Shown: in pieces, positions 1-64,000 of the stretch
Position numbering within the stretch: the first letter of the stretch is position 1
Layout: the number at the start of each line of letters is the position of its first letter
From: Bifidobacterium breve
GTDB taxonomy: Bacteria > Actinomycetota > Thermoleophilia > Solirubrobacterales > Solirubrobacteraceae
Assembly (NCBI GenBank): GCA_945878865.1
Contig: CAMCUD010000018.1
Location: 1 to 64,000 of the forward strand
Reading direction: 5' to 3'
Length of the DNA: 64,000 nucleotides
Program-made: the position numbers and the translations under genes
Notes under the pieces: generated by a model
What the model was told of the DNA's origin: nothing
Databases searched by the model: none
The model's input: the letters and a program-made list of their open reading frames with translations, nothing else

Positions 1-224
1 CCAGGATGGGGGGAGACGGGGCGGCGCGCCGACCGGTGGACAGGGCCGTCCGAGCAGCACGCGCGGTGTTCAGGGAGACGCGTCGAGCTCAGTACCCGGA
101 GGGACCAGGGCGCCGGATGGGGGAGGGCGCCTCGATCCAGACATCGGCCCGGGTGGGGCCCCGCAAGAGCGTGATGTGTACGGACCGGGTACGGGGGACC
201 CCGGTTCCGGGGATGACTTGCGCG
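1..224. other. No supported gene at window edge
   Basis: I see no coding region I can support here. Open frames crossing this stretch are Arg/Gly/Pro-rich and continue antisense into the next gene, which is the usual behaviour of shadow frames at this GC content. It may hold the 3' flank of the reductase gene transcribed leftward and the edge of a neighbour outside the window. Confidence 0.4.
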
Positions 225-1139
225 TCAGCCGCGGCCGTGCGGCGCGTCGAAGTCGAGCTCCGGCCCGATCGGGATGAGCCGGTTCCCGTTGATCTGCGGA
301 TGCGTGAGGTAGTAGTGCGCCTTGATCTGATCGAGGCGCACGGTGTCGGCGATGCCGTAGGACTGGTAGAGGTCCCGCGTGTACGCCCAGAGGTTCGGGT
401 AGTCGACGAGCCGCCGCAGATTGCACTTGAAGTGCGTGACGTAGACGCTGTCGAACCGCGCGAGCGTGGTGAACAGCCGCCAGTCGGCCTCGGTCGGGAC
501 GTCGTCGGTCACGAGGTAGCGGCGATCGGCCAGGCGCTGTTCGAGCTCGTCGAGTGTGGCGAACACCCCACGGGCCTCGCGCTCGTAGATCTCCTGGTTC
601 GTGGTGAAGCCGGCCTTATAGACGCCGTTGTTGACGGTGTCGTAGATCCGGGCGTTCAGCGCATCGATCTCAGGGCGCAGCGGCTCGGGATACAGGTCGA
701 CGGTGCTGTCGGCGAGATCGCCGAAGCCGCCGTTGAGAATCCGCAGGACCTCACCGGACTCGTTGTTGACGATCGTGCCCAGTTCCTTGTCCCACAGGAC
801 CGGCACGGTGACGCGCGCGTCGAACGTCGGGTCGGTGGCGCGGTAGGCCTCGCTCAGGTAGCGGAAGCCGTTGACCGGGTCGGTGAACTCGCCGCCGGTG
901 AACGCCCACCCGCGCTCGTCGCGCACCGGGTCCACCACGGACATCGAGATGGCGTCCTCGAGCCCCTTCAGCCGCCGCCCGATGATCGCGCGGTGCGCCC
1001 ACGGGCAGGCGTAGCTGACGTACAGGTGGTACCGCCCGGCGACCGGCTCGACGGTTCCGCTCCGGAACGCGCTGTCCTGGCGCTGGAACGAGCCGTCCCC
1101 GCCGGTCTCACGCCCGAAGGCGGGGGTCACGGAGGTCAT
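225..1139 (-). CDS. Glutathionyl-hydroquinone reductase-like GST-fold protein
   Basis: A 304-residue cytosolic protein of the Omega-GST-like S-glutathionyl-hydroquinone reductase family (YqjG/ECM4 type). The family removes a thiol adduct from hydroquinones using an active-site Cys. The motif CPWAH is visible at residues 45-49, with Cys45 as the expected nucleophile, followed by a thioredoxin-like half with a V-P-V-L-W-D segment, and an all-helical C-terminal half including YPNLWAY. Length matches the family (about 300-330). Actinobacteria generally use mycothiol rather than glutathione, so the physiological thiol is uncertain. It lies 62 nt downstream of metH on the same strand and could be read through from it. 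Confidence 0.85.
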   Translation of the reverse strand: MTSVTPAFGRETGGDGSFQRQDSAFRSGTVEPVAGRYHLYVSYACPWAHRAIIGRRLKGLEDAISMSVVDPVRDERGWAFTGGEFTDPVNGFRYLSEAYRATDPTFDARVTVPVLWDKELGTIVNNESGEVLRILNGGFGDLADSTVDLYPEPLRPEIDALNARIYDTVNNGVYKAGFTTNQEIYEREARGVFATLDELEQRLADRRYLVTDDVPTEADWRLFTTLARFDSVYVTHFKCNLRRLVDYPNLWAYTRDLYQSYGIADTVRLDQIKAHYYLTHPQINGNRLIPIGPELDFDAPHGRG

Positions 1140-1201
1140 GCCTTCGACGGTAGCGGCGGCGGACAGCGTCTCCGCGCCGCACCCTCAGCCCGCGACGCGA
1201 C

Positions 1202-4200
1202 CTACGCGTCGCCCGCCAACGCCGGGGCGTCCTCCGACTCCACCGACCCCTCGGGCGGATCGCTGTCGAGCTTCTCGAAGTTCTCGACGATCTTCGTCGG
1301 ATCCGCCGCCGTGTCCTTGATGAGCGCGTCCGGGGGCGCGACCTCGCGCACCCGGCCGGACTTCATCGAGAAGTACTCGGCCTGCGGATGGTGGGCGATG
1401 ATCGCCACCGTCGACTGCTCGGGCTCGATCGCGTACTCCCCGGAGAGCCGCAGGCCGATCTGCGGCGCGTCCAGGACGTCGAACAGCTTCGTGTGCTCGC
1501 TCTGCTCCGGGCAGGCCGGGTAGCCCCAGGCGTACCGGCGGCCCTGGCCGAGCTCGATGCCGAGCTGCATCCGCACCTGCGCGTGCAGCCACTCCATCAT
1601 GCCCTCCGCGACCTGCGTGCCGAGGCCGTGGACGAACAGCTGCTCGGCGAACTCGCCGTCCTTCTCGAGCTGGGCCATGAGCTCGGTGACCTGGTCGCCG
1701 GCGGTGACCGCCGCGAACGCGACGACATCCAGCTCGCCACTGTCCTTCGGGCGGTAGAGGTCGGCCAGGCAGATGCGGTCGCCCTTGGGCTGGCGCGGGA
1801 ACGTGAACCGCTGGATGACGGTCTCGCGGTCCTCCGGGTCCAGCACGACGACGTCGTTGCCCTCGGAGTAGCAGGGGAAGTAGCCCAGCAGCGCCTTCGG
1901 GAACAGGTAATCCTGCTCGCGGTACATCCGCTCGAGCTTGTCCTTGAAGCCCTCCTCCTCGCCACCGCCGAGGATGAGCTCCTTCCAGGCGTCGCCCTTC
2001 ACGCCGCGGCCGCCCCAGTGCAGCTTGAACAGCACGTGGGTGTCGAGGTACGGGTAGACCTCGTCGAGCGGGACATCGATCTGGCGGACGCCCCAGAAGG
2101 GCGGGTCCGGGATCGGGGTGTCCGTGCGGTACGCCGAGCGGACGGTGTCGTCGTCGGTGGGCAGCGCGTCGGCCTCCGGGCCCTTCTCGCGCAGGGCCTT
2201 GGCCTCGTCGCGGATCTTCTCCACGAGCGCGGCGCGCGCCTCGTCGTCGACGATCTGGTCCATCACGGCCAGGCCCTCGAAAGCGTCCTTGCAGAAGAAG
2301 ACGCCGGGCTCGTAGATCTCGTCGTTCTCGCGCCCGTTGGGGTACAGCGCGCGGCGGCCGAAGTCGCGGTTGATCGCCGCGCCGCCGATGAGCAGCGGGT
2401 ACTCGAGCTGCTTGGCGTGCAGCTCCTGGATGCACGCGGGCATCTGCTTGGAGGTCGAGACGAGCAGGGCACTCAGGCCGATCGCCGTGGCGTCGTGCTC
2501 CTGCGCGGCGTCGACGATCGTCTGCACCGGGACCTGCTTGCCGAGGTCGATGACGGTGTAGCCGTTGTTCGTGAGGATCGTGTTGACGAGCGACTTGCCG
2601 ATGTCGTGCACGTCGCCGAACACGGTCGCCAGGACGACGGTGCCCTTCGTGTAGCCCTCGATGCGGTCGAGGTAGTTCTCCAGCTGCGCGACAGCCTTCT
2701 TCATGACCTCGGCGCTCTGCAGCACGAACGGCAGGATGAGCTCGCCGGCGCCGAACTTGTCGCCGACCTCCTTCATCGCCGGCAGGAGGACGTCGTTCAG
2801 CGTGGGGACCGCGCCGATCTTGTCGACCGACTTGTCGATCCACGCCTCGACGCCGTCCTTCTTGCGGCGCAGGATGTGGAAGTGCAGCGCCTCCTCGGGC
2901 TCCATGCCCTCGGTCGGATCGGCGCTGGTGGCCGCCTCCTCTTCGCCCTTGCCCTCGAAGTGCGCGATGAACTTCTCGAGCGCGTCGTCGGCGCGGTTGA
3001 AGACGAGGTCGTCGGCGAGCTTGCGCTCCTCCTCGCTGATCTCGCCGTACGGCGTGATGTGGTTCGGGTTGACCATCGCCAGGTCGAGCCCCGCCTCCAC
3101 GCAGTGGTGCAGGAAAACGGAGTTCAGGACCGCGCGGGCGCCCGGCGACACGCCGAAGGAGACGTTGGAGACGCCGAGGGACGTCTTCACCCCCGGGATC
3201 TCCGCCTTCAGGCGGCGGATCCCCTCGATGGTCTCGACGGCGGACGGCTTCCACTCGTCGTCACCGGTCGTCAGCGTGAACGTCAGGACGTCGAAGATGA
3301 GCAGCTCGCGGTCGAGTCCGTGCTCGTCGCACGCGATCTCCGTGATCCGCTTGGCGATCTCGACCTTGCGCTCGGCCGTCTTGGCCATGCCGACCTCGTC
3401 GATCGTCAGCGCGATGAGGGCCGCGCCGTGCTCGACGGCCATCGGGATGACGGTGTCGGCCTTCTCGCGGCCGGCCTCGAGGTTGATCGAGTTGACGATC
3501 GCGCGCCCGGGGATCTGGTCCAGGGCCGTGGCGATGACCTCGGGCTCGGTCGAGTCGATCTGGATCGGCGCCGGCTGCGTCAGCGAGACGCGCTTGGCGA
3601 CCTGGCGCATCTGCTCGTCCTCGTCCTGGCGCTCGGTGAGCGCGACGCAGAGGTCGAGCACGTGCGCGCCGCCCTCGACCTGATCCTCGGCGACCTGGAC
3701 GAGGCCGTCGTAGTCGTCGGCGAGCAGCAGTTCCTTGGCCTTACGCGAGCCCTGCGAGTTCACGCGCTCGCCGACGAGCGTCGGGCGCGGCTCCTGCACG
3801 AGCGGCGCGGCGGCGATCATGCTCGACATGCGCGGGGCGCGCGGCTCGGGGCGCTCCCCGGGTGTGATCCCCTTGACCCGCTCGGCGATCGCGGAGATGT
3901 GGTCGACGGTCGTGCCGCAGCAGCCGCCGACGACCGAGACGCCGTAGCGCTCGACGAACTCGCCCAGGGCGGTCGCGAGGTGCTCGGGGGTCTCGGGGAA
4001 GATCGTCTCGCCGTCGGGGCCCTGAAGCGGGAGGCCCGCGTTCGGGATGCAGTGGACGGGGATGGGGGAGTGCTCGCCGAGGAAGCGGATCGCGTCGCGC
4101 ATGTCCTCCGGGCCGGTGGAGCAGTTCAGGCCGATGACGTCGACCTTCAGCGCCTCAAGCGTGGTGAGCACGGCGTCGATGTCGGTGCCGAGCAGCATCT

Positions 4201-4789
4201 TGCCGCCGTTGGGCAGCAGCGAGACCGACGTCTGGATCGGCAGCGTGCGGCCGACCTGCTTCATCGCCTCGCGCGCGCCGAACACGGCGGCCTTGACCTC
4301 GAGGATGTCCTGCGCCGTCTCGATGATCAGGAGGTCCGCGCCGCCGCGGATGAGCCCCTCGGACTGCTCGCGGAAGACCTCGACGAGGTCGCGGAAGCGA
4401 ATCTGGCCCAGCGTCGGGTCGTCCGAGGCGGGCAGGAAGCCGGTCGGGCCGATCGACCCGGCGACGAAGCGGTCCTCACCGACGGCCTTGCGCGCGATCT
4501 CGGCGGCCTTCTGGTTGATCTCCAGGGTGTGGTCCTCCAGACCCCACTCCTCGAGCTTCAGGCGGCTGGCCTGGAACGTGTCCGTCTCGACGACCTCGGC
4601 GCCCGCGTCGACCATCGAGAGGTGGAGGTTCTCGATGACGTCGGGCCGGTTGAGCACGAGGACCTCGTGGGCCCGGCCGGGAAGCTTGTAGTCGTCCTCG
4701 AGCGAGAGGTCGAACGCCTCGAGCGTGGCGCCCATGCTGCCGTCGAAGACGACGACCCGCTCGCGGACCGCCTGGAGGAAGTCGCGCAT
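1202..4789 (-). CDS. metH: Cobalamin-dependent methionine synthase MetH
   Basis: A full-length 1195-residue B12-dependent methionine synthase that transfers a methyl group from 5-methyltetrahydrofolate to homocysteine. All modules are visible: a homocysteine-binding barrel (residues about 1-310) with the zinc-ligand cysteines C223, C290 and C291; a pterin-binding barrel (about 335-620); a cobalamin cap and B12 domain with D726-V-H728-D-I-G731, where His728 is the lower cobalt ligand; and the C-terminal AdoMet reactivation domain with GYPA at 1089-1092. I chose the ATG at 4789 because the protein then begins with the family-typical short lead into VVVFDGSMG; the open frame extends 43 codons further upstream with no similarity. 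Short acidic tail after the activation domain. Confidence 0.97.
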   Translation of the reverse strand: MRDFLQAVRERVVVFDGSMGATLEAFDLSLEDDYKLPGRAHEVLVLNRPDVIENLHLSMVDAGAEVVETDTFQASRLKLEEWGLEDHTLEINQKAAEIARKAVGEDRFVAGSIGPTGFLPASDDPTLGQIRFRDLVEVFREQSEGLIRGGADLLIIETAQDILEVKAAVFGAREAMKQVGRTLPIQTSVSLLPNGGKMLLGTDIDAVLTTLEALKVDVIGLNCSTGPEDMRDAIRFLGEHSPIPVHCIPNAGLPLQGPDGETIFPETPEHLATALGEFVERYGVSVVGGCCGTTVDHISAIAERVKGITPGERPEPRAPRMSSMIAAAPLVQEPRPTLVGERVNSQGSRKAKELLLADDYDGLVQVAEDQVEGGAHVLDLCVALTERQDEDEQMRQVAKRVSLTQPAPIQIDSTEPEVIATALDQIPGRAIVNSINLEAGREKADTVIPMAVEHGAALIALTIDEVGMAKTAERKVEIAKRITEIACDEHGLDRELLIFDVLTFTLTTGDDEWKPSAVETIEGIRRLKAEIPGVKTSLGVSNVSFGVSPGARAVLNSVFLHHCVEAGLDLAMVNPNHITPYGEISEEERKLADDLVFNRADDALEKFIAHFEGKGEEEAATSADPTEGMEPEEALHFHILRRKKDGVEAWIDKSVDKIGAVPTLNDVLLPAMKEVGDKFGAGELILPFVLQSAEVMKKAVAQLENYLDRIEGYTKGTVVLATVFGDVHDIGKSLVNTILTNNGYTVIDLGKQVPVQTIVDAAQEHDATAIGLSALLVSTSKQMPACIQELHAKQLEYPLLIGGAAINRDFGRRALYPNGRENDEIYEPGVFFCKDAFEGLAVMDQIVDDEARAALVEKIRDEAKALREKGPEADALPTDDDTVRSAYRTDTPIPDPPFWGVRQIDVPLDEVYPYLDTHVLFKLHWGGRGVKGDAWKELILGGGEEEGFKDKLERMYREQDYLFPKALLGYFPCYSEGNDVVVLDPEDRETVIQRFTFPRQPKGDRICLADLYRPKDSGELDVVAFAAVTAGDQVTELMAQLEKDGEFAEQLFVHGLGTQVAEGMMEWLHAQVRMQLGIELGQGRRYAWGYPACPEQSEHTKLFDVLDAPQIGLRLSGEYAIEPEQSTVAIIAHHPQAEYFSMKSGRVREVAPPDALIKDTAADPTKIVENFEKLDSDPPEGSVESEDAPALAGDA

Positions 4790-4815
4790 GAGGGCGATGC
4801 TAGCAAGGGTTCGAA

Positions 4816-4843
4816 CAACCTTGACATGACTGTGGCAAGGTTG
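4816..4843. promoter_or_regulatory. Inverted repeat between metH and a diguanylate cyclase gene
   Basis: A perfect 8-bp inverted repeat, CAACCTTG (4816-4823) and CAAGGTTG (4836-4843), separated by 12 nt, sits in the 127-nt divergent gap. The left arm overlaps a TTGACA hexamer at 4821-4826. The geometry suits a dimeric regulator acting on either or both genes, but no specific regulator is recognised. I do not see a convincing cobalamin or SAH riboswitch in the metH leader, which is only about 125 nt. Confidence 0.4.
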
Positions 4844-4916
4844 CGAGGGTCGGCTTTCCGTCTGCGCGGCATGTCCCCGGTTCACGCTGGTTCCCCGCCG
4901 GACCGATGTCCGGGAC

Positions 4917-6587
4917 ATGGCGGCCTCGCGGCGCTATCCGTTCACCAATCCGTTCGCCGACCCGGGTGAGGGTCGCGGCGAGACGATCCACCTCATCCGG
5001 ACCGTCATCGTCGCGCTCTACCTCGTCGGCGGCCTGACGATGCTCGCCGTCCGCCTGCTGCCGGATCCGGGCCTCAAGCCGGGCGCCGAGCCGTATCACC
5101 TCGCGCTCGTCGCGTTCATGCTCGGGTTCGGCGTCTTCACCTGGGCGAATCGCCGGCTGCCGGACTGGTGGTACATCATGGGCGCGTACCTCGGGATCGT
5201 CGCGGTGTCGGTGAACATCGCGCTGCTCGAGGAGCTGCGGCCCGTCGCCTTCTTCTACGTGTGGCCCGCCATGGCCGGCGCGTTCTTCGGGCAGAAGCGC
5301 GAGGCGTTCGTCGGCTACGTCCTCGCGGTCGTCAGCTACTCGATCGTGCTGCTCGGGTTCCGCGACAACCCGTATCTGCTCGAGTGGTTCATCGACGTGG
5401 CCTGCTCGATCGCGGTGGTCATGGTCATGATCTTCCTGCTCAAGGCGCGCGCGGTGAAGCTCGTCGGAGAGCTCGGTCGCCGCGCGAGCACCGACCCGCT
5501 GACCGGGATCGCGAACCGCTCCGTCTTCGAGCGCGCGCTGGAGGATGAACTCGACGACGCCGACAGCCACGGCTTCGGCTGCGCCGTCATCTCGCTCGAC
5601 CTCGACCGCTTCAAGCAGGTCAACGACATCTACGGCCACCAGACCGGCGACGAGGCGCTGCGCGCCGCCGCGCGGATCTTCGAGGAGGTCATCGGTGACC
5701 GCGGCACCCTCGCCCGCGTCGGCGGGGAGGAGTTCGCCGTCGTCATGCCGGAGATGGACCTGTCGCGCGCGCGGCTGCTCGCCGAGGAGGTGCGGGTGGC
5801 ACTCGAGCGCGACACCGCGTCGGCCGACCCCTCGCTGACGGTGAGCATCGGCGTCGCCGCGTACCCGGGCTCCGGGGACAGCCCCTCGTCGATCATGCTC
5901 GCCGCCGACCGCGCGCTGTACGCCGCCAAGCAGGCGGGGCGCAACCAGGTGGTGGCCGCCGACGAGAGCGCCGAGCGGCTGCTGGGTCTCGCCGAGCAGG
6001 AGCGGGCGCTGTTGGCCGACGCCGGCGCTCAGACGGCGATCCGCCTGGCCGAGCGCCTCGACCTGCACCGCCACGGGGAACACCGCCGCTCCGAGCGCGT
6101 GGCCGACGTGGCGGCGCTCATCGCCGAGGACATGGGCCTCTCGGTCGACGACGCCAGCCGGGTCCGCCTTGCCGGCATGGTGCGCGACGTCGGCATGCTC
6201 GGCGTGCCGGACGAGCTTCTCGCGACGGCGCACCCGCTGACGCCGGAGGAGCGCGAGCTCGTCGAGCGCCACGTCGACATCGGCACGGAGGTCCTCACGG
6301 CCTGCGGACTGCCCGAGATCGCGCGGTGGGTCGCCGCCCACCATGAGCGGCCCGACGGCAGTGGGTATCCGCGCGGCCTGCGGGGCGAGGACATCCCGCT
6401 CCCCGCGAGGATCATCGCCGTGGCAGAGGCCTACGTGTCGCTCACGCACGGCCCGGGCGTCGCACCGGCCGTCGCGATCGGCGAGCTGCGCGAGTGCGCC
6501 GGCAGCCAGTTCGACGAGGGCGTCGTCTCCGCGCTGGCCGCCGTGCTGCTCACCCGCGGCGACCTCCCGAGATTGCGCGTCGCCTGA
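4917..6587 (+). CDS. Membrane diguanylate cyclase with degenerate HD-GYP domain
   Basis: A 556-residue protein with about six predicted transmembrane helices (roughly residues 25-175), a GGDEF domain (about 185-348) and an HD-GYP-like domain (about 375-530). The active-site motif is G269-G-E-E-F273 and the surrounding metal and base contacts (D228-x-D-R-F-K, then VNDIYGH) are present, so c-di-GMP synthesis is expected. I see no RxxD inhibitory site. In the HD-GYP half, HHE (475-477) and DGSGYP (480-485) are intact, but the diagnostic HD is replaced by R423-D424 and the following GK by GM, so hydrolysis of c-di-GMP is doubtful. The start ATG lies in the palindrome ATGTCC-G-GGACAT; no clear ribosome binding site. 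Paralogous to the next gene. Confidence 0.9.
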   Translation: MAASRRYPFTNPFADPGEGRGETIHLIRTVIVALYLVGGLTMLAVRLLPDPGLKPGAEPYHLALVAFMLGFGVFTWANRRLPDWWYIMGAYLGIVAVSVNIALLEELRPVAFFYVWPAMAGAFFGQKREAFVGYVLAVVSYSIVLLGFRDNPYLLEWFIDVACSIAVVMVMIFLLKARAVKLVGELGRRASTDPLTGIANRSVFERALEDELDDADSHGFGCAVISLDLDRFKQVNDIYGHQTGDEALRAAARIFEEVIGDRGTLARVGGEEFAVVMPEMDLSRARLLAEEVRVALERDTASADPSLTVSIGVAAYPGSGDSPSSIMLAADRALYAAKQAGRNQVVAADESAERLLGLAEQERALLADAGAQTAIRLAERLDLHRHGEHRRSERVADVAALIAEDMGLSVDDASRVRLAGMVRDVGMLGVPDELLATAHPLTPEERELVERHVDIGTEVLTACGLPEIARWVAAHHERPDGSGYPRGLRGEDIPLPARIIAVAEAYVSLTHGPGVAPAVAIGELRECAGSQFDEGVVSALAAVLLTRGDLPRLRVA

Positions 6588-6655
6588 CCGGACGGTTGCC
6601 GAGACGCGCCGCTGCGCCTTCAGCTCGGCGACCTCCCGACCGACACCCGAGACCG

Positions 6656-7741
6656 ATGCGCCTCCCCCTGGACTCCTACCGCTTCACGAACCCGTTCGCC
6701 GCCGGCGGGCGGGACGATCGGGCTGCGACCGTCACGCTCATGCGCCGCGTCGGCATCGCGATGTACGGCATCGGCGGGCTCATGGTGGTACTCGCGATCC
6801 TCACCGGCGGGGGACTCTCCGGGACGCGCGCCCCTCTCGTCCTCGGGATCGTCGCGGCGGTCGAGTGGGCGTACTGCCTGTACTTCCTCATCGACCGGGA
6901 TCCGCCGGCGCTGGCCCTCCTGGCCTCGCCGGTCGTGGGGATCCTCTGCGTGGGTGTGGCGTCGAGCGTGGTCGAGATCGCGAGCCGCCCGACGCCGCTG
7001 TACTACCTGTGGGCGCTCGTGTCCGCGGCGTTCTTCCTGCGTGCGCGAGCCGTGGCCTTGGTCTTCGCCTTCTTCCTCGCCACCTTCACCGTCGTCCTCG
7101 TCGCCTTCGTGCCCGATGCGGAGGCGGTGGGCTGGTGGCCGGACGTGGTGGGGGTCACGGCGCTGGTGACCGTGCTCGTCTACCTGCTCAAGGTCCAGCT
7201 GTTGCGCGCGATGACGAACCTCCGCCGCGCGGCGCTGACGGACACCCTGACCGACGTGCCCAACCGGGCGGCCTTCGAGCACGCGCTGGACGACGCGATC
7301 ATCCACGCGGCGCTCCAGGACGAGCAGTGCGCCGTGCTCTCCGTCGACATCGACGACTTCAAGCAGGTCAACGACCGCTTCGGCCACGCCGCCGGGGATG
7401 AGGCGCTGCGGCGGATCGCCGCGACGATCGGCACCGCGACCGGCGACCGGGGCATCCATGCGCGGATCGGTGGCGAGGAGTTCGCCGTCGTGCTGCCGAA
7501 CACCGACCTCGGTGCCGGGCACCGCTTCGGGGAGGTCCTGCGCGCGGCCGTCGAGCGGGAGATGGCCGACTTCCACGTCCCGCTCACGGTGAGCGTCGGC
7601 GTCGCCGCGTTCCCCGAGGCGGGCCGTACGCCGTCATCGGTGCTGCTGGGCTCCGACCGGGCGCTCTACGCGGCGAAGAACGCGGGGCGCAACCGCGTCA
7701 TCTCGCTGCGCGGCAGCACGGCGCTCAAGCTCGCCGCCTGA
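6656..7741 (+). CDS. Membrane diguanylate cyclase (GGEEF)
   Basis: A 361-residue protein: about six transmembrane helices (residues about 28-180) then a single GGDEF domain with G272-G-E-E-F276, expected to make c-di-GMP. It shares with the preceding gene the N-terminal string F-T-N-P-F-A just before the first membrane helix and the same membrane topology, so the two are tandem paralogues; this one lacks the HD-GYP tail. The ATG at 6656 is preferred over the open-frame start 162 nt upstream because the upstream stretch overlaps the previous gene and is Arg-rich without similarity. The gap to the previous stop is 68 nt, so co-transcription is likely. No RxxD product-inhibition site seen. Confidence 0.9.
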   Translation: MRLPLDSYRFTNPFAAGGRDDRAATVTLMRRVGIAMYGIGGLMVVLAILTGGGLSGTRAPLVLGIVAAVEWAYCLYFLIDRDPPALALLASPVVGILCVGVASSVVEIASRPTPLYYLWALVSAAFFLRARAVALVFAFFLATFTVVLVAFVPDAEAVGWWPDVVGVTALVTVLVYLLKVQLLRAMTNLRRAALTDTLTDVPNRAAFEHALDDAIIHAALQDEQCAVLSVDIDDFKQVNDRFGHAAGDEALRRIAATIGTATGDRGIHARIGGEEFAVVLPNTDLGAGHRFGEVLRAAVEREMADFHVPLTVSVGVAAFPEAGRTPSSVLLGSDRALYAAKNAGRNRVISLRGSTALKLAA

Positions 7742-7763
7742 GCCTGTCTGGACGGGATCGTGC

Positions 7764-7784
7764 ACGCCGGCCGCAGGCCGGCGT
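7764..7784. terminator. Hairpin after the diguanylate cyclase genes
   Basis: A perfect 9-bp GC-rich stem (ACGCCGGCC, 7764-7772, with GGCCGGCGT, 7776-7784) and a 3-nt loop, 22 nt after the stop codon and 12 nt before the next start. There is no T-tract, so termination is a guess; an effect on expression of the downstream HNH gene is also possible. Confidence 0.4.
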
Positions 7785-7796
7785 AGCGTCGCGCGG

Positions 7797-8324
7797 ATGC
7801 TCCGAGAGGCCAAGGGCGCGGACTTCGTGCAGACCGGCGCCTGGCTGCGCCGGCGCTGGGTGTTCCACGCCGGCCGCCACATCGCCGCGCGCGGCCTGAC
7901 CGCCGCCGAGCTCGACGCCGCGACTTCCGCCCAGGAGCAGACGGCCGTCCCGGTCCTCGACGCCGAGCCGCGCCGCTACTGGTGGTGCCGCGGGCGCTTC
8001 TGGTGGGAGGACGACGGGCTGGACGCCGAGGACGTCTTCGCTCTCGTCTTCGAGCGCGAGCAACGGACCGCCCGCCGGCTCGAGCGCGCGCACGCGATCG
8101 TCGCCGCCGAGGCGCTGCCCGAGCGCCCGCGGCGCACGCCGATCCCGCAGGACGTTCGGCGCGCGGTGTTCGACCGCGACGGCGGGTGCTGCGTGGAGTG
8201 CGGGGCGACGTTCGACCTGCAGTACGACCACGTCATCCCCGTGGCGCTCGGCGGCGCGAGCACGGCGCAGAACCTCCAGCTGCTCTGCGCGCCGTGCAAC
8301 CAGCGCAAGGGGGCGTCGCTGTAG
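7797..8324 (+). CDS. HNH endonuclease
   Basis: A 175-residue protein whose C-terminal third (about 118-175) is a textbook HNH nuclease fold: zinc-finger pairs C132-x2-C135 and C164-x2-C167 enclose the catalytic core D144-H145, N159 and a closing N-Q-R-K-G. The N-terminal 110 residues are of unknown function and rich in Trp and Arg (a WWC..RFWW stretch around 62-70). Stand-alone HNH proteins of this size occur as orphan genes in many actinobacteria; no phage, restriction or toxin partner is visible beside it. Followed immediately by a strong terminator hairpin. Confidence 0.88.
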   Translation: MLREAKGADFVQTGAWLRRRWVFHAGRHIAARGLTAAELDAATSAQEQTAVPVLDAEPRRYWWCRGRFWWEDDGLDAEDVFALVFEREQRTARRLERAHAIVAAEALPERPRRTPIPQDVRRAVFDRDGGCCVECGATFDLQYDHVIPVALGGASTAQNLQLLCAPCNQRKGASL

Positions 8325-8328
8325 AACG

Positions 8329-8360
8329 ATGGAGGGCCCCGGAAACACGGGGCCCTCCAT
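8329..8360. terminator. Bidirectional terminator between HNH gene and glnN
   Basis: A perfect 13-bp stem, ATGGAGGGCCCCG (8329-8341) with CGGGGCCCTCCAT (8348-8360), and a 6-nt loop. It starts 5 nt after the HNH stop and sits in the gap between two convergent genes, so it can terminate transcription from both sides. T-tracts are weak, as is common in high-GC actinobacteria. Confidence 0.75.
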
Positions 8361-8437
8361 ACCTTCGTCGGAGCTGCGCTGCCCGGGAGAACGTGTTTCG
8401 CCCTCCGGTCGTCGCAAGCTCCGACCTTCGGTCGACG

Positions 8438-10597
8438 CTACTTGATGAACAGCATCTCCGAGTAGCGCGGCAGCGGCCAGTAGTCGTCCGGCACGATCGC
8501 CTCGAGCTTGTCGGCGATCTCGCGGACCTCGGCGTACGCGCCCAGGACGTCGTCACGCAGGTACTTCGCGGCGACGATGAGGTCGTCGGTCTTCGGGTGG
8601 CTCGTGTTGGCCACCTCGAGCGCCTTGATCTTGACGACGAGGTCGTTGACGAGCGCCTCGGCCTCCTCCTTGAGCGCCTTCGCGCCTTCGCCGGGCACCT
8701 CATCGAGGAGCGCGAGGTACTTCAGCCCCGCCGGGAGGATCTGCGTCCGCGCGATGAGCGCCGCCGTCTCGGCCTCGATGTTGAGCTTCACCACGTACTG
8801 CTCGGTGAAGACCTCGAAGCGGGCCTCGACCTCCGGCTCGGTCAGGACGCCGTACTTGTCGAACGTCTCGATCGTCTGCTCGGAGATGAGCTCCGGCAGC
8901 GCGTCCGGCGTCGTGCGCAGGTTGAGCAGGCCGCGGGAGGCGGCCTCGTCCTGCCAGGCGTCGCTGTAGCCGTCGCCGTCGAAGACGATGTCCTTGTCGG
9001 CGACGTAGTGGGCCTTGATGACCTCGGTGACGGCCTCCTCGAACGCGGCGCCGCCCTCGAGCTTGGCCTCCAGCTCCGTGGCCATCTCCTCGAGCGACTC
9101 GGCCGCGATCGTGTTCAGCACGCAGTTGACGAACCCGACCGTCATGTTCGAGCCCGGCGCGCGGAACTCGAACCGGTTGCCGGTGAACGCGAACGGCGAG
9201 GTGCGGTTGCGGTCGCCGCCGTGGAGCGGCAGCTTGGGCAGCACCTCGGTGCCGAGGCCGAGGAAGCCCGCCTCGCCGGCGTCGACCGGCACGCCCGACT
9301 CGATCGCCTCAAACGCCGCGCTGAGCTCGGCGCCGAGGAAGATCGAGATGATCGCCGGAGGCGCCTCGTTCGCACCCAGGCGGTGGTCCTGGCCGGCCGT
9401 CGCGACCGACGCGCGGAGCAGGCCCTGATGCTTCTTGACGGCCTTCAGGACGGCCGTGCAGAAGAACAGGAACTGCAGGTTCTCGCTCGGCGTGTCACCC
9501 GGATCCATCAGGTTGACGCCGGTGTCGGTGCCCATCGACCAGTTGTTGTGCTTGCCCGAGCCGTTGACGCCGGCGAAGGGCTTCTCGTGCAGGAGCGCGA
9601 CGAGCCCGTACTTGCGGGCCGTGTTCTTCAGCACCTGCATGATGATCTGCTGGTGGTCGCAGCCGAGGTTCGAGTTCTCGAACAGCGGGGCGATCTCGAA
9701 CTGGTTCGGCGCGACCTCGTTGTGCCGGGTTTTGACCGGGACGCCGAGACGCTGGAGCTCGCGCTCAGCCTCGAACATGTACGCCTGGACCCGCTCCGGG
9801 ATGGCCCCGAAGTAGTGGTCGTCGAGCTCCTGGCCCTTCGGCGGCTTGGCGCCGAAGAGGGTGCGCTCCGTCGCGAGAAGGTCCGGGCGCTCGAAGTAGT
9901 ACTGCTCGTCGATCAGGAAGTACTCCTGCTCGGCGCCGACCGTCGTGAAGACGCGCTTGCTCTCGGTGTCGCCGAAGAGCTTGACCGCGTGGATGGCGGC
10001 CTTGGAGAGCGCGTCCATCGAGCGGAGCAGCGGGATCTTGTGGTCGAGCGCTTCGCCGGTCCACGAGACGAAGGCGGTCGGGATGGTGAGCGTCGCGCCG
10101 TTCGGGTTGGGCGTGATGAACGCCGGCGACGTCGGGTCCCACGCGGTGTAGCCGCGGGCCTCGAACGTCGCGCGCAGGCCGCCGTTGGGGAACGAGGAGG
10201 CGTCCGGTTCGCCGCGGATGAGCTCCTTGCCCGAGAAGTCGGCGATCGCGCCGCCGCTGCCGGTCGGGCTGTAGAACGAGTCGTGCTTCTCCGCCGTGCT
10301 GCCGGTCAGCGGCTGGAACCAGTGCGAGTAGTGCGTGGCGCCGTGCTCGAGGGCCCACTCCTTCATCGCCTGGGCGACCGAGCCCGCGAGGGCCGGGTCG
10401 AGCGGCTTGCCGTCCGCAAGGGTGGTCTGCAGCTTCTTGAAGACGTCCTTCGGGAGCAGCTGACGCTGCACGTCGACACTGAAGACCAGTTCGCCGAAGA
10501 CGTTGTTGCTGGGAATCGTGAGGTCCGTCGGACCCAGGGCGCCTCCGTTGGCGCTCCACTGGGCGGCGGTCACGTTGTGCTGGCGAAGTCCTGACAT
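8438..10597 (-). CDS. glnN: Type III glutamine synthetase (GlnN)
   Basis: A 719-residue GSIII enzyme that makes glutamine from glutamate, ammonia and ATP. The length (about 700-730, versus about 470 for GSI), the GSIII N-terminal region and the active-site segments identify it: [36 protein letters not shown] and FEFRAPGSN are all present. The ATG at 10597 is preferred because a GAGGAGG ribosome-binding sequence lies about 13 nt upstream and the protein starts close to the family's usual N-terminus; the open frame extends 63 codons further with no similarity. It stands divergent from the ammonium transporter and P-II genes, completing an ammonia-assimilation island. No GSI/GSII gene is in the window. 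Confidence 0.95.
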
Positions 10598-10882
10598 GGG
10601 CGGGAAGGGTCCTCCTCGGGGACTGGTACTCGCGTCGTGCGTACTCGGTGAAACGCAGACCCTACGCCCGGGATGGAGCACTGTCCTTGTCCATCTGGAC
10701 AAAACGTCCGGGTGCCGCGTTCTCCCGACTGTCGGGAGCAAAGGTCCACGTACGCGCGTGAGGAGGCCGAAACGCGGCCACGACAAGGTGTCTAAGGGCC
10801 TTCAGCGATGTTTCGACACGGGGCTAAAGACCCTCCCCGGCTGCGAGAGCACGATTTTGTGGCACTCGACTGAGGAGGACGC
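10598..10882. promoter_or_regulatory. Divergent glnN / amtB control region with two dyads
   Basis: The 285-nt gap between glnN and amtB must carry both promoters. It holds two clear dyads: TTGTCCA-TC-TGGACAA (10687-10702) and CTCCCGA-CTG-TCGGGAG (10722-10738). Either could be an operator for a nitrogen regulator; I do not recognise a GlnR box with confidence. An SD-like TGAGGAGG lies at 10871-10878, just before the amtB start. Confidence 0.5.
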
Positions 10883-12313
10883 ATGAGACGTACCCTGTTG
10901 CCCAAGGCGCTGGCCTTGGGCGCCATTGGGCTGCTGACGCTGCCCAGCCTGGCGCTCGCCCAGGACGACGGCATCGAGACGGTGTCGACCCAGCTCAACG
11001 ATGTCTGGATCATCGTGACCGCCTGCCTGGTCCTGTTCATGCAGGCCGGCTTCCTCGGGCTGGAGCTCGGCTTCTCGCGCGGCAAGTCCGTCGGCTCCGG
11101 CGTCGCGAAGATCGCCGTGAACCTCGCGATCGCCTCGATCATGTGGTGGCTCATCGGCTACGGCATCGCCTTCGGCGGCGACGGCGCCTTCTGGGGCACC
11201 AGCGGCTTCCTCTTCCAGAACGGTCGCGACGTCGCCGGTGAAGCGGCGAACAACAGCACCCTGACGTTCTTCGTCTTCCAGTTCACGTTCGCCGCCGTGT
11301 CGCTGGCGATCGTGTGGGGCTCGACCCTCGAGCGCATCAAGTTCAGCGCCTACCCGCTGTTCGCGATCCCGTTCGCGGCGGTCCTCTACCCGATCGTCGC
11401 CCACTGGAGCTGGGGCGGCGGCTGGCTGTCGACCTTCGGCGGTGGCGTCCAGGACTTCGCCGGCTCCGGCGTCGTCCACCTCACCGGCGCGACGGCGGCC
11501 CTCGCGGCCACGCTCGTCCTCGGCGCTCGCAAGGGCAAGTACGGCCCCGACGGCAAGCCGCGGGCGATCCCCGGTCACAGCATGCCGATCTTCGGCTTCG
11601 GCGTGCTCATCCTGTGGCTCGGCTGGTTCGGCTTCAACGGCGGCTCGACGCTCGGCACGGCGGACTCGGCCTTCGGCCACGTCATCGCGGTGACGAACCT
11701 CGGCGCGGCCGGCGGTGTCATCGGCGCGCTGATCATGGTCCGCCTCGTCATGAAGACGCTCGACGTCGGCATGATCGGCAACGGCGCGATCGCCGGCCTC
11801 GTCGCGATCACGGCCCCCTCGGGCTACGTCGAGATGTGGGCGGCGCCGATCATCGGCCTCATCGGCGGCTTCATCGTCGTCGTCGGTGTCGTGACGATCG
11901 ACAAGTTCATCGACGACCCGGTGGGGGCGACGTCCGCGCACGGTCTCGCGGGCATCTGGGGCACGCTGTCGTGCGGCCTCTTCGCATCGCCGCGGTTGAT
12001 CCTCGAAGGCCAGCACGCCGGCCTGTTCTACGGCGACGGCTTCCAGCAGCTGGGTGTCCAGGCGGTGGCGACCATCGCGACCTTCGCGTTCGTCTTCACC
12101 TGCTCCTTCGCCCTCTTCATGCTCATCAAGGTCACGGTCGGCCTGCGCGTGACCGAGGCCGAAGAGGACGCCGGGCTGGACATCTCCGAGCATGGCATGT
12201 ACGGGTACCCCGAGCAGTTCATCCCGGCGCCTGAGCTCGTCGGCTACGCGCCCTCACCGGCCGTGGCAGCGAGCAGCGCTGTCCCGACGAGCAAGGAGGT
12301 CCCGGCGACATGA
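10883..12313 (+). CDS. amtB: Ammonium transporter AmtB
   Basis: A 476-residue Amt/Mep/Rh-family channel for ammonium uptake. A signal-peptide-like first 26 residues ending in ALA is followed by about eleven membrane helices. The family signature DFAGSGVVHLTG (191-202) contains Asp191 and the first pore histidine H199; the second pore histidine is H353 in SAHGLAG. The C-terminal tail contains the conserved G-L-D-x-S-E-H-G-x-x-G-Y element that contacts the P-II partner, followed by an Ala/Pro/Ser-rich extension of about 35 residues. The SD sequence GAGGAGG lies about 5 nt before the ATG. Its stop overlaps the next start (ATGA), the classic amtB-glnK coupling. Confidence 0.96.
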   Translation: MRRTLLPKALALGAIGLLTLPSLALAQDDGIETVSTQLNDVWIIVTACLVLFMQAGFLGLELGFSRGKSVGSGVAKIAVNLAIASIMWWLIGYGIAFGGDGAFWGTSGFLFQNGRDVAGEAANNSTLTFFVFQFTFAAVSLAIVWGSTLERIKFSAYPLFAIPFAAVLYPIVAHWSWGGGWLSTFGGGVQDFAGSGVVHLTGATAALAATLVLGARKGKYGPDGKPRAIPGHSMPIFGFGVLILWLGWFGFNGGSTLGTADSAFGHVIAVTNLGAAGGVIGALIMVRLVMKTLDVGMIGNGAIAGLVAITAPSGYVEMWAAPIIGLIGGFIVVVGVVTIDKFIDDPVGATSAHGLAGIWGTLSCGLFASPRLILEGQHAGLFYGDGFQQLGVQAVATIATFAFVFTCSFALFMLIKVTVGLRVTEAEEDAGLDISEHGMYGYPEQFIPAPELVGYAPSPAVAASSAVPTSKEVPAT

Positions 12314-12678
12314 AGATGGTCGTTGCCTACATTCGCCACGAGGCGTTCGAACCCATCCGCACCGAGCTCCTGGAGCTCGGGTTCCCGAGCCTGACCATCA
12401 CCGAGGTCAAGGGCTCCGGGCGGCAGAAGGGCATCACCGAGCGCTACCGCGGGGCGGAGCTCACGAACTACCTCCGGCCGAAGATCAAGCTGGAGTGCGT
12501 CGTGGCGGACAAGGACGTGCAGACGATCGTGGACACGATCCTCAAGCACGGCCGCACCGGGGCGGTGGGTGACGGCAAGGTGTTCGTCCTCTCCGTCGAC
12601 GAGGCGTACAGGGTCCGGACCGGCGAGGCCGGCGAGGAGATCCTGCAGTCCCACCCCGGCGCCGCCACGGCGGTCTAG
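12310..12678 (+). CDS. glnK: P-II nitrogen signalling protein without Tyr51
   Basis: A 122-residue P-II protein that senses 2-oxoglutarate and ATP/ADP and gates AmtB. It aligns without gaps to classical GlnB/GlnK through TEVKGSGRQKG, the T-loop (37-55), and the C-terminal RxRTGE element. Tyr46 is conserved, but position 51, the site uridylylated in proteobacteria and adenylylated in actinobacteria, is Leu (RGAEL instead of RGAEY). A tyrosine occurs at 54. So the usual covalent switch should be absent and control should rest on ligand binding alone. The ATG overlaps the amtB stop by 4 nt. Either glnB or glnK would be a fair name; the amtB linkage favours glnK. Confidence 0.94.
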   Translation: MKMVVAYIRHEAFEPIRTELLELGFPSLTITEVKGSGRQKGITERYRGAELTNYLRPKIKLECVVADKDVQTIVDTILKHGRTGAVGDGKVFVLSVDEAYRVRTGEAGEEILQSHPGAATAV

Positions 12679-12682
12679 GGGT

Positions 12683-13930
12683 ATGGCCAGGGCGGCAGCA
12701 CACGATGGTGACGCTGCCGCCCCTCGCTCCGGCCGCGGCGCCGCCCCCACGGGCGACGCCGCGGGCGAGGAGTCGCTCGTCGAGCGGCTCCGGCAGCTCC
12801 ACCTGAGGATGGTGGATGCTGTCCTCGGAGGCGAGGGGCTGGCACGCGTGGCCGAACTCGCCTGCGAGGCGGCCGGCGCTCCGGTGGCGATCGTCGTCCC
12901 GCGCCTCGGCGCGGCGGTGCTCGCGCCCGAGGGGGCCGAGGGTGACCTTCCCGGGATCCGCCGGTACGTGGCGGACCGGACAAAGGACCGTCCGACCCAG
13001 GTGCCGGACGGCCTCCTGGCCGAGGTGCCGATCCAGTCCGGCGACGACGTCGTGGGCGCGGTCGTGCTCATCGGCGCCGGCGTCGCGGCGCCCGACGCCG
13101 CGGAGTTCCTGCACCTCGCCGCGGTGGCGTCGCTCACCGAGGTCGCGGTGGAAGAGGCCAAGGAGGAAGTCGAGCAGAACCTGCGCGGCTCGTTCCTGGA
13201 GGACCTGCGCTCACGGCCCGATCTGGAGCCGCGCGAGATCGTGCGCCGGGCGGGACGCCTGGGCTGCGACCTCTCGCGGGGCGCGGTGATCCTCTGCGCC
13301 GAGCTGAAGACCGACCGGCCGCGCCACGTGGTCGCGATGATCTCCGAGGAGTTCCCCGGGGCGCTCGCGCAGCACATGGACGGGCGGGTGTACGCCCTGC
13401 TCCCCGCGGCGGGCGGTGACGACGCGCCGGAGATGACGCTCGACACTGCGCGCAAGCTGGCGACGCGCCTGCAGCGGCACGGCACGGTGGGGCTCTCGTC
13501 CTTCTACGCCGACCCGGGGGAGTTCACGCGCGGCATCCAGGAGGCCGAGCTGGTGCTCGACGTCCTGCGGCAGTCCGACGCGCCGATCGCCGAGGACATC
13601 GGCACCGGGACGTATCGGCTGCTGTTCCGCGTGCTGGCGTCGCATCCCGAGGAGGTGCGGTCGTTCTACGAGGACACGGTGGCGCCGATCGTCAAGTACG
13701 ACGACCAGTACCGGACCGACCTCGTCGGGACGCTCGAGGCGTACCTCGACCAGAACTGCAACATGAACGCGACGGCGGCCGCGATCTACGCGCACCGCCA
13801 CACGGTGGCGTACCGGCTGGACCGGGTGAAGGAGCTCACCGGGCTCGACCCGATGCAGTCCGAGGATCGCGAGCGCCTGGGCCTCGGCCTGAAGGCGTAT
13901 CGCATCATCGCGCCGCGGCTTCCCAAGTAG
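12683..13930 (+). CDS. PucR/CdaR-type transcriptional regulator
   Basis: A 415-residue regulator with a C-terminal PucR-type helix-turn-helix (about residues 365-405; the family pattern of N-x-N-x-T-A-A-A-I-Y-x-H-R-x-T-V-x-Y-R-L-x-R is clear) and a central GGDEF-like/CdaR region. The N-terminal 200 residues resemble a GAF-type sensory fold, which I infer from pattern only. The ATG at 12683, four nucleotides after the P-II stop, is chosen because it begins a plausible non-overlapping protein. Its position directly behind amtB-glnK suggests a role in nitrogen control, perhaps sensing a purine or other nitrogen compound, but no effector can be read from sequence. Confidence 0.85.
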   Translation: MARAAAHDGDAAAPRSGRGAAPTGDAAGEESLVERLRQLHLRMVDAVLGGEGLARVAELACEAAGAPVAIVVPRLGAAVLAPEGAEGDLPGIRRYVADRTKDRPTQVPDGLLAEVPIQSGDDVVGAVVLIGAGVAAPDAAEFLHLAAVASLTEVAVEEAKEEVEQNLRGSFLEDLRSRPDLEPREIVRRAGRLGCDLSRGAVILCAELKTDRPRHVVAMISEEFPGALAQHMDGRVYALLPAAGGDDAPEMTLDTARKLATRLQRHGTVGLSSFYADPGEFTRGIQEAELVLDVLRQSDAPIAEDIGTGTYRLLFRVLASHPEEVRSFYEDTVAPIVKYDDQYRTDLVGTLEAYLDQNCNMNATAAAIYAHRHTVAYRLDRVKELTGLDPMQSEDRERLGLGLKAYRIIAPRLPK

Positions 13931-13938
13931 CCATCCGC

Positions 13939-13976
13939 AGCTCTGCCGGCTCTTACCGGCAGAGCTGCCGGTAAGA
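13939..13976. promoter_or_regulatory. Nested palindromes: terminator hairpin overlapping an operator-like dyad
   Basis: Two perfect palindromes share the same central arm. The first is an 11-bp stem AGCTCTGCCGG (13939-13949) with CCGGCAGAGCT (13956-13966) and a 6-nt loop. The second is a 12-bp dyad TCTTACCGGCAG (13951-13962) with CTGCCGGTAAGA (13965-13976) and a 2-nt centre. As RNA the two stems are mutually exclusive. The position, 8 nt after the regulator stop and about 82 nt before the response-regulator start, fits either termination/antitermination or an operator for the two-component system. Confidence 0.6.
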
Positions 13977-14058
13977 TGGGTGTCGGTGATGCGTCGTCGT
14001 CGAAGAATCGCCGAAGGGTTCGAGGGAGAACGGTCCGGCGGGGCGTACGGTTGACGCC

Positions 14059-14751
14059 GTGATCGCTCCGGGGCAGGCACCGACGGTCCTCGTGGTCGAG
14101 GACGAGCCCGCAGTCCGCCGCGCGATCGGTCGTGCGCTCGGCGCCGGCGGCTTCGATCCGGTGCTCGCCGCCACGGCGCACGACGCGCGGGCGGAGATCG
14201 CAGACGCGAGTCCTGACGCACTCGTGCTCGACCGCCTGCTGCCCGACGGCGACGGCGTCGACCTGTGCAACGCGCTGCGCGCCGACGGCTGGCGCGGGCC
14301 GATCCTCATGGTAACCGCGCGCGCCGAGGTCGCCGACCGCATCGCCGGCCTCGAGGCGGGCGCCGACGACTACCTGCCCAAGCCGTTCGACGTCGGCGAG
14401 CTCCTCGCCCGGCTCCGGGCGCTGCTGCGCCGTGTCGAGCCCGAACCGGCGCAGGTCGACGCCGGCGAGCTGCACCTCGACGTCGCCGAGCGCCGGGTCC
14501 GCTGGGCCGGCGGTGAGGCCGTGGAGCTCACCCACACTGAGGCGGCGCTGCTCGCCGTGCTCATGCGCCACGCCGGTCGTGCGCTCTCGCGCCGCGAGCT
14601 GTTCGAGCAAGCGTGGGGCTACGACTACGGGCCAGGAGGGGGCACGCTCGCGGTGTACGTCGGCTATCTCCGCCGCAAGCTCCAGTCTGCGGGCTCCCCA
14701 TCCACCATCCGCAACGTGCGCGGCCACGGCTACGGGCTGGACGTCCCGTGA
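14059..14751 (+). CDS. OmpR/PhoB-family response regulator
   Basis: A 230-residue response regulator. The receiver domain (about 8-122) has the acidic pair E14/D15, the phospho-acceptor Asp58 in LVLDRLLPDGDG, T86 and K107 of the KPF motif. The C-terminal winged-helix DNA-binding domain (about 133-230) has the OmpR-family features LTHTEAALL and VRGHGYGL. GTG start at 14059. Its stop overlaps the start of the histidine kinase gene, so the two are translated together. The nearby 12-bp dyad is a candidate autoregulatory site. Signal and targets unknown. Confidence 0.95.
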   Translation: MIAPGQAPTVLVVEDEPAVRRAIGRALGAGGFDPVLAATAHDARAEIADASPDALVLDRLLPDGDGVDLCNALRADGWRGPILMVTARAEVADRIAGLEAGADDYLPKPFDVGELLARLRALLRRVEPEPAQVDAGELHLDVAERRVRWAGGEAVELTHTEAALLAVLMRHAGRALSRRELFEQAWGYDYGPGGGTLAVYVGYLRRKLQSAGSPSTIRNVRGHGYGLDVP

Positions 14752-16172
14752 GCCTGCGGACACGGGTCGCCGTGCTCGCCGCACTCGCGGTGGGCGTCGT
14801 GGTCGCGGGTGCGACGGCGGCGGTCTACGTCGTCGTCGACCAGCGCCAGCAAGCCCGCGTCGAGAACACGCTCTCCTCCCGGCTCGACCGCTTTCTCGCG
14901 CTCTCCCCCGAGCAGCGTCGGGTGCTCGCCGATCGGCTGGGCGACGCGCTGCCCGACGACGCGGTGGCGCCGCTGCTGAGCGACGCGCAGCTCGTCGGGC
15001 CGGACGGCACGGTGAGCACGCCCGAGGGCGCGCGGAGGATCCCGGTGACCGACGCCGTCCGCGAGCTCGCGGCGGGCCGCAGGACCGACCGCGTGGTCTA
15101 CGAGACGCGGCGCGGCCGCGAGCGAGTCCAGGTGATGGCGGTGCCGGCGGGGGATCTCGGCGCCGCGATGGCCGCCCAGTCGCTGCGCGAGGCCGACGGC
15201 CTGCTGCGCGACGTGCTGATCGCCTGTCTGGCCGTCGGCGCGGTCGGATGCCTCCTGGCCGCGCTCGCCGGATGGCTTGTCGCCCGCCGGGGTCTTGCTC
15301 CCCTCGACGCGTTCGTGCAGCGCCTTGAAGGAATCTCGCGCACGCGCGATCTGGGCCGGCGCCTGCCGGAGGGCGGGCCCGCGGAGATCGACCGGCTCGC
15401 CCATGCGCAGAACGCCACGCTCGCTGCGCTTGAGGCGTCCGTGCGCGCGCAGCGCCAGCTCGTCGCTGACGCATCGCACGAGCTGCGCTCGCCGTTGGCC
15501 GCCATCCAGGCGAACCTTCATCTCCTGCGCGACCGCGATGGCCGCGTCGGACCGGACGCCGACGCGGCCGCGCAGGACGCCGCCGACGAGGGGCGTGCCC
15601 TCGGCGCGCTCGTGGGCGACCTCATCGACCTCGCCCGCGACGGGCGGGACACCCTCGTCGAGGAGGACTTGCGCCTGGACCTCCTCGTCGCCGACCTCGT
15701 CGAGCGCACCCGGCGGGGTGGCGTGGAGATCGGGCTGCGCGCAGCGATGGTGCGCGTCGTCGCCGACGAGGCGGCGATCGCCCGCGCCGTCGGCAACCTC
15801 CTCGACAACGCCATCAAGTACAGCCCTGCGGGAGGACGCGTCGAGGTCGAGGTCGGCGCCGACGGCGTCGTGGCCGTCCGCGACCACGGCCCCGGCATCG
15901 CCAGCGAGGACCTGCCGCGGGTGTTCGACCGGTTCTACCGCTCGCGGCGCACCGCGGAAGTGCGCGGGAGCGGGCTCGGCCTGGCGATCGTGCGCCGGAT
16001 CGCCGACGCGCACGGCGCGGGCGTCGCCGCCGAGAACGCTCCCGGCGGCGGCGCCCGCTTCACCCTCGACCTCTCCGGCCGGGTGGTCGCGCCGTCAGGC
16101 GCTGGGCGCGAACCCGCCCGCCTGCGCTCGGACGCCGGTGCCGGCGGGGACGACGAGCACGGCGTCGCCTGA
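14748..16172 (+). CDS. Sensor histidine kinase
   Basis: A 474-residue EnvZ/PhoR-class kinase, partner of the preceding response regulator. Transmembrane helices at about 8-30 and 155-178 flank a periplasmic-side sensor loop of about 125 residues, followed by HAMP, the H-box with phospho-accepting His244 (SHELRSPL), N-box Asn354 (NLLDNAIKY), and G-boxes at DHGPG (379-383) and GSGLGL (407-412). The GTG at 14748 overlaps the regulator stop; the open frame upstream runs antisense-like through the regulator and is rejected. The last 78 nt overlap the 3' end of the convergent secreted-protein gene; both C-termini look genuine. Confidence 0.94.
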   Translation: MSLRTRVAVLAALAVGVVVAGATAAVYVVVDQRQQARVENTLSSRLDRFLALSPEQRRVLADRLGDALPDDAVAPLLSDAQLVGPDGTVSTPEGARRIPVTDAVRELAAGRRTDRVVYETRRGRERVQVMAVPAGDLGAAMAAQSLREADGLLRDVLIACLAVGAVGCLLAALAGWLVARRGLAPLDAFVQRLEGISRTRDLGRRLPEGGPAEIDRLAHAQNATLAALEASVRAQRQLVADASHELRSPLAAIQANLHLLRDRDGRVGPDADAAAQDAADEGRALGALVGDLIDLARDGRDTLVEEDLRLDLLVADLVERTRRGGVEIGLRAAMVRVVADEAAIARAVGNLLDNAIKYSPAGGRVEVEVGADGVVAVRDHGPGIASEDLPRVFDRFYRSRRTAEVRGSGLGLAIVRRIADAHGAGVAAENAPGGGARFTLDLSGRVVAPSGAGREPARLRSDAGAGGDDEHGVA

Positions 16173-17957
16173 CGCGTCAGTCGCGGCGGCATCGCCGCCG
16201 TCGGTGGCGGTGACGGTGGCCGCCTGCACAGGACGGCGCTCGGCGTCCTCGGCGACCTGGGTGTCGACGTGCACGCGGACACGCTCCCGCCCGTCACCCA
16301 GCGCGGTGCGTTCGGTCACGTCGGCACGCAGGCGCGGCTGCGCACGGCCTGGGCAGTCGGCCTGCTGCGGCACCCCGCTGCGGGTCACGCCGTCGTAGGT
16401 GCTCTTCACCGTGCCGCGCCACGCGTTCTGGGCGCCGATGGTGATGTCCCCGGTCATCGAGCCCTTGTGCGCCCCGGTCATCTTGAGGTTCGCCCGCCAG
16501 CGGCTCTGGAACAGCGGGTTCGTGACGTCGATCCGCTCGGTGCCGGTGAGGAAGGTCTTGCCGTCCTCGGAGTAGCGGTTGTAGTCGACCCTCCAGGCGC
16601 CGCCGAAGTAGACGCCGAGGTACGTCGCGGCGATGTATCCGCCGCCCTTGCCGTAGATCCGCCGGCCGAGGACCTGGCGCCCCGTGATCCCGTGGTACTG
16701 CGAGGCCGGGATCGTGACCTGCTCAAAGGCGGTGTCGGCGAGGTGGCGCGGCTCGAGCGGCGGCGCCGCACCGACGGCGGGCAGCGAGACGATCCGGATC
16801 CGCGACTCCGGCGTCCCGGTGCGTTCCTCGGTCACCACGGCGCGGTTGCCGCCAGGCAGCCAGTCCCACTCCTCGATGCGCCAGCCCTCCTCGAGGATCA
16901 CGGGCTGGCCGGCGTAGCCGCCGAGCGTCTGGCCGGACCGCTGGTCCATGAGCCACCCCTCGTTCATGCACTCGCGGTTGTTCCACAGGGAGACGCGGCC
17001 CATCTGCGCGAACGCGGCGTTGTCGATGAGCGACGGGCGCGGGAGCTGCGTGAACACGTCCATCCGATCGAGGCCGCGGGCGGATGAGTAGTACAGCCAG
17101 CGCCCGTCGTCGGCGAAGCGGCCGACCTCGTTGTAGTCCATGTCCGTCGTGACCTGGCGTCGCTCGCCGGTCTGCAGGTCGAGGAGGTAGACGTCGTAGT
17201 TCAGCCCGGTTGTCGTGGTCTGGTACTTGAGGTAGCGGTTGCCGCCGACGAACTCCGTGCCCTCGTACCACCGGCCGCCCGCGACCCAGTCGTTGATGTC
17301 CGAGGTCAGCCGGTACCGCGGGTTGACGATCCGCTGCTCGGTGACGTGGTAGGCGCCGTCGCGGCGGACGAGCCGGCCGACACTGACGTGCGGGCCGTCC
17401 TCGACCCGGACCTCGTTCCAGCCGACGTACTCGCCGAAGTCGTCGGGCTTGGCCTCGCGGTTCTGCGCGCCCTTGGCGAGCCCGTCGCGCGGGAAGCGGA
17501 CCTTCAGCACCTGCTTCTGCGCACAGTCGTAGACGCTCGGCGCGCACTCGAGGATCCGCCACGAGAAGTCGCCCGTCCCGCCGCTGAGCGGGTTGCCGTT
17601 CGCCGAGGCACCGGCGGTGTTCGCGAACCACAGCCGCGTGCCGTCGCCGAAGATGCGGGCCTTCTGGGCGGTCTTGGCGACCCCGCAGGTGACGCAGCGA
17701 TAGCCCGAGCCGTCGAGGGCGCTGACGGCGACCTGCTCGGCGCCGCCGGTCACGACGGAGAAGTACAGGTGGGCGCCGTCCGGGGCGACCTTCGGCGCGG
17801 GGCGTGTGGGGGACAGCGTCACGCCATCGGGCAGCTGGAGGTGGATCTCCTCGTCGACGTGCAGCGCCTGCAGGGGCGGCGTCGCCGCCGCGGGGGTCGC
17901 ACCCGCGGCGGCGAGCACCGCGGCGGCGGTGAGCATGACGGCTCGGGGAACACGCAT
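16095..17957 (-). CDS. Secreted beta-propeller-like protein of unknown function (paralogue A)
   Basis: A 620-residue exported protein with a signal peptide (first 25 residues, ending ATPAAA). The body has repeated short motifs suggestive of a TolB/WD-like propeller, such as the D-x-D-Y-N-E followed by DDGRWLYYSSARGLDRMDVF stretch, and conserved cysteine pairs (RCVTCG; ECAPSVYDC; N-R-E-C-M). A C-terminal beta-sandwich-like segment (TVTATDGGDAAATDASGDA) resembles a carboxypeptidase-regulatory-like fold. It is about 40 percent similar by eye to the divergently transcribed gene at 18087. ATG at 17957 chosen for the signal peptide. No enzymatic motif recognised. The 3' end overlaps the kinase gene by 78 nt. 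Confidence 0.8.
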   Translation of the reverse strand: MRVPRAVMLTAAAVLAAAGATPAAATPPLQALHVDEEIHLQLPDGVTLSPTRPAPKVAPDGAHLYFSVVTGGAEQVAVSALDGSGYRCVTCGVAKTAQKARIFGDGTRLWFANTAGASANGNPLSGGTGDFSWRILECAPSVYDCAQKQVLKVRFPRDGLAKGAQNREAKPDDFGEYVGWNEVRVEDGPHVSVGRLVRRDGAYHVTEQRIVNPRYRLTSDINDWVAGGRWYEGTEFVGGNRYLKYQTTTTGLNYDVYLLDLQTGERRQVTTDMDYNEVGRFADDGRWLYYSSARGLDRMDVFTQLPRPSLIDNAAFAQMGRVSLWNNRECMNEGWLMDQRSGQTLGGYAGQPVILEEGWRIEEWDWLPGGNRAVVTEERTGTPESRIRIVSLPAVGAAPPLEPRHLADTAFEQVTIPASQYHGITGRQVLGRRIYGKGGGYIAATYLGVYFGGAWRVDYNRYSEDGKTFLTGTERIDVTNPLFQSRWRANLKMTGAHKGSMTGDITIGAQNAWRGTVKSTYDGVTRSGVPQQADCPGRAQPRLRADVTERTALGDGRERVRVHVDTQVAEDAERRPVQAATVTATDGGDAAATDASGDAVLVVPAGTGVRAQAGGFAPSA

Positions 17958-18086
17958 CGTTCGTCTCCTTCGCTGATGGGGACCCGAACGTAGGCTCGAT
18001 CGCGCCCGCCAGGCCAAGAGGACGTCAAGAGGCCGCTCTTGCACGGCTCTTGACCTGGGCGCCCGCGGCGGTGAGACGCTCGGCAC

Positions 18087-19973
18087 ATGTCCCGGAACCC
18101 ACGTCTCCACGCCCTGGCAGGGGTCGCCATCACCGTACTCGTCGCCGCCGGCTCACCCACGGGGGCGGCGGGCGCGCCGCCGCCGCTCGAGCCGATCGAG
18201 GTCGAGCGCACACTCCCGACTCCCGCGGGCATCACCCTGCGGAGCGCCACGCTCGCCCCAGGCGATCGGTCGGCGGTCGTCGGCGGCGAGGTCGACGGCG
18301 CGGAGCAGGTCGGTGTCATGGGTCTCGACGGCGAGGGCTTCCGCTGCGTGACCTGCGGCCTGGCCAAGCAGGCCCTGGACCCTGACCCGTTCGACGACGG
18401 GCGCCGCATCCTGCTCACCGGCGTGCAGCCCTCGAAGCTCGATCAGGTCCTGCAGGGTCTCGGCGGCGGGGCCGGGCTAGGGGACCTCCAGTTCAGCGTG
18501 CTGGAGTGCGCGCCCTCGATCGAGGACTGCTCCGACCGTCGCATCGTCCCGCTGGACTTTCCGCGTGACGGCCTCGCCGAAGGGGCGCAGGTCCGCGAGG
18601 TCTCCGCCTCGCCGGACGGCACGCTCATCAAGTGGAACGAGGTGCTGGCAACCTCGGGCGAGCGGATGGTCATCGGCCGGCTCGTGCGCACTGCGAAGGG
18701 CTACGAGGCCCGAGATCCGGTGATCCTCAACGAGCCGTTCACCGTGGACAACCGCACGGAGAGCTGGCAGGCCGCCGGCAGGTTCTTCGAGTCCGGTGGG
18801 GGCGCGAGCGGGCGGAGCTTCTGGGACGGCGGCCGGACGCTGAAGTACAACGCGACGAGCACCGCGCTGAACTACGACCTCTACGAGCTCGACCTCCTCA
18901 CCGGGGCGCGCACCCGCCGCACCACGGACCTCGACTACAACGAGATGTCCGACGCCTCACCGGACGGGCGCTGGCTCTCCTACGCGTCTGCGCGCGGGCT
19001 GGACCGCATGGACGTCTTCACGCAGCTCGAGCGCCCGCCGTTCCTCGACGCCGTGACCTTCGGTGCGCTCGGCCGCATCTCGCTCTTCTCCAACCGGCGG
19101 TGCATGAACGAGCGCTGGCTCATGGACCGCGAGGGCCAGAGGGGAACCTACGGCGGTCAGCCCGTGGTGACCGAGGACGGCTGGGTCATCCGCGGCTGGC
19201 GCTGGTTCGAGGACGGCACGCGTGCCCTGATCACCGAGGAGCGCATCCCCAACGAGCCGGAGCCCAGGGACCCGGCGGCGCGCAAGCGACTGCGGGTCAT
19301 CCGCTTTCCCGAGCGCACGCCGACCGCCCCCGTCGCTCCCGTGCACATCGACGCTGCCGACCTGCGCCGGATCGGGGCGCCGTACACGAGCTACCACAGC
19401 ATGGCCGACCGGCGGGTGCTCGGCCGGGTGGTCCGCGGCAAGACGTCGGGGACCGCGACGCTCACCTACCTGGGCAGCTTCACCGCGGGGACGTGGCGCG
19501 TGACGTACGCGAACTACAGCGATGACGGGCGGTCGTTCGTCACCGGCACCGAGTCCTTCGCTTCGGCTGTGCCGAACCTGCTGAGCACGTGGAGCGCGGC
19601 GCTCGTCGTCCGCGGGGAGCACCACGGCCACCTGCGCGGCACGGTGACGCTGCTGCCCGGGTCGAAGTTTCGCGCCTCGGTCGACAGCGTCGTCGACGGG
19701 CAGCGGTTCGACCGCGTGCCGGTCCAGGCCGATTGCCCGGGCGTCCGTCAGGCGCCCCTGGCCGTCGAGCGCCTCGATGGCGGGCGCTACCGGGTCACCG
19801 CGCGGGTTCCCGAGGATCCCGTGGCGCGGCCGGTGCGCGGCGCGACCGTCGAGGCGGGCGACGCGCGCGCGACGACGGATGCCGACGGCGTCGCCGCGCT
19901 CGCTGTGCCGCCTGCTGCGGCGACGGTGCGCGCTTCGGCGGGCGGGTTCCGCCCGGCCGAGGGGCCGGCGTGA
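18087..19973 (+). CDS. Secreted beta-propeller-like protein of unknown function (paralogue B)
   Basis: A 628-residue exported protein with a signal peptide (cleavage near residue 29). It is colinear with its divergent neighbour: the same FRCVTCGLAKQA, LECAPSIEDC, DFPRDGLAEGAQ, LDYNEMSDASPDGRWL and RRCMNERWLMD blocks appear in the same order, as does the C-terminal TVEAGDARATTDADG module. The pair therefore arose by inverted duplication. Conserved cysteines argue for disulfides outside the membrane. No catalytic motif recognised; function unknown. The 129-nt gap between the two genes must hold both promoters. Confidence 0.82.
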   Translation: MSRNPRLHALAGVAITVLVAAGSPTGAAGAPPPLEPIEVERTLPTPAGITLRSATLAPGDRSAVVGGEVDGAEQVGVMGLDGEGFRCVTCGLAKQALDPDPFDDGRRILLTGVQPSKLDQVLQGLGGGAGLGDLQFSVLECAPSIEDCSDRRIVPLDFPRDGLAEGAQVREVSASPDGTLIKWNEVLATSGERMVIGRLVRTAKGYEARDPVILNEPFTVDNRTESWQAAGRFFESGGGASGRSFWDGGRTLKYNATSTALNYDLYELDLLTGARTRRTTDLDYNEMSDASPDGRWLSYASARGLDRMDVFTQLERPPFLDAVTFGALGRISLFSNRRCMNERWLMDREGQRGTYGGQPVVTEDGWVIRGWRWFEDGTRALITEERIPNEPEPRDPAARKRLRVIRFPERTPTAPVAPVHIDAADLRRIGAPYTSYHSMADRRVLGRVVRGKTSGTATLTYLGSFTAGTWRVTYANYSDDGRSFVTGTESFASAVPNLLSTWSAALVVRGEHHGHLRGTVTLLPGSKFRASVDSVVDGQRFDRVPVQADCPGVRQAPLAVERLDGGRYRVTARVPEDPVARPVRGATVEAGDARATTDADGVAALAVPPAAATVRASAGGFRPAEGPA

Positions 19974-20011
19974 GGCGCGGCAGGCCGGGCGAGGTCGGCG
20001 TGTGGCGCAAC

Positions 20012-20033
20012 ATTCGGTCCGTCCGGTCGGTAT
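20012..20033. promoter_or_regulatory. Repeat operator site 1 (upstream of TetR gene)
   Basis: Arms ATTCGGTC (20012-20019) and GTCGGTAT (20026-20033) with a 6-nt spacer, matching the window-wide repeat of ATACnGTC facing GACnGTAT. The site ends 18 nt before the TetR ATG, suggesting autoregulation. The left arm is the poorer one. Confidence 0.6.
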
Positions 20034-20051
20034 CTTTCCGAGGCGTATCGC

Positions 20052-20723
20052 ATGAGCCCAGCAACCTCCACGTCCAAGCCCCGCCGCCGCACTCAGGCGG
20101 AGCGCCGCGCCGCGACCCGGGCGCTGCTGCTCGACGCGACGATCGACTGCCTGATCGACTACGGGTACAACGGCGTGACCACAACCCGCGTCGTGGAGCG
20201 CGCGGGCGTCTCACGTGGCGCCCAGGTCCACCACTTCCCGACCAAGGCGATCCTGGTGTCCGAGGCGATGGTCCATCTCGCCGACCGGCGCAGCGCTGAC
20301 CTGGAGCGGCAGGCGGAGCAGCTCCCGCGCGGGAAGAAACGCCCGGCGGCGGCGCTCGACCTTCTGTGGGCGTCGCATCGCGGGCCTCTCTTCGAGGCGG
20401 CGATGGAGCTGTGGGTTGCGGCGCGGACCGACGATGAGCTCCGCGAGCGTCTGGTTCCCGTGGAGCTCCAGCTGGCACGCAGGACCTGGGAGCTGTGCCG
20501 GGCGCTGTTCGGTGACTACGCCAAGGCCAAGACGTTCCCGGCGAGCGTGGAGGTCGCGCTCGCGTCGATGCAGGGGCTCGCCGTGCTGGCGCTGCCCATG
20601 CGCGACGACGGCGGTGCGCTGACCGGCGAGGGCCAGACGCTGGATCAGCTCTGGCGGGCGTGCCGCAAGCGTCTGCTCGTGCTCTTCGACGAGCCCGCAC
20701 CCCCGAAGGGCGCCCGCGGCTGA
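20052..20723 (+). CDS. TetR-family regulator (regulon candidate 1)
   Basis: A 223-residue TetR repressor with an N-terminal helix-turn-helix (residues about 43-63; recognition helix around SRGAQVHHF) and a ligand-binding C-terminal half of unknown effector. It is a close paralogue of the TetR at 44931: both share [30 protein letters not shown] and PVE in register. The near-identical recognition helices predict binding to the same DNA. A copy of the repeated operator lies just upstream. ATG at 20052. A hydrolase gene follows after 7 nt and probably shares its transcript. By context the effector may be an acyl-CoA or lipid. Confidence 0.9.
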   Translation: MSPATSTSKPRRRTQAERRAATRALLLDATIDCLIDYGYNGVTTTRVVERAGVSRGAQVHHFPTKAILVSEAMVHLADRRSADLERQAEQLPRGKKRPAAALDLLWASHRGPLFEAAMELWVAARTDDELRERLVPVELQLARRTWELCRALFGDYAKAKTFPASVEVALASMQGLAVLALPMRDDGGALTGEGQTLDQLWRACRKRLLVLFDEPAPPKGARG

Positions 20724-20730
20724 TCCCGGC

Positions 20731-21474
20731 GTGGGCGGGGTGTGGCGTGAGCTCGCGGCACCGCTCGAAGCGCGGCGTCTGCGCGCCTCGGGGATCTATC
20801 GCTGGGATGCGGCGCCGCCCCCGAGGCCCGGCGTCGTCGTCCTCGTCCCCGGGTTCCTGACGCCCCGGTGGGCGCTCGCGCCGATGGCGGGCTGGTTGCG
20901 CCGCGGCGGCATCCGCTGTCACGTCGCACGGGTGGGCCTGGACATCGGCTGCGGGGACGCGCTCGCCAGCGCGCTCGCACGCGAGGTGGGCGCCCTGGCC
21001 GCGCGCGAGGAGCAGCGCGTGACACTCGTCGGTCACAGTCGCGGTGGCCATCTCGCCCGCGCGTGCGCGCATCGCCGCCCGGACGACGTCGCGGGCGTCA
21101 TCACCCTGGGCGCGCCGCCGCTGGACCACCGCGGTGTCCATCCGGTGGCGGCGCTTCCGGCGATCACGATCACGGCCCTCGGCACGAGCGGCGTGCCCGG
21201 GCTCATGGGGCTGTCCTGCTTCTACGGCAGCTGCTGTGCCGACTTCCGCGAGGAGCTCGAGCGGCCCGTGCCCGCGGGTCTGTTCCACCACGCCGTCTGG
21301 TCGCAGGATGACGCGGTGGTGCGGTCACACCGGCTGCGTCGGGGTGCTGAGACGCCCGTCGAGGTTCGGGCGAGCCACTGTGGGATGCTGGTGAACCCTG
21401 ACGTGTACGCCGCGATCGCCGCGGCGCTTGCCGACCGCGATCAGGTCGTCGAGCCCGCTGCCCGTCGTTCGTAG
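20731..21474 (+). CDS. Alpha/beta hydrolase (lipase/esterase-like)
   Basis: A 247-residue alpha/beta hydrolase. Visible features: an oxyanion-region VLVPGF at 38-42, the nucleophile elbow GHSRG with Ser103, candidate acid Asp193 or Asp194 in SQDD, and His216 in SHCGM, in the correct order and spacing for a catalytic triad. It resembles PGAP1-like or triacylglycerol-lipase-like small hydrolases. No signal peptide, so cytosolic. GTG start 7 nt after the TetR stop. The 3' end overlaps the convergent SDR gene by 34 nt. The substrate is unknown; ester hydrolysis of a lipid would fit the region. Confidence 0.82.
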   Translation: MGGVWRELAAPLEARRLRASGIYRWDAAPPPRPGVVVLVPGFLTPRWALAPMAGWLRRGGIRCHVARVGLDIGCGDALASALAREVGALAAREEQRVTLVGHSRGGHLARACAHRRPDDVAGVITLGAPPLDHRGVHPVAALPAITITALGTSGVPGLMGLSCFYGSCCADFREELERPVPAGLFHHAVWSQDDAVVRSHRLRRGAETPVEVRASHCGMLVNPDVYAAIAAALADRDQVVEPAARRS

Positions 21475-22280
21475 TCGCGGCGTGCCGCGGAGTTCTGGCC
21501 GGTGAGGTAACGGTCAGCGCCGAGCGTGCGCGTCAGCCGCCGCCGAACCCTAATCGGGAGCAGGTTGAAGACGGTGGCCGCCAGGCCCAGCGAACGCGGC
21601 ACCCACACGACCGGCCGATCGTGCTGCACGGCGCCGACGATCGCGCGGGCGACATCCTCGGCATCGACGGCCTTCGCGAACCTCGGGGTCTCCAGCCCGC
21701 TCGTGAGCTCGGTCCGGACGATCCCCGGCAGCACGGTGGTCACGCGGATCCCGTCGTCGATGAGCTCCTCGCGTGCCGCGGTGCCCAGGGCGAGGACGAA
21801 GGCCTTCGTCGCGCTGTAGGTCGCGCCGCCCGGATAGGGGATGGATCCGGCGGACGAGGCGACGTTGACGATGTGGCCGCTGCCGCGGGCGCGCATCCCG
21901 GTGAGCGCCGCCTGCATGCCGTGGCGCACCCCCTCGGCGTTGATGTCGAGCATGCGTCGCGCGGCGGCGGCGTCCTCGTCGGCGAGGAGCCCCACGTGCA
22001 TGATGCCGGCGTTGTTCACGAGGATGTCGACGGGCCCAAACCTCGCGGACACCGCTTCCAGGAACGCGTCGATGCTCGTCGGGTCCGTGACGTCCAGGGC
22101 GCACGGGAAGGCCGCGTCGCCGATCGCCTGCGCGGTCGCCGATGCGGCGGTCTCGTCAATGTCGCCGACGCCCACGCGCGCGCCGGCGTCGGCGAACGCC
22201 TTCGCGGTCGCGCGTCCTATGCCCCGTCCCGCGCCGGTGATCGCGACGACGGCGCCCTGTAGTTCCGGCCCTCGGCCCAT
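21441..22280 (-). CDS. Short-chain dehydrogenase/reductase
   Basis: A 279-residue classical SDR with the NAD(P)-binding GAGRGIG (16-22), NNAG (89-92), catalytic Ser143 region and Y155-x3-K159. The first acidic residue after beta2 (GDID) suggests NAD preference. The C-terminal extension with a basic RVRRRLTRTLG stretch is typical of actinobacterial SDRs acting on bulky lipids or steroids. ATG at 22280 preceded by a strong GGAGGAG. A perfect copy of the repeated operator ends 21 nt upstream, so it is a predicted regulon member. Substrate unknown. Confidence 0.88.
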   Translation of the reverse strand: MGRGPELQGAVVAITGAGRGIGRATAKAFADAGARVGVGDIDETAASATAQAIGDAAFPCALDVTDPTSIDAFLEAVSARFGPVDILVNNAGIMHVGLLADEDAAAARRMLDINAEGVRHGMQAALTGMRARGSGHIVNVASSAGSIPYPGGATYSATKAFVLALGTAAREELIDDGIRVTTVLPGIVRTELTSGLETPRFAKAVDAEDVARAIVGAVQHDRPVVWVPRSLGLAATVFNLLPIRVRRRLTRTLGADRYLTGQNSAARRDYERRAAGSTT

Positions 22281-22300
22281 GGTCCGCTCCTCCAAGAAAG

Positions 22301-22322
22301 ATACAGTCGGATCTGACTGTAT
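22301..22322. promoter_or_regulatory. Repeat operator site 2 (perfect, upstream of SDR)
   Basis: Perfect inverted repeat ATACAGTC (22301-22308) and GACTGTAT (22315-22322), 6-nt spacer. It lies 21 nt upstream of the minus-strand SDR start and is the cleanest 6-spacer example in the window. Confidence 0.75.
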
Positions 22323-22417
22323 ACGTTCGCACGAAGGGAAAGCGAAGGGCGGGTGAAGCAGCTGCGAAGAAGCTGAATGGGGGCGTGACGCGCCGCCGAA
22401 GAGGTTCATGAGAGAGG

Positions 22418-22447
22418 GATACAAACAGTCATGACGTGATGAAACAT
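22418..22447. promoter_or_regulatory. Repeat operator site 3 (upstream of sulfatase)
   Basis: Left half GATACAAACAGTC is a strong match to the repeated half-site; the facing half GACGTGAT then GAAACAT is weaker, with a 2-nt spacer. It ends 38 nt before the sulfatase start and links the sulfatase/GH5 pair to the putative regulon. Confidence 0.55.
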
Positions 22448-22485
22448 CGGGTCTCAGTGCGTTCGTCAGCAGTGAGGAGACCTTG

Positions 22486-23907
22486 ATGCGCCCCATGTTC
22501 ACCTGGCTCGGAGTCGTCGCGCTGGTCGCGGCGGGTCTGTGCTTCCCGGCCGCCGCGAGTGCGACGGCCACCAAGCCCAACGTCGTGGTCATCCAGACCG
22601 ACGACCAGTCGCTGAACACCATGCAGGTGATGGCCCGCACGCAGCGCCTCATCGGCGACGCAGGCCTGTCCTTCGACCGCTACTTCACGTCGTTCTCGCT
22701 CTGCTGCCCGTCTCGCGCGAGCCTGCTCACGGGCCAGTACGCCCACAACCACGGCGTCGAGAGCAACATGCCGCCGAGCGGCGGCTACTACGCGCTGGAC
22801 TCCAGCAGCACGCTGCCGGTGTGGCTGCAGCGTGCGGGCTACGTGACCGCGCACGTCGGCAAGTACCTGAACGGCTACGTGCTCGGCGTGCCGCGCGGCT
22901 GGAACGAGTGGTACACCGGCATGGATCCGACGACGTATCGGTACTTCAACTACTGGCTCAACGAGAACGGGATCCCGCGGAAGTACGGTCGCGCCGATCG
23001 CGACTATCAGACGGATGTCCTGACGCGCAAAGCCGTGGGCTTCATCGAGCGGAGAGCGAGGTCGGATAGGCCGTTCTTCCTCAGCCTGGACTACCTCGCC
23101 CCCCACGAGCAGGTTGGCGGCATCCCGCGGGTCACGCCTGCCCAGCCTCCGGTCCCGGCGCCGCGTCACGCCGGGGCGATGGCGCATGCGGAGCTTCCGG
23201 CGGATCCGAGCTTCGACGAGGCCGACGTGTCGGACAAGCCCGCCCATGTCCGCAACCGGCCGGCGCTCACCGATGCCCAGCGGGAGGAGATCACCACCCA
23301 GTACCGCGCACGGCTCGAGTCGCTGCTCGCGGTTGACGAGGGCGTCGAGCAGGTCATCCAGGCGCTGGAGGCAGCGGGTGAGCTCGATTCGACGTACGTG
23401 CTGTTCGTCAGCGACAACGGCTGGATGGAGGGGCAGCATCGGTACCCCAGTGGCAAGCGCGTCGTCTACGAGCCATCGATGCACCTTCCGCTGCTCATGC
23501 GCGGCCCGGGAGTTCCGGCCGGTACGCGCACGGCGGCGATGGCGGCGAACGTCGACCTCGCGCCGACGCTGCTCGAGCTGACGGGCGCGGCCGCGGATGC
23601 CGAGATCGACGGGCGGTCGCTCGTGCCGGTGCTCGGCGCGCCGGACACCGACTGGGACCGCGACATCCTGCATGAGTTCGTGAGCGGGAGTCGCGGCGGA
23701 GGCGATCCCTCGTTCACGGCGGTCCGCAGTCCCGACGACCTCGTCTACGTCGAGCACGCCACCGGCGAGCAGGAGCTCTACGACCTGCGCGCCGACCCGT
23801 TCCAGCTCGACAGCCGCCACGACGACCCCGCCTACGCCTCGCGCCGCGAGGCGCTGGCCGAACGGCTCGCCGAGCTGCGCAGCTGCCACGGCGAGAGCTG
23901 CCGTTGA
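22486..23907 (+). CDS. Secreted sulfatase
   Basis: A 473-residue type I (formylglycine-dependent) sulfatase. The signature C73-C-P-S-R77 marks Cys73 as the residue converted to formylglycine, and an upstream DD pair (QTDDQ) supplies calcium ligands; SDNGW and GKRVVYEPSMHLPL are also family blocks. A signal peptide (about residues 1-27) shows export. The family is closest by pattern to N-acetylglucosamine-6-sulfatase/arylsulfatase types; the sulfated substrate cannot be read. ATG at 22486 chosen with GAGGAGA six nt upstream; a TTG one codon earlier is the alternative. It is 27 nt ahead of the GH5 gene and almost certainly co-transcribed with it. Confidence 0.92.
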   Translation: MRPMFTWLGVVALVAAGLCFPAAASATATKPNVVVIQTDDQSLNTMQVMARTQRLIGDAGLSFDRYFTSFSLCCPSRASLLTGQYAHNHGVESNMPPSGGYYALDSSSTLPVWLQRAGYVTAHVGKYLNGYVLGVPRGWNEWYTGMDPTTYRYFNYWLNENGIPRKYGRADRDYQTDVLTRKAVGFIERRARSDRPFFLSLDYLAPHEQVGGIPRVTPAQPPVPAPRHAGAMAHAELPADPSFDEADVSDKPAHVRNRPALTDAQREEITTQYRARLESLLAVDEGVEQVIQALEAAGELDSTYVLFVSDNGWMEGQHRYPSGKRVVYEPSMHLPLLMRGPGVPAGTRTAAMAANVDLAPTLLELTGAAADAEIDGRSLVPVLGAPDTDWDRDILHEFVSGSRGGGDPSFTAVRSPDDLVYVEHATGEQELYDLRADPFQLDSRHDDPAYASRREALAERLAELRSCHGESCR

Positions 23908-23934
23908 CCCCAGCACGACCCAGGAGGAAGCACG

Positions 23935-25503
23935 ATGCATGATCGACCCACCATCCTTCGCCGAGCGACCCGTGGTGCGCCGTGGTGGCTTGCCGCCGTT
24001 GCTGCGCTGATGCTCATGGCGGCGGCGCCCGCACGCGCGGACGGCCCCCAGGACCTCAACGGCGTCGATGGCTACGTCGACGGCGAGGGCCGATGGTTCA
24101 CCGACGACGAGGGCCGCGTGATGTTCTTCCGGGGCTTCGTCTGGCCGTACAAGCGCGAGCCATGGCTCATCGACGCGGCGGGCGTCGGCGAGGACGACGC
24201 GCAGTTCGTCGCCGACGAGGGCTTCAATCTCATGCAGGTCCGATTCACCTACCAAGGCCTGGAGCCCGCGCCCGGCCAGTACGACGAGGCCTACATGGAC
24301 CGCGTCGTCGCGCTGGTCAAACAGTTGACCTCCCGCGGGGTGCGCGTGTTCATCCAGGCGAACCAGGGCGGGTGGGGCCCGGCGGTCGGCGGCCACGGTT
24401 TCCCGCCGTGGGCGACGTACACCGGAGGCCGCCCGAACCCCGACGTGCCGTTCGGCTTCAGCTACATCCTGAACCCGGCGACGAACAAGGCGTTCGACAA
24501 CTTCTGGGCGAACCGCACGAGCCCGCGCGGTGACGGCCTGCAGGACGGCTTCGCCAAGGCGGTCGCCGAGCTGGGCCGACGGCTGGCCGACGATCCCCTG
24601 TTCCTGGGTGTCGACGTCCTCAACGAGCCGTGGCTCGGGTCGGACTGGCCGGGGTGCTTCCCCATCGGGCGGATCAATCCTGCGGGCTGCCGGAAGTTCG
24701 ATCGCACGAAGCTCAAGCCGTTCTACGAGCGGTTCATCGACACGGTGCGCCCGGCCATGCCGCGGCAGATGGTGCTCTACGAGCCCACGCCGACGTTCGA
24801 CCTGGGCATTCCGACCGGACTCGACGACATCGGCGGCGACGACGGCAACGTCGGCTTCTCCTTCCACGCCTACTGCGCGCTCGACGGCGGCGGGGCCGAC
24901 CTCAAGCCCCTGCCCTTCGAGCGGCTGAAGACGCGGTTCTGCACGAAGGAGGAGGACGACATCATGGACTACGCGCACGAACACGCCGCAGCGCAGGGCG
25001 TGCCGATGCTCAGCAGCGAATTCGGCGCCACGCCGCTGGCCAGCACGACCGCACGGCTGATGGCGCTGCACGAGCGGCGCATCGTGCCGTGGACCTATGC
25101 GGCGTACTGCTGCCGCGACGCCAGTCAGGAGGCCAGCGGCGACGTCATCCTCGATCCGAAGAAGCCCCCGACCGAAGACAACCTCGACCAGGAGAAGCTG
25201 CGGGTGCTCGTGCGACCGTACCCCGCGGCGCTCGCGGGTGTGCCCACGAGGATGGCGTTCGACCCCGCGTCGCGGAGCTACGAGCTGCGCTTCACGACCT
25301 CGCGGCCGGGCGGCGGCGCGTATGACGCCGGTACCGAGTCGGTCGTCCAGGTGCCCAAGCGACAGTACCCCGATGGGTACGCCGTCACCGAGCTCACGGG
25401 CGCGCGGGTGACCTCTGTGCCGGGCGCGGAGCAGCTGACGCTCGTCGCGGAGACCGGCGCAGAGGAGGTCGTGCTGAAGATCGGGCCCCGACCCGCGGCG
25501 TGA
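23935..25503 (+). CDS. Secreted GH5 endoglycoceramidase-like glycosidase
   Basis: A 522-residue exported glycoside hydrolase family 5 enzyme resembling Rhodococcus endoglycoceramidase and the related steryl-glucosidases. Signal peptide residues 1-36. Acid/base E231 in DVLNEPW and nucleophile E362 in SSEFGATP are present; FDNFWANRT and the C-terminal YPAALAGVPT linker to a small beta-sandwich domain are characteristic of the endoglycoceramidase group. One family element, the H-Q-D after the third strand, reads N-Q-G here. Predicted role: cleaving a glycan or glucose from a glycolipid outside the cell. SD AGGAGG seven nt before the ATG. Co-transcribed with the sulfatase; a repeat operator lies upstream of the pair and another at its stop codon. 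Confidence 0.85.
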   Translation: MHDRPTILRRATRGAPWWLAAVAALMLMAAAPARADGPQDLNGVDGYVDGEGRWFTDDEGRVMFFRGFVWPYKREPWLIDAAGVGEDDAQFVADEGFNLMQVRFTYQGLEPAPGQYDEAYMDRVVALVKQLTSRGVRVFIQANQGGWGPAVGGHGFPPWATYTGGRPNPDVPFGFSYILNPATNKAFDNFWANRTSPRGDGLQDGFAKAVAELGRRLADDPLFLGVDVLNEPWLGSDWPGCFPIGRINPAGCRKFDRTKLKPFYERFIDTVRPAMPRQMVLYEPTPTFDLGIPTGLDDIGGDDGNVGFSFHAYCALDGGGADLKPLPFERLKTRFCTKEEDDIMDYAHEHAAAQGVPMLSSEFGATPLASTTARLMALHERRIVPWTYAAYCCRDASQEASGDVILDPKKPPTEDNLDQEKLRVLVRPYPAALAGVPTRMAFDPASRSYELRFTTSRPGGGAYDAGTESVVQVPKRQYPDGYAVTELTGARVTSVPGAEQLTLVAETGAEEVVLKIGPRPAA

Positions 25504-25528
25504 TACATACAGTCAAGCCGGTTGGTAC
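25502..25528. promoter_or_regulatory. Repeat operator site 4 (upstream of adenylate cyclase)
   Basis: Strong left half GATACATACAGTC (25502-25514) overlapping the GH5 stop; facing half GTTGGTAC (25521-25528) with a 6-nt spacer. It ends 9 nt before the GTG of the cyclase gene. Confidence 0.65.
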
Positions 25529-25537
25529 GTTGGCGCT

Positions 25538-27115
25538 GTGACGCCACTGCCATCGGGGCTGCAGACGTGGATGGGTGAGCACCCTGCGCGGGCCCTCATG
25601 CTCACCCTCGCGGCTGTGGCCGGCCAGACCCTCCTGGCCGCGGTGGCCGCGACCCTCCTCGCGGGCGCCGCGGCCCAGGAGGCTGCCGTCGCGGCGGCGG
25701 GCATCGGCCTGGTGCTCTCTGCCGAGACCGCGCTCGCCGCGGTGCGGATGCGTCGGGCGATGCGCCCGGCCCGTTCGTGGCTGTTCGCGGCGGAAGGCGC
25801 TGCGGTCGCCGGGGAGGCGTGGTGCGCGCTGGTGCGCCTGCCCCGCATGGCGGGGGACCGCATCGGCGTGCTGGCCACCGTGATCGCGGCGGCGGCCTCG
25901 GCCGTGGTCGTGGCGGTCGCCGCCGGCTGGACTTCGGCCGATCTCCCCGCGCTGATCGCGGTCGCGGCGGCCCTGTCGATCCTCATGGCGCTCCTGCGCT
26001 TCCTCGGAGCCGAGTTCGCGCTGCGGCCGGCGCTGCGCCGGGTCTGCGACGACCTCGCGCCTGGAGCTCCGCTCGCGGGGGCCGGCGTCTCCCTGCGGCT
26101 CCGTCTGCTGATCGCGCTCCTCGCGATGAATGTCATGACCGCGTTGATCGTGGGCACGACGGCGTCCGGCGGCACGAGTGGGGGCACCGGCACGGGACTC
26201 GTCGTCGCCGTCGGCGCCGGGCTGCTCTGCTCGCTGGGGGTGTCGTTGCTGCTGGCACGATCAGTCGTCGAGCCGCTCCTCGGGCTCCGCGACGCCGCGG
26301 ATCGCGTCACTGGCGGTGTGCTGGACGTGCACGCCGCGGTGCTCGCCGGTGACGAGACCGGCGAGCTGGCCGTTGCGCTGAACCGCATGCTGCTGGGACT
26401 GCGCGAACGCGCGGGGCTCCGGAACGCCCTGGGGCGCTATGTGCCCGGCGAGGTCGCCGACCGGCTCGCGGCTGAGGGCGGGCGCCTCCCGGCCGAGGAC
26501 GTCGACCTCACGGTGGTGTTCCTCGACGTTCGCGGGTTCACCGCGCTCAGCGAGCGCGTCAGCGGGGTGGAGCTGGCCGGGCGGCTCAACCGGCTGTTCG
26601 AGCGGGTCGTGCCCATCATCGAGCGGCATGGGGGGCACGCGAACAAGTTCGTCGGGGACGGGCTGCTCGCGGTCTTCGGCAGTCCGCGCCCGTTGGAGCG
26701 ACACGCCGATGCCGCGGTGGCGGCGGTGCTCGAGATCATCGAAGGCGCCCCTGAGGGCGAGCTCCCGCTCTGCGCCGGCGTGAACTCGGGGCGCGCGCTG
26801 GTCGCGACGATCGGCGGCGGAGCGCGGCTGGACTTCACGGTGCTGGGCGACGTCGTCAACACGGCCGCGCGGGTGCAGGCGGCGACGCGCGAGACGGGGG
26901 ACCCGGTCCTCATCACCGAGGCCGTCGTGGAGCGCCTGGCTGGGGGCGCTCGGGGCTGGGCGCCCCGCCCCGCGGTGCCCCTACGGGGGAAGGCGCGCCC
27001 GGTCCTCCTCTTCGGCTACGAGCTGTGGCGGTCGCCGGCCGCATGTGATAGATACAGTCAGGTCGGTATGTTTATTGGTCGCAATCCGGCTCGCCGGGAG
27101 GACACATGGACTTGA
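25538..27115 (+). CDS. Membrane class III adenylate cyclase with HAMP domain
   Basis: A 525-residue cyclase of the mycobacterial Rv1318c type: about six transmembrane helices (20-240), a HAMP linker (about 240-292), then a class III catalytic domain (about 318-500). Metal-binding D330 and D374, adenine-selecting K370 (NKFVGDG), and transition-state N441 and R445 (VVNTAAR) are all present, so cAMP synthesis is expected. GTG start at 25538. The C-terminal 25 codons run through the next operator and overlap the following dehydrogenase gene by 10 nt; no earlier stop exists in frame. A cyclase inside a lipid-catabolic regulon is unusual. Confidence 0.9.
   Translation: MTPLPSGLQTWMGEHPARALMLTLAAVAGQTLLAAVAATLLAGAAAQEAAVAAAGIGLVLSAETALAAVRMRRAMRPARSWLFAAEGAAVAGEAWCALVRLPRMAGDRIGVLATVIAAAASAVVVAVAAGWTSADLPALIAVAAALSILMALLRFLGAEFALRPALRRVCDDLAPGAPLAGAGVSLRLRLLIALLAMNVMTALIVGTTASGGTSGGTGTGLVVAVGAGLLCSLGVSLLLARSVVEPLLGLRDAADRVTGGVLDVHAAVLAGDETGELAVALNRMLLGLRERAGLRNALGRYVPGEVADRLAAEGGRLPAEDVDLTVVFLDVRGFTALSERVSGVELAGRLNRLFERVVPIIERHGGHANKFVGDGLLAVFGSPRPLERHADAAVAAVLEIIEGAPEGELPLCAGVNSGRALVATIGGGARLDFTVLGDVVNTAARVQAATRETGDPVLITEAVVERLAGGARGWAPRPAVPLRGKARPVLLFGYELWRSPAACDRYSQVGMFIGRNPARREDTWT
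27052..27069. promoter_or_regulatory. Repeat operator site 5 (inside the cyclase 3' end, upstream of acyl-CoA dehydrogenase)
   Basis: Arms ATACAGTC (27052-27059) and GTCGGTAT (27062-27069), 2-nt spacer, continuing into GTTT as in other copies. It lies within the last codons of the cyclase and 36 nt upstream of the dehydrogenase ATG. Confidence 0.7.
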
Positions 27116-28302
27116 AGGACACCCCAGACCAGGCCGCGTACCGCCAACGCGTGCGCGCGTGGATCGAGGAGCATCGCCACGAGGCGCCCGAGCTGAGCAG
27201 CGGCTTGCACGCCGCAGACCCCACGGCATTCCGCACGTGGCAGGGCACGCTCGCGGACGCCGGCCTCGTGGGCATCACGTGGCCGAAGGAGTTCGGCGGC
27301 GCCGGCCTCGGCCCGATCGAGCAGGTCATCGTCTCGACCGAGCTGCGCCGCGCGGGCTGTCCGGGCATCGTCGACCACATCGCGGTCGGCAACATCGGGC
27401 CGACGATCTTCACGTACGGCAGTTCTGCGCAGCAGGAGCGCTACCTCGGGCCGCTGCTCCACGGCGACGAAGGGTGGTGCCAGCTCTTCAGTGAGCCGGC
27501 GGCGGGCTCCGACCTCGCAGGCATCACGACGCGCGCCGTCGCCCAGGACGACGGGACGTGGCGGGTCACCGGACAGAAGGTGTGGACCACGATGGCGCAG
27601 TTTGCCGACTACGGCATGCTGCTGGCGCGGACCGACCCCGACGTGCCCAAGCACCGCGGGCTGACGATGTTCCTCATCGACATGCGCGCGGCCGGAGTGA
27701 CGGTCCGACCGCTGCGCCAGATCTCTGGGGCGGCGCACTTCAACGAGGTCTTCCTCGACGACGTCGAGCTGCCGGCCGACGCCGTGCTCGGGCCGGTCGA
27801 CGGTGGCTGGGGCGTGGCGATGACGACGCTGATGTTCGAGCGTCTCGCCCTGCTCGCGGCCTTCGAGGAGCTCGGCTGGAGCGCGGAGGACTTCGTGGAG
27901 CCAGTCGCCGATCTCCCGGCGATGGGCGACGCGCACGTGCGTCAGCGCATCGCAGAGCTCACGACCGAGCTGCTGTCGCTGCGCTACTCGGCGTACCGCA
28001 CGCTGACGGCGCTCTCGCGCGGTGACGTCCCCGGGCCGGAGGCCGGGCTCGGGAAGATCGCGATCATCAACGCCGGCGTGCAGGCCAGCGAGCTCATCGT
28101 CGACCTGCTCGGACCGGCGGCGATCGACGGCCGCTGGGGTGACCTCGCCATGGAGATGCCCGGTCTGCGCTCAGGCGGAGGCACCGAGGAGATCCTGCGC
28201 ACGACCGTCGGCGATCGGGTGCTCGGGCTGCCCCCCGAGCCGCGTGTCGACAAGGACGTGCCGTTCAGCGAACTGACGACCGGAAAGGCGGTGGCGGCAT
28301 GA
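27106..28302 (+). CDS. Acyl-CoA dehydrogenase (FadE type), alpha partner
   Basis: A 398-residue FAD-dependent acyl-CoA dehydrogenase introducing an alpha-beta double bond into an acyl-CoA. Family blocks present: WPKEFGGAG near 60-68, FSEPAAGSDLA, the W-T-T-M-A-Q-F-A-D segment and the C-terminal SGGGTEEILR. ATG 27106, SD-like GGGAGGA upstream. It is followed with 4-nt overlap by a second, more divergent dehydrogenase; such adjacent pairs in actinobacteria (for example FadE28/FadE29) form alpha2-beta2 heterotetramers used on steroid side chains and CoA-linked rings. Head of a five-gene operon under operator 5. Confidence 0.92.
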   Translation: MDLKDTPDQAAYRQRVRAWIEEHRHEAPELSSGLHAADPTAFRTWQGTLADAGLVGITWPKEFGGAGLGPIEQVIVSTELRRAGCPGIVDHIAVGNIGPTIFTYGSSAQQERYLGPLLHGDEGWCQLFSEPAAGSDLAGITTRAVAQDDGTWRVTGQKVWTTMAQFADYGMLLARTDPDVPKHRGLTMFLIDMRAAGVTVRPLRQISGAAHFNEVFLDDVELPADAVLGPVDGGWGVAMTTLMFERLALLAAFEELGWSAEDFVEPVADLPAMGDAHVRQRIAELTTELLSLRYSAYRTLTALSRGDVPGPEAGLGKIAIINAGVQASELIVDLLGPAAIDGRWGDLAMEMPGLRSGGGTEEILRTTVGDRVLGLPPEPRVDKDVPFSELTTGKAVAA

Positions 28303-29453
28303 ACTTCGGGCTCTCCGAGGAGCAGGAGCTCCTGCGAGACACCGCGCGCGACGCGCTCGAGCGTCTGGACACCATCGCGTCGGCACGGGAGGCACTCGAC
28401 GGCGTGGACCTGCTCGACAGCTGGTCGACGGCGGCCGAGGCGGGCTGGGCCGGCCTGGTCATCGACGAGGAGCACGGCGGAGCCGGGCTGGGCGTCTTCG
28501 ACGCCATGCTCGTGCACGAGGAGCTGGGCCGCCGCCTGACGGGGACAGGGCTGCTCGGGCACGTCACCGCGACGGGGCTGCTGAACGCCGCGGCGCAGGA
28601 CGAGCGCGTGGCCACGATCCTTCCCGCCCTCGCGGCCGGGGAGCGCCGTGCGGCGATGACGCTGGCCCGCCCGCCCCGCGACGACGACGAGGGGTGGACG
28701 CTCGACGCGCCGGTTCCCGGCGGAGGCCGTGCGTCGCTGCCCGCCGCGGACGCCGGCGGCGCCCTGAGCGGGACAGTCGCGCTACACCCCGAGCTCCCCG
28801 GGGCCGACGTCGTCGTCGTGGTCGCGACGGGACCGAGTGGCCGGGTCGGCGCCTACCTCGTCGACACCGCGGCTCCAGGGGTGCAGATCACCGAGGTGGT
28901 GCACGGTGACGCGACGCGCCCGCTCGGCACGCTCGAGCTGCGGCAGGCGGCCTCGACGCCGCTGCAGGCGGATGAGGGGGACCTCGCGCGCGCCTGGTAC
29001 ACGGGGCAGGCGCTGCTGGCGGCGGAGGCGCTCGGGGTCTGCCAGGCGACGCTGGACCTCGGGGTGGCCTACGCGAAGGAGCGCCACGCGTTCGGCCGGC
29101 CGATCGGGTCCTACCAGGCCGTCAAGCACCAACTCGTGGAGATCCTCCGGCGGATCGACCTCACGCGCAACCTGTGCTTCTTCGCTGGGTACGCCGCCGA
29201 TTCGTCGCCCGGCGAGTTCGCGCTCGCCGCGAGCTCCGCGCGCTTCGCGGGGGAGCAGGGCGCCGACTACGCGACGCGCACCTGCATCGCCGTCCATGGC
29301 GGCATCGGATCGACGTGGGAGCACGACGCGCCCCTCTTCTGGCGCAGGGCCCAGCTGTCACGCCGCCTGCTGGGCGGCGTCGAGGACGCCGGCGACAGGG
29401 TCGCCGGGGAGATCATCACGACCGCTCGCGACCGGGTCGCGGCGGCGGCCTGA
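28299..29453 (+). CDS. Acyl-CoA dehydrogenase, beta partner
   Basis: A 384-residue acyl-CoA dehydrogenase homologue that starts in the stop of the preceding dehydrogenase gene. It has the FadE27/FadE29-like C-terminal block AVHGGIGSTWEHDAPLFWRRA and the helical segment YAKERHAFGRPIGSYQAVKH, but the central beta domain is short and degenerate (Pro/Gly/Ala rich, lacking the usual FSEPxAGSD block). This asymmetry supports a heteromeric enzyme in which the two chains share FAD and catalytic residues. Role inferred: dehydrogenation of a bulky acyl-CoA. Confidence 0.9.
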   Translation: MNFGLSEEQELLRDTARDALERLDTIASAREALDGVDLLDSWSTAAEAGWAGLVIDEEHGGAGLGVFDAMLVHEELGRRLTGTGLLGHVTATGLLNAAAQDERVATILPALAAGERRAAMTLARPPRDDDEGWTLDAPVPGGGRASLPAADAGGALSGTVALHPELPGADVVVVVATGPSGRVGAYLVDTAAPGVQITEVVHGDATRPLGTLELRQAASTPLQADEGDLARAWYTGQALLAAEALGVCQATLDLGVAYAKERHAFGRPIGSYQAVKHQLVEILRRIDLTRNLCFFAGYAADSSPGEFALAASSARFAGEQGADYATRTCIAVHGGIGSTWEHDAPLFWRRAQLSRRLLGGVEDAGDRVAGEIITTARDRVAAAA

Positions 29454-29473
29454 CCGGCCACCGAAAGGACACC

Positions 29474-30328
29474 ATGAGCACCACGGAGACCCAGTTCAAC
29501 GCCGACGCGATCGGCGTTCCCAGTGACCCTGTCGAGTTCGAGGTCACGCGCGAGCGCATCGTGCAGTACGCCGAGGCGACGAACGACACGCTCACCCCGC
29601 ACGCCGAGGGCATCTACGCGCCGCCGGTGTTCGCCGTCGTCCCTGCGTTCGAGGTCCTCGCCCCGACGATGGCCGAGGTGATCCCGCCCGAGCTGCTCAT
29701 GATGGGGGTCCACGGCGAGCAGGACTTCCGCTTCCACCGCCCGATCGAGCCCGGCATGACGCTCGTGACCCGGGCGACCCCCATCGGGTTCGCCGCACGG
29801 TCGTCGGGCGTCACCGTCACCGTTCGCGGGCAGACCACCCTGCCGGACGGCACCCCGATCGTCGACCAGGACATGACGTCGTTCGTGCGGGGCGCGACGT
29901 CTGCGACGTCCGTGGGCGAGACCGCCGCCGACCACGCCTTCGACGAGGCGCTGCGCCGGACCGAACCGGACGCGACGGTCGTGCAGCAGTTCGACGCCGA
30001 CCAGACGTACCGGTACGCCGAGGCGTCGGGGGACCCGATGCCGATCCACCTCGACGAGGATGTCGCCAAGGCGATGGGCCTGCCCGGGATCATCATCCAC
30101 GGGCTGTGCACGATGGCGTTCTGCTCGCGTGCGGTCATCGAGACGGCGTGCCCGGAGAACCCGACGCGGCTGCGTCGCCTCGCGGTGCGGTTCAGCAAGG
30201 TCGTGCAGCCGGAGCAGGAGATCATCACGTCCCTGTGGCGGACGGGGCCGGGGGAGTTGCGGTTCGAGACGTCCCTGGTCGGCGGCGCGCCCGTCATCAA
30301 GGACGGGCTCGCGGAGATCGCCGGCTAG
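29474..30328 (+). CDS. MaoC-family enoyl-CoA hydratase (double hotdog)
   Basis: A 284-residue two-hotdog MaoC protein that hydrates an enoyl-CoA. The N-terminal hotdog (to about 150) is a degenerate structural repeat; the C-terminal hotdog carries the hydratase-2 motif with the catalytic pair D187 and H192 (SGDPMPIHLD) and a downstream IIHGLCTMA. The ATG at 29474, with AAAGGA upstream and a 20-nt gap from the previous stop, is preferred; the longer open frame overlaps the dehydrogenase gene. In the operon it would act directly after the dehydrogenase pair. Confidence 0.92.
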   Translation: MSTTETQFNADAIGVPSDPVEFEVTRERIVQYAEATNDTLTPHAEGIYAPPVFAVVPAFEVLAPTMAEVIPPELLMMGVHGEQDFRFHRPIEPGMTLVTRATPIGFAARSSGVTVTVRGQTTLPDGTPIVDQDMTSFVRGATSATSVGETAADHAFDEALRRTEPDATVVQQFDADQTYRYAEASGDPMPIHLDEDVAKAMGLPGIIIHGLCTMAFCSRAVIETACPENPTRLRRLAVRFSKVVQPEQEIITSLWRTGPGELRFETSLVGGAPVIKDGLAEIAG

Positions 30329-30331
30329 CCG

Positions 30332-31939
30332 ATGCGTCGCAGCCTGCGTCGACTGGAGATCAACGCCCGTGCGTTCCGTGCGCTGGCGGCCTCGGGCCTG
30401 CTCGGCCCGGTGCCGCCGCGCGCGGTGCCCGGTGTTGTCCGCGCGCTGCGGCGCTGGGGCCCGGCCGCCGGTCTGGCCGCCCAGGCCTCCGCGCGGTACG
30501 GGGATCGCACCGCGCTCATCGACGATCGCGGTTCGCTGACCTACCGGGACCTGGACGAGCGCTCGAGCGCGCTCGCCGCAGCCTGGCGCGCCGACGGGCT
30601 CGGCGCGGGAGACGGGATCGGAATCCTCTGCCGCAACCACCGGTACTTCGTCGACGCGATGCTGGCGACGTGGAAGCTCGGCGGGCGCGGGGTCTACCTC
30701 AACACCTCGTTCGCCGGCCCGCAGTTGTGCGACGTGCTGCGCCGGGAGGACGTCGAGTTCGTGGTGTGTGACGAGGAGCACCTCCCGCTGCTGGCCGGTG
30801 CGGCCGGCGTGAGGCGTGCCGTCGGATGGTGCGCATCGGACGCCTGTGACGTTCCTACGGTCGACGCCCTGATCGCGGCGCACGAGGGTGCCGAGCCGGA
30901 CCCACCCGAACGCGAGGGCAGCGTCGTCATGCTCACGAGCGGGACGACCGGCACGCCGAAGGGCGCCCCGCGGCCGGCGCCCCGATCGATCGTGACGGTC
31001 GGCGCGCTGCTCGACCGCATTCCGCTGCGCGGCGACGAGCCGATGCTCCTCGGCGCGCCGATGTTCCACGCCTGGGGCTTCACGCACGCCTCCTTGGCGA
31101 TCGCGCTGGGCGCGCCGCTCGTCATCACGCCGCGATTCGATCCGCTGTGGGCCGTCCGCGCGGCCGCGTCGCATCGCTGCACGACGCTCGTGCTCGTCCC
31201 GGTGATGCTCAAGCGGATCCTGGATCTCGGAGACGCGGAACTCGCACGGCACGATCTGTCGGCGGTCCGGATCATCGGTACCGGCGGGTCGGCGCTGACG
31301 GCCGAATGCGCACGGCGCACGAGCGAGCGCTTCGGCGACGTGCTGCACAACCTGTACGGCTCGACGGAGGTGTCGGTCGCGACGATCGCGACGCCGCGCG
31401 ACCTCCGCGAGGCGCCGGGCTGTGCCGGCCGTCCGGTGCTGGGGACGGAGGTGCGGCTCTACGACGAGGACGGCCTGCGGCTGCACCGGCCCGGAGAGAT
31501 CGGCGGCATCTACGTGCGCGGCGACTTGTCGTTCGAGGGGTACACCGACGGGGGAACCAAGCGCGAGATCGACGGCCTGCTGTCCTCCGGCGACCTGGGA
31601 TATCTCGACGAGGAGGGGCGGCTGTTCGTCGTCGGCCGGGACGACGACATGATCGTGTCCGGGGCCGAGAACGTCTTCCCGCAGGAGGTGGAGGAGCTGC
31701 TGCTCGCCCATGAGGCGATCGCCGACGCGGCCGTCGTCGGCGTCCCGGACGAGGAGTTCGGGCAGCGGCTGCGCGCGTACGTCGTCCCGGCGGGGGAGCC
31801 CCTGTCCGCCGACGACGTGCGCGACCATGTGCGGGCCGGCCTCGCCTCGTTCAAGGTCCCGCGCGACGTCGTGTTCATCGACGAGCTGCCGCGCAACCCG
31901 ACGGGCAAGGTCCTCAAGCGCGAGCTGGCCGGCAGGTGA
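30332..31939 (+). CDS. Acyl-CoA synthetase (FadD type)
   Basis: A 535-residue AMP-forming ligase that activates a carboxylic acid to its CoA thioester. The phosphate-binding loop TSGTTGTPKG, the A5-type YGSTEVS, the SGDLGYLDEEGRL hinge region and the C-terminal catalytic lysine in PTGKVLKREL are all present. The N-terminal 40 residues are basic, as in mycobacterial long-chain FadD proteins. It starts 3 nt after the MaoC stop and its own stop overlaps the aldehyde dehydrogenase start. Substrate chain not readable. Confidence 0.93.
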   Translation: MRRSLRRLEINARAFRALAASGLLGPVPPRAVPGVVRALRRWGPAAGLAAQASARYGDRTALIDDRGSLTYRDLDERSSALAAAWRADGLGAGDGIGILCRNHRYFVDAMLATWKLGGRGVYLNTSFAGPQLCDVLRREDVEFVVCDEEHLPLLAGAAGVRRAVGWCASDACDVPTVDALIAAHEGAEPDPPEREGSVVMLTSGTTGTPKGAPRPAPRSIVTVGALLDRIPLRGDEPMLLGAPMFHAWGFTHASLAIALGAPLVITPRFDPLWAVRAAASHRCTTLVLVPVMLKRILDLGDAELARHDLSAVRIIGTGGSALTAECARRTSERFGDVLHNLYGSTEVSVATIATPRDLREAPGCAGRPVLGTEVRLYDEDGLRLHRPGEIGGIYVRGDLSFEGYTDGGTKREIDGLLSSGDLGYLDEEGRLFVVGRDDDMIVSGAENVFPQEVEELLLAHEAIADAAVVGVPDEEFGQRLRAYVVPAGEPLSADDVRDHVRAGLASFKVPRDVVFIDELPRNPTGKVLKRELAGR

Positions 31940-33399
31940 GCGTCGTGGAGGCCGCTGCGCGCGCACGGACCGCGCAGGCGGCGTGGGCTGCGAAGGGAGT
32001 GCGGGACCGGTGTGAGGTGCTCCGGCGGATGGCCCGCTGGGTGGGCGAGCACGCCGACGACCTCGCGGACGTCATCGTCGCCGAGACCGGCAAGGCACGC
32101 GACGACGCGGTGATCGCCGAGCTCGGCTACACGCTGCAGGCCCTCGCGTTCTGGGCGCGCCGGGCGCCGGGCTGGCTCGCCGACGAGCGGGTCCGGTGGG
32201 CGGGACCCGCGCTGGTGGGCAGGCGGCTGTCGGTTCGCCACGTGCCCCTCGGTCTCGTGGGGGTCATCGCGCCCTGGAACTACCCGCTCGCCAACGCGCT
32301 GGGCGACGTCATCCCCGCGCTGACTGCGGGCAACGCCGTGCTGCTCAAGCCCTCGGAGCACACGCCGCGCACCGCGCGGCTGGCCGCCGACGGGCTGCGC
32401 GCGTGTGGGCTGCCCGACGGAGTGCTGGAGGTCGTGACTGGCGCGGGTGAGGCGGGGGCTGCGGTCGTCGACGCCGTCGACATGGTGATGTTCACCGGCT
32501 CGACCGCGACGGGTCGTGCCGTGGCCGAGCGCGCCGGCCGCCGGCTCATCCCGGCGTCGTTGGAGCTGGGTGGCAAGGACCCGATGCTCGTCCTCGCGGA
32601 CGCCGACCTCGAGCGCGCGGCGAACACCGCGGTCTACTACGCGATGCAGAACGCAGGGCAGACGTGCTTGTCGATCGAGCGGGTGCTCGTCGAGGACGCC
32701 GTGCACGATCGGTTCGCGGCGCTGGTGGCCGAGCGCGTCGCCGCGCTGCGGACGGGGCGCCCTGGGGGCCTGGGCGCTGTGGACGTCGGCGGCCTGAGCG
32801 CCCCGGGGCAGATCGAGATCGTCGAGGCGCACGTCGCCGACGCGGTGGCGCAGGGCGCGGCGGTGATGTGCGGCGGACACCGGATCACGGGCCCGGGTGA
32901 CCTGTACGCGCCGACGGTGCTGACCAGCGTGACGCCCGCGATGCGCTGCATGCGCGAGGAGACCTTCGGCCCGCTGCTACCCATCATGCGCGTCGCCGAT
33001 GTGGACGAGGCCGTGGCGGTGGCGAACGACTCGCCGTATGGCCTTGCGGCGTCGGTGTTCACACGCAGCGCGCGGCGCGGCGAGGCGGTCGCCGCGCGTC
33101 TGGAGGCCGGCAGCGTGGCCGTCAACGACGCGATGGTGTTCTTCGCCGCGCTCGATCTGCCGATGGGAGGCTGGAAGGACTCCGGTGTCGGATCGCGCCA
33201 CGGCATCGGCGGAATTCGCAAGTACACGCGCGCGCAGTCCGTCGTCGCCGCGTCGCGGCTGCCGCGCCGAGACCTCCATACCTACCCGTACCGTGCGTGG
33301 CGCACCCGCCTGCTGCTCAGCGCGCTCCGGCGGTTGTCCGCTCCTCGCCGAGGGCGACCACGCCTCGCCGCGCCAGGCCGCCGATCTCCCGGTCGCTGA
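31936..33399 (+). CDS. Aldehyde dehydrogenase family protein
   Basis: A 487-residue NAD(P)-dependent aldehyde dehydrogenase. Catalytic Cys244 (GQTCLS), general base Glu210 (LELGGKDP), and the N-terminal-Rossmann PWNYPLA motif are present; the family is the succinate-semialdehyde/fatty-aldehyde type. GTG start overlapping the ligase stop. The final 80 bp overlap the 3' end of the convergent CoA-transferase; the last 35 residues are Arg/Pro rich and do not resemble the family, so the true C-terminal end may be altered. It may oxidise an aldehyde released from the lipid, feeding the adjacent ligase. Confidence 0.9.
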   Translation: MSVVEAAARARTAQAAWAAKGVRDRCEVLRRMARWVGEHADDLADVIVAETGKARDDAVIAELGYTLQALAFWARRAPGWLADERVRWAGPALVGRRLSVRHVPLGLVGVIAPWNYPLANALGDVIPALTAGNAVLLKPSEHTPRTARLAADGLRACGLPDGVLEVVTGAGEAGAAVVDAVDMVMFTGSTATGRAVAERAGRRLIPASLELGGKDPMLVLADADLERAANTAVYYAMQNAGQTCLSIERVLVEDAVHDRFAALVAERVAALRTGRPGGLGAVDVGGLSAPGQIEIVEAHVADAVAQGAAVMCGGHRITGPGDLYAPTVLTSVTPAMRCMREETFGPLLPIMRVADVDEAVAVANDSPYGLAASVFTRSARRGEAVAARLEAGSVAVNDAMVFFAALDLPMGGWKDSGVGSRHGIGGIRKYTRAQSVVAASRLPRRDLHTYPYRAWRTRLLLSALRRLSAPRRGRPRLAAPGRRSPGR

Positions 33400-34551
33400 G
33401 GCCGAGGTCCTGCGCGAGATCTCCTCGGTGTGCTCGCCGAGCAGCGGCGCACGCCGCGCGGGGACGTCGCCGGAGGCGCCGAAGACCAAGGGGGAGGCGG
33501 GCATGAGGTACGTCCCCACGCCCGGGTGGTCGAGCGCCTCCCACATCGGGTGGCCGGCCGCGCAGCGTGGGTCGTCGCGGACGAGCTGGGAGAAGGTCTG
33601 GTAGGGCGCCCACGACACCGCGGTTCCGTCGAACGCGTCGCGGACCTCACCCAGATCGCGCGCCGCGAACCACGGGCGCAGGACGGCGGCGAGGAGGTCC
33701 CGTGCGCGGTAGCGGTCGCTCTCCAGGTCGAGGTCGACATCGACCGCGCGCTCGATGGCGGCGACGGCGTCTGCCAAGCCGGTGGCCTCGCGCAGCGCGG
33801 CCCACTGGCGGGCCGTCAGGGCGACCACCATGACGCGGCGCCCGTCGCGGGTGGCGAAGTCGTGACCGAACGCGCCGTAGAGGTAGTTGCCGTCCTTCGG
33901 CTGGTCCTCGCCCCCGAGCTGCGCCTCGGCGACCCGTCCGAGGTTGCCGACCATCGCGAACGCGACGTCGGAGAGCGCCACACGCACGAGCTGCCCGCGG
34001 CCGTGGGCACGGCGGTGACCCTCGGCGGCCAGGAGCCCGACCGCCGCGTGCAGCCCGAGCGCGATGTCCCACGCGGGAAGCACGCTGTTCAGCGGGTCGG
34101 CCTGGCCGCGGGGCCCGGTCGCGGCGGGGAAGCCGGTCGCGGGGTTCACGGTGTAGTCCACCTCGGAGGTGCCGTCGCGGTTGCCCTGCAGCGCGACCAT
34201 GACGAGGTCCTCCCGGCGGGCACGGAGCCGCTCGTAGGACAGCCACCCGCGTTCCGGGAAGTTCGTCAGCAGCGTCCCGGCCCGCGCGATGAGCTCGCCG
34301 ACCAGCTCCCGGCCCTCGTCTGCCGTCAGGTCGACGGCGAAGGACCGCTTGCCCTTGTTCATCCCGGCCCAGAACAGGCTCTGCCCGCTCGGCGCAAGTG
34401 GCCAGCGGCTGTGGTCCAGCCCCCCTTCGAGCCGGTCGAAGCGGATCACGTCGGCGCCGAGCTGCGCGAGTGTCATCCCGCCCAACGGCGCGGCGACGAA
34501 CGCCGAGCCCTCCACGACGCGTAGTCCGGCGAGGATGCCCGAGCCGCTCAT
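33317..34551 (-). CDS. CaiB/BaiF family CoA-transferase with apparent frameshift
   Basis: A class III (family III) CoA-transferase, moving CoA between acids. Expected length of about 411 residues. The first 378 codons give a normal family protein (VVEGSAFVAAPLGGMTLAQLGADV start, NKGKRSFAVDL, NFPERGWLSYE, and so on to LLGEHTEEI). Immediately afterwards, near 33417-33418, the frame shifts: the expected ending LAQDLGLSDREIGGLARRGVV is encoded in the next frame and stops at 33317, while the unshifted frame runs on to 32977 as Arg-rich non-homologous sequence antisense to the aldehyde dehydrogenase. One missing base explains this. It could be an assembly error or a real lesion. The start overlaps the stop of the CitE-MaoC gene by 4 nt. 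Confidence 0.85.
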
Positions 34552-36407
34552 GGCAGGAGCACCACCGGCCGCCAGTCCAGGACGTCGGTCTCGACCTCAT
34601 CTCGCTCGGCGCTGGTCCGCACGCGAAGGCGGGCGAGCGTCCCTCCCGGCACGGCGTGGGTGTCCTCGATCTCGATGGTGCTGCGCAGGCGGTCGCCCTC
34701 GAGCACGGGACCGAGGTGCTCGCACGATCGCCACGCGAGGATCGTGGCGAGCTGCGGAAGTGCACGGGTGATGTGCGCCGCCGCGATGCCGATCACGTGC
34801 CCGCCGTACACGAGCCGCCGTCCCCGGACGGCGGCATCCAGATGGGCCATCGCGACATTCATGGTCAGGCGAGCGAGCTCCGGCGCGGCGGTCACGGTGT
34901 CGCGTGCCTCCACGGTCAGCACCTCGCCCGGGCTCAGGACGCCCATTCCCGGCGGAGCGAACGCTCGCAGCGGCGCGAGGTCCCAGCCCGGCGGGACGAG
35001 TGCGGCGATCCGCTCGGGGGCGACGTCGGCGGAGATCGTGTCGAGGTCGTCGTCGTGCTCGCCGGGTACCGCCGGGCCGCGGGCGGGGAGCAGGGGGCAG
35101 CGGTACGCATCGAGCACGGTCCGGCCGTCTTGATCGGTGGTGGTCATCCGCAGGACCACGAGCCCCCGGTGCTCGCGCCCACGCGACCGTCGCCTGGCCA
35201 CCACTGTCGTGGTCGTCCGCAGGGTCGCGCCGATGGCGACCGGCGCGACGGTGAGCCCGCGGTAGAACAGGTTGCCGAGGACGCGGGAGCTCGGCCAGGT
35301 CGACTGCCCGATCGCCACGTCGGTGACGAGCATGGGATGCGCGAGCCGCGCGGCGCCCACCTGCTCGGCCAGCGGGCGATCGAGCGCGAGGGCGAGCCGG
35401 TCGCCCACCACCGCCTGGTGCAGGGCCGCGTGCCCTTCGGTGAGGGTCAGCCCGGGAGCGTGGAAGCTGGCGCCGGGATGGAGGTCCTCGAACCACGGGG
35501 CGACGCACCGCGGATCTTCGTCGCGCGCTGCGCGGGGCGTGTGGCCGTTGCGGCGGTCCAGCAGCCGGCGCGCGGCGCGGCCCGTTGCCTCGTCGACCAT
35601 CTCGCCGTCGAGCCGCGCGACCGCCGACGTGTCGAGCGTCGTCGCCACCGCGTGGGCGCGGGCGAGCTCACGCGCTGACGGTGCGAACGCGCGCCGGATG
35701 ACCGGGAGCTGGTTCGGGTGGATCGCCCACGCTCCGTCGAAGCCGAGGGCTCGGGCGCGGGCGGCCGCGCCGGCGAGCCCCAGCGTGTCGGCGAGGTGCA
35801 CGTACGGCCCGTCGATCGCCCGGATGCCGGCGGCGCGGGCGGCATGCAGCACGCGCTCCTGCACCACGAGCCAGTGGTCGAGCGCCACGGTGGTCCCGCG
35901 GCGCCCGAGCGACGCCGTGAGATCGACGTAGCCGACGATGAGCGCGGCCGGTCGGCAGGCGGCGCGCGCGATGCTGCCCGCCGCCTCGAGCCCCGCGGCG
36001 GTCTCGATGAGCGCCTGCAACGCGATGGACGCGCCACCGGTTCCGAGTTCCGCGGCGATCCCGTCGAGGTGTCCGGCCGACTCGACCTTCGGTACGACCA
36101 CTGAGAGTTGCGCGTCCGTATCCAGCTCGCGGCAGAGGCGCAGGTCGTCGGCCAGGTCCGGAGATCCGGGTGGATTGATGCGCACGGCGACGGCTCGCCC
36201 GGCCCACCTGGGTTCGGCGAGGGTCGCGGCGATGGCACCCCGAGCCTCGGCGCGGTCCGCCGGCGCGACGGCGTCCTCGAGGTCGAACACCACCTCGTCG
36301 GCGCCGGCGGCGAAGGCGCTGTGGTGCATGCGGCGCGCGTGACCGGGGACGACGAGGCAGGTCTCGCGCCGCGGCGTCGTCGCCAGAGAGGGAGGGGTGG
36401 TCGGCAT
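34548..36407 (-). CDS. CitE/HpcH-like CoA-ester lyase fused to a MaoC-like hotdog domain
   Basis: A 619-residue two-domain protein. Residues about 12-290 are a CitE/HpcH-HpaI lyase: VVFDLEDAV (39-47), VRINPP (75-80), PKVES, the Mg ligand region E135 and D162, and AIHPNQ (228-233). Residues about 303-619 are a double-hotdog MaoC-like region, but where active hydratases have a P-L/I-H-x-D this reads GDRLALALD, so its catalytic state is uncertain. With the adjacent CaiB transferase the set parallels the mesaconyl/citramalyl-CoA modules (CoA-transferase, hydratase, CoA-lyase) known from Chloroflexus and from itaconate degradation. ATG at 36407; a repeat operator is just upstream. The much longer upstream open frame is antisense to a secreted-protein gene and rejected. 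Confidence 0.88.
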   Translation of the reverse strand: MPTTPPSLATTPRRETCLVVPGHARRMHHSAFAAGADEVVFDLEDAVAPADRAEARGAIAATLAEPRWAGRAVAVRINPPGSPDLADDLRLCRELDTDAQLSVVVPKVESAGHLDGIAAELGTGGASIALQALIETAAGLEAAGSIARAACRPAALIVGYVDLTASLGRRGTTVALDHWLVVQERVLHAARAAGIRAIDGPYVHLADTLGLAGAAARARALGFDGAWAIHPNQLPVIRRAFAPSARELARAHAVATTLDTSAVARLDGEMVDEATGRAARRLLDRRNGHTPRAARDEDPRCVAPWFEDLHPGASFHAPGLTLTEGHAALHQAVVGDRLALALDRPLAEQVGAARLAHPMLVTDVAIGQSTWPSSRVLGNLFYRGLTVAPVAIGATLRTTTTVVARRRSRGREHRGLVVLRMTTTDQDGRTVLDAYRCPLLPARGPAVPGEHDDDLDTISADVAPERIAALVPPGWDLAPLRAFAPPGMGVLSPGEVLTVEARDTVTAAPELARLTMNVAMAHLDAAVRGRRLVYGGHVIGIAAAHITRALPQLATILAWRSCEHLGPVLEGDRLRSTIEIEDTHAVPGGTLARLRVRTSAERDEVETDVLDWRPVVLLP

Positions 36408-36415
36408 GCCTGCAA

Positions 36416-36442
36416 GATACAAACAGGCGATTTGGTATGTTT
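36416..36442. promoter_or_regulatory. Repeat operator site 6 (divergent, between CitE-MaoC and a secreted protein gene)
   Basis: GATAC followed by arms AAACAGGC (36421-36428) and TTTGGTAT (36431-36438), 2-nt spacer, then GTTTC. It lies in a 72-nt gap, 9 nt from the leftward start and about 38 nt from the rightward one, so it can control both. Confidence 0.65.
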
Positions 36443-36479
36443 CTTTCTCGCACGTTCCCACCGGGAGAGGGAGATACGC

Positions 36480-37214
36480 ATGCAGCATGTCCGCAGCTCG
36501 GCGCTCGTCGGTGCCGTCATCGCAGGCTTGGCCTGCCCATCCGCCGCCGGGGCCGAGGTAACGCAGGACTTCGACGTGAGCATCAGCCCGGCGCGCGCCG
36601 GGGTGCCGGTCACCGTCGGCTTTAAGACCGGCACGAAGGAGTCGACCCCTGGCGTCATGCCCCCGACCGTCGCGACGGTGGAGGTGTACTTCCCGCAGGG
36701 CGCCGTTTACAACGGCGGCATGTTCCCGGTGTGCAAGGACGCGTACATCTCGCGGGAGAAGACCACCGAGGGATGCCCGGGCAAGTCCGTCCTCGGCATC
36801 GGCAAGGGCATCGCGCTGGCGCCAGGAGGCATCGTCCAGGACGACATCACCGTCACGGCCGTCAACGGCGGGCCGTCGACGGCCAACCTGTTCCTCGAGG
36901 GCGTGTCCCCGGTGCGGCTGCAGTCGAACCTCGTCGCGAAGATGGGGCGGACCACCGGCTCGTATGGCGTGAAGCTGTCCGCGACGATCCCGGAGAACAT
37001 GCGCGAGCCCGCACCCGGCGTCAAGGTCGCGCTCGGGCTGTTCTCGACGAAGATCGCGGGGACGGTGGTCAAGGATGGGCGCAAGCGCGGCATCGTCGAG
37101 ATCCGGTCCTGCAAGACCGGGACCTGGAAGATGAAGGGCGTCTTCACATTCGACGACGGGCGCAAGATCACGACGTACGACACGGTGAAGTGCCGGCCGG
37201 CCAAGGCGTCCTAA
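36480..37214 (+). CDS. Small secreted protein with a C..GCP-S module, unknown function
   Basis: A 244-residue exported protein with a signal peptide ending near AAGAE (residue 22-25). It contains one copy of a module seen repeatedly in the large secreted protein at 40869: a hydrophobic beta strand, then C-x-D-A-Y..., then GCPGKSVLGIGKG, then a beta-rich remainder ending in a DGRK-rich region with one more cysteine pair. This looks like an all-beta domain with disulfides. SD-like GGGAGAGGGAG upstream of the ATG. Under the divergent repeat operator. No enzymatic motif; a surface substrate-binding role is a guess. Confidence 0.75.
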   Translation: MQHVRSSALVGAVIAGLACPSAAGAEVTQDFDVSISPARAGVPVTVGFKTGTKESTPGVMPPTVATVEVYFPQGAVYNGGMFPVCKDAYISREKTTEGCPGKSVLGIGKGIALAPGGIVQDDITVTAVNGGPSTANLFLEGVSPVRLQSNLVAKMGRTTGSYGVKLSATIPENMREPAPGVKVALGLFSTKIAGTVVKDGRKRGIVEIRSCKTGTWKMKGVFTFDDGRKITTYDTVKCRPAKAS

Positions 37215-37244
37215 CCGCTGCCTCATGAACGTCTTCGGGTTCTC

Positions 37245-37266
37245 TTACCTGCATCGCGGACGGTAT
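37245..37266. promoter_or_regulatory. Degenerate copy of the repeat operator (site 7)
   Basis: Right arm GACGGTAT then GTG (37259-37269) fits the repeat well; left arm TTACCTGC (37245-37252) matches at 5 of 8 positions with a 6-nt spacer. It sits 30 nt before the next start codon. Tentative. Confidence 0.35.
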
Positions 37267-37296
37267 GTGCGGATCGAGTTCCCCACGGGAGGACGC

Positions 37297-38904
37297 ATGA
37301 CCTTCGGGATGCGCGGCGCCGCAGGCGCCTGTCTCACCTTCGTCGCCGCTGTGGCCCTCACGGCCGTGGCGGCGGCGCCGCAGGCCGGCGCGACGAGTGG
37401 CTGCACCACGCCGGCCAGCCCGGACGAGCACGAACCGCCGTGCAATCCGGCGCTCGCCGACTCGCCCTGGCCAATGCCCCACCGCAACAGTTACGCGCAG
37501 GCGTCCTCGCCCTTCCCCGGGCCTGCAGCCGGCCAGGCCACGGCCTATCAGGGCGTGCGATATCTCGGGGTGTCGTTCGCGAACATCACCGGGCCGTACC
37601 CCGACGGCCGGCGCAACATCTTCTCGGCGGCGCTCGTCGGCGAGCAGGTGCGCCCCGTCGTGAAGGTCGACGAGCAGCACGGGCGGCTCATCGGCGCCGC
37701 GACCCGCCGGGGCGTCTCGCAGATCGGGACCACCTCCGGGGTCTACGCGCTGCTCGACCGTGACAACCGGCAGATCGTCCCGTATGGCCGGACCATCGAG
37801 GTCTGGGGCGACGCACGCCCGGGCGTGCGCGCCTCGCAGCCGAAGCTTCTGCTCCGCTATCCGCTTCCCACGCAGGCGCTGTGCCGCCCCAGCGACGAGA
37901 TCGTGGGCCTGACTATGCGCTACGACGGGCGACTGGCGTTCGCCACGCGGTACGGGATGGTGGGCACGATTCCGCGCGAGCCCGAGGCGATGCGCGACGA
38001 CGCGCTGCGCGTCGCGTCGATCAACGGCGAGCAGTGCGCCGCCCCGGCGGTCCCGGAGGCCGACCTCGAGCTGATCTCGAACTCGATCGCGGCGGACGAG
38101 GCGGGCGGGATGTACCCGGCCTCCAACCGCGCGCAGTACCGCTTCGACGACGACGGCACCGCGGTCACGCGCACCTGGCGGGCCGAGTACGCGGTCGAGC
38201 CGAGCAGCGGCGGCGTACGGCTCACCGACGGCACCGGGTCGACGCCCACGCTCATGGGCACCGACGAGGACGACGACCGGTTCGTCGTCATCACCGACGG
38301 CCAGCGCGTCATGCACCTCACGCTGCTTTGGCGCGACGAGATCCCTGAGGACTGGGAGCCCATCGCGCCGGGCAAGGACCGCCGGATCGCCTGCGAGGTG
38401 CCGATCACGTTCGATGATCCGACGGCCACCGACACCGTCTCCGAGCAGTCGGTCGTCGTGCGCGGGTACGCGAGCTACGTGCCGAACAACCAGCTGCGCC
38501 ATGCGGACTGGGTCAACCGGCTGAGCGACACGCAGCGCGTCGCGGTCTCCGGTTTCCTCGGCCAGGACCCGAAGCACGCGCCGTACGGGCTCGAGCGCAT
38601 CGATTGGGACCCGGAGACGCGGACGTGCAAGGTCCGCTGGGTCAATCGCGACGTCTCGATCCCCAATGGGGTCCCCTCGATGAGCGCGGCGACGAACCTC
38701 GTGTACGGCGTCGGCCAGCGTGACGGGGTCTGGGGGCTGGAGGGCGTCGACGCCGATTCCGGCAGTTCGCGGCTCTGGGTCCCGGCGGGGCGCGACCCGG
38801 TGGACAACGGCTTCTACTCGCCCGCGGTCATCGGCGTGAACGGTGACCTCTGGACCGGCACGGTCGCCGGCCTTGGCCGGTATCGCGCGAAGGCGGCCGG
38901 GTGA
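37297..38904 (+). CDS. Secreted protein of unknown function
   Basis: A 535-residue exported protein with a signal peptide (about residues 1-35, ending GAT). Composition and repeated W/D/G-rich short motifs (DGRLAFATRYGMVG, TDGTGSTPTLMG, VNGDLWTGT) suggest a beta-propeller resembling PQQ- or arylesterase-like folds. Six cysteines lie outside the membrane. ATG at 37297 is chosen because GGGAGGA precedes it and the signal peptide follows; an ATG 72 nt upstream lacks both. Its stop overlaps the start of the LLM gene. I do not recognise the family. Confidence 0.78.
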   Translation: MTFGMRGAAGACLTFVAAVALTAVAAAPQAGATSGCTTPASPDEHEPPCNPALADSPWPMPHRNSYAQASSPFPGPAAGQATAYQGVRYLGVSFANITGPYPDGRRNIFSAALVGEQVRPVVKVDEQHGRLIGAATRRGVSQIGTTSGVYALLDRDNRQIVPYGRTIEVWGDARPGVRASQPKLLLRYPLPTQALCRPSDEIVGLTMRYDGRLAFATRYGMVGTIPREPEAMRDDALRVASINGEQCAAPAVPEADLELISNSIAADEAGGMYPASNRAQYRFDDDGTAVTRTWRAEYAVEPSSGGVRLTDGTGSTPTLMGTDEDDDRFVVITDGQRVMHLTLLWRDEIPEDWEPIAPGKDRRIACEVPITFDDPTATDTVSEQSVVVRGYASYVPNNQLRHADWVNRLSDTQRVAVSGFLGQDPKHAPYGLERIDWDPETRTCKVRWVNRDVSIPNGVPSMSAATNLVYGVGQRDGVWGLEGVDADSGSSRLWVPAGRDPVDNGFYSPAVIGVNGDLWTGTVAGLGRYRAKAAG

Positions 38905-39974
38905 TGCGGCTCGGCGCGAGCGTCGGCTACTTCAGTGCGCTCTCCGGCGTGGAGGACGAGCTGCGCTTCGCGGTCGAGGCCGAACGCCTGGGCTACGACT
39001 CGCTGTGGGTCGGCGAGCCGTACGGCAACGACGCTGCCACCGTGCTGGCCTGGTTCGCCGGTGCGACCTCCACCATCACGCTCGGATCGGGCATCCTCGC
39101 GATCCCAGGCCGGACACCCGCGATGTGTGGGCAGACCGCCGCGACCCTCGATCTGATCTCGGGCGGGCGGCTGATCCTGGGGCTCGGCGCGTCGGGCCCT
39201 CAAGTCTCCGAGGGCTGGCACGGCGTGCGCTTCGCCCGGCAGTTGCAGCGGACACGCGAGTACGTCGACATCGTGCGGATGGTCGTGCGCCGCGACCGGG
39301 TCCGGTACGACGGGCAGGAGTTCGTCCTGCCGCTGCCCGACGGGCCCGGCAAGGCGCTGAAGCTCATCCTCCATCCGCCTCGACGCGAGGTCCCGGTCTA
39401 CCTGGCCGCGCTGGGCCCGCGCAACCTCGAGCTCTGCGGTGAGATCGCCGATGGCTGGCTGCCGCTCTGGTATGCGCCCGAGCATGCGGAGCGGCTCGCC
39501 GAGCCCCTCGTCGCGGGGGCCGAGCGGGCGGGTCGCGATCCGGCGCAGATCGCGGTGTGCCCGTCGGTGATGTTCCGGGTCGACGACGACCTCGAACGCG
39601 CCCGGGCGATCATGCGCCCGGCGCTCGCCCTGTATGTCGGTGGGATGGGTTCGCGCGAGCAGAACTTCTACCGCGCGCTCATCGGCAGCTACGGGTACGA
39701 GGAGCTGTCGCTCGCCGTGCAGGACCGGTATCTCGGCGGCGACCAAGCCGGGGCCGCGGCGATGCTGCCGGACGAGCTCATCGATCTCGTCTGCCTGTGC
39801 GGCCCCGTCGACCGGGTCGCCGCGCGGCTGGGCGACTTCGCCGGTGCCGGCGTCGAGACGGTCATCGGGATCCCGGGCGCGATGTCCGCGGACGACCGGC
39901 TCGACCAGCTGCGTCGGCTCGCCGAGGCCGGCGCGGCCGCCGGGGTCACCATGGGCGCCCGGGCGGCCTCATGA
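38904..39974 (+). CDS. LLM-class F420/flavin-dependent oxidoreductase
   Basis: A 356-residue luciferase-like monooxygenase fold protein. In actinobacteria most such proteins bind coenzyme F420 rather than FMN. Family blocks: AVEAERLGYDSLWVGEPYGND, the TITLGSGILAIPGRTPAM strand, LDLISGGRLILGLGASG and the insertion ADGWLPLWY. ATG 38904 shares one base with the preceding stop; a GTG one codon earlier is the alternative. It overlaps the enoyl-CoA hydratase gene by 4 nt, giving a three-gene unit (secreted protein, oxidoreductase, EchA). A redox step on the degraded lipid is the likely job. Confidence 0.88.
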   Translation: MRLGASVGYFSALSGVEDELRFAVEAERLGYDSLWVGEPYGNDAATVLAWFAGATSTITLGSGILAIPGRTPAMCGQTAATLDLISGGRLILGLGASGPQVSEGWHGVRFARQLQRTREYVDIVRMVVRRDRVRYDGQEFVLPLPDGPGKALKLILHPPRREVPVYLAALGPRNLELCGEIADGWLPLWYAPEHAERLAEPLVAGAERAGRDPAQIAVCPSVMFRVDDDLERARAIMRPALALYVGGMGSREQNFYRALIGSYGYEELSLAVQDRYLGGDQAGAAAMLPDELIDLVCLCGPVDRVAARLGDFAGAGVETVIGIPGAMSADDRLDQLRRLAEAGAAAGVTMGARAAS

Positions 39975-40768
39975 CCACGTTCGAGACCCTCGAGATCGAC
40001 CGCGCGGATGACGGCATCGTGACCGTGACGCTGTCGCGTCCCGAGTGCCTGAACGCGATCAGCGGGCAGATGTTCGTCGAGCTGCATGAGCTGTGCGCGC
40101 TGGTTGATCGAGACGAGACCATTCGTGCGGTCGTCCTCACCGGCGCGGGTCGGGGCTTCTGCGCGGGGCTCGATCTCTCCGAGGCACGCGCGATCCCGGG
40201 CATGAGCGCGCAGGAGATGCTGCGGTTGCAGGAGCATGGGGCCGACGCCATCGTGCGGTTGCGACACCTCACGGTGCCGGTCATCGCCGCGGTCAACGGC
40301 CCAGCTGCGGGTGGGGGTCTCGCGCTGGCGCTCGCGGCCGATGTGCGGCTCGCGGCGCCTGAGGCGAGGTTCGGTGTGGCGTTCGTGCGCCTGGGCCTGT
40401 CGGCGTGCGACGTCGGCGTGTCGTGGCTGCTGCCCCGCGTCGTCGGTCTCGGCCACGCGTCGGAGCTCATGCTCACCGGGAGGGTGATCGACCCATCCGA
40501 GGCTGAGCGCATCGGGCTGGTGAACCGTGTCGCCGACAGCGACGTGGTCGCCGCCGCGCGGGCCGTCGCGCAGGAGATGGTCCGCAACAGCCCGTTCGGC
40601 CTGAAGCTCACGAAGCAGGGGCTGCAGCTGGCCGTCGACGCGCCGTCGATGCAGGCCGCGGTCGCGCTGGAGAACCGCAACCAGGCGCTCGCGTCGCGGA
40701 CGCGGGACATGGAGCGGGCCGTTCGCGGGTTCATCGCGAGCGAGCCGGTCGAGTACCGGGGGGACTGA
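39971..40768 (+). CDS. Enoyl-CoA hydratase/isomerase family protein (EchA)
   Basis: A 265-residue crotonase-fold protein. Oxyanion-hole segments GRGFCAGLDL and NGPAAGGGLALALAADVR are intact, so it binds acyl-CoA. The two catalytic glutamates of true hydratases are not in place: the corresponding regions read FGVAFVRLGL and ACDVGVSWLLPR, which carries an Asp instead. This pattern occurs in a mycobacterial EchA subgroup whose reaction is not simple hydration; isomerase or hydrolase activity is possible. ATG overlaps the LLM stop. Confidence 0.88.
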   Translation: MTTFETLEIDRADDGIVTVTLSRPECLNAISGQMFVELHELCALVDRDETIRAVVLTGAGRGFCAGLDLSEARAIPGMSAQEMLRLQEHGADAIVRLRHLTVPVIAAVNGPAAGGGLALALAADVRLAAPEARFGVAFVRLGLSACDVGVSWLLPRVVGLGHASELMLTGRVIDPSEAERIGLVNRVADSDVVAAARAVAQEMVRNSPFGLKLTKQGLQLAVDAPSMQAAVALENRNQALASRTRDMERAVRGFIASEPVEYRGD

Positions 40769-40810
40769 GCAGGTGCACGCATGGTCTGAGCGTGTTCCGC
40801 GAGGAAGCTA

Positions 40811-40837
40811 GATACATACAGTTGTGACTGTATAGTT
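40811..40837. promoter_or_regulatory. Repeat operator site 8 (upstream of large secreted protein)
   Basis: GATAC (40811-40815) precedes ATACAGTT (40816-40823) facing GACTGTAT (40826-40833); the inner 7 bp ATACAGT/ACTGTAT are perfect. It ends about 35 nt before the start codon and overlaps a TATAGT-like -10 hexamer. Confidence 0.75.
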
Positions 40838-40868
40838 GTTAACGGGTCGGTCGGAGGAGCGTGGAGAG

Positions 40869-43800
40869 ATGGTGCAAGGACAGCGTGGGGCGATGGCCCT
40901 GCGGGGAATCTCGCTGGTCGCAGCCACTGCGCTGCTGCTCGTACTCGCATCGTCTGCGAGCGCAACAGTCCGGATCACCGGACTCGTCGCCCAGCCGATC
41001 TCGGCGTCGGCGGCCTGCACCACCGCGCCCCCGCCCGCGGTCGACGCGCCCGCGGGCGCCCACCGCGACCTCTGCGTCTCCGTGAGCCTGGACGGCGGCG
41101 GCGACCGCTTCGGCGGCGGCGACGACGCGCGCAACGTCGCCATGCACCTCCCGCCCGGCTTGGTCGGCAACCCGACCGCGGCGCCGACCTGTGCGGTCGC
41201 GGCATTCAAAGCCGGGCGCTGCGCGGCGGACACCCAGGTCGGTGCGGTGACCGCGAGCGTCGAGACGCTCATCACGATGAGCGTGAAGGGGGAGATCTTC
41301 AACCTGGCGCCGTCCGGAGCGGAACCCGCCCGGCTCGGCCTCCAGGTCGCCGATCCGGTGTTCGGGCTCGCGACGCTGCGGATGGACGCGCCGATCACCA
41401 TCCGGACCACCACCGACTCCGGTCTCGACACCGCGGTGCTCGACGTGCCGCGCTCCTTCGCGGGCCTGCCCATCGAGATGCGGCGCATCAGCATGCGCCT
41501 CTGGGGCTCCGAGAGCGATCACCCCTCGCTCCGATCGTCCTTCGTGACGCTGCCGACCGACTGCGCGCAGAAGACGTCGAGCGTCGACGTCACGAGCTGG
41601 CAGGGGTCGACCGACACCGCGACCGCGTCGTTCACACCGACCGGGTGTGACCAGGTCCCCTTCGAGCCGGCCGTGCGGTTCTCGACCGACACGCGCCGCA
41701 CGGAGACGCCGACCGCGCTGACCGCGTCCATCACCTTCCCGGAACAGGACGAACCGCGGGTGCAGGCGCACCTGGACTCCGCGCGCATCGTCATGCCGCT
41801 CGGCATCGAGCCGTCGCCGTCGATCGGCTCCGACCCGTCGCTCGTGGTGTGCACCGCCGAGCAGCTCGGGCTCGGGCAGGCCGGTCCGGCCGCGTGCCCG
41901 GCGGGGAGCCGCGTGGGGGAGGCGCGGTTCGCCTCGTACGTCCTGCCCACGCCCCTCGCCGGCTCGGTGTATCTCGCCGAGCCGGAAGGGGACGCGCTCA
42001 TGCGGATCTTCATCCTCGCTGAGCTCGGCCCCCAGCGTGACGCGCCGCGGTACAAGTTCGCCATCGATGTGGAGGTCGACGACGCGACCGGTCAGATGAG
42101 CGCGGTCATCGACGATCTGCCGCCGCTGCCCTTCACCGACTTCGACCTGACGTTCCGCGGTGGCGACACCGCAGTCGTCTCGACCCCGCGCGACTGCGGC
42201 ACGGCCAGCGGGGCGCTCACACTGCTCCCGGACAGCGGCGGGGCGGCACGCACCCTGGACGCCGCGGTCACGGTGGATGAAGGCTGCGGGGACAACCAGG
42301 CGTTCTCGCCGAGCATCGGGCTGGCCGTCGACCCGCTCCAGGCCGGCGCAGATGCATCCCTCAGCACGATCGTCGAACGTCCGGACCGGCAGGCGCACCT
42401 CTCGCGCATGGACGTCTCGCTGCCGACCGGCCTGCTCGGGAGGCTGGGCTCGCTCACGTTCTGCCCCGTGGCGGTCGCGCGGGCCGCGGCGTGCCCGCCG
42501 GAGAGCCGCATCGGACGGGCGGTGGTCAGCGCCGGGCCGGGCGGCAGCCCGGTGACGCTCACCGGCGACGTGTTCCTCACCGAGGGGATCAACGGGTCGC
42601 TCGCCGGGATGGCGGCGGCGATCCCCGCGCGGCTCGGGCCGATCGACTTGGGAACGATCGTGACGGTCGCCGAGATCCGTGCGCGAGGGACGGGCGACGG
42701 CCTCGACATCGTCTCTGAGCCGTTCCCGTCCCGGATCGCGGGGATCCCCGTGGCGGTGCGGCGATTCGAGCTGGCGCTGGGCAGCGGGTTCGCCTTCAAC
42801 GCCACGAGTTGCGCGCCGAAGGAGGCCGTCGCGCGCTTCACCAGCGACCGCGGCCAGGCCGCGGCCTCCACGACGCCGTACCAGCCCCAGGGTTGTGAGC
42901 GCCTCGGGTTCAAGCCGCAGATCGCCGCGACGGTGAAGGGACCCGTCCCGCGCAACGCGCACCCCGAGATCTCCGCGGCCGTGCGCCTGGCACCGGGGCA
43001 GTCCAACGCGAGCAAGATGCGGATCGCACTGCCCGCCGGGCTGTCCGTGGACTTCGAGAACCTCAGCAGCATCTGCACGCAGGCGCAGTTCGAGGCGCGC
43101 GCCTGCCCCCCGGCGAGCGCGGCCGCGCGCCTGCGAGCCACCACGCCCGTCTGGCCGACGCCGCTTGAGGGCGTCGGATACGTGCTCCAGCGGCCGGGAG
43201 CCGCCCTGCCGGAGCTGGGCGTGCAGGTCGACGGCCCGATCCCGCTGGCACTTACCGGCTCGATCGAGATCGGGACGGACAAGCGGCTCTCGACCGTGTT
43301 CGCCGGTCTGCCCGACGTGCCGCTCTCGGAGATCGAGCTCACGCTCACGGGCGGTCCGAAGGGGCTGCTCGTGGCGACGAAGGATCTGTGCACGGGCAAC
43401 GCGCCACGCTTCGACGGAACGCTCGACGCGCACTCCGGGGCAGCGACGAAGATCTCGGTCGCGGCCCAGACCACGGGGTGTCGGCCCTCGGCGACCGTCC
43501 AGTCCGGTTCGCTGCGGGACGGGCGCCCGGCGGTCACGCTGCGGGCCGACAGCGGGCAGCAACGGCTCTCCGACGTGCGCCTGCGCCTGCCGTCGGGGAT
43601 GCGGATGGCGTCCGCGCAGAGCGTGCGCAAGCGGCTGAAGCTCACGGCGGTCGGGGGTGATCGCCGGCGGGCGCGTGTGACCGTGGGCCGCGAGAGCATC
43701 CGGGTGCGCGTGCCGGCCGCGGCGTCCGTCCGGCGGCTCACGCTGCGCCTGGACAAGGGCGCGGTGCGGGTGTCCTCGCGGCTGCGGCGCGCCCGGAGCC

Positions 43801-43892
43801 CGCGGCTGGGGTTCGAGGTGCGGCTCGCGGGACCCGGCGCGCGGACCACGAGCACGCGGGTCTCGGCCCGACCCCCGTCCGGCCAGGGATGA
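40869..43892 (+). CDS. Large secreted repeat protein, unknown function
   Basis: A 1007-residue exported protein with a signal peptide (about 1-32). It is built from about four diverged modules of roughly 200 residues: each has a strand ending in L/M-P-x-G-L, then C-x5-12-C-P-x-x-S-x-V/I-G, then a G-x-V-Y/F-L-x-E strand, then a segment with L-x-x-x-D/E-L-T-x-x-G-G and a C-G. Clear copies lie at about 93-130, 306-372, 517-572 and 700-790. The small secreted protein at 36480 has one such module. A basic, Arg-rich C-terminal 80 residues follows. ATG 40869 with GGAGGAG upstream; an ATG at 40893 is the alternative. Cell-surface lipid binding or scaffolding is speculation. Confidence 0.78.
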   Translation: MVQGQRGAMALRGISLVAATALLLVLASSASATVRITGLVAQPISASAACTTAPPPAVDAPAGAHRDLCVSVSLDGGGDRFGGGDDARNVAMHLPPGLVGNPTAAPTCAVAAFKAGRCAADTQVGAVTASVETLITMSVKGEIFNLAPSGAEPARLGLQVADPVFGLATLRMDAPITIRTTTDSGLDTAVLDVPRSFAGLPIEMRRISMRLWGSESDHPSLRSSFVTLPTDCAQKTSSVDVTSWQGSTDTATASFTPTGCDQVPFEPAVRFSTDTRRTETPTALTASITFPEQDEPRVQAHLDSARIVMPLGIEPSPSIGSDPSLVVCTAEQLGLGQAGPAACPAGSRVGEARFASYVLPTPLAGSVYLAEPEGDALMRIFILAELGPQRDAPRYKFAIDVEVDDATGQMSAVIDDLPPLPFTDFDLTFRGGDTAVVSTPRDCGTASGALTLLPDSGGAARTLDAAVTVDEGCGDNQAFSPSIGLAVDPLQAGADASLSTIVERPDRQAHLSRMDVSLPTGLLGRLGSLTFCPVAVARAAACPPESRIGRAVVSAGPGGSPVTLTGDVFLTEGINGSLAGMAAAIPARLGPIDLGTIVTVAEIRARGTGDGLDIVSEPFPSRIAGIPVAVRRFELALGSGFAFNATSCAPKEAVARFTSDRGQAAASTTPYQPQGCERLGFKPQIAATVKGPVPRNAHPEISAAVRLAPGQSNASKMRIALPAGLSVDFENLSSICTQAQFEARACPPASAAARLRATTPVWPTPLEGVGYVLQRPGAALPELGVQVDGPIPLALTGSIEIGTDKRLSTVFAGLPDVPLSEIELTLTGGPKGLLVATKDLCTGNAPRFDGTLDAHSGAATKISVAAQTTGCRPSATVQSGSLRDGRPAVTLRADSGQQRLSDVRLRLPSGMRMASAQSVRKRLKLTAVGGDRRRARVTVGRESIRVRVPAAASVRRLTLRLDKGAVRVSSRLRRARSPRLGFEVRLAGPGARTTSTRVSARPPSGQG

Positions 43893-43899
43893 GAAGGCA

Positions 43900-43936
43900 G
43901 GCCGCGCGGGCGAGGGGGAGGCGCGCCCGCGCGGCC
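43900..43936. terminator. Bidirectional terminator hairpin
   Basis: A perfect 12-bp stem, GGCCGCGCGGGC (43900-43911) with GCCCGCGCGGCC (43925-43936), and a 13-nt loop, in the 59-nt gap between convergent genes, 8 nt after the secreted-protein stop. No T-tract. Confidence 0.65.
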
Positions 43937-43951
43937 GTTCGGCGGCGTTGA

Positions 43952-44836
43952 TCAGCTGATCGCGGCGCCGCCGAGCTTGTCGGCGATCACGTCGATCGTC
44001 CACGGCTGGTCGGTGTCGATGCCCTCGCCGACCTCCCAGTTGCGCAGGCGGTTGATCTGCCCACCCTGGACGGCGAAGACCTCGCCGGTGACCGGGCAGT
44101 CGGCGGTGGCCAGCCAGGCGACGAGCGGCGAGATGTTCGCCGGATCGAACGCGTCGAACGCATCCGGATCGTCGGGCTTGGCCATCATCGCGCCGATCCC
44201 CGGCACGTCCGCGGTGAGCCGGGTGCGCGCGGTCGGCGCGATCGCGTTGACCCGCACGCCGTAGCGCTCGAGCTCGGCGGCGGCGACGAGCGTCAGCGCC
44301 GCGATCCCCGCCTTCGCCGCGCCGTAGTTGGCCTGGCCGGGGTTCGGGAGGAAGACGCCCGAGCCCGACGCGGTGTTGATGACCGCGGCATTGACCTCCT
44401 CGCCGGCCTTGCTGCGGGCCCGCCAGTGCTCGACGGCGTGACGCAGGGCAGAGAAGTGGCCCTTGAGGTGGACGCGGACGACGGCGTCCCACTCCTCCTC
44501 GGTCATCGCGTTGAGGAACCGGTCACGAAGGATGCCCGCGTTGTTGACGAGCACGTCGACGCGGCCGAACCGGTCGACCGCCGCCTGGATGAGGCGTTCG
44601 GCGCCGGCGAAGTCGGCGACGTCGTCGGTGTTCGCGATCGCCGTGCTGCCGGCGGCTTCGATCTCCGCGACCACGTCGGCGGCCGGGCCCTGGTCGGCGC
44701 CCGTGCCGTCGTTGGCTCCGCCGAGGTCGTTGATGACGACCTGCGCGCCCTCGCGGGCGAACAGCAATGCGTGTTCGCGGCCGATGCCGCGTCCCGCGCC
44801 GGTGATGACCGCGACGCGGCCTTCCAACGCTCCCAT
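43952..44836 (-). CDS. SDR resembling the dehydrogenase unit of peroxisomal-type MFE-2
   Basis: A 294-residue short-chain dehydrogenase with GAGRGIG (13-19), N-D-L-G-G after strand 2 (NAD preference), NNAG (98-101), catalytic Ser157 and Y171-x3-K175. The VVINDLGG-with-inserted-glycine loop and the long C-terminal tail are typical of the 3-hydroxyacyl-CoA dehydrogenase unit of multifunctional enzyme type 2 (17-beta-HSD4 like), used for bulky acyl-CoAs. Predicted to oxidise the 3-hydroxyacyl-CoA formed by the MaoC hydratase. ATG at 44836 with GAGGAG just upstream; divergent from the second TetR gene across the repeat operator. Confidence 0.9.
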   Translation of the reverse strand: MGALEGRVAVITGAGRGIGREHALLFAREGAQVVINDLGGANDGTGADQGPAADVVAEIEAAGSTAIANTDDVADFAGAERLIQAAVDRFGRVDVLVNNAGILRDRFLNAMTEEEWDAVVRVHLKGHFSALRHAVEHWRARSKAGEEVNAAVINTASGSGVFLPNPGQANYGAAKAGIAALTLVAAAELERYGVRVNAIAPTARTRLTADVPGIGAMMAKPDDPDAFDAFDPANISPLVAWLATADCPVTGEVFAVQGGQINRLRNWEVGEGIDTDQPWTIDVIADKLGGAAIS

Positions 44837-44881
44837 GTGGTGCTCCTCTCGTAGGTGGGCGGCAGGCGCCGCCGTCGACTT

Positions 44882-44911
44882 AATACATACCAGCTTGACT
44901 GTTTGTTTCAT
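44882..44911. promoter_or_regulatory. Repeat operator site 9 (divergent, SDR / TetR)
   Basis: AATAC then ATACCAGC (44887-44894), 2-nt spacer, GACTGTTT (44897-44904) then GTTTCAT. It lies 45 nt from the SDR start and 20-26 nt from the TetR ATG, so it can control both promoters and gives autoregulation. Confidence 0.7.
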
Positions 44912-44930
44912 ACCACGTACGGTCCGCGCC

Positions 44931-45584
44931 ATGACGGGTGTCGACCCAGCACCGAGAACGCAGGACGCTCGCCGTGTCGCCACGCGCACGGCGTTGCTCG
45001 ACGCGACCATCGAGTGCCTGATCGTCTTCGGGTACCAGGGCACGACGACCGCGCGGATCGCCGAGCGCGCTGGCGTCTCGCGCGGCGCGCAGATCCATCA
45101 CTTCCACACGAAGGCGGGGCTGGTGGCCGAGGCGCTGCACCAGCTGGCCGAGCGGAGGGCGATGCAGCTGGTTCCCCACCTGGAGCGTCTGCCCGCCGGC
45201 GCCGGCCGGGTGACCGCGGGCCTGGACCTGCTGTGGGACGCGCACACCGATCCGCTGTTCGAAGCGGCGCTGGAGCTGTGGGTGGCCGCGCGCACCGATG
45301 AAGAGCTGCGCGCGCAGCTGGCGCCAGTCGAGCGCGACATCACCAGCCGGCTGCGCGCCGCCGGCCGCCCGGTCTTCGATCCCGACGGCGAGATCGCCGA
45401 CCTGGACACGTGGCTTGATCTCGCACTCGGAACGATGCGTGGCCTGGCCATGCAGCGTTCCCTCCAGCCGCCGGACCGTCGCGCGCCGACGGCACGCGAG
45501 TGGGCGCGGTGGCGCGAGCGCCTCGCGGCGCTCCTACGCGCACCCGCCTTCGCATCACACCCCAGAACAAGGAGCATCACGTGA
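44931..45584 (+). CDS. TetR-family regulator (regulon candidate 2)
   Basis: A 217-residue TetR regulator, close paralogue of the one at 20052. The helix-turn-helix is at about 38-58 with recognition helix SRGAQIHHF. The shared ligand-domain blocks ([25 protein letters not shown]) suggest similar effectors. ATG 44931; the longer in-frame extension upstream runs antisense through the SDR gene. Its stop overlaps the start of the thiolase gene, so repressor and enzyme are co-translated. The operator of the regulon lies directly in front. Confidence 0.9.
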
Positions 45585-46792
45585 GTAGCAACGGGTCCAA
45601 CCGCGTCTTCGTCATTGGCGTGGGGATGACGAAGTTCGAGAAGCCGGGCAGTCGCGAATGGGACTACCCGGACATGGCCAAGGAGGCCGGCACGAAGGCG
45701 CTGGAGGACGCGGGGGTGGACTACGCGGACATCGAGCGCGCGTTCGCGGGCTACGTGTACGGCGAATCCACCAGCGGGGAGCGGGCGCTGTACGAGTTGG
45801 GGCTCACCGGCCTGCCCATCGTCAACGTCAACAACAACTGCTCCACGGGATCGACCGCGCTGTACCTCGGTCGTGAGGCGGTGCGGGGCGGGCTGGCCGA
45901 CTGCGTGCTCGCGCTCGGCTTCGAGAAGATGCAGAAGGGCTCGCTCGGAGCCACGTTCCATGACCGCGAGCAGCCGACGATGCGCCACTTCATGGCGCTG
46001 TCCGAGCTGTACGAGTTCGAGGCCGCACCCCCCGCCGCGCAGATGTTCGGCAACGCCGGACGGGAGCACATGTCCAACTTCGGGTCCACGCCCGAGCACT
46101 ACGCGTGGATCGGCTGGAAGAACCACAAGCACTCGGTCAACAACCCCTACGCGCAGTTCCAGACCGAGTACACGCTCGACGAGATCAAGGAGGCCCCGCT
46201 GATCTACGAGCCGCTCACGAAGCTTCAGTGCTCGCCGACGAGCGACGGCGCCGGCGCCGCGGTGCTGGCCTCGGAGCGCTTCGTCGACGAGCACGAGCTC
46301 TGGGACCAGGCGGTCGAGATCGTCGCGCAGTCCCTCGTCACGGACATGGAGAGCAGCTTCGGGGACCGCAGCGCCATCAGCGTGGTGGGGTCGAAGATGA
46401 CGCGGCGGGCCGCCGACGAGGTGTACGCGGCGTCGGGCCTCACAGCCGCGGACGTCGACGTCGTCGAGCTCCACGACTGCTTCAGCTGCAATGAGCTGGT
46501 CACCTACGAGGGGCTCGGGCTTGCTGCCGAGGGCGAGGGGCACAAGCTCGTCGAGAACGAGGCGACGACGTACGGCGGCAGTGGCCCCGTCGTCAACCCG
46601 TCCGGCGGGCTGATCAGCAAGGGTCACCCGCTGGGAGCGACCGGCCTGGCGCAGTGCAGCGAGTTGACGTGGCAACTGCGCGGCACCGCCGACAAGCGGC
46701 AGGTCGACGGCGCGGAGGTCGCGCTGCAGCACAACATCGGCATCGGCGGGGCGGTGGTCGTGACGTTGTATCGCCCGGCTGCTGCCGCCTAA
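45581..46792 (+). CDS. SCP2/lipid-transfer-type thiolase
   Basis: A 403-residue thiolase of the SCP-x/Ltp group, acting in the last step of beta-oxidation of branched or steroid-like chains. Catalytic Cys87 lies in [16 protein letters not shown] and the C-terminal [14 protein letters not shown] supply the histidine and the second active-site region. The degradative type normally has a second Cys near the C-terminus; here the corresponding region reads QHNIGIGG, which matches the Ltp-like subfamily. GTG at 45581 with AAGGAG upstream, overlapping the TetR stop by 4 nt. Confidence 0.92.
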
Positions 46793-46795
46793 CAA

Positions 46796-46823
46796 GATAC
46801 ATACGGTCACGACCGTATCTGAA
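46796..46823. promoter_or_regulatory. Repeat operator site 10 (upstream of SRPBCC gene)
   Basis: AGATAC precedes a perfect dyad ATACGGTC (46801-46808) facing GACCGTAT (46811-46818), 2-nt spacer. It begins directly after the thiolase stop and ends about 35 nt before the SRPBCC ATG. The covarying G/C change in both arms relative to other copies supports a real two-fold site. Confidence 0.75.
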
Positions 46824-46853
46824 CGTTCCATCACCACCAACAGGAGGCCATCG

Positions 46854-47282
46854 ATGCCCACCATCACCAAGACCGCCGAGCTCGCCGCCGCACCCGACAA
46901 GGTGTGGGCCACGCTCACCGACTTCGCCACGTACGGCGACTGGAACGTCGTCCACGTCGGGTTCCCCGACGGCGCGCCGGACGCCGTCGCGGAGGCCGCG
47001 ACGTTCAAGGAGAAGGTGAAGATCATGGGCATGCCCGGCGAAGTGACCTGGACGGTCGCGGCCGCGGAGGAGCCCTCGAAGCTCGAGCTCGCGGGCGCCG
47101 GCCCGATGGGCACGACGATGCGGACCCTCTACCGGCTGGAGCCCAATGGCGACGGCACGCTGCTGACCTACGAGAGCGAGTTCGGCGGTGCGGCGCTCGC
47201 GGCGATGGCGGGGCCGCTCACGAAGGAGTCCGACAAGGCCGCCTCCCAGTCGATCGAGAAGCTCACGGGCCTGCTCGGCTGA
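46854..47282 (+). CDS. SRPBCC (START-like) family protein
   Basis: A 142-residue helix-grip fold protein with the usual lead ITKTAELAAAPDKVWATLTDFATYGDWN and a C-terminal long helix. The fold binds hydrophobic ligands in a cavity; functions range from polyketide cyclisation to lipid carriage. SD-like CAGGAGG lies before the ATG. It is the last gene under the repeated operator, so a role in handling the lipid or its intermediates is likely. Confidence 0.85.
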   Translation: MPTITKTAELAAAPDKVWATLTDFATYGDWNVVHVGFPDGAPDAVAEAATFKEKVKIMGMPGEVTWTVAAAEEPSKLELAGAGPMGTTMRTLYRLEPNGDGTLLTYESEFGGAALAAMAGPLTKESDKAASQSIEKLTGLLG

Positions 47283-47314
47283 GGCGAGTACCCGCGCTCG
47301 AGCTGGGGCGCCTC

Positions 47315-47352
47315 GGCGGGGGAGAACGGGCCGGCGCCCGTTCTCCCCCGCC
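47315..47352. terminator. Strong bidirectional terminator
   Basis: A perfect 16-bp stem, GGCGGGGGAGAACGGG (47315-47330) with CCCGTTCTCCCCCGCC (47337-47352), and a 6-nt loop, between the convergent SRPBCC and FUSC genes. It closes both the lipid cluster and the opposite operon. Confidence 0.85.
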
Positions 47353-47356
47353 GTCT

Positions 47357-49540
47357 TCATCGGCGTGGGAGGGCGCCGCCCGCGCCCGTGAGCAGTGGCT
47401 CGAGCTCGTGCAGGACCCGCAGGTGACGGTGGGTCCAAGCGATCGCGAGGCCGTCGAGGACGCCGTCGCCATCCTCGACGACGAGGCGATCCGGCGTGAG
47501 GTCCGGTCCGGCTTCCGGTTCGGGCACAGGCTCGCCGTTGGCGACGGCCCGGCCGAACCCCGCGTACCACGCGCATCGACGGTGGGTGTCCGCGCGGAGG
47601 TCGGCGGCGGCCGCGGCCACGTGGGGGAGACGTTCGTCGATCGGGCGCAGACGCCCGAGCCGGCCGCCTTCCAGCAGCCGGGCGATGCTGCGGATGCGCC
47701 GCGCGCCGGTCGACAGGATGCCGAGCTCACCGAGCGCGCCCCCGCCCGAGCCGCGCTCGGCGAGGTAGTCGCGGACGGTCGCGTCGAGCACCTGGCCGCT
47801 GCGAAACGCCTCGTCGGCGAGATCGGCGGGAGGCCGGTCGTCGCCCAGCAGCGCGTCGATCGTGCCCTGCAGGTAGGCGCCCGCGCGCTCGTAGCCGTCG
47901 CCGATGGAGCGGCGCAGCACGGCGGACGCGCCGCGCGGCCAGAGCAGCACGCCCACCGCCAGGCTGATGGCGGCGCCGATCGCGACATCCTCGATCCGGA
48001 CGAGCCCGACCTGCCAGCCCGCCGGCTCGAGCAGGTTGAAGAGGATGAGCACGGTCATGGAGAACGCCGCCTGTCCGGCGGTGAAGGAGACCGCGCGCGG
48101 CGCGTAGGCGGCCAGGCCGCAGGCGAACGGCAGCAGGACCCACAGCGCCGCGCGGCTCTCGTCGACAAGCACGACGAGCAAGCCGCCGGCGACGATGCCC
48201 AGGAACGTTCCGAGCAGCGCGCGCTCGATCGTCGCGCCGGTGGTCATCGCGTTCGAACGCAGGACCGACATCGTCCCGAGCACGACCCAGAAGGCGTGGT
48301 CGAGGTCGGCGAGCTCGGCGACCAGCACCGCGGCCGCCAAGCCGACGGCGCCCCGCAGGCTGTTGCGCAGCCACACGGAGCGCAGGGTGGCGTGGGCGTG
48401 CACCACGTCGGTGCGTGACCCGGCGCTCGAGCGCAGCGCCACCCATGGCGGGTCGTCGACGCGGACCCCCATGCAGTCCAGCGCCTGCGACGCGATCTCG
48501 ACGACGGTGAACGAGAGCATCCGCAGGCGGTAGCCCTCATCGACCTCGCCGGTCACGTCACCAGCGCCGGCCGGCGCCTCGGAGAAGAACGCGATCACCG
48601 CGTCGCCGAGCTCCTGATGACAGCGCTCGAGGGCGTGCATGTCCCTGAGCAGCGCGTCGGCGTCGCCCTCGCGGCGCAGGACGGCGCCCGAGCCGTGGAG
48701 CGCCGTGGCGGCCAGCAGGTCGATGGTCCGCCTGTGCTCGGCGAACACGGTGTCGTCGGCCCGCGGGAGGGCGGCGAGCCGGACGAGCAGCGCGAGGTCG
48801 TCGATGAGGCGGGCCAGTGCGGCGGATCGTCCGGCGGTCCCGCTCGGGCGGTGCTGCATGGCGAGGAAGTCCTGGCGCGCCGCCTGCAGCCGCGTGACGG
48901 CCTCGTCGATGCAGGCCTCGGCCCGTGCGTCGTCGCCGGTGACGCGTGCTGCGATCGCGTCCGCGAAGGCGTCGCACGTCGTGCCCGCCTTGGTCCGGAC
49001 GATGTCCCGGGGGCGGCGAGGCCAGAGCAGGAGGACGGCCGCCGTCGCGAGCACGGCGGCGATGGCCCATCCCAGGAGGCGCTCGGGAACCGCGGAGGCC
49101 GGCGCGGGCACCATGACGGGGAGGACGAACGCGAGGATCGCCGCCGACTGCGCGGCGGCGATGTGCTCGTCGAGCACGCCCGCGTACAGGACGACGAACG
49201 CGACCGCGCCCATCGCGAGCACGGCGGGAACCGTCATCTCAGACAACAGCGTCCCGGCCGGGATGAACACGAGTCCGGTTGCGGCGAGCATCGCGTAGGC
49301 GCGCAGCCGGGCGCTGGGCGGCCCGCCGAAGTCGACGAAGACCAGCATCGCCATTGAGCCGAAGGCTGCGAACAGCGCGGTCTGCGGGCGATCGAGGACC
49401 TCGAGGCCGAGAGCGAACGCCACCGGCACCACGAGCCCGGCGCGGACGGCGCCCTTGAGCGCGAAGCGTCCCGGGTCCCTCGGCCACCAACTGGACTGCC
49501 GTGCGCGCGCCGCCGGGGCGGCCCTCGCACGGTCGGCCAT
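47357..49540 (-). CDS. FUSC-family membrane protein
   Basis: A 727-residue protein with two blocks of about six transmembrane helices (about 28-170 and 395-540) separated by a cytosolic helical domain, the layout of the FUSC/aromatic-acid-exporter-like (YccS/AaeB) family. A proline-rich motif and the AVGVLLWPRG loops between helices recur in both halves. Substrate unknown; family members export aromatic acids or are implicated in envelope stress. ATG 49540 shares a base with the upstream stop (TGATG), so it is the last gene of a four-gene coupled operon. Confidence 0.85.
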   Translation of the reverse strand: MADRARAAPAARARQSSWWPRDPGRFALKGAVRAGLVVPVAFALGLEVLDRPQTALFAAFGSMAMLVFVDFGGPPSARLRAYAMLAATGLVFIPAGTLLSEMTVPAVLAMGAVAFVVLYAGVLDEHIAAAQSAAILAFVLPVMVPAPASAVPERLLGWAIAAVLATAAVLLLWPRRPRDIVRTKAGTTCDAFADAIAARVTGDDARAEACIDEAVTRLQAARQDFLAMQHRPSGTAGRSAALARLIDDLALLVRLAALPRADDTVFAEHRRTIDLLAATALHGSGAVLRREGDADALLRDMHALERCHQELGDAVIAFFSEAPAGAGDVTGEVDEGYRLRMLSFTVVEIASQALDCMGVRVDDPPWVALRSSAGSRTDVVHAHATLRSVWLRNSLRGAVGLAAAVLVAELADLDHAFWVVLGTMSVLRSNAMTTGATIERALLGTFLGIVAGGLLVVLVDESRAALWVLLPFACGLAAYAPRAVSFTAGQAAFSMTVLILFNLLEPAGWQVGLVRIEDVAIGAAISLAVGVLLWPRGASAVLRRSIGDGYERAGAYLQGTIDALLGDDRPPADLADEAFRSGQVLDATVRDYLAERGSGGGALGELGILSTGARRIRSIARLLEGGRLGRLRPIDERLPHVAAAAADLRADTHRRCAWYAGFGRAVANGEPVPEPEAGPDLTPDRLVVEDGDGVLDGLAIAWTHRHLRVLHELEPLLTGAGGALPRR

Positions 49541-50433
49541 CAGAAGATCCCGACGAGATCGACGCCGACGGCGCCTTCGATGATGATGTAGATCGCCGCC
49601 GCCGCGATGAGGAACACCACGAGCGCGAGCAGGCGGCCGAGGATCCGGCGGCGCCGGAGCTTCGCGCGGCGCTCGACCTGCATCCGCTTCAGCGTGGCCT
49701 CGTAGACCGCCTCGTGCTCGGCGGTGGCCGGCGGTGCGACCCGCCGGGGCGCCGGGAGCGGATCCACGTCCTCCGCATCATCGTCGTCCTCGTCCCGCGG
49801 GGTGTCGGGATGGCTGCCGTTGCGCGGAGGCGACGCGAGGTCCTCGGGGGTCTCCTCGGCTTCGATCTCGTCGAGCCAGGTCGCCTGCGGACGAGCCGGC
49901 GCGGGCTCGCGCTCGGCCGCCTGCTCGGCGTCGGCCCGGACGCGCGCGAGCTCGGCCTCGGTCTCCACGAGGCGGGCCTGCGTCTCCTCGAGTTCGCGGC
50001 GCGCCTCGGAGAGGTCGACCACGAGCGAGCCCCAGGTCTGACCCTCAACCTCATCTCGAGGGTGAGGGTCCAGCGGCGCGGTGTCTCGCGCGGGGTCGGG
50101 GAGATCGAGGGTCGCCGAACGCCCGACGGCGAGGGCGAACCGGGCGCTGTCGTCGTCGGTCAGCGTGCGGGGGACGGCGAACGCGGCGGTCCAGGTCGAG
50201 GGGTCCGGGCCGGCGTGCGCAGTGTGCGCCTCGACGGCCTTGAACTCCGCGCTGCCGTCCGGCGTGGTGACGACGAGGCGTGGCCGGCCCGCCGAGCGCT
50301 TGGACGACGCATGGAACACGCCGGCGAGCTCGAGGATCGCGATCTCGTCGTGCGCGGCGACGAGGACGTTGCGGCTCGGCTCGAAGCGGATCGCGTCCGA
50401 TCCACTGCGCGACGCGCGCTCGCCGACGGCCAT
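49540..50433 (-). CDS. Membrane-anchored protein of unknown function with coiled-coil segment
   Basis: A 297-residue protein: an N-terminal 125-residue beta-rich domain with no recognised family (begins MAVGERASRSGSD), a Glu/Arg/Ala-rich coiled coil (about 135-175), a long acidic Pro-rich linker (DEDDDDAEDVD), and a single C-terminal transmembrane helix preceded by an Arg/Lys cluster. Topology suggests a cytosolic body tail-anchored in the membrane. ATG at 50433 shares a base with the previous stop. The much longer upstream frame is a shadow of the neighbour. Confidence 0.75.
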   Translation of the reverse strand: MAVGERASRSGSDAIRFEPSRNVLVAAHDEIAILELAGVFHASSKRSAGRPRLVVTTPDGSAEFKAVEAHTAHAGPDPSTWTAAFAVPRTLTDDDSARFALAVGRSATLDLPDPARDTAPLDPHPRDEVEGQTWGSLVVDLSEARRELEETQARLVETEAELARVRADAEQAAEREPAPARPQATWLDEIEAEETPEDLASPPRNGSHPDTPRDEDDDDAEDVDPLPAPRRVAPPATAEHEAVYEATLKRMQVERRAKLRRRRILGRLLALVVFLIAAAAIYIIIEGAVGVDLVGIF

Positions 50434-51080
50434 CAGTCGCCCTCGGGGTCCTGGTCGGCGGGACCGCTGGGCCGCAGGAGGGACTGGTGCCGGCTGGGCG
50501 GCGCCTCGGTCGGCGCGGGCCCGGCGGCCGGTCGCGGCGCGGTGGCCGGCGCGTCGTCGGCCGGCGGGGCGCTCCACGACGGCGGGGCGGTGGGCGCGAT
50601 CGGCGCGCCGTCGTCGATGTCGACCTCCTCCCGGCCGCCGACGCTGACGGTGACGGAGACGCGCGCGAGGTCCAGCAGGCCGGCGACGAGGATGACGAGC
50701 GCCCCGAACAGCGCGAGCCACGCCCCGAAGCCGAGGCTTGCGTCCTGGGCGACGGGCGGGGGTTCGACCATCGTCGCGAACACGGCGATGAGCGCCGCGC
50801 CGCCCGCGATCGGGACGCCGCGCCGGTCCGTTCCCGGGTCGACCTCCAGGAGCCGGAGCGTCGCGGTGACCCCCACGTAGAGGGCCAGGAAGATCAGGAC
50901 GAGATCCAGCAGCTCGAACAGCGACCACGCGCTGCCGCCCGGGTCGAACCACGTCAGGAACGGGCTGACGAGCAGGAGGACCGCGCCGAAGAGCGCCGCG
51001 AGCGAGGCGGCTTCGAATCGCTGGGGTTCTTCGGTCACGTCGAAGGCCACGGTAGGCGGTCCTCCGGAGGGGTCGGTCAA
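50433..51080 (-). CDS. Four-helix membrane protein with proline-rich tail
   Basis: A 215-residue protein with about four transmembrane helices (about 25-45, 55-78, 88-108, 118-140) and a Pro/Ala-rich cytosolic tail of about 65 residues. No family recognised. It overlaps the upstream lipoprotein gene by 4 nt (ATGA) and the downstream gene by 1 nt, so translation is coupled. It probably forms a complex with the neighbours. Confidence 0.75.
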   Translation of the reverse strand: MTDPSGGPPTVAFDVTEEPQRFEAASLAALFGAVLLLVSPFLTWFDPGGSAWSLFELLDLVLIFLALYVGVTATLRLLEVDPGTDRRGVPIAGGAALIAVFATMVEPPPVAQDASLGFGAWLALFGALVILVAGLLDLARVSVTVSVGGREEVDIDDGAPIAPTAPPSWSAPPADDAPATAPRPAAGPAPTEAPPSRHQSLLRPSGPADQDPEGD

Positions 51081-51667
51081 TCGATCGGGCGCACGATGGT
51101 GCCGGTCTCGGGGTTCACGAAGGTCTGCGGCGGGACCTTGCGGACCCGGACGCGGAACGTGCCCTCCGGGACACCGCCACCGGCCAGCTCAGCCTTCGCG
51201 CTGCCCGTGAGATTCCCTGCGACCCGCCAGCGCAGCGTGTGGGTGCCGGCGACGACGGGCGTCATCCGCCAGACGTACTCCTGCTCGGCGTTCGGCGCGA
51301 GCCCGCCCAGCGCCCAGGTGCTCACGTACGCGGTCACCCCGGCGCGCGGCGCGTCGTCGACGATCCACACGGGCGACTGGGGATCGGCGATGCCCGGCTG
51401 CTCGTTGAGCTCGTTGATCCCGTCAAGCGAGACGGCCACGTTCGGGATCGTCTCCGTGCCCGCGTTGCGGACGGTGACGCGCAGGGTGGAGGTCTTGGCG
51501 AGCCGCTGGAGCTTCGGGAACGACGCCGTGACGATGTCGACCTTGTACGTGCCGGCCTTGTCGCCCGCGTCCTGCTCCTCGTCGCCGCCACCGCAGCCCG
51601 ACAGGGCCAGCAGGCCCATCAGAGCCGCCGGCGCGACCCATCGGACGAACGCCGCAGACCCCCGCAT
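51077..51667 (-). CDS. Lipoprotein of unknown function
   Basis: A 196-residue predicted lipoprotein: a lipobox L-A-L-S-G-C25 ends the signal sequence, followed by a GGGDEE linker and an immunoglobulin-like beta-sandwich (repeated beta motifs such as TLRVTVRNAGTETIPNV and TLRWRVAGNLTG, the CARDB/DUF11 style). The ATG at 51667 is preferred; a GTG six codons earlier is possible. No SD is seen upstream, so it may be leaderless. First gene of the operon that ends with the FUSC protein, and divergent from the mce operon. Confidence 0.78.
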   Translation of the reverse strand: MRGSAAFVRWVAPAALMGLLALSGCGGGDEEQDAGDKAGTYKVDIVTASFPKLQRLAKTSTLRVTVRNAGTETIPNVAVSLDGINELNEQPGIADPQSPVWIVDDAPRAGVTAYVSTWALGGLAPNAEQEYVWRMTPVVAGTHTLRWRVAGNLTGSAKAELAGGGVPEGTFRVRVRKVPPQTFVNPETGTIVRPID

Positions 51668-51742
51668 CGGCGGCGAACGTAGCACAGGGACATGACCGCA
51701 GACGCTCCTTCTGTTGTGCGCGTGTTAGCGAGCCCGTTGCCG

Positions 51743-51773
51743 TTGGACACTCCTCCGGCGGTTCGCATACGCT
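51743..51773 (+). promoter_or_regulatory. Possible mce operon promoter
   Basis: TTGGAC (51743-51748) and TACGCT (51768-51773) with a 19-nt spacer, 77 nt before the first mce gene. The -10 is weak. No copy of the repeated TetR-type operator is visible in the 182-nt upstream gap. Confidence 0.3.
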
Positions 51774-51849
51774 TCGGCCCGTACGGCGTCGGGCGGGCAG
51801 TCTCACCACGGCGCCGGCATACGTCCCGCCCTGAGGAGAGAGAAGGCCG

Positions 51850-52650
51850 TTGAGCAGTTTCGCCGACCGGCTGGCCCCAGCGAAGAACGCGCTGGAGGAA
51901 GTCGGCGACATGATGATCCTGACCGGGAAGACCGTCGTCTCGGCGGTGCGCCCGCCGTTCCCCTATGGCGGCGAGTTCATCTCGCAGTTCCTCTTCGCGG
52001 TCCGCCTGTGCTGGTTCCCGCTGCTCATCTCCACGGTCGCGGTGAGCTACGGCGCGTCCGGCATCCAGGCCATCAACTTCCTCAACATCTTCGGCTCGCC
52101 CGACCGTCTTGGCGGCTTCTTCGTCCTCGCGGCGATCCGTGAGTTTGCGCCGTTCGTCACCGCGATCGTCCTCGCGGGCGTCGCCGGCACCGCGATCACC
52201 GCCGACCTCGGCGCCCGCAAGATCCGCGAGGAGCTCGACGCGCTGCAGGTGCTCGGCGTCGACCCGGTGAAGAACCTCGTCGTGCCGCGGTTCCTCGCGC
52301 TCATGATCGTGACGGGCCTCTTCGACGTGTTCGCGGTCATCTTCGGCGTCTTCGGCGGCGTGCTCGCCACCGTCACCTCGAACCTCCCGCTCGGCGGCTT
52401 CTGGGCGACGTTCCTGACGAACGCCTCGATCGTCGACCTCTGGGGCTCGTTCGTGAAGTGCACGCTCTTCGGCGCGATCATCGCGATCGTCTGCTGTTAC
52501 AAGGGCATGACCGCGTCGGGCGGCGCCGAGGGCGTGGGCCGGGCCGTCAACCAGGCCGTCGTCATCGCGTTCATGGCGGTCTTCGCCTTCAACTACGTCT
52601 TCACGCAGACGCTGCTGGCGACCAACCCCGAGATCCAGGTGATCCGCTAA
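51850..52650 (+). CDS. Mce-associated permease, YrbE/MlaE type (first)
   Basis: A 266-residue integral membrane protein of the MlaE/YrbE family, the permease of Mce lipid transporters. About five to six helices; the family hallmark of a cytosolic loop, ADLGARKIREELDALQVLG, is clear. TTG start at 51850 preceded by GAGGAGAGAGAAGG. It forms, with the next gene, the heteromeric permease that imports lipid delivered by the Mce hexamer. Confidence 0.92.
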   Translation: MSSFADRLAPAKNALEEVGDMMILTGKTVVSAVRPPFPYGGEFISQFLFAVRLCWFPLLISTVAVSYGASGIQAINFLNIFGSPDRLGGFFVLAAIREFAPFVTAIVLAGVAGTAITADLGARKIREELDALQVLGVDPVKNLVVPRFLALMIVTGLFDVFAVIFGVFGGVLATVTSNLPLGGFWATFLTNASIVDLWGSFVKCTLFGAIIAIVCCYKGMTASGGAEGVGRAVNQAVVIAFMAVFAFNYVFTQTLLATNPEIQVIR

Positions 52651-52653
52651 GCC

Positions 52654-53457
52654 ATGGGCCCCGCCACCTGGACCGCCGTCCCGCGCGACCTCTTCGCGAG
52701 CCTCGGCGAGATCATCAAGTTCACCGGGCGGATCCTCGCCCAGGTCCTGTCGCTGCGCGTCCTGCACTTCTCCGGCGAGGTGCTCCGCCAGGCGGGGCTG
52801 CTGATCGTCTCCTCAGCCCTGGTGATCTGGATCCTCGTCTTCACCGTCGGCCTGCAGTGCGGCATCGAGGGCGCCTACTTCAGCCGTGCCGTCGGCGCGC
52901 CTGCGAACGCCGGCACGTTCGCGGCGTTGTGCAACCTTCGCGAGCTCGTGCCGTACGCCTTCGGCTGGATGATGGCCGCGAAGATCGGGACGGGCATCGT
53001 CGCCGAGCTCGGCTCGATGCGCATCAGCGACGAGATCGACGCCCTCGAGGTCATGGGCATCGACTCCGTCCTCTTCCTGTGCGCGACGAAGCTCCTCGCC
53101 TCGTGGATCACGCTTCCGTTCCTCTACGTCATCGCGATCGGCGCCGGCTTCTTCGCCAGCTACCTCGCGGTGGTGCAGCAGATCGGCGAGGTCTCCAGCG
53201 GCGGCTACTTCCTGCTGTTCTGGATGTTCCAGAACCCGCCCGACATGTTCTTCAGTCTCGCGAAGGCGATGGCGATGGCCACGGTCATCGTGCTGGTCGG
53301 CTGTTATTACGGCTACAACGCGTCGGGCGGTCCGGTGGGAGTCGGAACCGCGACGGCGAAGTCCATGGTGCTCAATCTCGTGATGGTTCACCTCATCGGG
53401 ATGCTCGGCACCCAGGTGTTCTGGGGCGGGAACGCTCGCGCCCCCATCGGAGGTTGA
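52654..53457 (+). CDS. Mce-associated permease, YrbE/MlaE type (second)
   Basis: A 267-residue second MlaE/YrbE permease, 3 nt after the first. It carries the same loop, AELGSMRISDEIDALEVMG, and the same helix arrangement. The two copies are the YrbE A and B pair usual in actinobacterial mce operons. Confidence 0.92.
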   Translation: MGPATWTAVPRDLFASLGEIIKFTGRILAQVLSLRVLHFSGEVLRQAGLLIVSSALVIWILVFTVGLQCGIEGAYFSRAVGAPANAGTFAALCNLRELVPYAFGWMMAAKIGTGIVAELGSMRISDEIDALEVMGIDSVLFLCATKLLASWITLPFLYVIAIGAGFFASYLAVVQQIGEVSSGGYFLLFWMFQNPPDMFFSLAKAMAMATVIVLVGCYYGYNASGGPVGVGTATAKSMVLNLVMVHLIGMLGTQVFWGGNARAPIGG

Positions 53458-53459
53458 CC

Positions 53460-54728
53460 GTGCCCGAAGATCCCCGCGATCCCAAGAACCCGTCCGGCGA
53501 CCTCCCCGCGTGGCCGCCGAGCTGGGCGATGAGCGACACGCCGCAGGAGCCCACGGGTCCCGCGGCCGAGCCGCCCGCCGCCTCAGAGCCGGTGGCCGAG
53601 GAGCCGCCGACGACGGTGCACGAGGCTGCGCCGGCCGAGGCCGCGCCGTGGACGACGCCGGCGCCCGAGCCGGTGGCCGCCGAGCCCGAGCCCGAGCCGG
53701 TCGCGGAGGCGCCCGCCCCCGCCGAGGAACCCGCGTGGGCGCCGGAGTGGACCGAACCCGCGCCTGAGGCGGCGCCGGAGCCCGTCGCCTACGAGCAGCC
53801 CACGATCCAGCACGAGTCGATCTCGGCGCCCCTGGCCGCCGCCGCCGCGCACCACGAGCACGCTGAGCCGCCGGTCGACGAGTCGCCGCGGGTGTCGGTC
53901 GTCAACGAGCCGGAGCCCGAGGGCCAGGACGACGAGTACCGCTACCACAACAGCCCGAAGCGCTCGGCGGGTGTGCCGAACGCGATCGAGTTCGTCGACG
54001 TCCACAAGGCGTTCGGCCGCAACCAGATCCTCCGGGGCCTGAACATGGGCATCCCCGAGGGCAAGATCTCGATGATCCTCGGCCCGTCGGGCACCGGCAA
54101 GTCCGTCTGCATCAAGCACATGGTCGGCCTGCTGTATCCCGACCAGGGCGACGTCATCGTGCACGGCCAGTCGGTCCCGAACATGACCGACGACGAGCTC
54201 TTCGACATGCGCAAGCGCTTCGGCGTCCTCTTCCAGGACGGCGCGCTCTTCGGCTCGATGAACCTCGAGGACAACGTCGCCTTCCCGCTGCGCCAGCACA
54301 CGGACAAGGGCGAGGAGGAGATCCGGGAGATCGTGCACCGCCGCCTCGGCGAGGTCGGTCTGTCGGGCTCCTGGGACAAGATGCCGAACGAGCTGTCGGG
54401 CGGCATGCGCAAGCGCGCGGGGTTCGCCCGGGCGCTCGTGCTCGACCCGGACATCGTCCTCTTCGACGAGCCGGACTCGGGCCTGGACCCGGTCCGCACG
54501 GCGCTGCTGTGCGAGCTCATCGAGGAGATCCACCAGGAGAACGGTGGCGCCTACGTCGTCATCACCCACGACATCCTCTCGGCCCGCCGCGTGGCGGAGC
54601 ACATCAGCGTGCTCTGGCGCGGGCGGATCGTGGAGTCCGGGCCGGCGGAGGAGCTGTTCAACTCCGACAACCCGTTCGTGCGCCAGTTCCTCTCGGGCGA
54701 ATCACAAGGCCCGCTGGGAATGGAGTGA
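53460..54728 (+). CDS. MlaF-like ABC ATPase with long disordered N-terminal extension
   Basis: A 422-residue protein. Residues about 175-422 are the Mce ATPase that powers lipid import (Mkl/MlaF): Walker A GPSGTGKS (208-215), signature LSGGM (312-316), Walker B with DEP (331-338) and switch His370. Residues 1-174 are an acidic Pro/Ala/Glu-rich low-complexity tail absent from usual Mce ATPases. GTG 53460 with GGAGG six nt upstream; an ATG at 53529 would still leave about 150 disordered residues. In mycobacteria the ATPase gene lies apart from mce operons; here it is inside the operon. Confidence 0.9.
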   Translation: MPEDPRDPKNPSGDLPAWPPSWAMSDTPQEPTGPAAEPPAASEPVAEEPPTTVHEAAPAEAAPWTTPAPEPVAAEPEPEPVAEAPAPAEEPAWAPEWTEPAPEAAPEPVAYEQPTIQHESISAPLAAAAAHHEHAEPPVDESPRVSVVNEPEPEGQDDEYRYHNSPKRSAGVPNAIEFVDVHKAFGRNQILRGLNMGIPEGKISMILGPSGTGKSVCIKHMVGLLYPDQGDVIVHGQSVPNMTDDELFDMRKRFGVLFQDGALFGSMNLEDNVAFPLRQHTDKGEEEIREIVHRRLGEVGLSGSWDKMPNELSGGMRKRAGFARALVLDPDIVLFDEPDSGLDPVRTALLCELIEEIHQENGGAYVVITHDILSARRVAEHISVLWRGRIVESGPAEELFNSDNPFVRQFLSGESQGPLGME

Positions 54729-54866
54729 GAAGGCCCCAAGCCATTCACTCCCGAGGGTTGTCAACACACACTCAACATCGCTTCGGAATCATGCCCCGCC
54801 TGCTTTGCAGGGGAGCCCTGTCGTGACCCGTTTTCGTCCTCACCCCCATCGCGGGAGCACCGCGCG

Positions 54867-56195
54867 ATGACGCCCGCCCGCGGCGTCGTCCTCGGTGTGC
54901 TCGTCATCGCGATCGCCGCGGTGGCGTTCGTCGTGCTGCGCGGAGACGGCGGGCCGACGTACAACCTCGTCTTCGAGAACTCCGGCCAGCTCGTCAAGGG
55001 CAACCAGGTGGAGATCTCCGGCCGCGCCGTGGGCAAGGTCGACGAGATCACGCTGACCGACGACAACCAGGCGAAGGTCAAGGTCACGATCACCGACTCG
55101 TCGCTCCAGGACGGTCTCCCGCGCGGGACAAAGGCCACGGTGCGCCAGGCGTCGCTGTCGAGCGTCGCGGGGCGGTTCATCTCGCTGGAGCTCGGCACCG
55201 GGCCGAAGCTGTCGTCCGGCTCGACCATCCCCGCGACGCAGACCCTGTCGACGGTGGACCTCGACCAGCTGTTCAACACGCTCGACGAGCCCACGCGCAA
55301 GAGCCTGCAGAAGGTCGTCCAGGGTCAGGCGACGTGGTACCAGGGCCAGGGCGCGAACGCCAACGAGGCGGCGAAGTGGTTCTCGCCGGCGCTGTCGAGC
55401 ACCTCGAAGCTCCTGCGCCAGCTCACCGAGGATCAGGGCACGTTCGAGTCGCTCGTCGTCAACGCGTCGAAGGTCGTCGGCGCGCTCGCACAGCAGCGCG
55501 ACTCGATCTCCGGCCTCGTGCAGAACGCCAACGAGGCCAGCGCCGCGGTCGGCGACCAGAGCCAGGCGCTCGAGGAATCGCTGAGCGTCCTGCCGACGAC
55601 GCTCAAGCGCGGCAACTCGACGTTCGTCAACCTGCGCTCCACGCTCGACGACCTCGAGCCGCTCGTCGACGTGTCGCTCGAGCAGACGAAGGACCTCGCG
55701 CCGTTCCTCGCCGAGCTGCGTCCGCTGCTCGAGGAGGCGGGGCCGACGGTCAAGGACCTGTCGACGATCGTCAGCAAGCCGGGCGCGAACAACGACCTGA
55801 CCGACCTCATGAAGCAGGCGCCGCAGATCCAGAAGACCGCGACGCCGACCTTCAAGAACACGACCCAGGCGATCAACCAGTCGCTGCCGGTGCTCACGTT
55901 CGCGCGCCCGTACGCGCCTGACGTCATCGGGCTGCTGCGCGACTTCGGTCAGACGAACGCGTACTACGACGCCAACGGCCACTTCGCGCGCGCCCAGGTC
56001 ATCACGAACGCCTTCAGCTACGACCAGGCGACGAACACGCTCACGCCGCAGGACCCGTCGCAGCGGCTCAACGGCGTCTCGACGGGCAACGTCCGGCGCT
56101 GCCCGGGCGCGGCGAGCCAGGCCGCCGCCGACGGTTCGGGCCCGTGGACGGAGAACGGCACGCTGGACTGCGATCCGACGAAGGTGCTGCCGTGA
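54867..56195 (+). CDS. Mce protein (position A)
   Basis: A 442-residue Mce substrate-binding protein: N-terminal transmembrane helix (about 6-24), MlaD/MCE beta-barrel domain (about 30-115), then a long helical region, and a C-terminal segment with two cysteines (VRRCPG, LDCDP). Six such proteins form the hexameric tunnel carrying lipid across the cell envelope. ATG 54867; a 138-nt gap without operator precedes it, unlike the tightly overlapping genes that follow. Confidence 0.9.
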   Translation: MTPARGVVLGVLVIAIAAVAFVVLRGDGGPTYNLVFENSGQLVKGNQVEISGRAVGKVDEITLTDDNQAKVKVTITDSSLQDGLPRGTKATVRQASLSSVAGRFISLELGTGPKLSSGSTIPATQTLSTVDLDQLFNTLDEPTRKSLQKVVQGQATWYQGQGANANEAAKWFSPALSSTSKLLRQLTEDQGTFESLVVNASKVVGALAQQRDSISGLVQNANEASAAVGDQSQALEESLSVLPTTLKRGNSTFVNLRSTLDDLEPLVDVSLEQTKDLAPFLAELRPLLEEAGPTVKDLSTIVSKPGANNDLTDLMKQAPQIQKTATPTFKNTTQAINQSLPVLTFARPYAPDVIGLLRDFGQTNAYYDANGHFARAQVITNAFSYDQATNTLTPQDPSQRLNGVSTGNVRRCPGAASQAAADGSGPWTENGTLDCDPTKVLP

Positions 56196-57646
56196 AGCGC
56201 GCGGGCCTTATCGCGATCCCCGCCGTCCTGATCGCCGCCGTGGCGATCCTGGCGCTCGGCACGGGCGCCAAGGACGACGACGGCGCGTACCGCGTGCGCG
56301 CGATCTTCGACAACGCGTTCACGGTCATCCCCGGCCTCGACGTGAAGATCGCGGGTGTTCGGGTGGGGCAGGTCGAATCGCTCGACCTCACGAAGGACAA
56401 CAAGGCCGCGGTCGTCCTGCGCATCGACAACAAGTCCTTCCAGGACTTCCGCACCGACGCGCTGTGCACGATCCGCCCGCAGGGCCTGATCGGTGAGAAG
56501 TTCGTCGAGTGCGATCCCACGCTGCCGCGGCGCGAGGGCACGCCGGCGCCGCCCGAGCTGCCGGTCGTTCCCGAGGGCGAGCCGGGCGCCGGCCAGCACC
56601 TCCTGCCGGTGTCGCGGACGGGCAAGCCGGTCGACATCGACCTCATCAACGACACGCTGCGGCTGCCCTACCGCGAGCGCCTGACGCTCATCCTCAACGA
56701 GCTGGGCACGGCGGTGTCGGGGCGCGGCACGGAGCTGCGCGCCGCGATCAAGCGGCTGAACCCCGGCCTGCAGGAGACCGACAAGGTCCTGAAGATCCTG
56801 GCCGAGCAGAACGAGACGCTGGGCCGGCTCGCCGAGGAGTCCGACACGGCGCTCGCGCCGCTGGCCGCCGAGCGCCAGCGCGTCGCCGGGTTCATCCAGG
56901 GGGCCGACACGACGCTCCAGGCGCAGGCGAACTCCAGCGAGGCGCTCGAGCAGAGCCTGCAGAAGCTGCCGACGTTCCTCCAGGAGCTCCAGCCCACGAT
57001 GCGCCAGCTGTCGTCGCTCTCCGACGAGGCGATCCCGGTGATCGCCGACCTCGAGGCCGTCGCGCCGCAGCTCAGCCAGTTCATCGAGGGCCTGGGCCCG
57101 TTCAGCACGGCTGCGATTCCCGCGACGACGTCGCTCGGCGAAGCCGCGGACACGGGCGGCAAGGCGCTCATCGCCAGCAAGGGCACGATCGACCAGCTCG
57201 GCACGCTCGCGGAGAACGCGGCGCCGGCGTCGGAGAACCTCAAGGCGCTGACCGAGAGCCTGGAGGAGACGGGGTCGTTTGAGCGGATCCTCAGCCTCAT
57301 CTTCTACGCGGCGAATTCGCAGAACGGATTCGACGATCTCGGGTACTACGCGCGTGGCCTGATCCTCACGGAGCTCAGCGCCACGACGTACGTCACGTCG
57401 AAGACCACTGAGTCGCGCCGGATCGGCGAGAAGCTGGCGAACCCGCCGAAGGACGAGAACGCGGACGCGTCCGCGGCGAGCGCCAGCGCCGCCTCCACGC
57501 TCAAGCTCCCGACCGAGGTCACCGCGCCGCAGAAGACGCGCGCGCCGAAGGAGGCCGTCACGCCGGTGTCCTCTTCGGCCTCCGGCGAGACCCAGTCCTC
57601 GGCCGAGGAGACCGTGGCCGATTACCTGCTCGGGGGTGACTCGTGA
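56192..57646 (+). CDS. Mce protein (position B)
   Basis: A 484-residue Mce protein with an N-terminal membrane helix, an MCE domain (about 28-115, with one inserted loop), a helical shaft, and an Ala/Ser/Thr-rich C-terminal tail of about 60 residues. GTG start overlapping the previous stop (GTGA). Confidence 0.9.
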   Translation: MKRAGLIAIPAVLIAAVAILALGTGAKDDDGAYRVRAIFDNAFTVIPGLDVKIAGVRVGQVESLDLTKDNKAAVVLRIDNKSFQDFRTDALCTIRPQGLIGEKFVECDPTLPRREGTPAPPELPVVPEGEPGAGQHLLPVSRTGKPVDIDLINDTLRLPYRERLTLILNELGTAVSGRGTELRAAIKRLNPGLQETDKVLKILAEQNETLGRLAEESDTALAPLAAERQRVAGFIQGADTTLQAQANSSEALEQSLQKLPTFLQELQPTMRQLSSLSDEAIPVIADLEAVAPQLSQFIEGLGPFSTAAIPATTSLGEAADTGGKALIASKGTIDQLGTLAENAAPASENLKALTESLEETGSFERILSLIFYAANSQNGFDDLGYYARGLILTELSATTYVTSKTTESRRIGEKLANPPKDENADASAASASAASTLKLPTEVTAPQKTRAPKEAVTPVSSSASGETQSSAEETVADYLLGGDS

Positions 57647-59061
57647 GGCAGCGGCGCGGCTCCCTGGCCTCCAACCCCGTGCTCATCGGCGCGGCGACGG
57701 TGCTCGTCGTGCTCGTCGGCGTGTTCCTCGCGTACAACGCGAACTCCGGTCTGCCGTTCGTGCCGACGTACAGCCTCAAGGTGGAGGTGCCGAACGCCGC
57801 GCAGCTCGTCAAGGGCAACGAGGTTCGGGTCGGCGGCACGCGCGTCGGCATCGTCGAGGACATCGGCACGAAGACGTACCCGAACGGCGCGACCACCGCG
57901 ATCCTCAACCTCAAGCTCGAGACGAGCGTCGACCCGCTGCCGAAGGACTCCACCTTCGTGATCCGCTCGCGCTCGGCGCTCGGCCTGAAGTACGTCTCGA
58001 TCACGCGTGGGACGAGCTCGGAGGGGTGGGCCGATGGATCGACGCTGCCGCTGAGCGCTGCGCGCCCGCGCCCGGTCGAGCTCGACCAGGTGCTCAACAC
58101 CTTCAACGAGCCGACCCGTCGCGCCAGCCAGGTCAACATCAAGAACTTCGGCGACGCGCTCGCCGGCCGCGGTGCGGGCCTGAACCGGACGATCGAGGAG
58201 CTCAACCCGCTGCTGGAGAACCTCACGCCGGTCATGCGGATGCTCTCGCAGGAGGACACCGGCCTGCGCAATCTCGTCGTGGCGCTCGAGGCGACGGCGG
58301 CGGAGGTCGCGGGGGTCGCGACGCAGCAGGCCGAGCTGTTCGCCGGGCTTGACACGACGTTCTCGGCGCTCGCCGAGGTCGCGCCGGATATCCAGCTCGC
58401 CACCGAGCGCGCGCCAGCGGCGCTCGACACGGCGATTCGCTCGTTCCGCGTGCAGCGCCCCTTCCTCAAGGACAGCGAGACGCTCTTCACGGCGCTGCAG
58501 CCGGCCGCCAAGGCGCTGCGCGCGTCGGCGCCCGACCTGGCGAACACGGTCGACGTCGGCACCCCGGTGCTCCAGCGGGTTCCGCAGTTCAACGCCGAGC
58601 TGACGACGACGCTGCAGGCGCTGCAGACGTTCTCCGACGATCCGAGCACGGACCTCGGCCTGCGGGGTCTGACCACGCTCGTCGGCATCCTCAACCCGAC
58701 GCTCGCGGACATCACGCCGACGCAGACGCTCTGCAACTACATCGGCATCGCCGCGCGAAACGTCGCCTCGCTCTTCAGCATCGGCGACGCCAACGGCACC
58801 GCGGCGCGTGCGGCGCTGATGAGCCCGATCACGGGCCCGAACAGCCTCGTCGGCCCTGCCTCGGCACCGGCCGCGGGTGGCGGGCCGGAGGCGGCGAAGA
58901 ACTGGGCGCATCTCAACCCGTACCCGAATGCGGGCCAGCCGGGCGCGCCGAAGGAGTGCGAGGCGGGCAACGAGCCGTACACGCCGGGCCAGGTCCAGAT
59001 CGGCAACCCGCCGGGCACCCAGAGCACGAAGACCGACCGCCTCGTGCGAGGTGAGGACTGA
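57643..59061 (+). CDS. Mce protein (position C)
   Basis: A 472-residue Mce protein: N-terminal helix, MCE domain beginning YSLKVEVPNAAQLVKGNEV, helical shaft, and a Pro/Gly-rich tail with CEAG. GTG 57643, 4-nt overlap with the preceding gene. Confidence 0.9.
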   Translation: MRQRRGSLASNPVLIGAATVLVVLVGVFLAYNANSGLPFVPTYSLKVEVPNAAQLVKGNEVRVGGTRVGIVEDIGTKTYPNGATTAILNLKLETSVDPLPKDSTFVIRSRSALGLKYVSITRGTSSEGWADGSTLPLSAARPRPVELDQVLNTFNEPTRRASQVNIKNFGDALAGRGAGLNRTIEELNPLLENLTPVMRMLSQEDTGLRNLVVALEATAAEVAGVATQQAELFAGLDTTFSALAEVAPDIQLATERAPAALDTAIRSFRVQRPFLKDSETLFTALQPAAKALRASAPDLANTVDVGTPVLQRVPQFNAELTTTLQALQTFSDDPSTDLGLRGLTTLVGILNPTLADITPTQTLCNYIGIAARNVASLFSIGDANGTAARAALMSPITGPNSLVGPASAPAAGGGPEAAKNWAHLNPYPNAGQPGAPKECEAGNEPYTPGQVQIGNPPGTQSTKTDRLVRGED

Positions 59062-60764
59062 TGGCGCGCGGCGACAAGGCTGATCGGCCGCGCGTGCTGC
59101 GCAAGGACCGGACGGGCGCCAACCCGGTGACGGTCGGCCTGCTCGCGCTGGTCGTCATCGTCGTGGCGTGCTGGCTGGCCTTCCGCAAGGACAACCCACT
59201 CACGACCCCGTTCAAGCTCGAGGCGGTCTTCCAGACGTCGAACGGCGTGCGTCCGAACATGCCCGTGCGCATCGCCGGCGTTGACGTCGGCAAGGTCACG
59301 GCGGTCAAGGCGCAGGCGACCACGACGGAGACCTCCGTCATCGAGATGGAGATCAACCCGAAGGGGCTGCCCATCCACAAGGACGCCGAGCTGAAGATCC
59401 GCCCCCGCATCTTCCTCGAGGGCAACTACTTCATCGATCTGAAGCCGGGCACGCCGAGCCAGCCGAGCGTCAGCAGTGGCGACACGATCCCGGTGACGCA
59501 GACGGCCACGCCGGTGCAGCTCGACCAGGTGCTGACCGCGCTCCAGCAGAACACCCGGGAGGACCTCCAGGGCCTGCTTCAGGGCTTCGGCGATGGCCTG
59601 ACGAACAAGCCGACGGCTGCGGAGAACGCGACGCAGGACGAGTCCGTCAAGGGCCTGACCGCCGCGCAGGCGCTGAACAAGAGCCTCAACGACGCGCCCG
59701 GCGCCGCGCGTGGCACCGCGATCGTCAACTCGGCGATCGTGGGCGACGGCAACGATGTCGCGGCCACGATCAAGGCGCTGAACACGCTGAGCGTGTCGCT
59801 GTCGGGTGAGACGCAGGCGCTCCAGGACACGGTCGTGAACTTCAACAAGACGGTGTCCGCGTTCGCCGATGAGAGCACGGCGCTCGGCCAGTCGATCGCC
59901 GCACTGCCGAAGACGCTGAAGACGGCCAACGCGACGTTCGACGCGCTCAACGCCTCGTTCCCGCCCGTCCGTGCCTTCGCCAAGGAGATCCTCCCGGGCG
60001 TCGCGGAGACCCAGGCGACGATCGACGCCGCGCGGCCGTGGATCACGCAGGCCACCGCACTGCTCTCCGACGATGAGCTCGGCGGGCTGGTCGACATCCT
60101 CACGCCGACCACCCAGGACCTCGCAGAGGCGGGTGGCAGCACCCAGAGCCTGCTCAACCAGCAGAACCTCCTCGCGCAGTGCGCGACGAAGGTGCTGCTG
60201 CCGACGGGCGACGTCGTCATCGAGGACGGCCCGCGGACCAGCGGCGCGTCGGTCTACAAGGAGTTTTTCTACGCCGCGGTCGGCTTCAACGGCGAGGGCC
60301 AGGAGACCGACGGCAACGGCCAGTGGCTGCGCGCGACGGTCGGCGGGTCCAACCGCGTCGAGACCGGCTCCGTGCCGCTGCAGGGCAACCCGAAGCTCTA
60401 CGGCAACGCGCTGCTGCCGCCGAAGGGCACACGCCCGGCGATGCCGAGCAGCCTGCCGACGCAGAACTTCAAGGAGAACTGCAAGGACCAGGCGCCGCCG
60501 AACCTCAACGCCGCGATCACGGGCCCCGCGGACGGCCAGAACGGCAAGGCCGGTACGTACAAGGGCCTGGGCGGCTCCACGAGCGCGACCGCCGGATCGG
60601 CGTCCTCGACGCCCGTCAAGGCCGCCGCTGCCGCGAAGCCTCGCGCCGCCGCCGAGCCCCAGGCCGTCGCGAAGGCCGACGACGCCGGGGCAGACGACGG
60701 CTCGGTCGCCGGCGGACTGCTCGGCGTGCTCAACCCGCTGCGCAGCGAGGAGGGCGGGAAGTGA
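59061..60764 (+). CDS. Mce protein (position D)
   Basis: A 567-residue Mce protein, the longest in the operon: N-terminal helix (about 20-36), MCE domain beginning FKLEAVFQTSNGVRPNMPVR, helical shaft, and an Ala/Thr-rich C-terminal tail. The ATG shares one base with the previous stop. Confidence 0.9.
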   Translation: MARGDKADRPRVLRKDRTGANPVTVGLLALVVIVVACWLAFRKDNPLTTPFKLEAVFQTSNGVRPNMPVRIAGVDVGKVTAVKAQATTTETSVIEMEINPKGLPIHKDAELKIRPRIFLEGNYFIDLKPGTPSQPSVSSGDTIPVTQTATPVQLDQVLTALQQNTREDLQGLLQGFGDGLTNKPTAAENATQDESVKGLTAAQALNKSLNDAPGAARGTAIVNSAIVGDGNDVAATIKALNTLSVSLSGETQALQDTVVNFNKTVSAFADESTALGQSIAALPKTLKTANATFDALNASFPPVRAFAKEILPGVAETQATIDAARPWITQATALLSDDELGGLVDILTPTTQDLAEAGGSTQSLLNQQNLLAQCATKVLLPTGDVVIEDGPRTSGASVYKEFFYAAVGFNGEGQETDGNGQWLRATVGGSNRVETGSVPLQGNPKLYGNALLPPKGTRPAMPSSLPTQNFKENCKDQAPPNLNAAITGPADGQNGKAGTYKGLGGSTSATAGSASSTPVKAAAAAKPRAAAEPQAVAKADDAGADDGSVAGGLLGVLNPLRSEEGGK

Positions 60765-62083
60765 GGCGCGCGATCCGCCGGTACTCCCGGGACTTCGTGA
60801 TGATCGCCATCATCGCGGTCATCGCACTGGTCGTGGGCGGCTACATCCTCTCCAACCAGCGCCTGTACCTGCCGAAGTGGGTGCCGGGCGTCGGCACCGA
60901 GTTCGTCGAGTACCAGGCGGACATGGAGACGGCGAAGTCGCTGACGCCGGGCCAGGGCCAGACGGTGACGATCGCCGGCGTGCCGGTGGGCGAGATCGGC
61001 GACGTCGAGCTGCAGAACGGCCGCGCGGTCGTGACCCTGAAGATCCGCAAGAAGTACGCGAACCTCTACAAGGACGTCACGGCGCTCGCTCGGCCGAAGA
61101 CCGGCCTGGAGGACATGACGATCGAGCTCAACCCGGGGACGGCGGACGCCGGCGTGCTTCCCGCGGGCGGCACGATCCCCGCGTCGCAGACCGCGCCGAC
61201 GGTCGCCCTCGACGAGATCCTCGCGAGCCTCGACAAGGACACGCGGCAGTACCTCGTGATGCTCGTCGGCGGCGGTGGCGAGGCGCTGACGGAGAACGAC
61301 AAGGCGCTCAGCGCGTCGCTGCGCCGGTTCCAGCCGACGACGCGCGACATCAACCTCATCACCAAGCAGCTGGAGAAGCGCCAGACGAACATCCGGCGCG
61401 TCACGAAGAACTTCCGCCTGCTCGTCGAGGCCGTCGGCGAGAAGAACCAGCAGCTCACATCCCTGGTGCGCGCCTCGGACAAGGTCTTCGCCGCGTTCGC
61501 CGCGCAGGACGAGTCGCTGCGGAAGACGATCTCCGAGCTCCCGATGAGCCTGAAGGACACGCAGAAGGCGCTCTCGAAGGTCGACACGCTCGCGACGGAT
61601 CTCGGGCCGACGGCCGAGAAGCTGCGTCCCGGCGCGCGGGCGCTGGCCGGCACCTCGAAGGCGACGCAGCAGTTCTTCAAAGAGACGACGCCCGTCGTCG
61701 AGGACCAGCTGCGGCCGTTTGCGCGCGACGTGCAGCCCACCGCGAAGTCCACGCAGAAGGCCGCGCAGTACCTGGCGGCGGACATTCCCGCGCTCGACCG
61801 CTCGCTCGAGCTGGTCAACGAGCTGCTGAACGGGCTGACGTACAACCCGTCGGGCAACGCGAACGAGGGCTACCTCTTCTGGCTGTCCTGGCTCAACCAC
61901 TCCAGCGCCTCCGTGCTGTCCTCGCAGGACGGCAACGGCGTGATCCGCCGCGTGCTCGGCCTGGCGTCGTGCGGCAGCATCTTCGCGCTGCAGAACAGCT
62001 TCCGGCAGGGCAACCCGCTACTGGCGGCGATCGCCGACCTCTCCAACCTCCCGAAGGCCTCCGCCGGCGGGACCAAGTGCTGA
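60761..62083 (+). CDS. Mce protein (position E)
   Basis: A 440-residue Mce protein with N-terminal helix, MCE domain, and helical shaft. The corresponding protein in mycobacterial operons (MceE) is a lipoprotein; no lipobox is seen here or in the other five. GTG 60761 overlaps the previous stop. The longer upstream frame is rejected because it overlaps position D. Confidence 0.9.
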   Translation: MRRAIRRYSRDFVMIAIIAVIALVVGGYILSNQRLYLPKWVPGVGTEFVEYQADMETAKSLTPGQGQTVTIAGVPVGEIGDVELQNGRAVVTLKIRKKYANLYKDVTALARPKTGLEDMTIELNPGTADAGVLPAGGTIPASQTAPTVALDEILASLDKDTRQYLVMLVGGGGEALTENDKALSASLRRFQPTTRDINLITKQLEKRQTNIRRVTKNFRLLVEAVGEKNQQLTSLVRASDKVFAAFAAQDESLRKTISELPMSLKDTQKALSKVDTLATDLGPTAEKLRPGARALAGTSKATQQFFKETTPVVEDQLRPFARDVQPTAKSTQKAAQYLAADIPALDRSLELVNELLNGLTYNPSGNANEGYLFWLSWLNHSSASVLSSQDGNGVIRRVLGLASCGSIFALQNSFRQGNPLLAAIADLSNLPKASAGGTKC

Positions 62084-62087
62084 TCTG

Positions 62088-63611
62088 ATGCAGAAGCAAG
62101 CTCCGACACTCGGCCGTCTCGCGATCATGGTGGGCTTCGCGTTCTCGTGCTTCGGCCTGCTGCTCTTCCTGTGGCTGTCGTTCGGCGGACCGATCCCGCT
62201 CAAGCCGAAGGGCTACCGCTTCGACATCAGCTTCAAGGAGGCCAACCAGCTGGCCAGCGAGGCCGACGTGCGGATCTCCGGGGTGCCCGTCGGCAAGGTC
62301 AAGACCATCGTCAACAGCCCCGACGGCAGCACCGACGTCACCGTCGAGATCAACGAGAAGTACGCGCCCGTCCCGAAGGACACCCGCGCGATCCTGCGGC
62401 AGAAGACCCTGCTCGGCGAGACCTACGTCGAGCTGTCGCCCGGCAACAAGAGCAGCGGCTCCCTTCCCGAAGGCGCTGCGCTCCCGCCGGTGCAGACGAA
62501 GGAGACCGTCGAACTCGACGAGATCACCCGGGCGTTCGACGCGCGGACGCGCAAGGCGTTCCAGGTCTGGCAGCAGGCGCAGGCCGAAGCGGTGGCCGGT
62601 CGCGGCGCGGACCTCAACGATGCACTCGGCAACGTTGAGCCGTTCACGCAGGACACGCGCGAGGTCCTCGAGATCCTCAACTCGCAGTCCAACGCGGTGC
62701 AGCAGCTCGTGCGCGACACCGGCGAGGTGTTCAACGCACTCTCCGAGCAGCGCGGCCAGCTCTCCGGGCTCATCACGAACTCGAACAAGGTCTTCCAGGC
62801 GACGTCGAACCGCAACACCGAGCTGAAGGAGGCGCTGCGCGCGCTGCCGACGTTCGAGACCGAGGCGACCAAGACGCTGACCCGGCTCGACCAGTTCGCG
62901 AAGCAGACCGACCCGCTCGTCAAGCAGCTCACGCCGGCGGCCGAGGAGGCGGGTCCCACGCTCGAGGCGCTCGCCGACGTCGCCCCGTCGCTGAACACGC
63001 TGTTCGTCGACCTCGACCCGCTGCTCGACGCCAGCGAGACCGGGCTGCCCGCCACGCAGCAGTTCCTCAAGGAGCTCGCGCCGTTCCTCGGCACGTTCGA
63101 CCCGGCGCTCAAGCAGCTCAACCCGCTGCTGCAGTTCCTCGCGTCGTACCGGTCGGATCTCCGCGCGTTCTTCGCGAACACCGCCGCGGCGACCGAGGCG
63201 TTCGGCCGTGAGAACGGGAAGAAGATCAACTACTTCACGATCACCCCGGCGCCGCTGAACCCCGAGGGCCTCGCGGCGTACCCGAGCCGGATCGGCTCGA
63301 GCCGGCCCGTGCCGTACCCGTTCCCCGAGGTCTTCCTCAAGCTCGCACAGGGGCTCGGCTTCTACGAGACGAGCCAGTGCAGCAAGCCTGACCCGGTGCT
63401 CACGCAGGACGCCAGCGGGCTCTCCGGCCTGACCCCGGATCCGCAGAAGCTGCTCGACACGATCCGGACCAACGCGTTCCCCGGCCCGAACGAGTCGGTG
63501 CCGGCCCCTGCCTGCAAGCAGCAGGACAAGTTCACGACGAACGGCGCGCCGACGACGTTCCCGCAGATGCCGGCGGCCAGCAGCAGCACCGAGGTTCCCC
63601 CGTCGCCGTGA
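62088..63611 (+). CDS. Mce protein (position F)
   Basis: A 507-residue Mce protein with N-terminal helix (about 10-32), MCE domain beginning YRFDISFKEANQLASEADV, helical shaft, and a C-terminal tail with two cysteines. ATG 62088 after a 4-nt gap. It completes the set of six; its stop overlaps the start of the RND gene. Confidence 0.9.
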   Translation: MQKQAPTLGRLAIMVGFAFSCFGLLLFLWLSFGGPIPLKPKGYRFDISFKEANQLASEADVRISGVPVGKVKTIVNSPDGSTDVTVEINEKYAPVPKDTRAILRQKTLLGETYVELSPGNKSSGSLPEGAALPPVQTKETVELDEITRAFDARTRKAFQVWQQAQAEAVAGRGADLNDALGNVEPFTQDTREVLEILNSQSNAVQQLVRDTGEVFNALSEQRGQLSGLITNSNKVFQATSNRNTELKEALRALPTFETEATKTLTRLDQFAKQTDPLVKQLTPAAEEAGPTLEALADVAPSLNTLFVDLDPLLDASETGLPATQQFLKELAPFLGTFDPALKQLNPLLQFLASYRSDLRAFFANTAAATEAFGRENGKKINYFTITPAPLNPEGLAAYPSRIGSSRPVPYPFPEVFLKLAQGLGFYETSQCSKPDPVLTQDASGLSGLTPDPQKLLDTIRTNAFPGPNESVPAPACKQQDKFTTNGAPTTFPQMPAASSSTEVPPSP

Positions 63612-64000
63612 GCCGGCCGCTGCACGCGCTGGCGGCGTTCGCCGCCGGGCGGCCGCGGCTGGTGCTGGCGGTGTGCGTCGTCCTGAGCCTGGCCGGCGCG
63701 GGGCTCGCTCTGCGCCTGCAGCCTGACGCCAGCAACGACACGTTCGTCGGGAAGGGCAGCGCGACCTCGCAGGCGACGAGCGAGCTGGCCGACCGCTTCG
63801 GTGAGGACAGCGTCATCGTCCTGGTCCGCGGCCAGCTCAACCGGATCATCCTCACGGACAATCTCCAGAAGCTCATCGGGCTGGAGGGCTGCCTGTCGGG
63901 CAACGTGCCGCGCGGGGTCATCCCGACCGGCGGCTCGACCGGCCCCTGCGGACGGCTCGCCGATAGCCAAGCGGTGAAGGTCGTCATCGGCCCTGGCACG
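63608..64000 (+). CDS. MmpL/RND-family lipid transporter, N-terminal fragment (runs off window)
   Basis: The first 131 codons of an RND/MmpL-like transporter: GTG start overlapping the last Mce stop, a transmembrane helix (about residues 18-38), then an extracellular-domain start with the family pattern FGEDSVIVLVRG. The gene continues beyond the window. MmpL-type genes beside mce operons occur in actinobacteria; the product may work with the Mce importer or export a related lipid. Confidence 0.85.
   Translation, partial: MSRPLHALAAFAAGRPRLVLAVCVVLSLAGAGLALRLQPDASNDTFVGKGSATSQATSELADRFGEDSVIVLVRGQLNRIILTDNLQKLIGLEGCLSGNVPRGVIPTGGSTGPCGRLADSQAVKVVIGPGT

What the first reader, a model, noticed from the sequence alone, without database searches (positions are those of the whole stretch)
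25538..27115. A class III adenylate cyclase embedded in the lipid regulon
The cyclase is preceded by an operator copy and followed with overlap by the acyl-CoA dehydrogenase operon. It suggests that induction of lipid breakdown is coupled to cAMP production, an unusual regulatory link. In mycobacteria cAMP and cholesterol/fatty-acid use are connected, which is a suggestive parallel.
Basis: partly seen in the sequence, partly recalled or inferred. Interest (0 to 1): 0.6.

Follow-up and report, generated by a model that had tools for sequence, protein, structure and literature searches.

The report
Adenylate cyclase inside lipid-degradation regulon
A soil actinobacterium carries a membrane enzyme predicted to make the signal molecule cAMP, its gene sitting behind the same DNA switch as a block of lipid-degradation genes, which suggests, but does not yet show, that eating this lipid also turns on a cAMP signal.

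Summary
ORF 25538-27115(+) encodes a six-helix membrane, HAMP, class III cyclase with every catalytic residue intact. It overlaps the acyl-CoA dehydrogenase gene by 10 bp. The sequence before it (25502-25531) is a genuine member of a repeated operator: in a leave-one-out matrix test, only other members of the same site set score higher among 284,000 positions. The acyl-CoA dehydrogenase operon has its own operator (27047), inside the last codons of the cyclase, so the genes form one array with parallel switches.
Two related TetR genes in the window (20052+ and 44931+, 54% identical) have such sites in their own promoters and are the likely repressors. All strong sites but one lie within 20-47 kb, inside a stretch (~14-49.5 kb) absent from the same place in two congeners. 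The cyclase is therefore cargo of an accessory island that also encodes a secreted sulfatase, an endoglycosylceramidase and beta-oxidation enzymes. Relatives keep a different cyclase copy in a conserved locus; the window copy is a fast-evolving paralog.
Co-regulation is well supported by sequence. cAMP output and its purpose are inferred: the genome encodes a CRP-type receptor, but no CRP-site enrichment was found in the window. A negative-feedback or receptor role is most likely.

The parts
25538..27115 (+). 6TM-HAMP-class III adenylate cyclase (TM about 19-37, 51-69, 109-127, 138-156, 188-206, 221-239; HAMP 238-290; cyclase 323-486); GTG start, possible ATG at 25571
25502..25531 (+). operator copy immediately before the cyclase; right half degenerate
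27047..27076 (+). operator copy of the acyl-CoA dehydrogenase operon, inside the cyclase 3' end
27106..28302 (+). acyl-CoA dehydrogenase 1, overlaps the cyclase by 10 bp
28299..29453 (+). acyl-CoA dehydrogenase 2 (nearest NCBIfam model IpdE2, below its cut-off)
29474..30328 (+). MaoC-type hydratase (approximate start)
30332..31939 (+). acyl-CoA ligase, FadD2/FadD12-like (below the curated cut-off)
31936..33399 (+). aldehyde dehydrogenase
22483..23907 (+). secreted sulfatase
23935..25503 (+). secreted GH5 endoglycosylceramidase-like enzyme (5ccu, E 8e-45)
22418..22447 (+). operator copy before the sulfatase
22296..22325 (.). operator-like palindrome (wider spacing) before the divergent SDR1 (21441-22280, - strand)
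20052..20723 (+). TetR regulator 1
20007..20036 (.). weaker palindrome of the same type before TetR 1
44931..45584 (+). TetR regulator 2, 54% identical to TetR 1; likely regulator of the sites
44880..44909 (-). operator copy between SDR2 (about 43952-44836, - strand) and TetR 2
36416..36445 (+). operator copy between the HpcH/HpaI gene (34548 to about 36407, - strand) and a secreted protein gene (about 36480-37214, + strand)
40811..40840 (+). operator copy before a large protein of unknown family (about 40869-43892)
45500..46792 (+). SCP2-type thiolase (6hsj, E 2e-170; PRK08256 over cut-off)
46796..46825 (+). operator copy (best palindrome) before a START-like lipid-binding protein (46854-47282)

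Best explanation
The cyclase is a regulated member of an island-borne lipid (probably glycolipid) degradation regulon. One or both of the paralogous TetR proteins bind GATACATACMGKC-NN-GMCKGTATGT-type sites and repress the sulfatase, endoglycosylceramidase, cyclase and beta-oxidation genes in parallel; a lipid-derived ligand, most likely an acyl-CoA intermediate, releases them. The induced cyclase is a six-helix membrane receptor-type enzyme whose HAMP linker passes a membrane or lipid signal to a class IIIb-type catalytic domain. It then makes cAMP that acts through a CRP-type protein encoded elsewhere, most likely to match or restrain lipid uptake and breakdown (negative feedback). Shown by sequence: intact enzyme architecture, shared operator, island membership. 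Inferred: which TetR binds, the ligand, cAMP output, and the feedback role.
For: Domain architecture and intact D330, K370, D374, T434, N441, R445, with a 6TM-HAMP-cyclase model. Leave-one-out operator test; the half-site without mismatch found only twice in the genome, both in this window. Two TetR genes with sites in their own promoters. A TetR of this family sits divergent to the closest ACAD1 homolog (67%) in G024, and next to a 79% identical SCP2-thiolase in G116. The sulfatase-GH5-cyclase-ACAD array is co-oriented with no terminator-like site between GH5 and cyclase. The island is absent from two congeners. A CRP homolog is present. M. tuberculosis precedents: PMC9995111, PMC8856561.
Against: No binding or expression data. 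The right half of the cyclase operator is degenerate. No sigma-70-type promoter match in 22-34 kb. No CRP-site enrichment in the window. The cyclase is on a long branch (1.45 against a median of 0.32), which could also mean relaxed constraint. The genome has 13 class III cyclases, so its share of cellular cAMP may be small.
Confidence: 0.55

Rival explanations
1. The cyclase is a passenger: a duplicated, fast-evolving copy lodged between two operator copies of a lipid operon. It is transcribed with the neighbours but contributes little to lipid use.
For: Long branch; no ortholog above about 48% identity in 146 family genomes, where conserved copies sit in another locus; two operator copies flank it as direct repeats; 12 other cyclases in the genome.
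Against: All catalytic residues and nearly all family-invariant positions are kept; the reading frame, the TM helices and the HAMP domain are intact; it has its own operator.
Confidence: 0.2
2. The TM region is the functional part: it helps sense, import or process the lipid largely independently of cAMP, as reported for Rv1625c in cholesterol breakdown.
For: In M. tuberculosis the TM domain of Rv1625c alone restores cholesterol degradation (PMC8856561). Six-helix region modelled with fair confidence.
Against: The catalytic site is fully conserved. Pfam finds no transporter or other known domain in the TM region.
Confidence: 0.12
3. cAMP is a positive, feed-forward signal: lipid induces the cyclase, and cAMP-CRP activates uptake or central metabolism genes elsewhere.
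For: A CRP-like protein with cNMP-binding and HTH_Crp_2 domains exists.
Against: No CRP-site enrichment in the window. In M. tuberculosis raised cAMP blocks the KstR1 regulon rather than raising it (PMC8856561).
Confidence: 0.13

Closest known systems
Rv3645 (MacE) of Mycobacterium tuberculosis
   Same: Predicted six TM helices, HAMP and class III cyclase domain; linked to fatty-acid metabolism (PMC9995111)
   Different: The paper reports Rv3645 as the essential cyclase in vitro; nothing read there places it in a TetR lipid operon. The window protein is an island-borne paralog. No direct sequence comparison with Rv3645 was made here.
Rv1625c/Cya of M. tuberculosis
   Same: 6TM membrane class III cyclase tied to lipid (cholesterol) use (PMC8856561); fold match 7yzk at E 6e-11, but with rmsd 14.8 over the whole chain
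   Different: The paper describes a helical domain rather than HAMP before its cyclase; different gene context
KstR1 regulon (TetR repressor, CoA-thioester ligand, lipid catabolism)
   Same: TetR regulators; several palindromic operators; acyl-CoA dehydrogenase, ligase, hydratase and thiolase genes
   Different: Different operator (KstR motif from own knowledge); a cyclase gene carries the operator; the regulon sits on one accessory island
Conserved Solirubrobacteraceae cyclase (HxlR-cyclase-TPP enzyme-PPX/GppA locus; own copy C12:25976)
   Same: Same protein family, 39-48% identical, same architecture
   Different: Housekeeping-type locus, often downstream of a mce operon; no such operator found there

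Membership tests
Class III adenylate cyclase | Guanylate_cyc domain over the curated cut-off | tested here: met
   58.5 bits against 21.9
Class III adenylate cyclase | Two metal Asp, transition-state Asn and Arg | tested here: met
   D330, D374, N441, R445 intact
Class III adenylate cyclase | ATP-specifying residues (Lys with Asp or Thr) | tested here: met
   K370 and T434; the Lys/Thr pair is typical of class IIIb (own knowledge); T434 aligns with the Thr of CyaB 3r5g
Class III adenylate cyclase | Makes cAMP from ATP | not testable with these tools
   needs an enzyme assay
MacE/Rv3645-like 6TM-HAMP cyclases | Six TM helices, then HAMP, then cyclase | tested here: met
   hydropathy, Pfam and model
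MacE/Rv3645-like 6TM-HAMP cyclases | Sequence orthology to Rv3645 | not tested
   the Rv3645 sequence was not fetched
TetR-controlled lipid regulon | TetR gene with the same operator in its own promoter | tested here: met
   44880-44909 before TetR 2; a weaker site at 20007 before TetR 1
TetR-controlled lipid regulon | Operators at several lipid genes beyond chance | tested here: met
   seven window sites recovered in the leave-one-out test
TetR-controlled lipid regulon | The TetR protein binds the sites and is released by a lipid ligand | not testable with these tools
   needs a binding assay
KstR1 family proper | KstR-type regulator | tested here: inconclusive
   NCBIfam gave only weak, sub-cut-off TetR models and none named KstR; no direct comparison with KstR was made

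The most novel reading that the evidence does not exclude
A mobile or accessory lipid-degradation island carries its own receptor-type adenylate cyclase, hard-wired behind the same TetR operator, as a built-in feedback signal: substrate induces the enzymes and at the same time a membrane cyclase that reports lipid load as cAMP and restrains the regulon.
Probability: 0.25. Interest if true: 0.62.

Novelty: new variant of a known kind. Interest (0 to 1): 0.42.

Why it matters
The link between cAMP and lipid use in mycobacteria rests on phenotypes, and its mechanism is unresolved in the papers read (PMC9995111, PMC8856561). A bacterium in which a cyclase of the same layout sits under the lipid regulon's own operator would give a direct genetic handle: the wiring can be tested with one repressor, one operator and one cyclase deletion. 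The frequent position of related cyclases just downstream of mce operons in other Solirubrobacterales hints that the cAMP-lipid link is old in this group.

Tried and rejected
CRP-type sites near the cyclase: no enrichment. The operator as a genome-wide lipid motif: rejected, because strong sites are confined to the window plus one elsewhere (C44) and none were found in 40 relatives at up to 3 mismatches. Orthologous cyclase in a lipid operon of relatives: none clearly found; G116 has a cyclase about 9 kb from a 79% identical SCP2-thiolase, but the cyclase tree does not group it with the window copy. The window's mce operon as the cyclase-linked mce of relatives: rejected, because it matches a different mce operon. 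tRNA-borne island: no tRNA in the window. Laying the whole genome in the Python box was not available, so the leave-one-out background covers 142 kb, both strands, of this genome. Literature searches for a cyclase within a TetR lipid operon found nothing direct.

Full report
Observation. ORF 25538-27115(+) is real and coding (GC3 0.89). Pfam finds HAMP and the class III cyclase domain. Hydropathy gives six TM helices, and D330, K370, D374, T434, N441 and R445 are the expected metal, substrate and transition-state residues. The two Asp, the Asn and the Arg are invariant among 36 homologs, and K and T are kept in 33. An AlphaFold model (mean pLDDT 78.5, pTM 0.55) shows the same layout, with residues 506-525 disordered; those residues are encoded by the stretch that holds the next operator. 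PDB fold matches are mostly adenylyl and other nucleotidyl cyclases (OaPAC, CyaC, CyaB; Cya 7yzk). The K/T pair is that of class IIIb enzymes such as CyaC (from own knowledge).

Operator. Aligned sites share GATACATACMGKC-NN-GMCKGTATGT. Sites before the sulfatase, the cyclase, the acyl-CoA dehydrogenase operon, the 36.4-kb divergent pair, the 40.9-kb gene, the SDR2/TetR 2 pair and the START gene were each scored with a matrix trained without that site. In 284,000 scored positions nothing outside the set (either strand of its sites) scores as high. The cyclase site scored 33.8; the only higher position outside the window's listed sites was the C44 site, itself a set member in front of an SDR gene followed by a third TetR paralog. 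Two weaker palindromes with wider spacing lie before SDR1 (22296) and TetR 1 (20007). The sites were first collected by similarity, so leave-one-out removes most but not all of that selection. Independently, the left half without mismatch occurs only at 25502 and 46796 in 4.96 Mb. The pattern with up to three mismatches is absent from 40 relatives.

Correction to the finding. The acyl-CoA dehydrogenase operon has its own operator at 27047, inside the cyclase's last codons. The cyclase and the dehydrogenase overlap by 10 bp. The + strand array runs sulfatase, endoglycosylceramidase, cyclase, two acyl-CoA dehydrogenases, MaoC, acyl-CoA ligase, aldehyde dehydrogenase, with operators at 22418, 25502 and 27047. 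Whether each marks a promoter or an internal roadblock is not known; a sigma-70-type scan found no promoter match.

Regulator. Two TetR genes lie in the window, 20052+ and 44931+, 54% identical with near-identical recognition helices, each with a site in its promoter. In G024 a TetR of this family is divergent to the closest ACAD1 homolog (67%) with a START gene beside it, and in G116 one adjoins a 79% identical SCP2-thiolase. Both promoters there carry a different palindrome, of the type AATCAATCGATTGATT. So the regulator-gene association recurs while the operator has changed.

Island. Genes from about 14.0 to 49.5 kb have no counterpart between the same flanks in congeners G001 and G002, although the outer genes match at 46-97%. 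The congeners hold about 10 kb of other genes there. The regulon, with its cyclase, is therefore an accessory segment. Its likely substrate is a glycolipid: the GH5 enzyme matches secreted endoglycosylceramidase (5ccu, E 8e-45) and it neighbours a secreted sulfatase; substrate identity is inferred.

Origin of the cyclase. The genome has 13 class III cyclases. In relatives the same cyclase family is kept in a syntenic HxlR-cyclase-TPP enzyme-PPX/GppA locus, where the own genome has another copy (C12:25976). The window copy is on a long branch and groups weakly (91/82) with second copies in G010, G086 and G054, none of them seen in this setting. No ortholog above about 48% identity was found in 146 family genomes. 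Named relatives place the family as Solirubrobacteraceae.

Mechanism. Co-regulation of the cyclase with lipid genes is the best-supported step. A CRP-type protein (cNMP-binding plus HTH_Crp_2) exists on C27. The window shows no excess of CRP-type sites, 5 against 10.6 expected. In M. tuberculosis, Rv3645/MacE (six TM helices, HAMP, cyclase) is needed to tolerate long-chain fatty acids, and low cAMP goes with higher oleate uptake (PMC9995111). Raised cAMP also prevents induction of the TetR-type KstR1 regulon (PMC8856561). By analogy, a cyclase inside such a regulon is most simply a brake or load sensor. This last step is inference.

Limits. No expression, binding or enzyme data. The start codon (25538 GTG or 25571 ATG) is unresolved. 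Rv3645 itself was not compared by sequence.

Noticed in passing
L058-L061, L066, L128-L131: Cyclases of this family in at least six genera lie a few kb downstream of a run of MlaD (mce) genes, often as mce-HxlR-cyclase-TPP enzyme; 9 of 28 loci examined. The own genome appears to have only one mce operon (51850 onward), of a different type.
   Followed up: partly
window 14000-49500: About 35 kb with the whole lipid regulon is missing from the same place in congeners G001 and G002; no tRNA at the borders.
   Followed up: partly
L185 about 5030 (G000:C44): The only strong operator found outside the window, before an SDR gene followed by a third TetR paralog (49% identical to TetR 2), suggesting the regulon reaches one more locus.
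   Followed up: partly
L008 (G000:C19:54074-57523): Another class III cyclase (Ad_Cy_reg plus catalytic domain) sits between two TetR genes, with a thiolase-like gene downstream: possibly a second cyclase-lipid cluster in this genome.
   Followed up: partly
L142 8760-8830; L154 15570-15610: Relatives' TetR-ACAD1 and TetR-thiolase loci carry a different palindrome, of the type AATCAATCGATTGATT, at the promoter: operator turnover within one TetR subfamily.
   Followed up: no
window 22296-22325 and 20007-20036: Palindromes built from the same half-sites but with about 4 bp wider spacing than the other operators; might be bound differently, or by the other TetR paralog.
   Followed up: no
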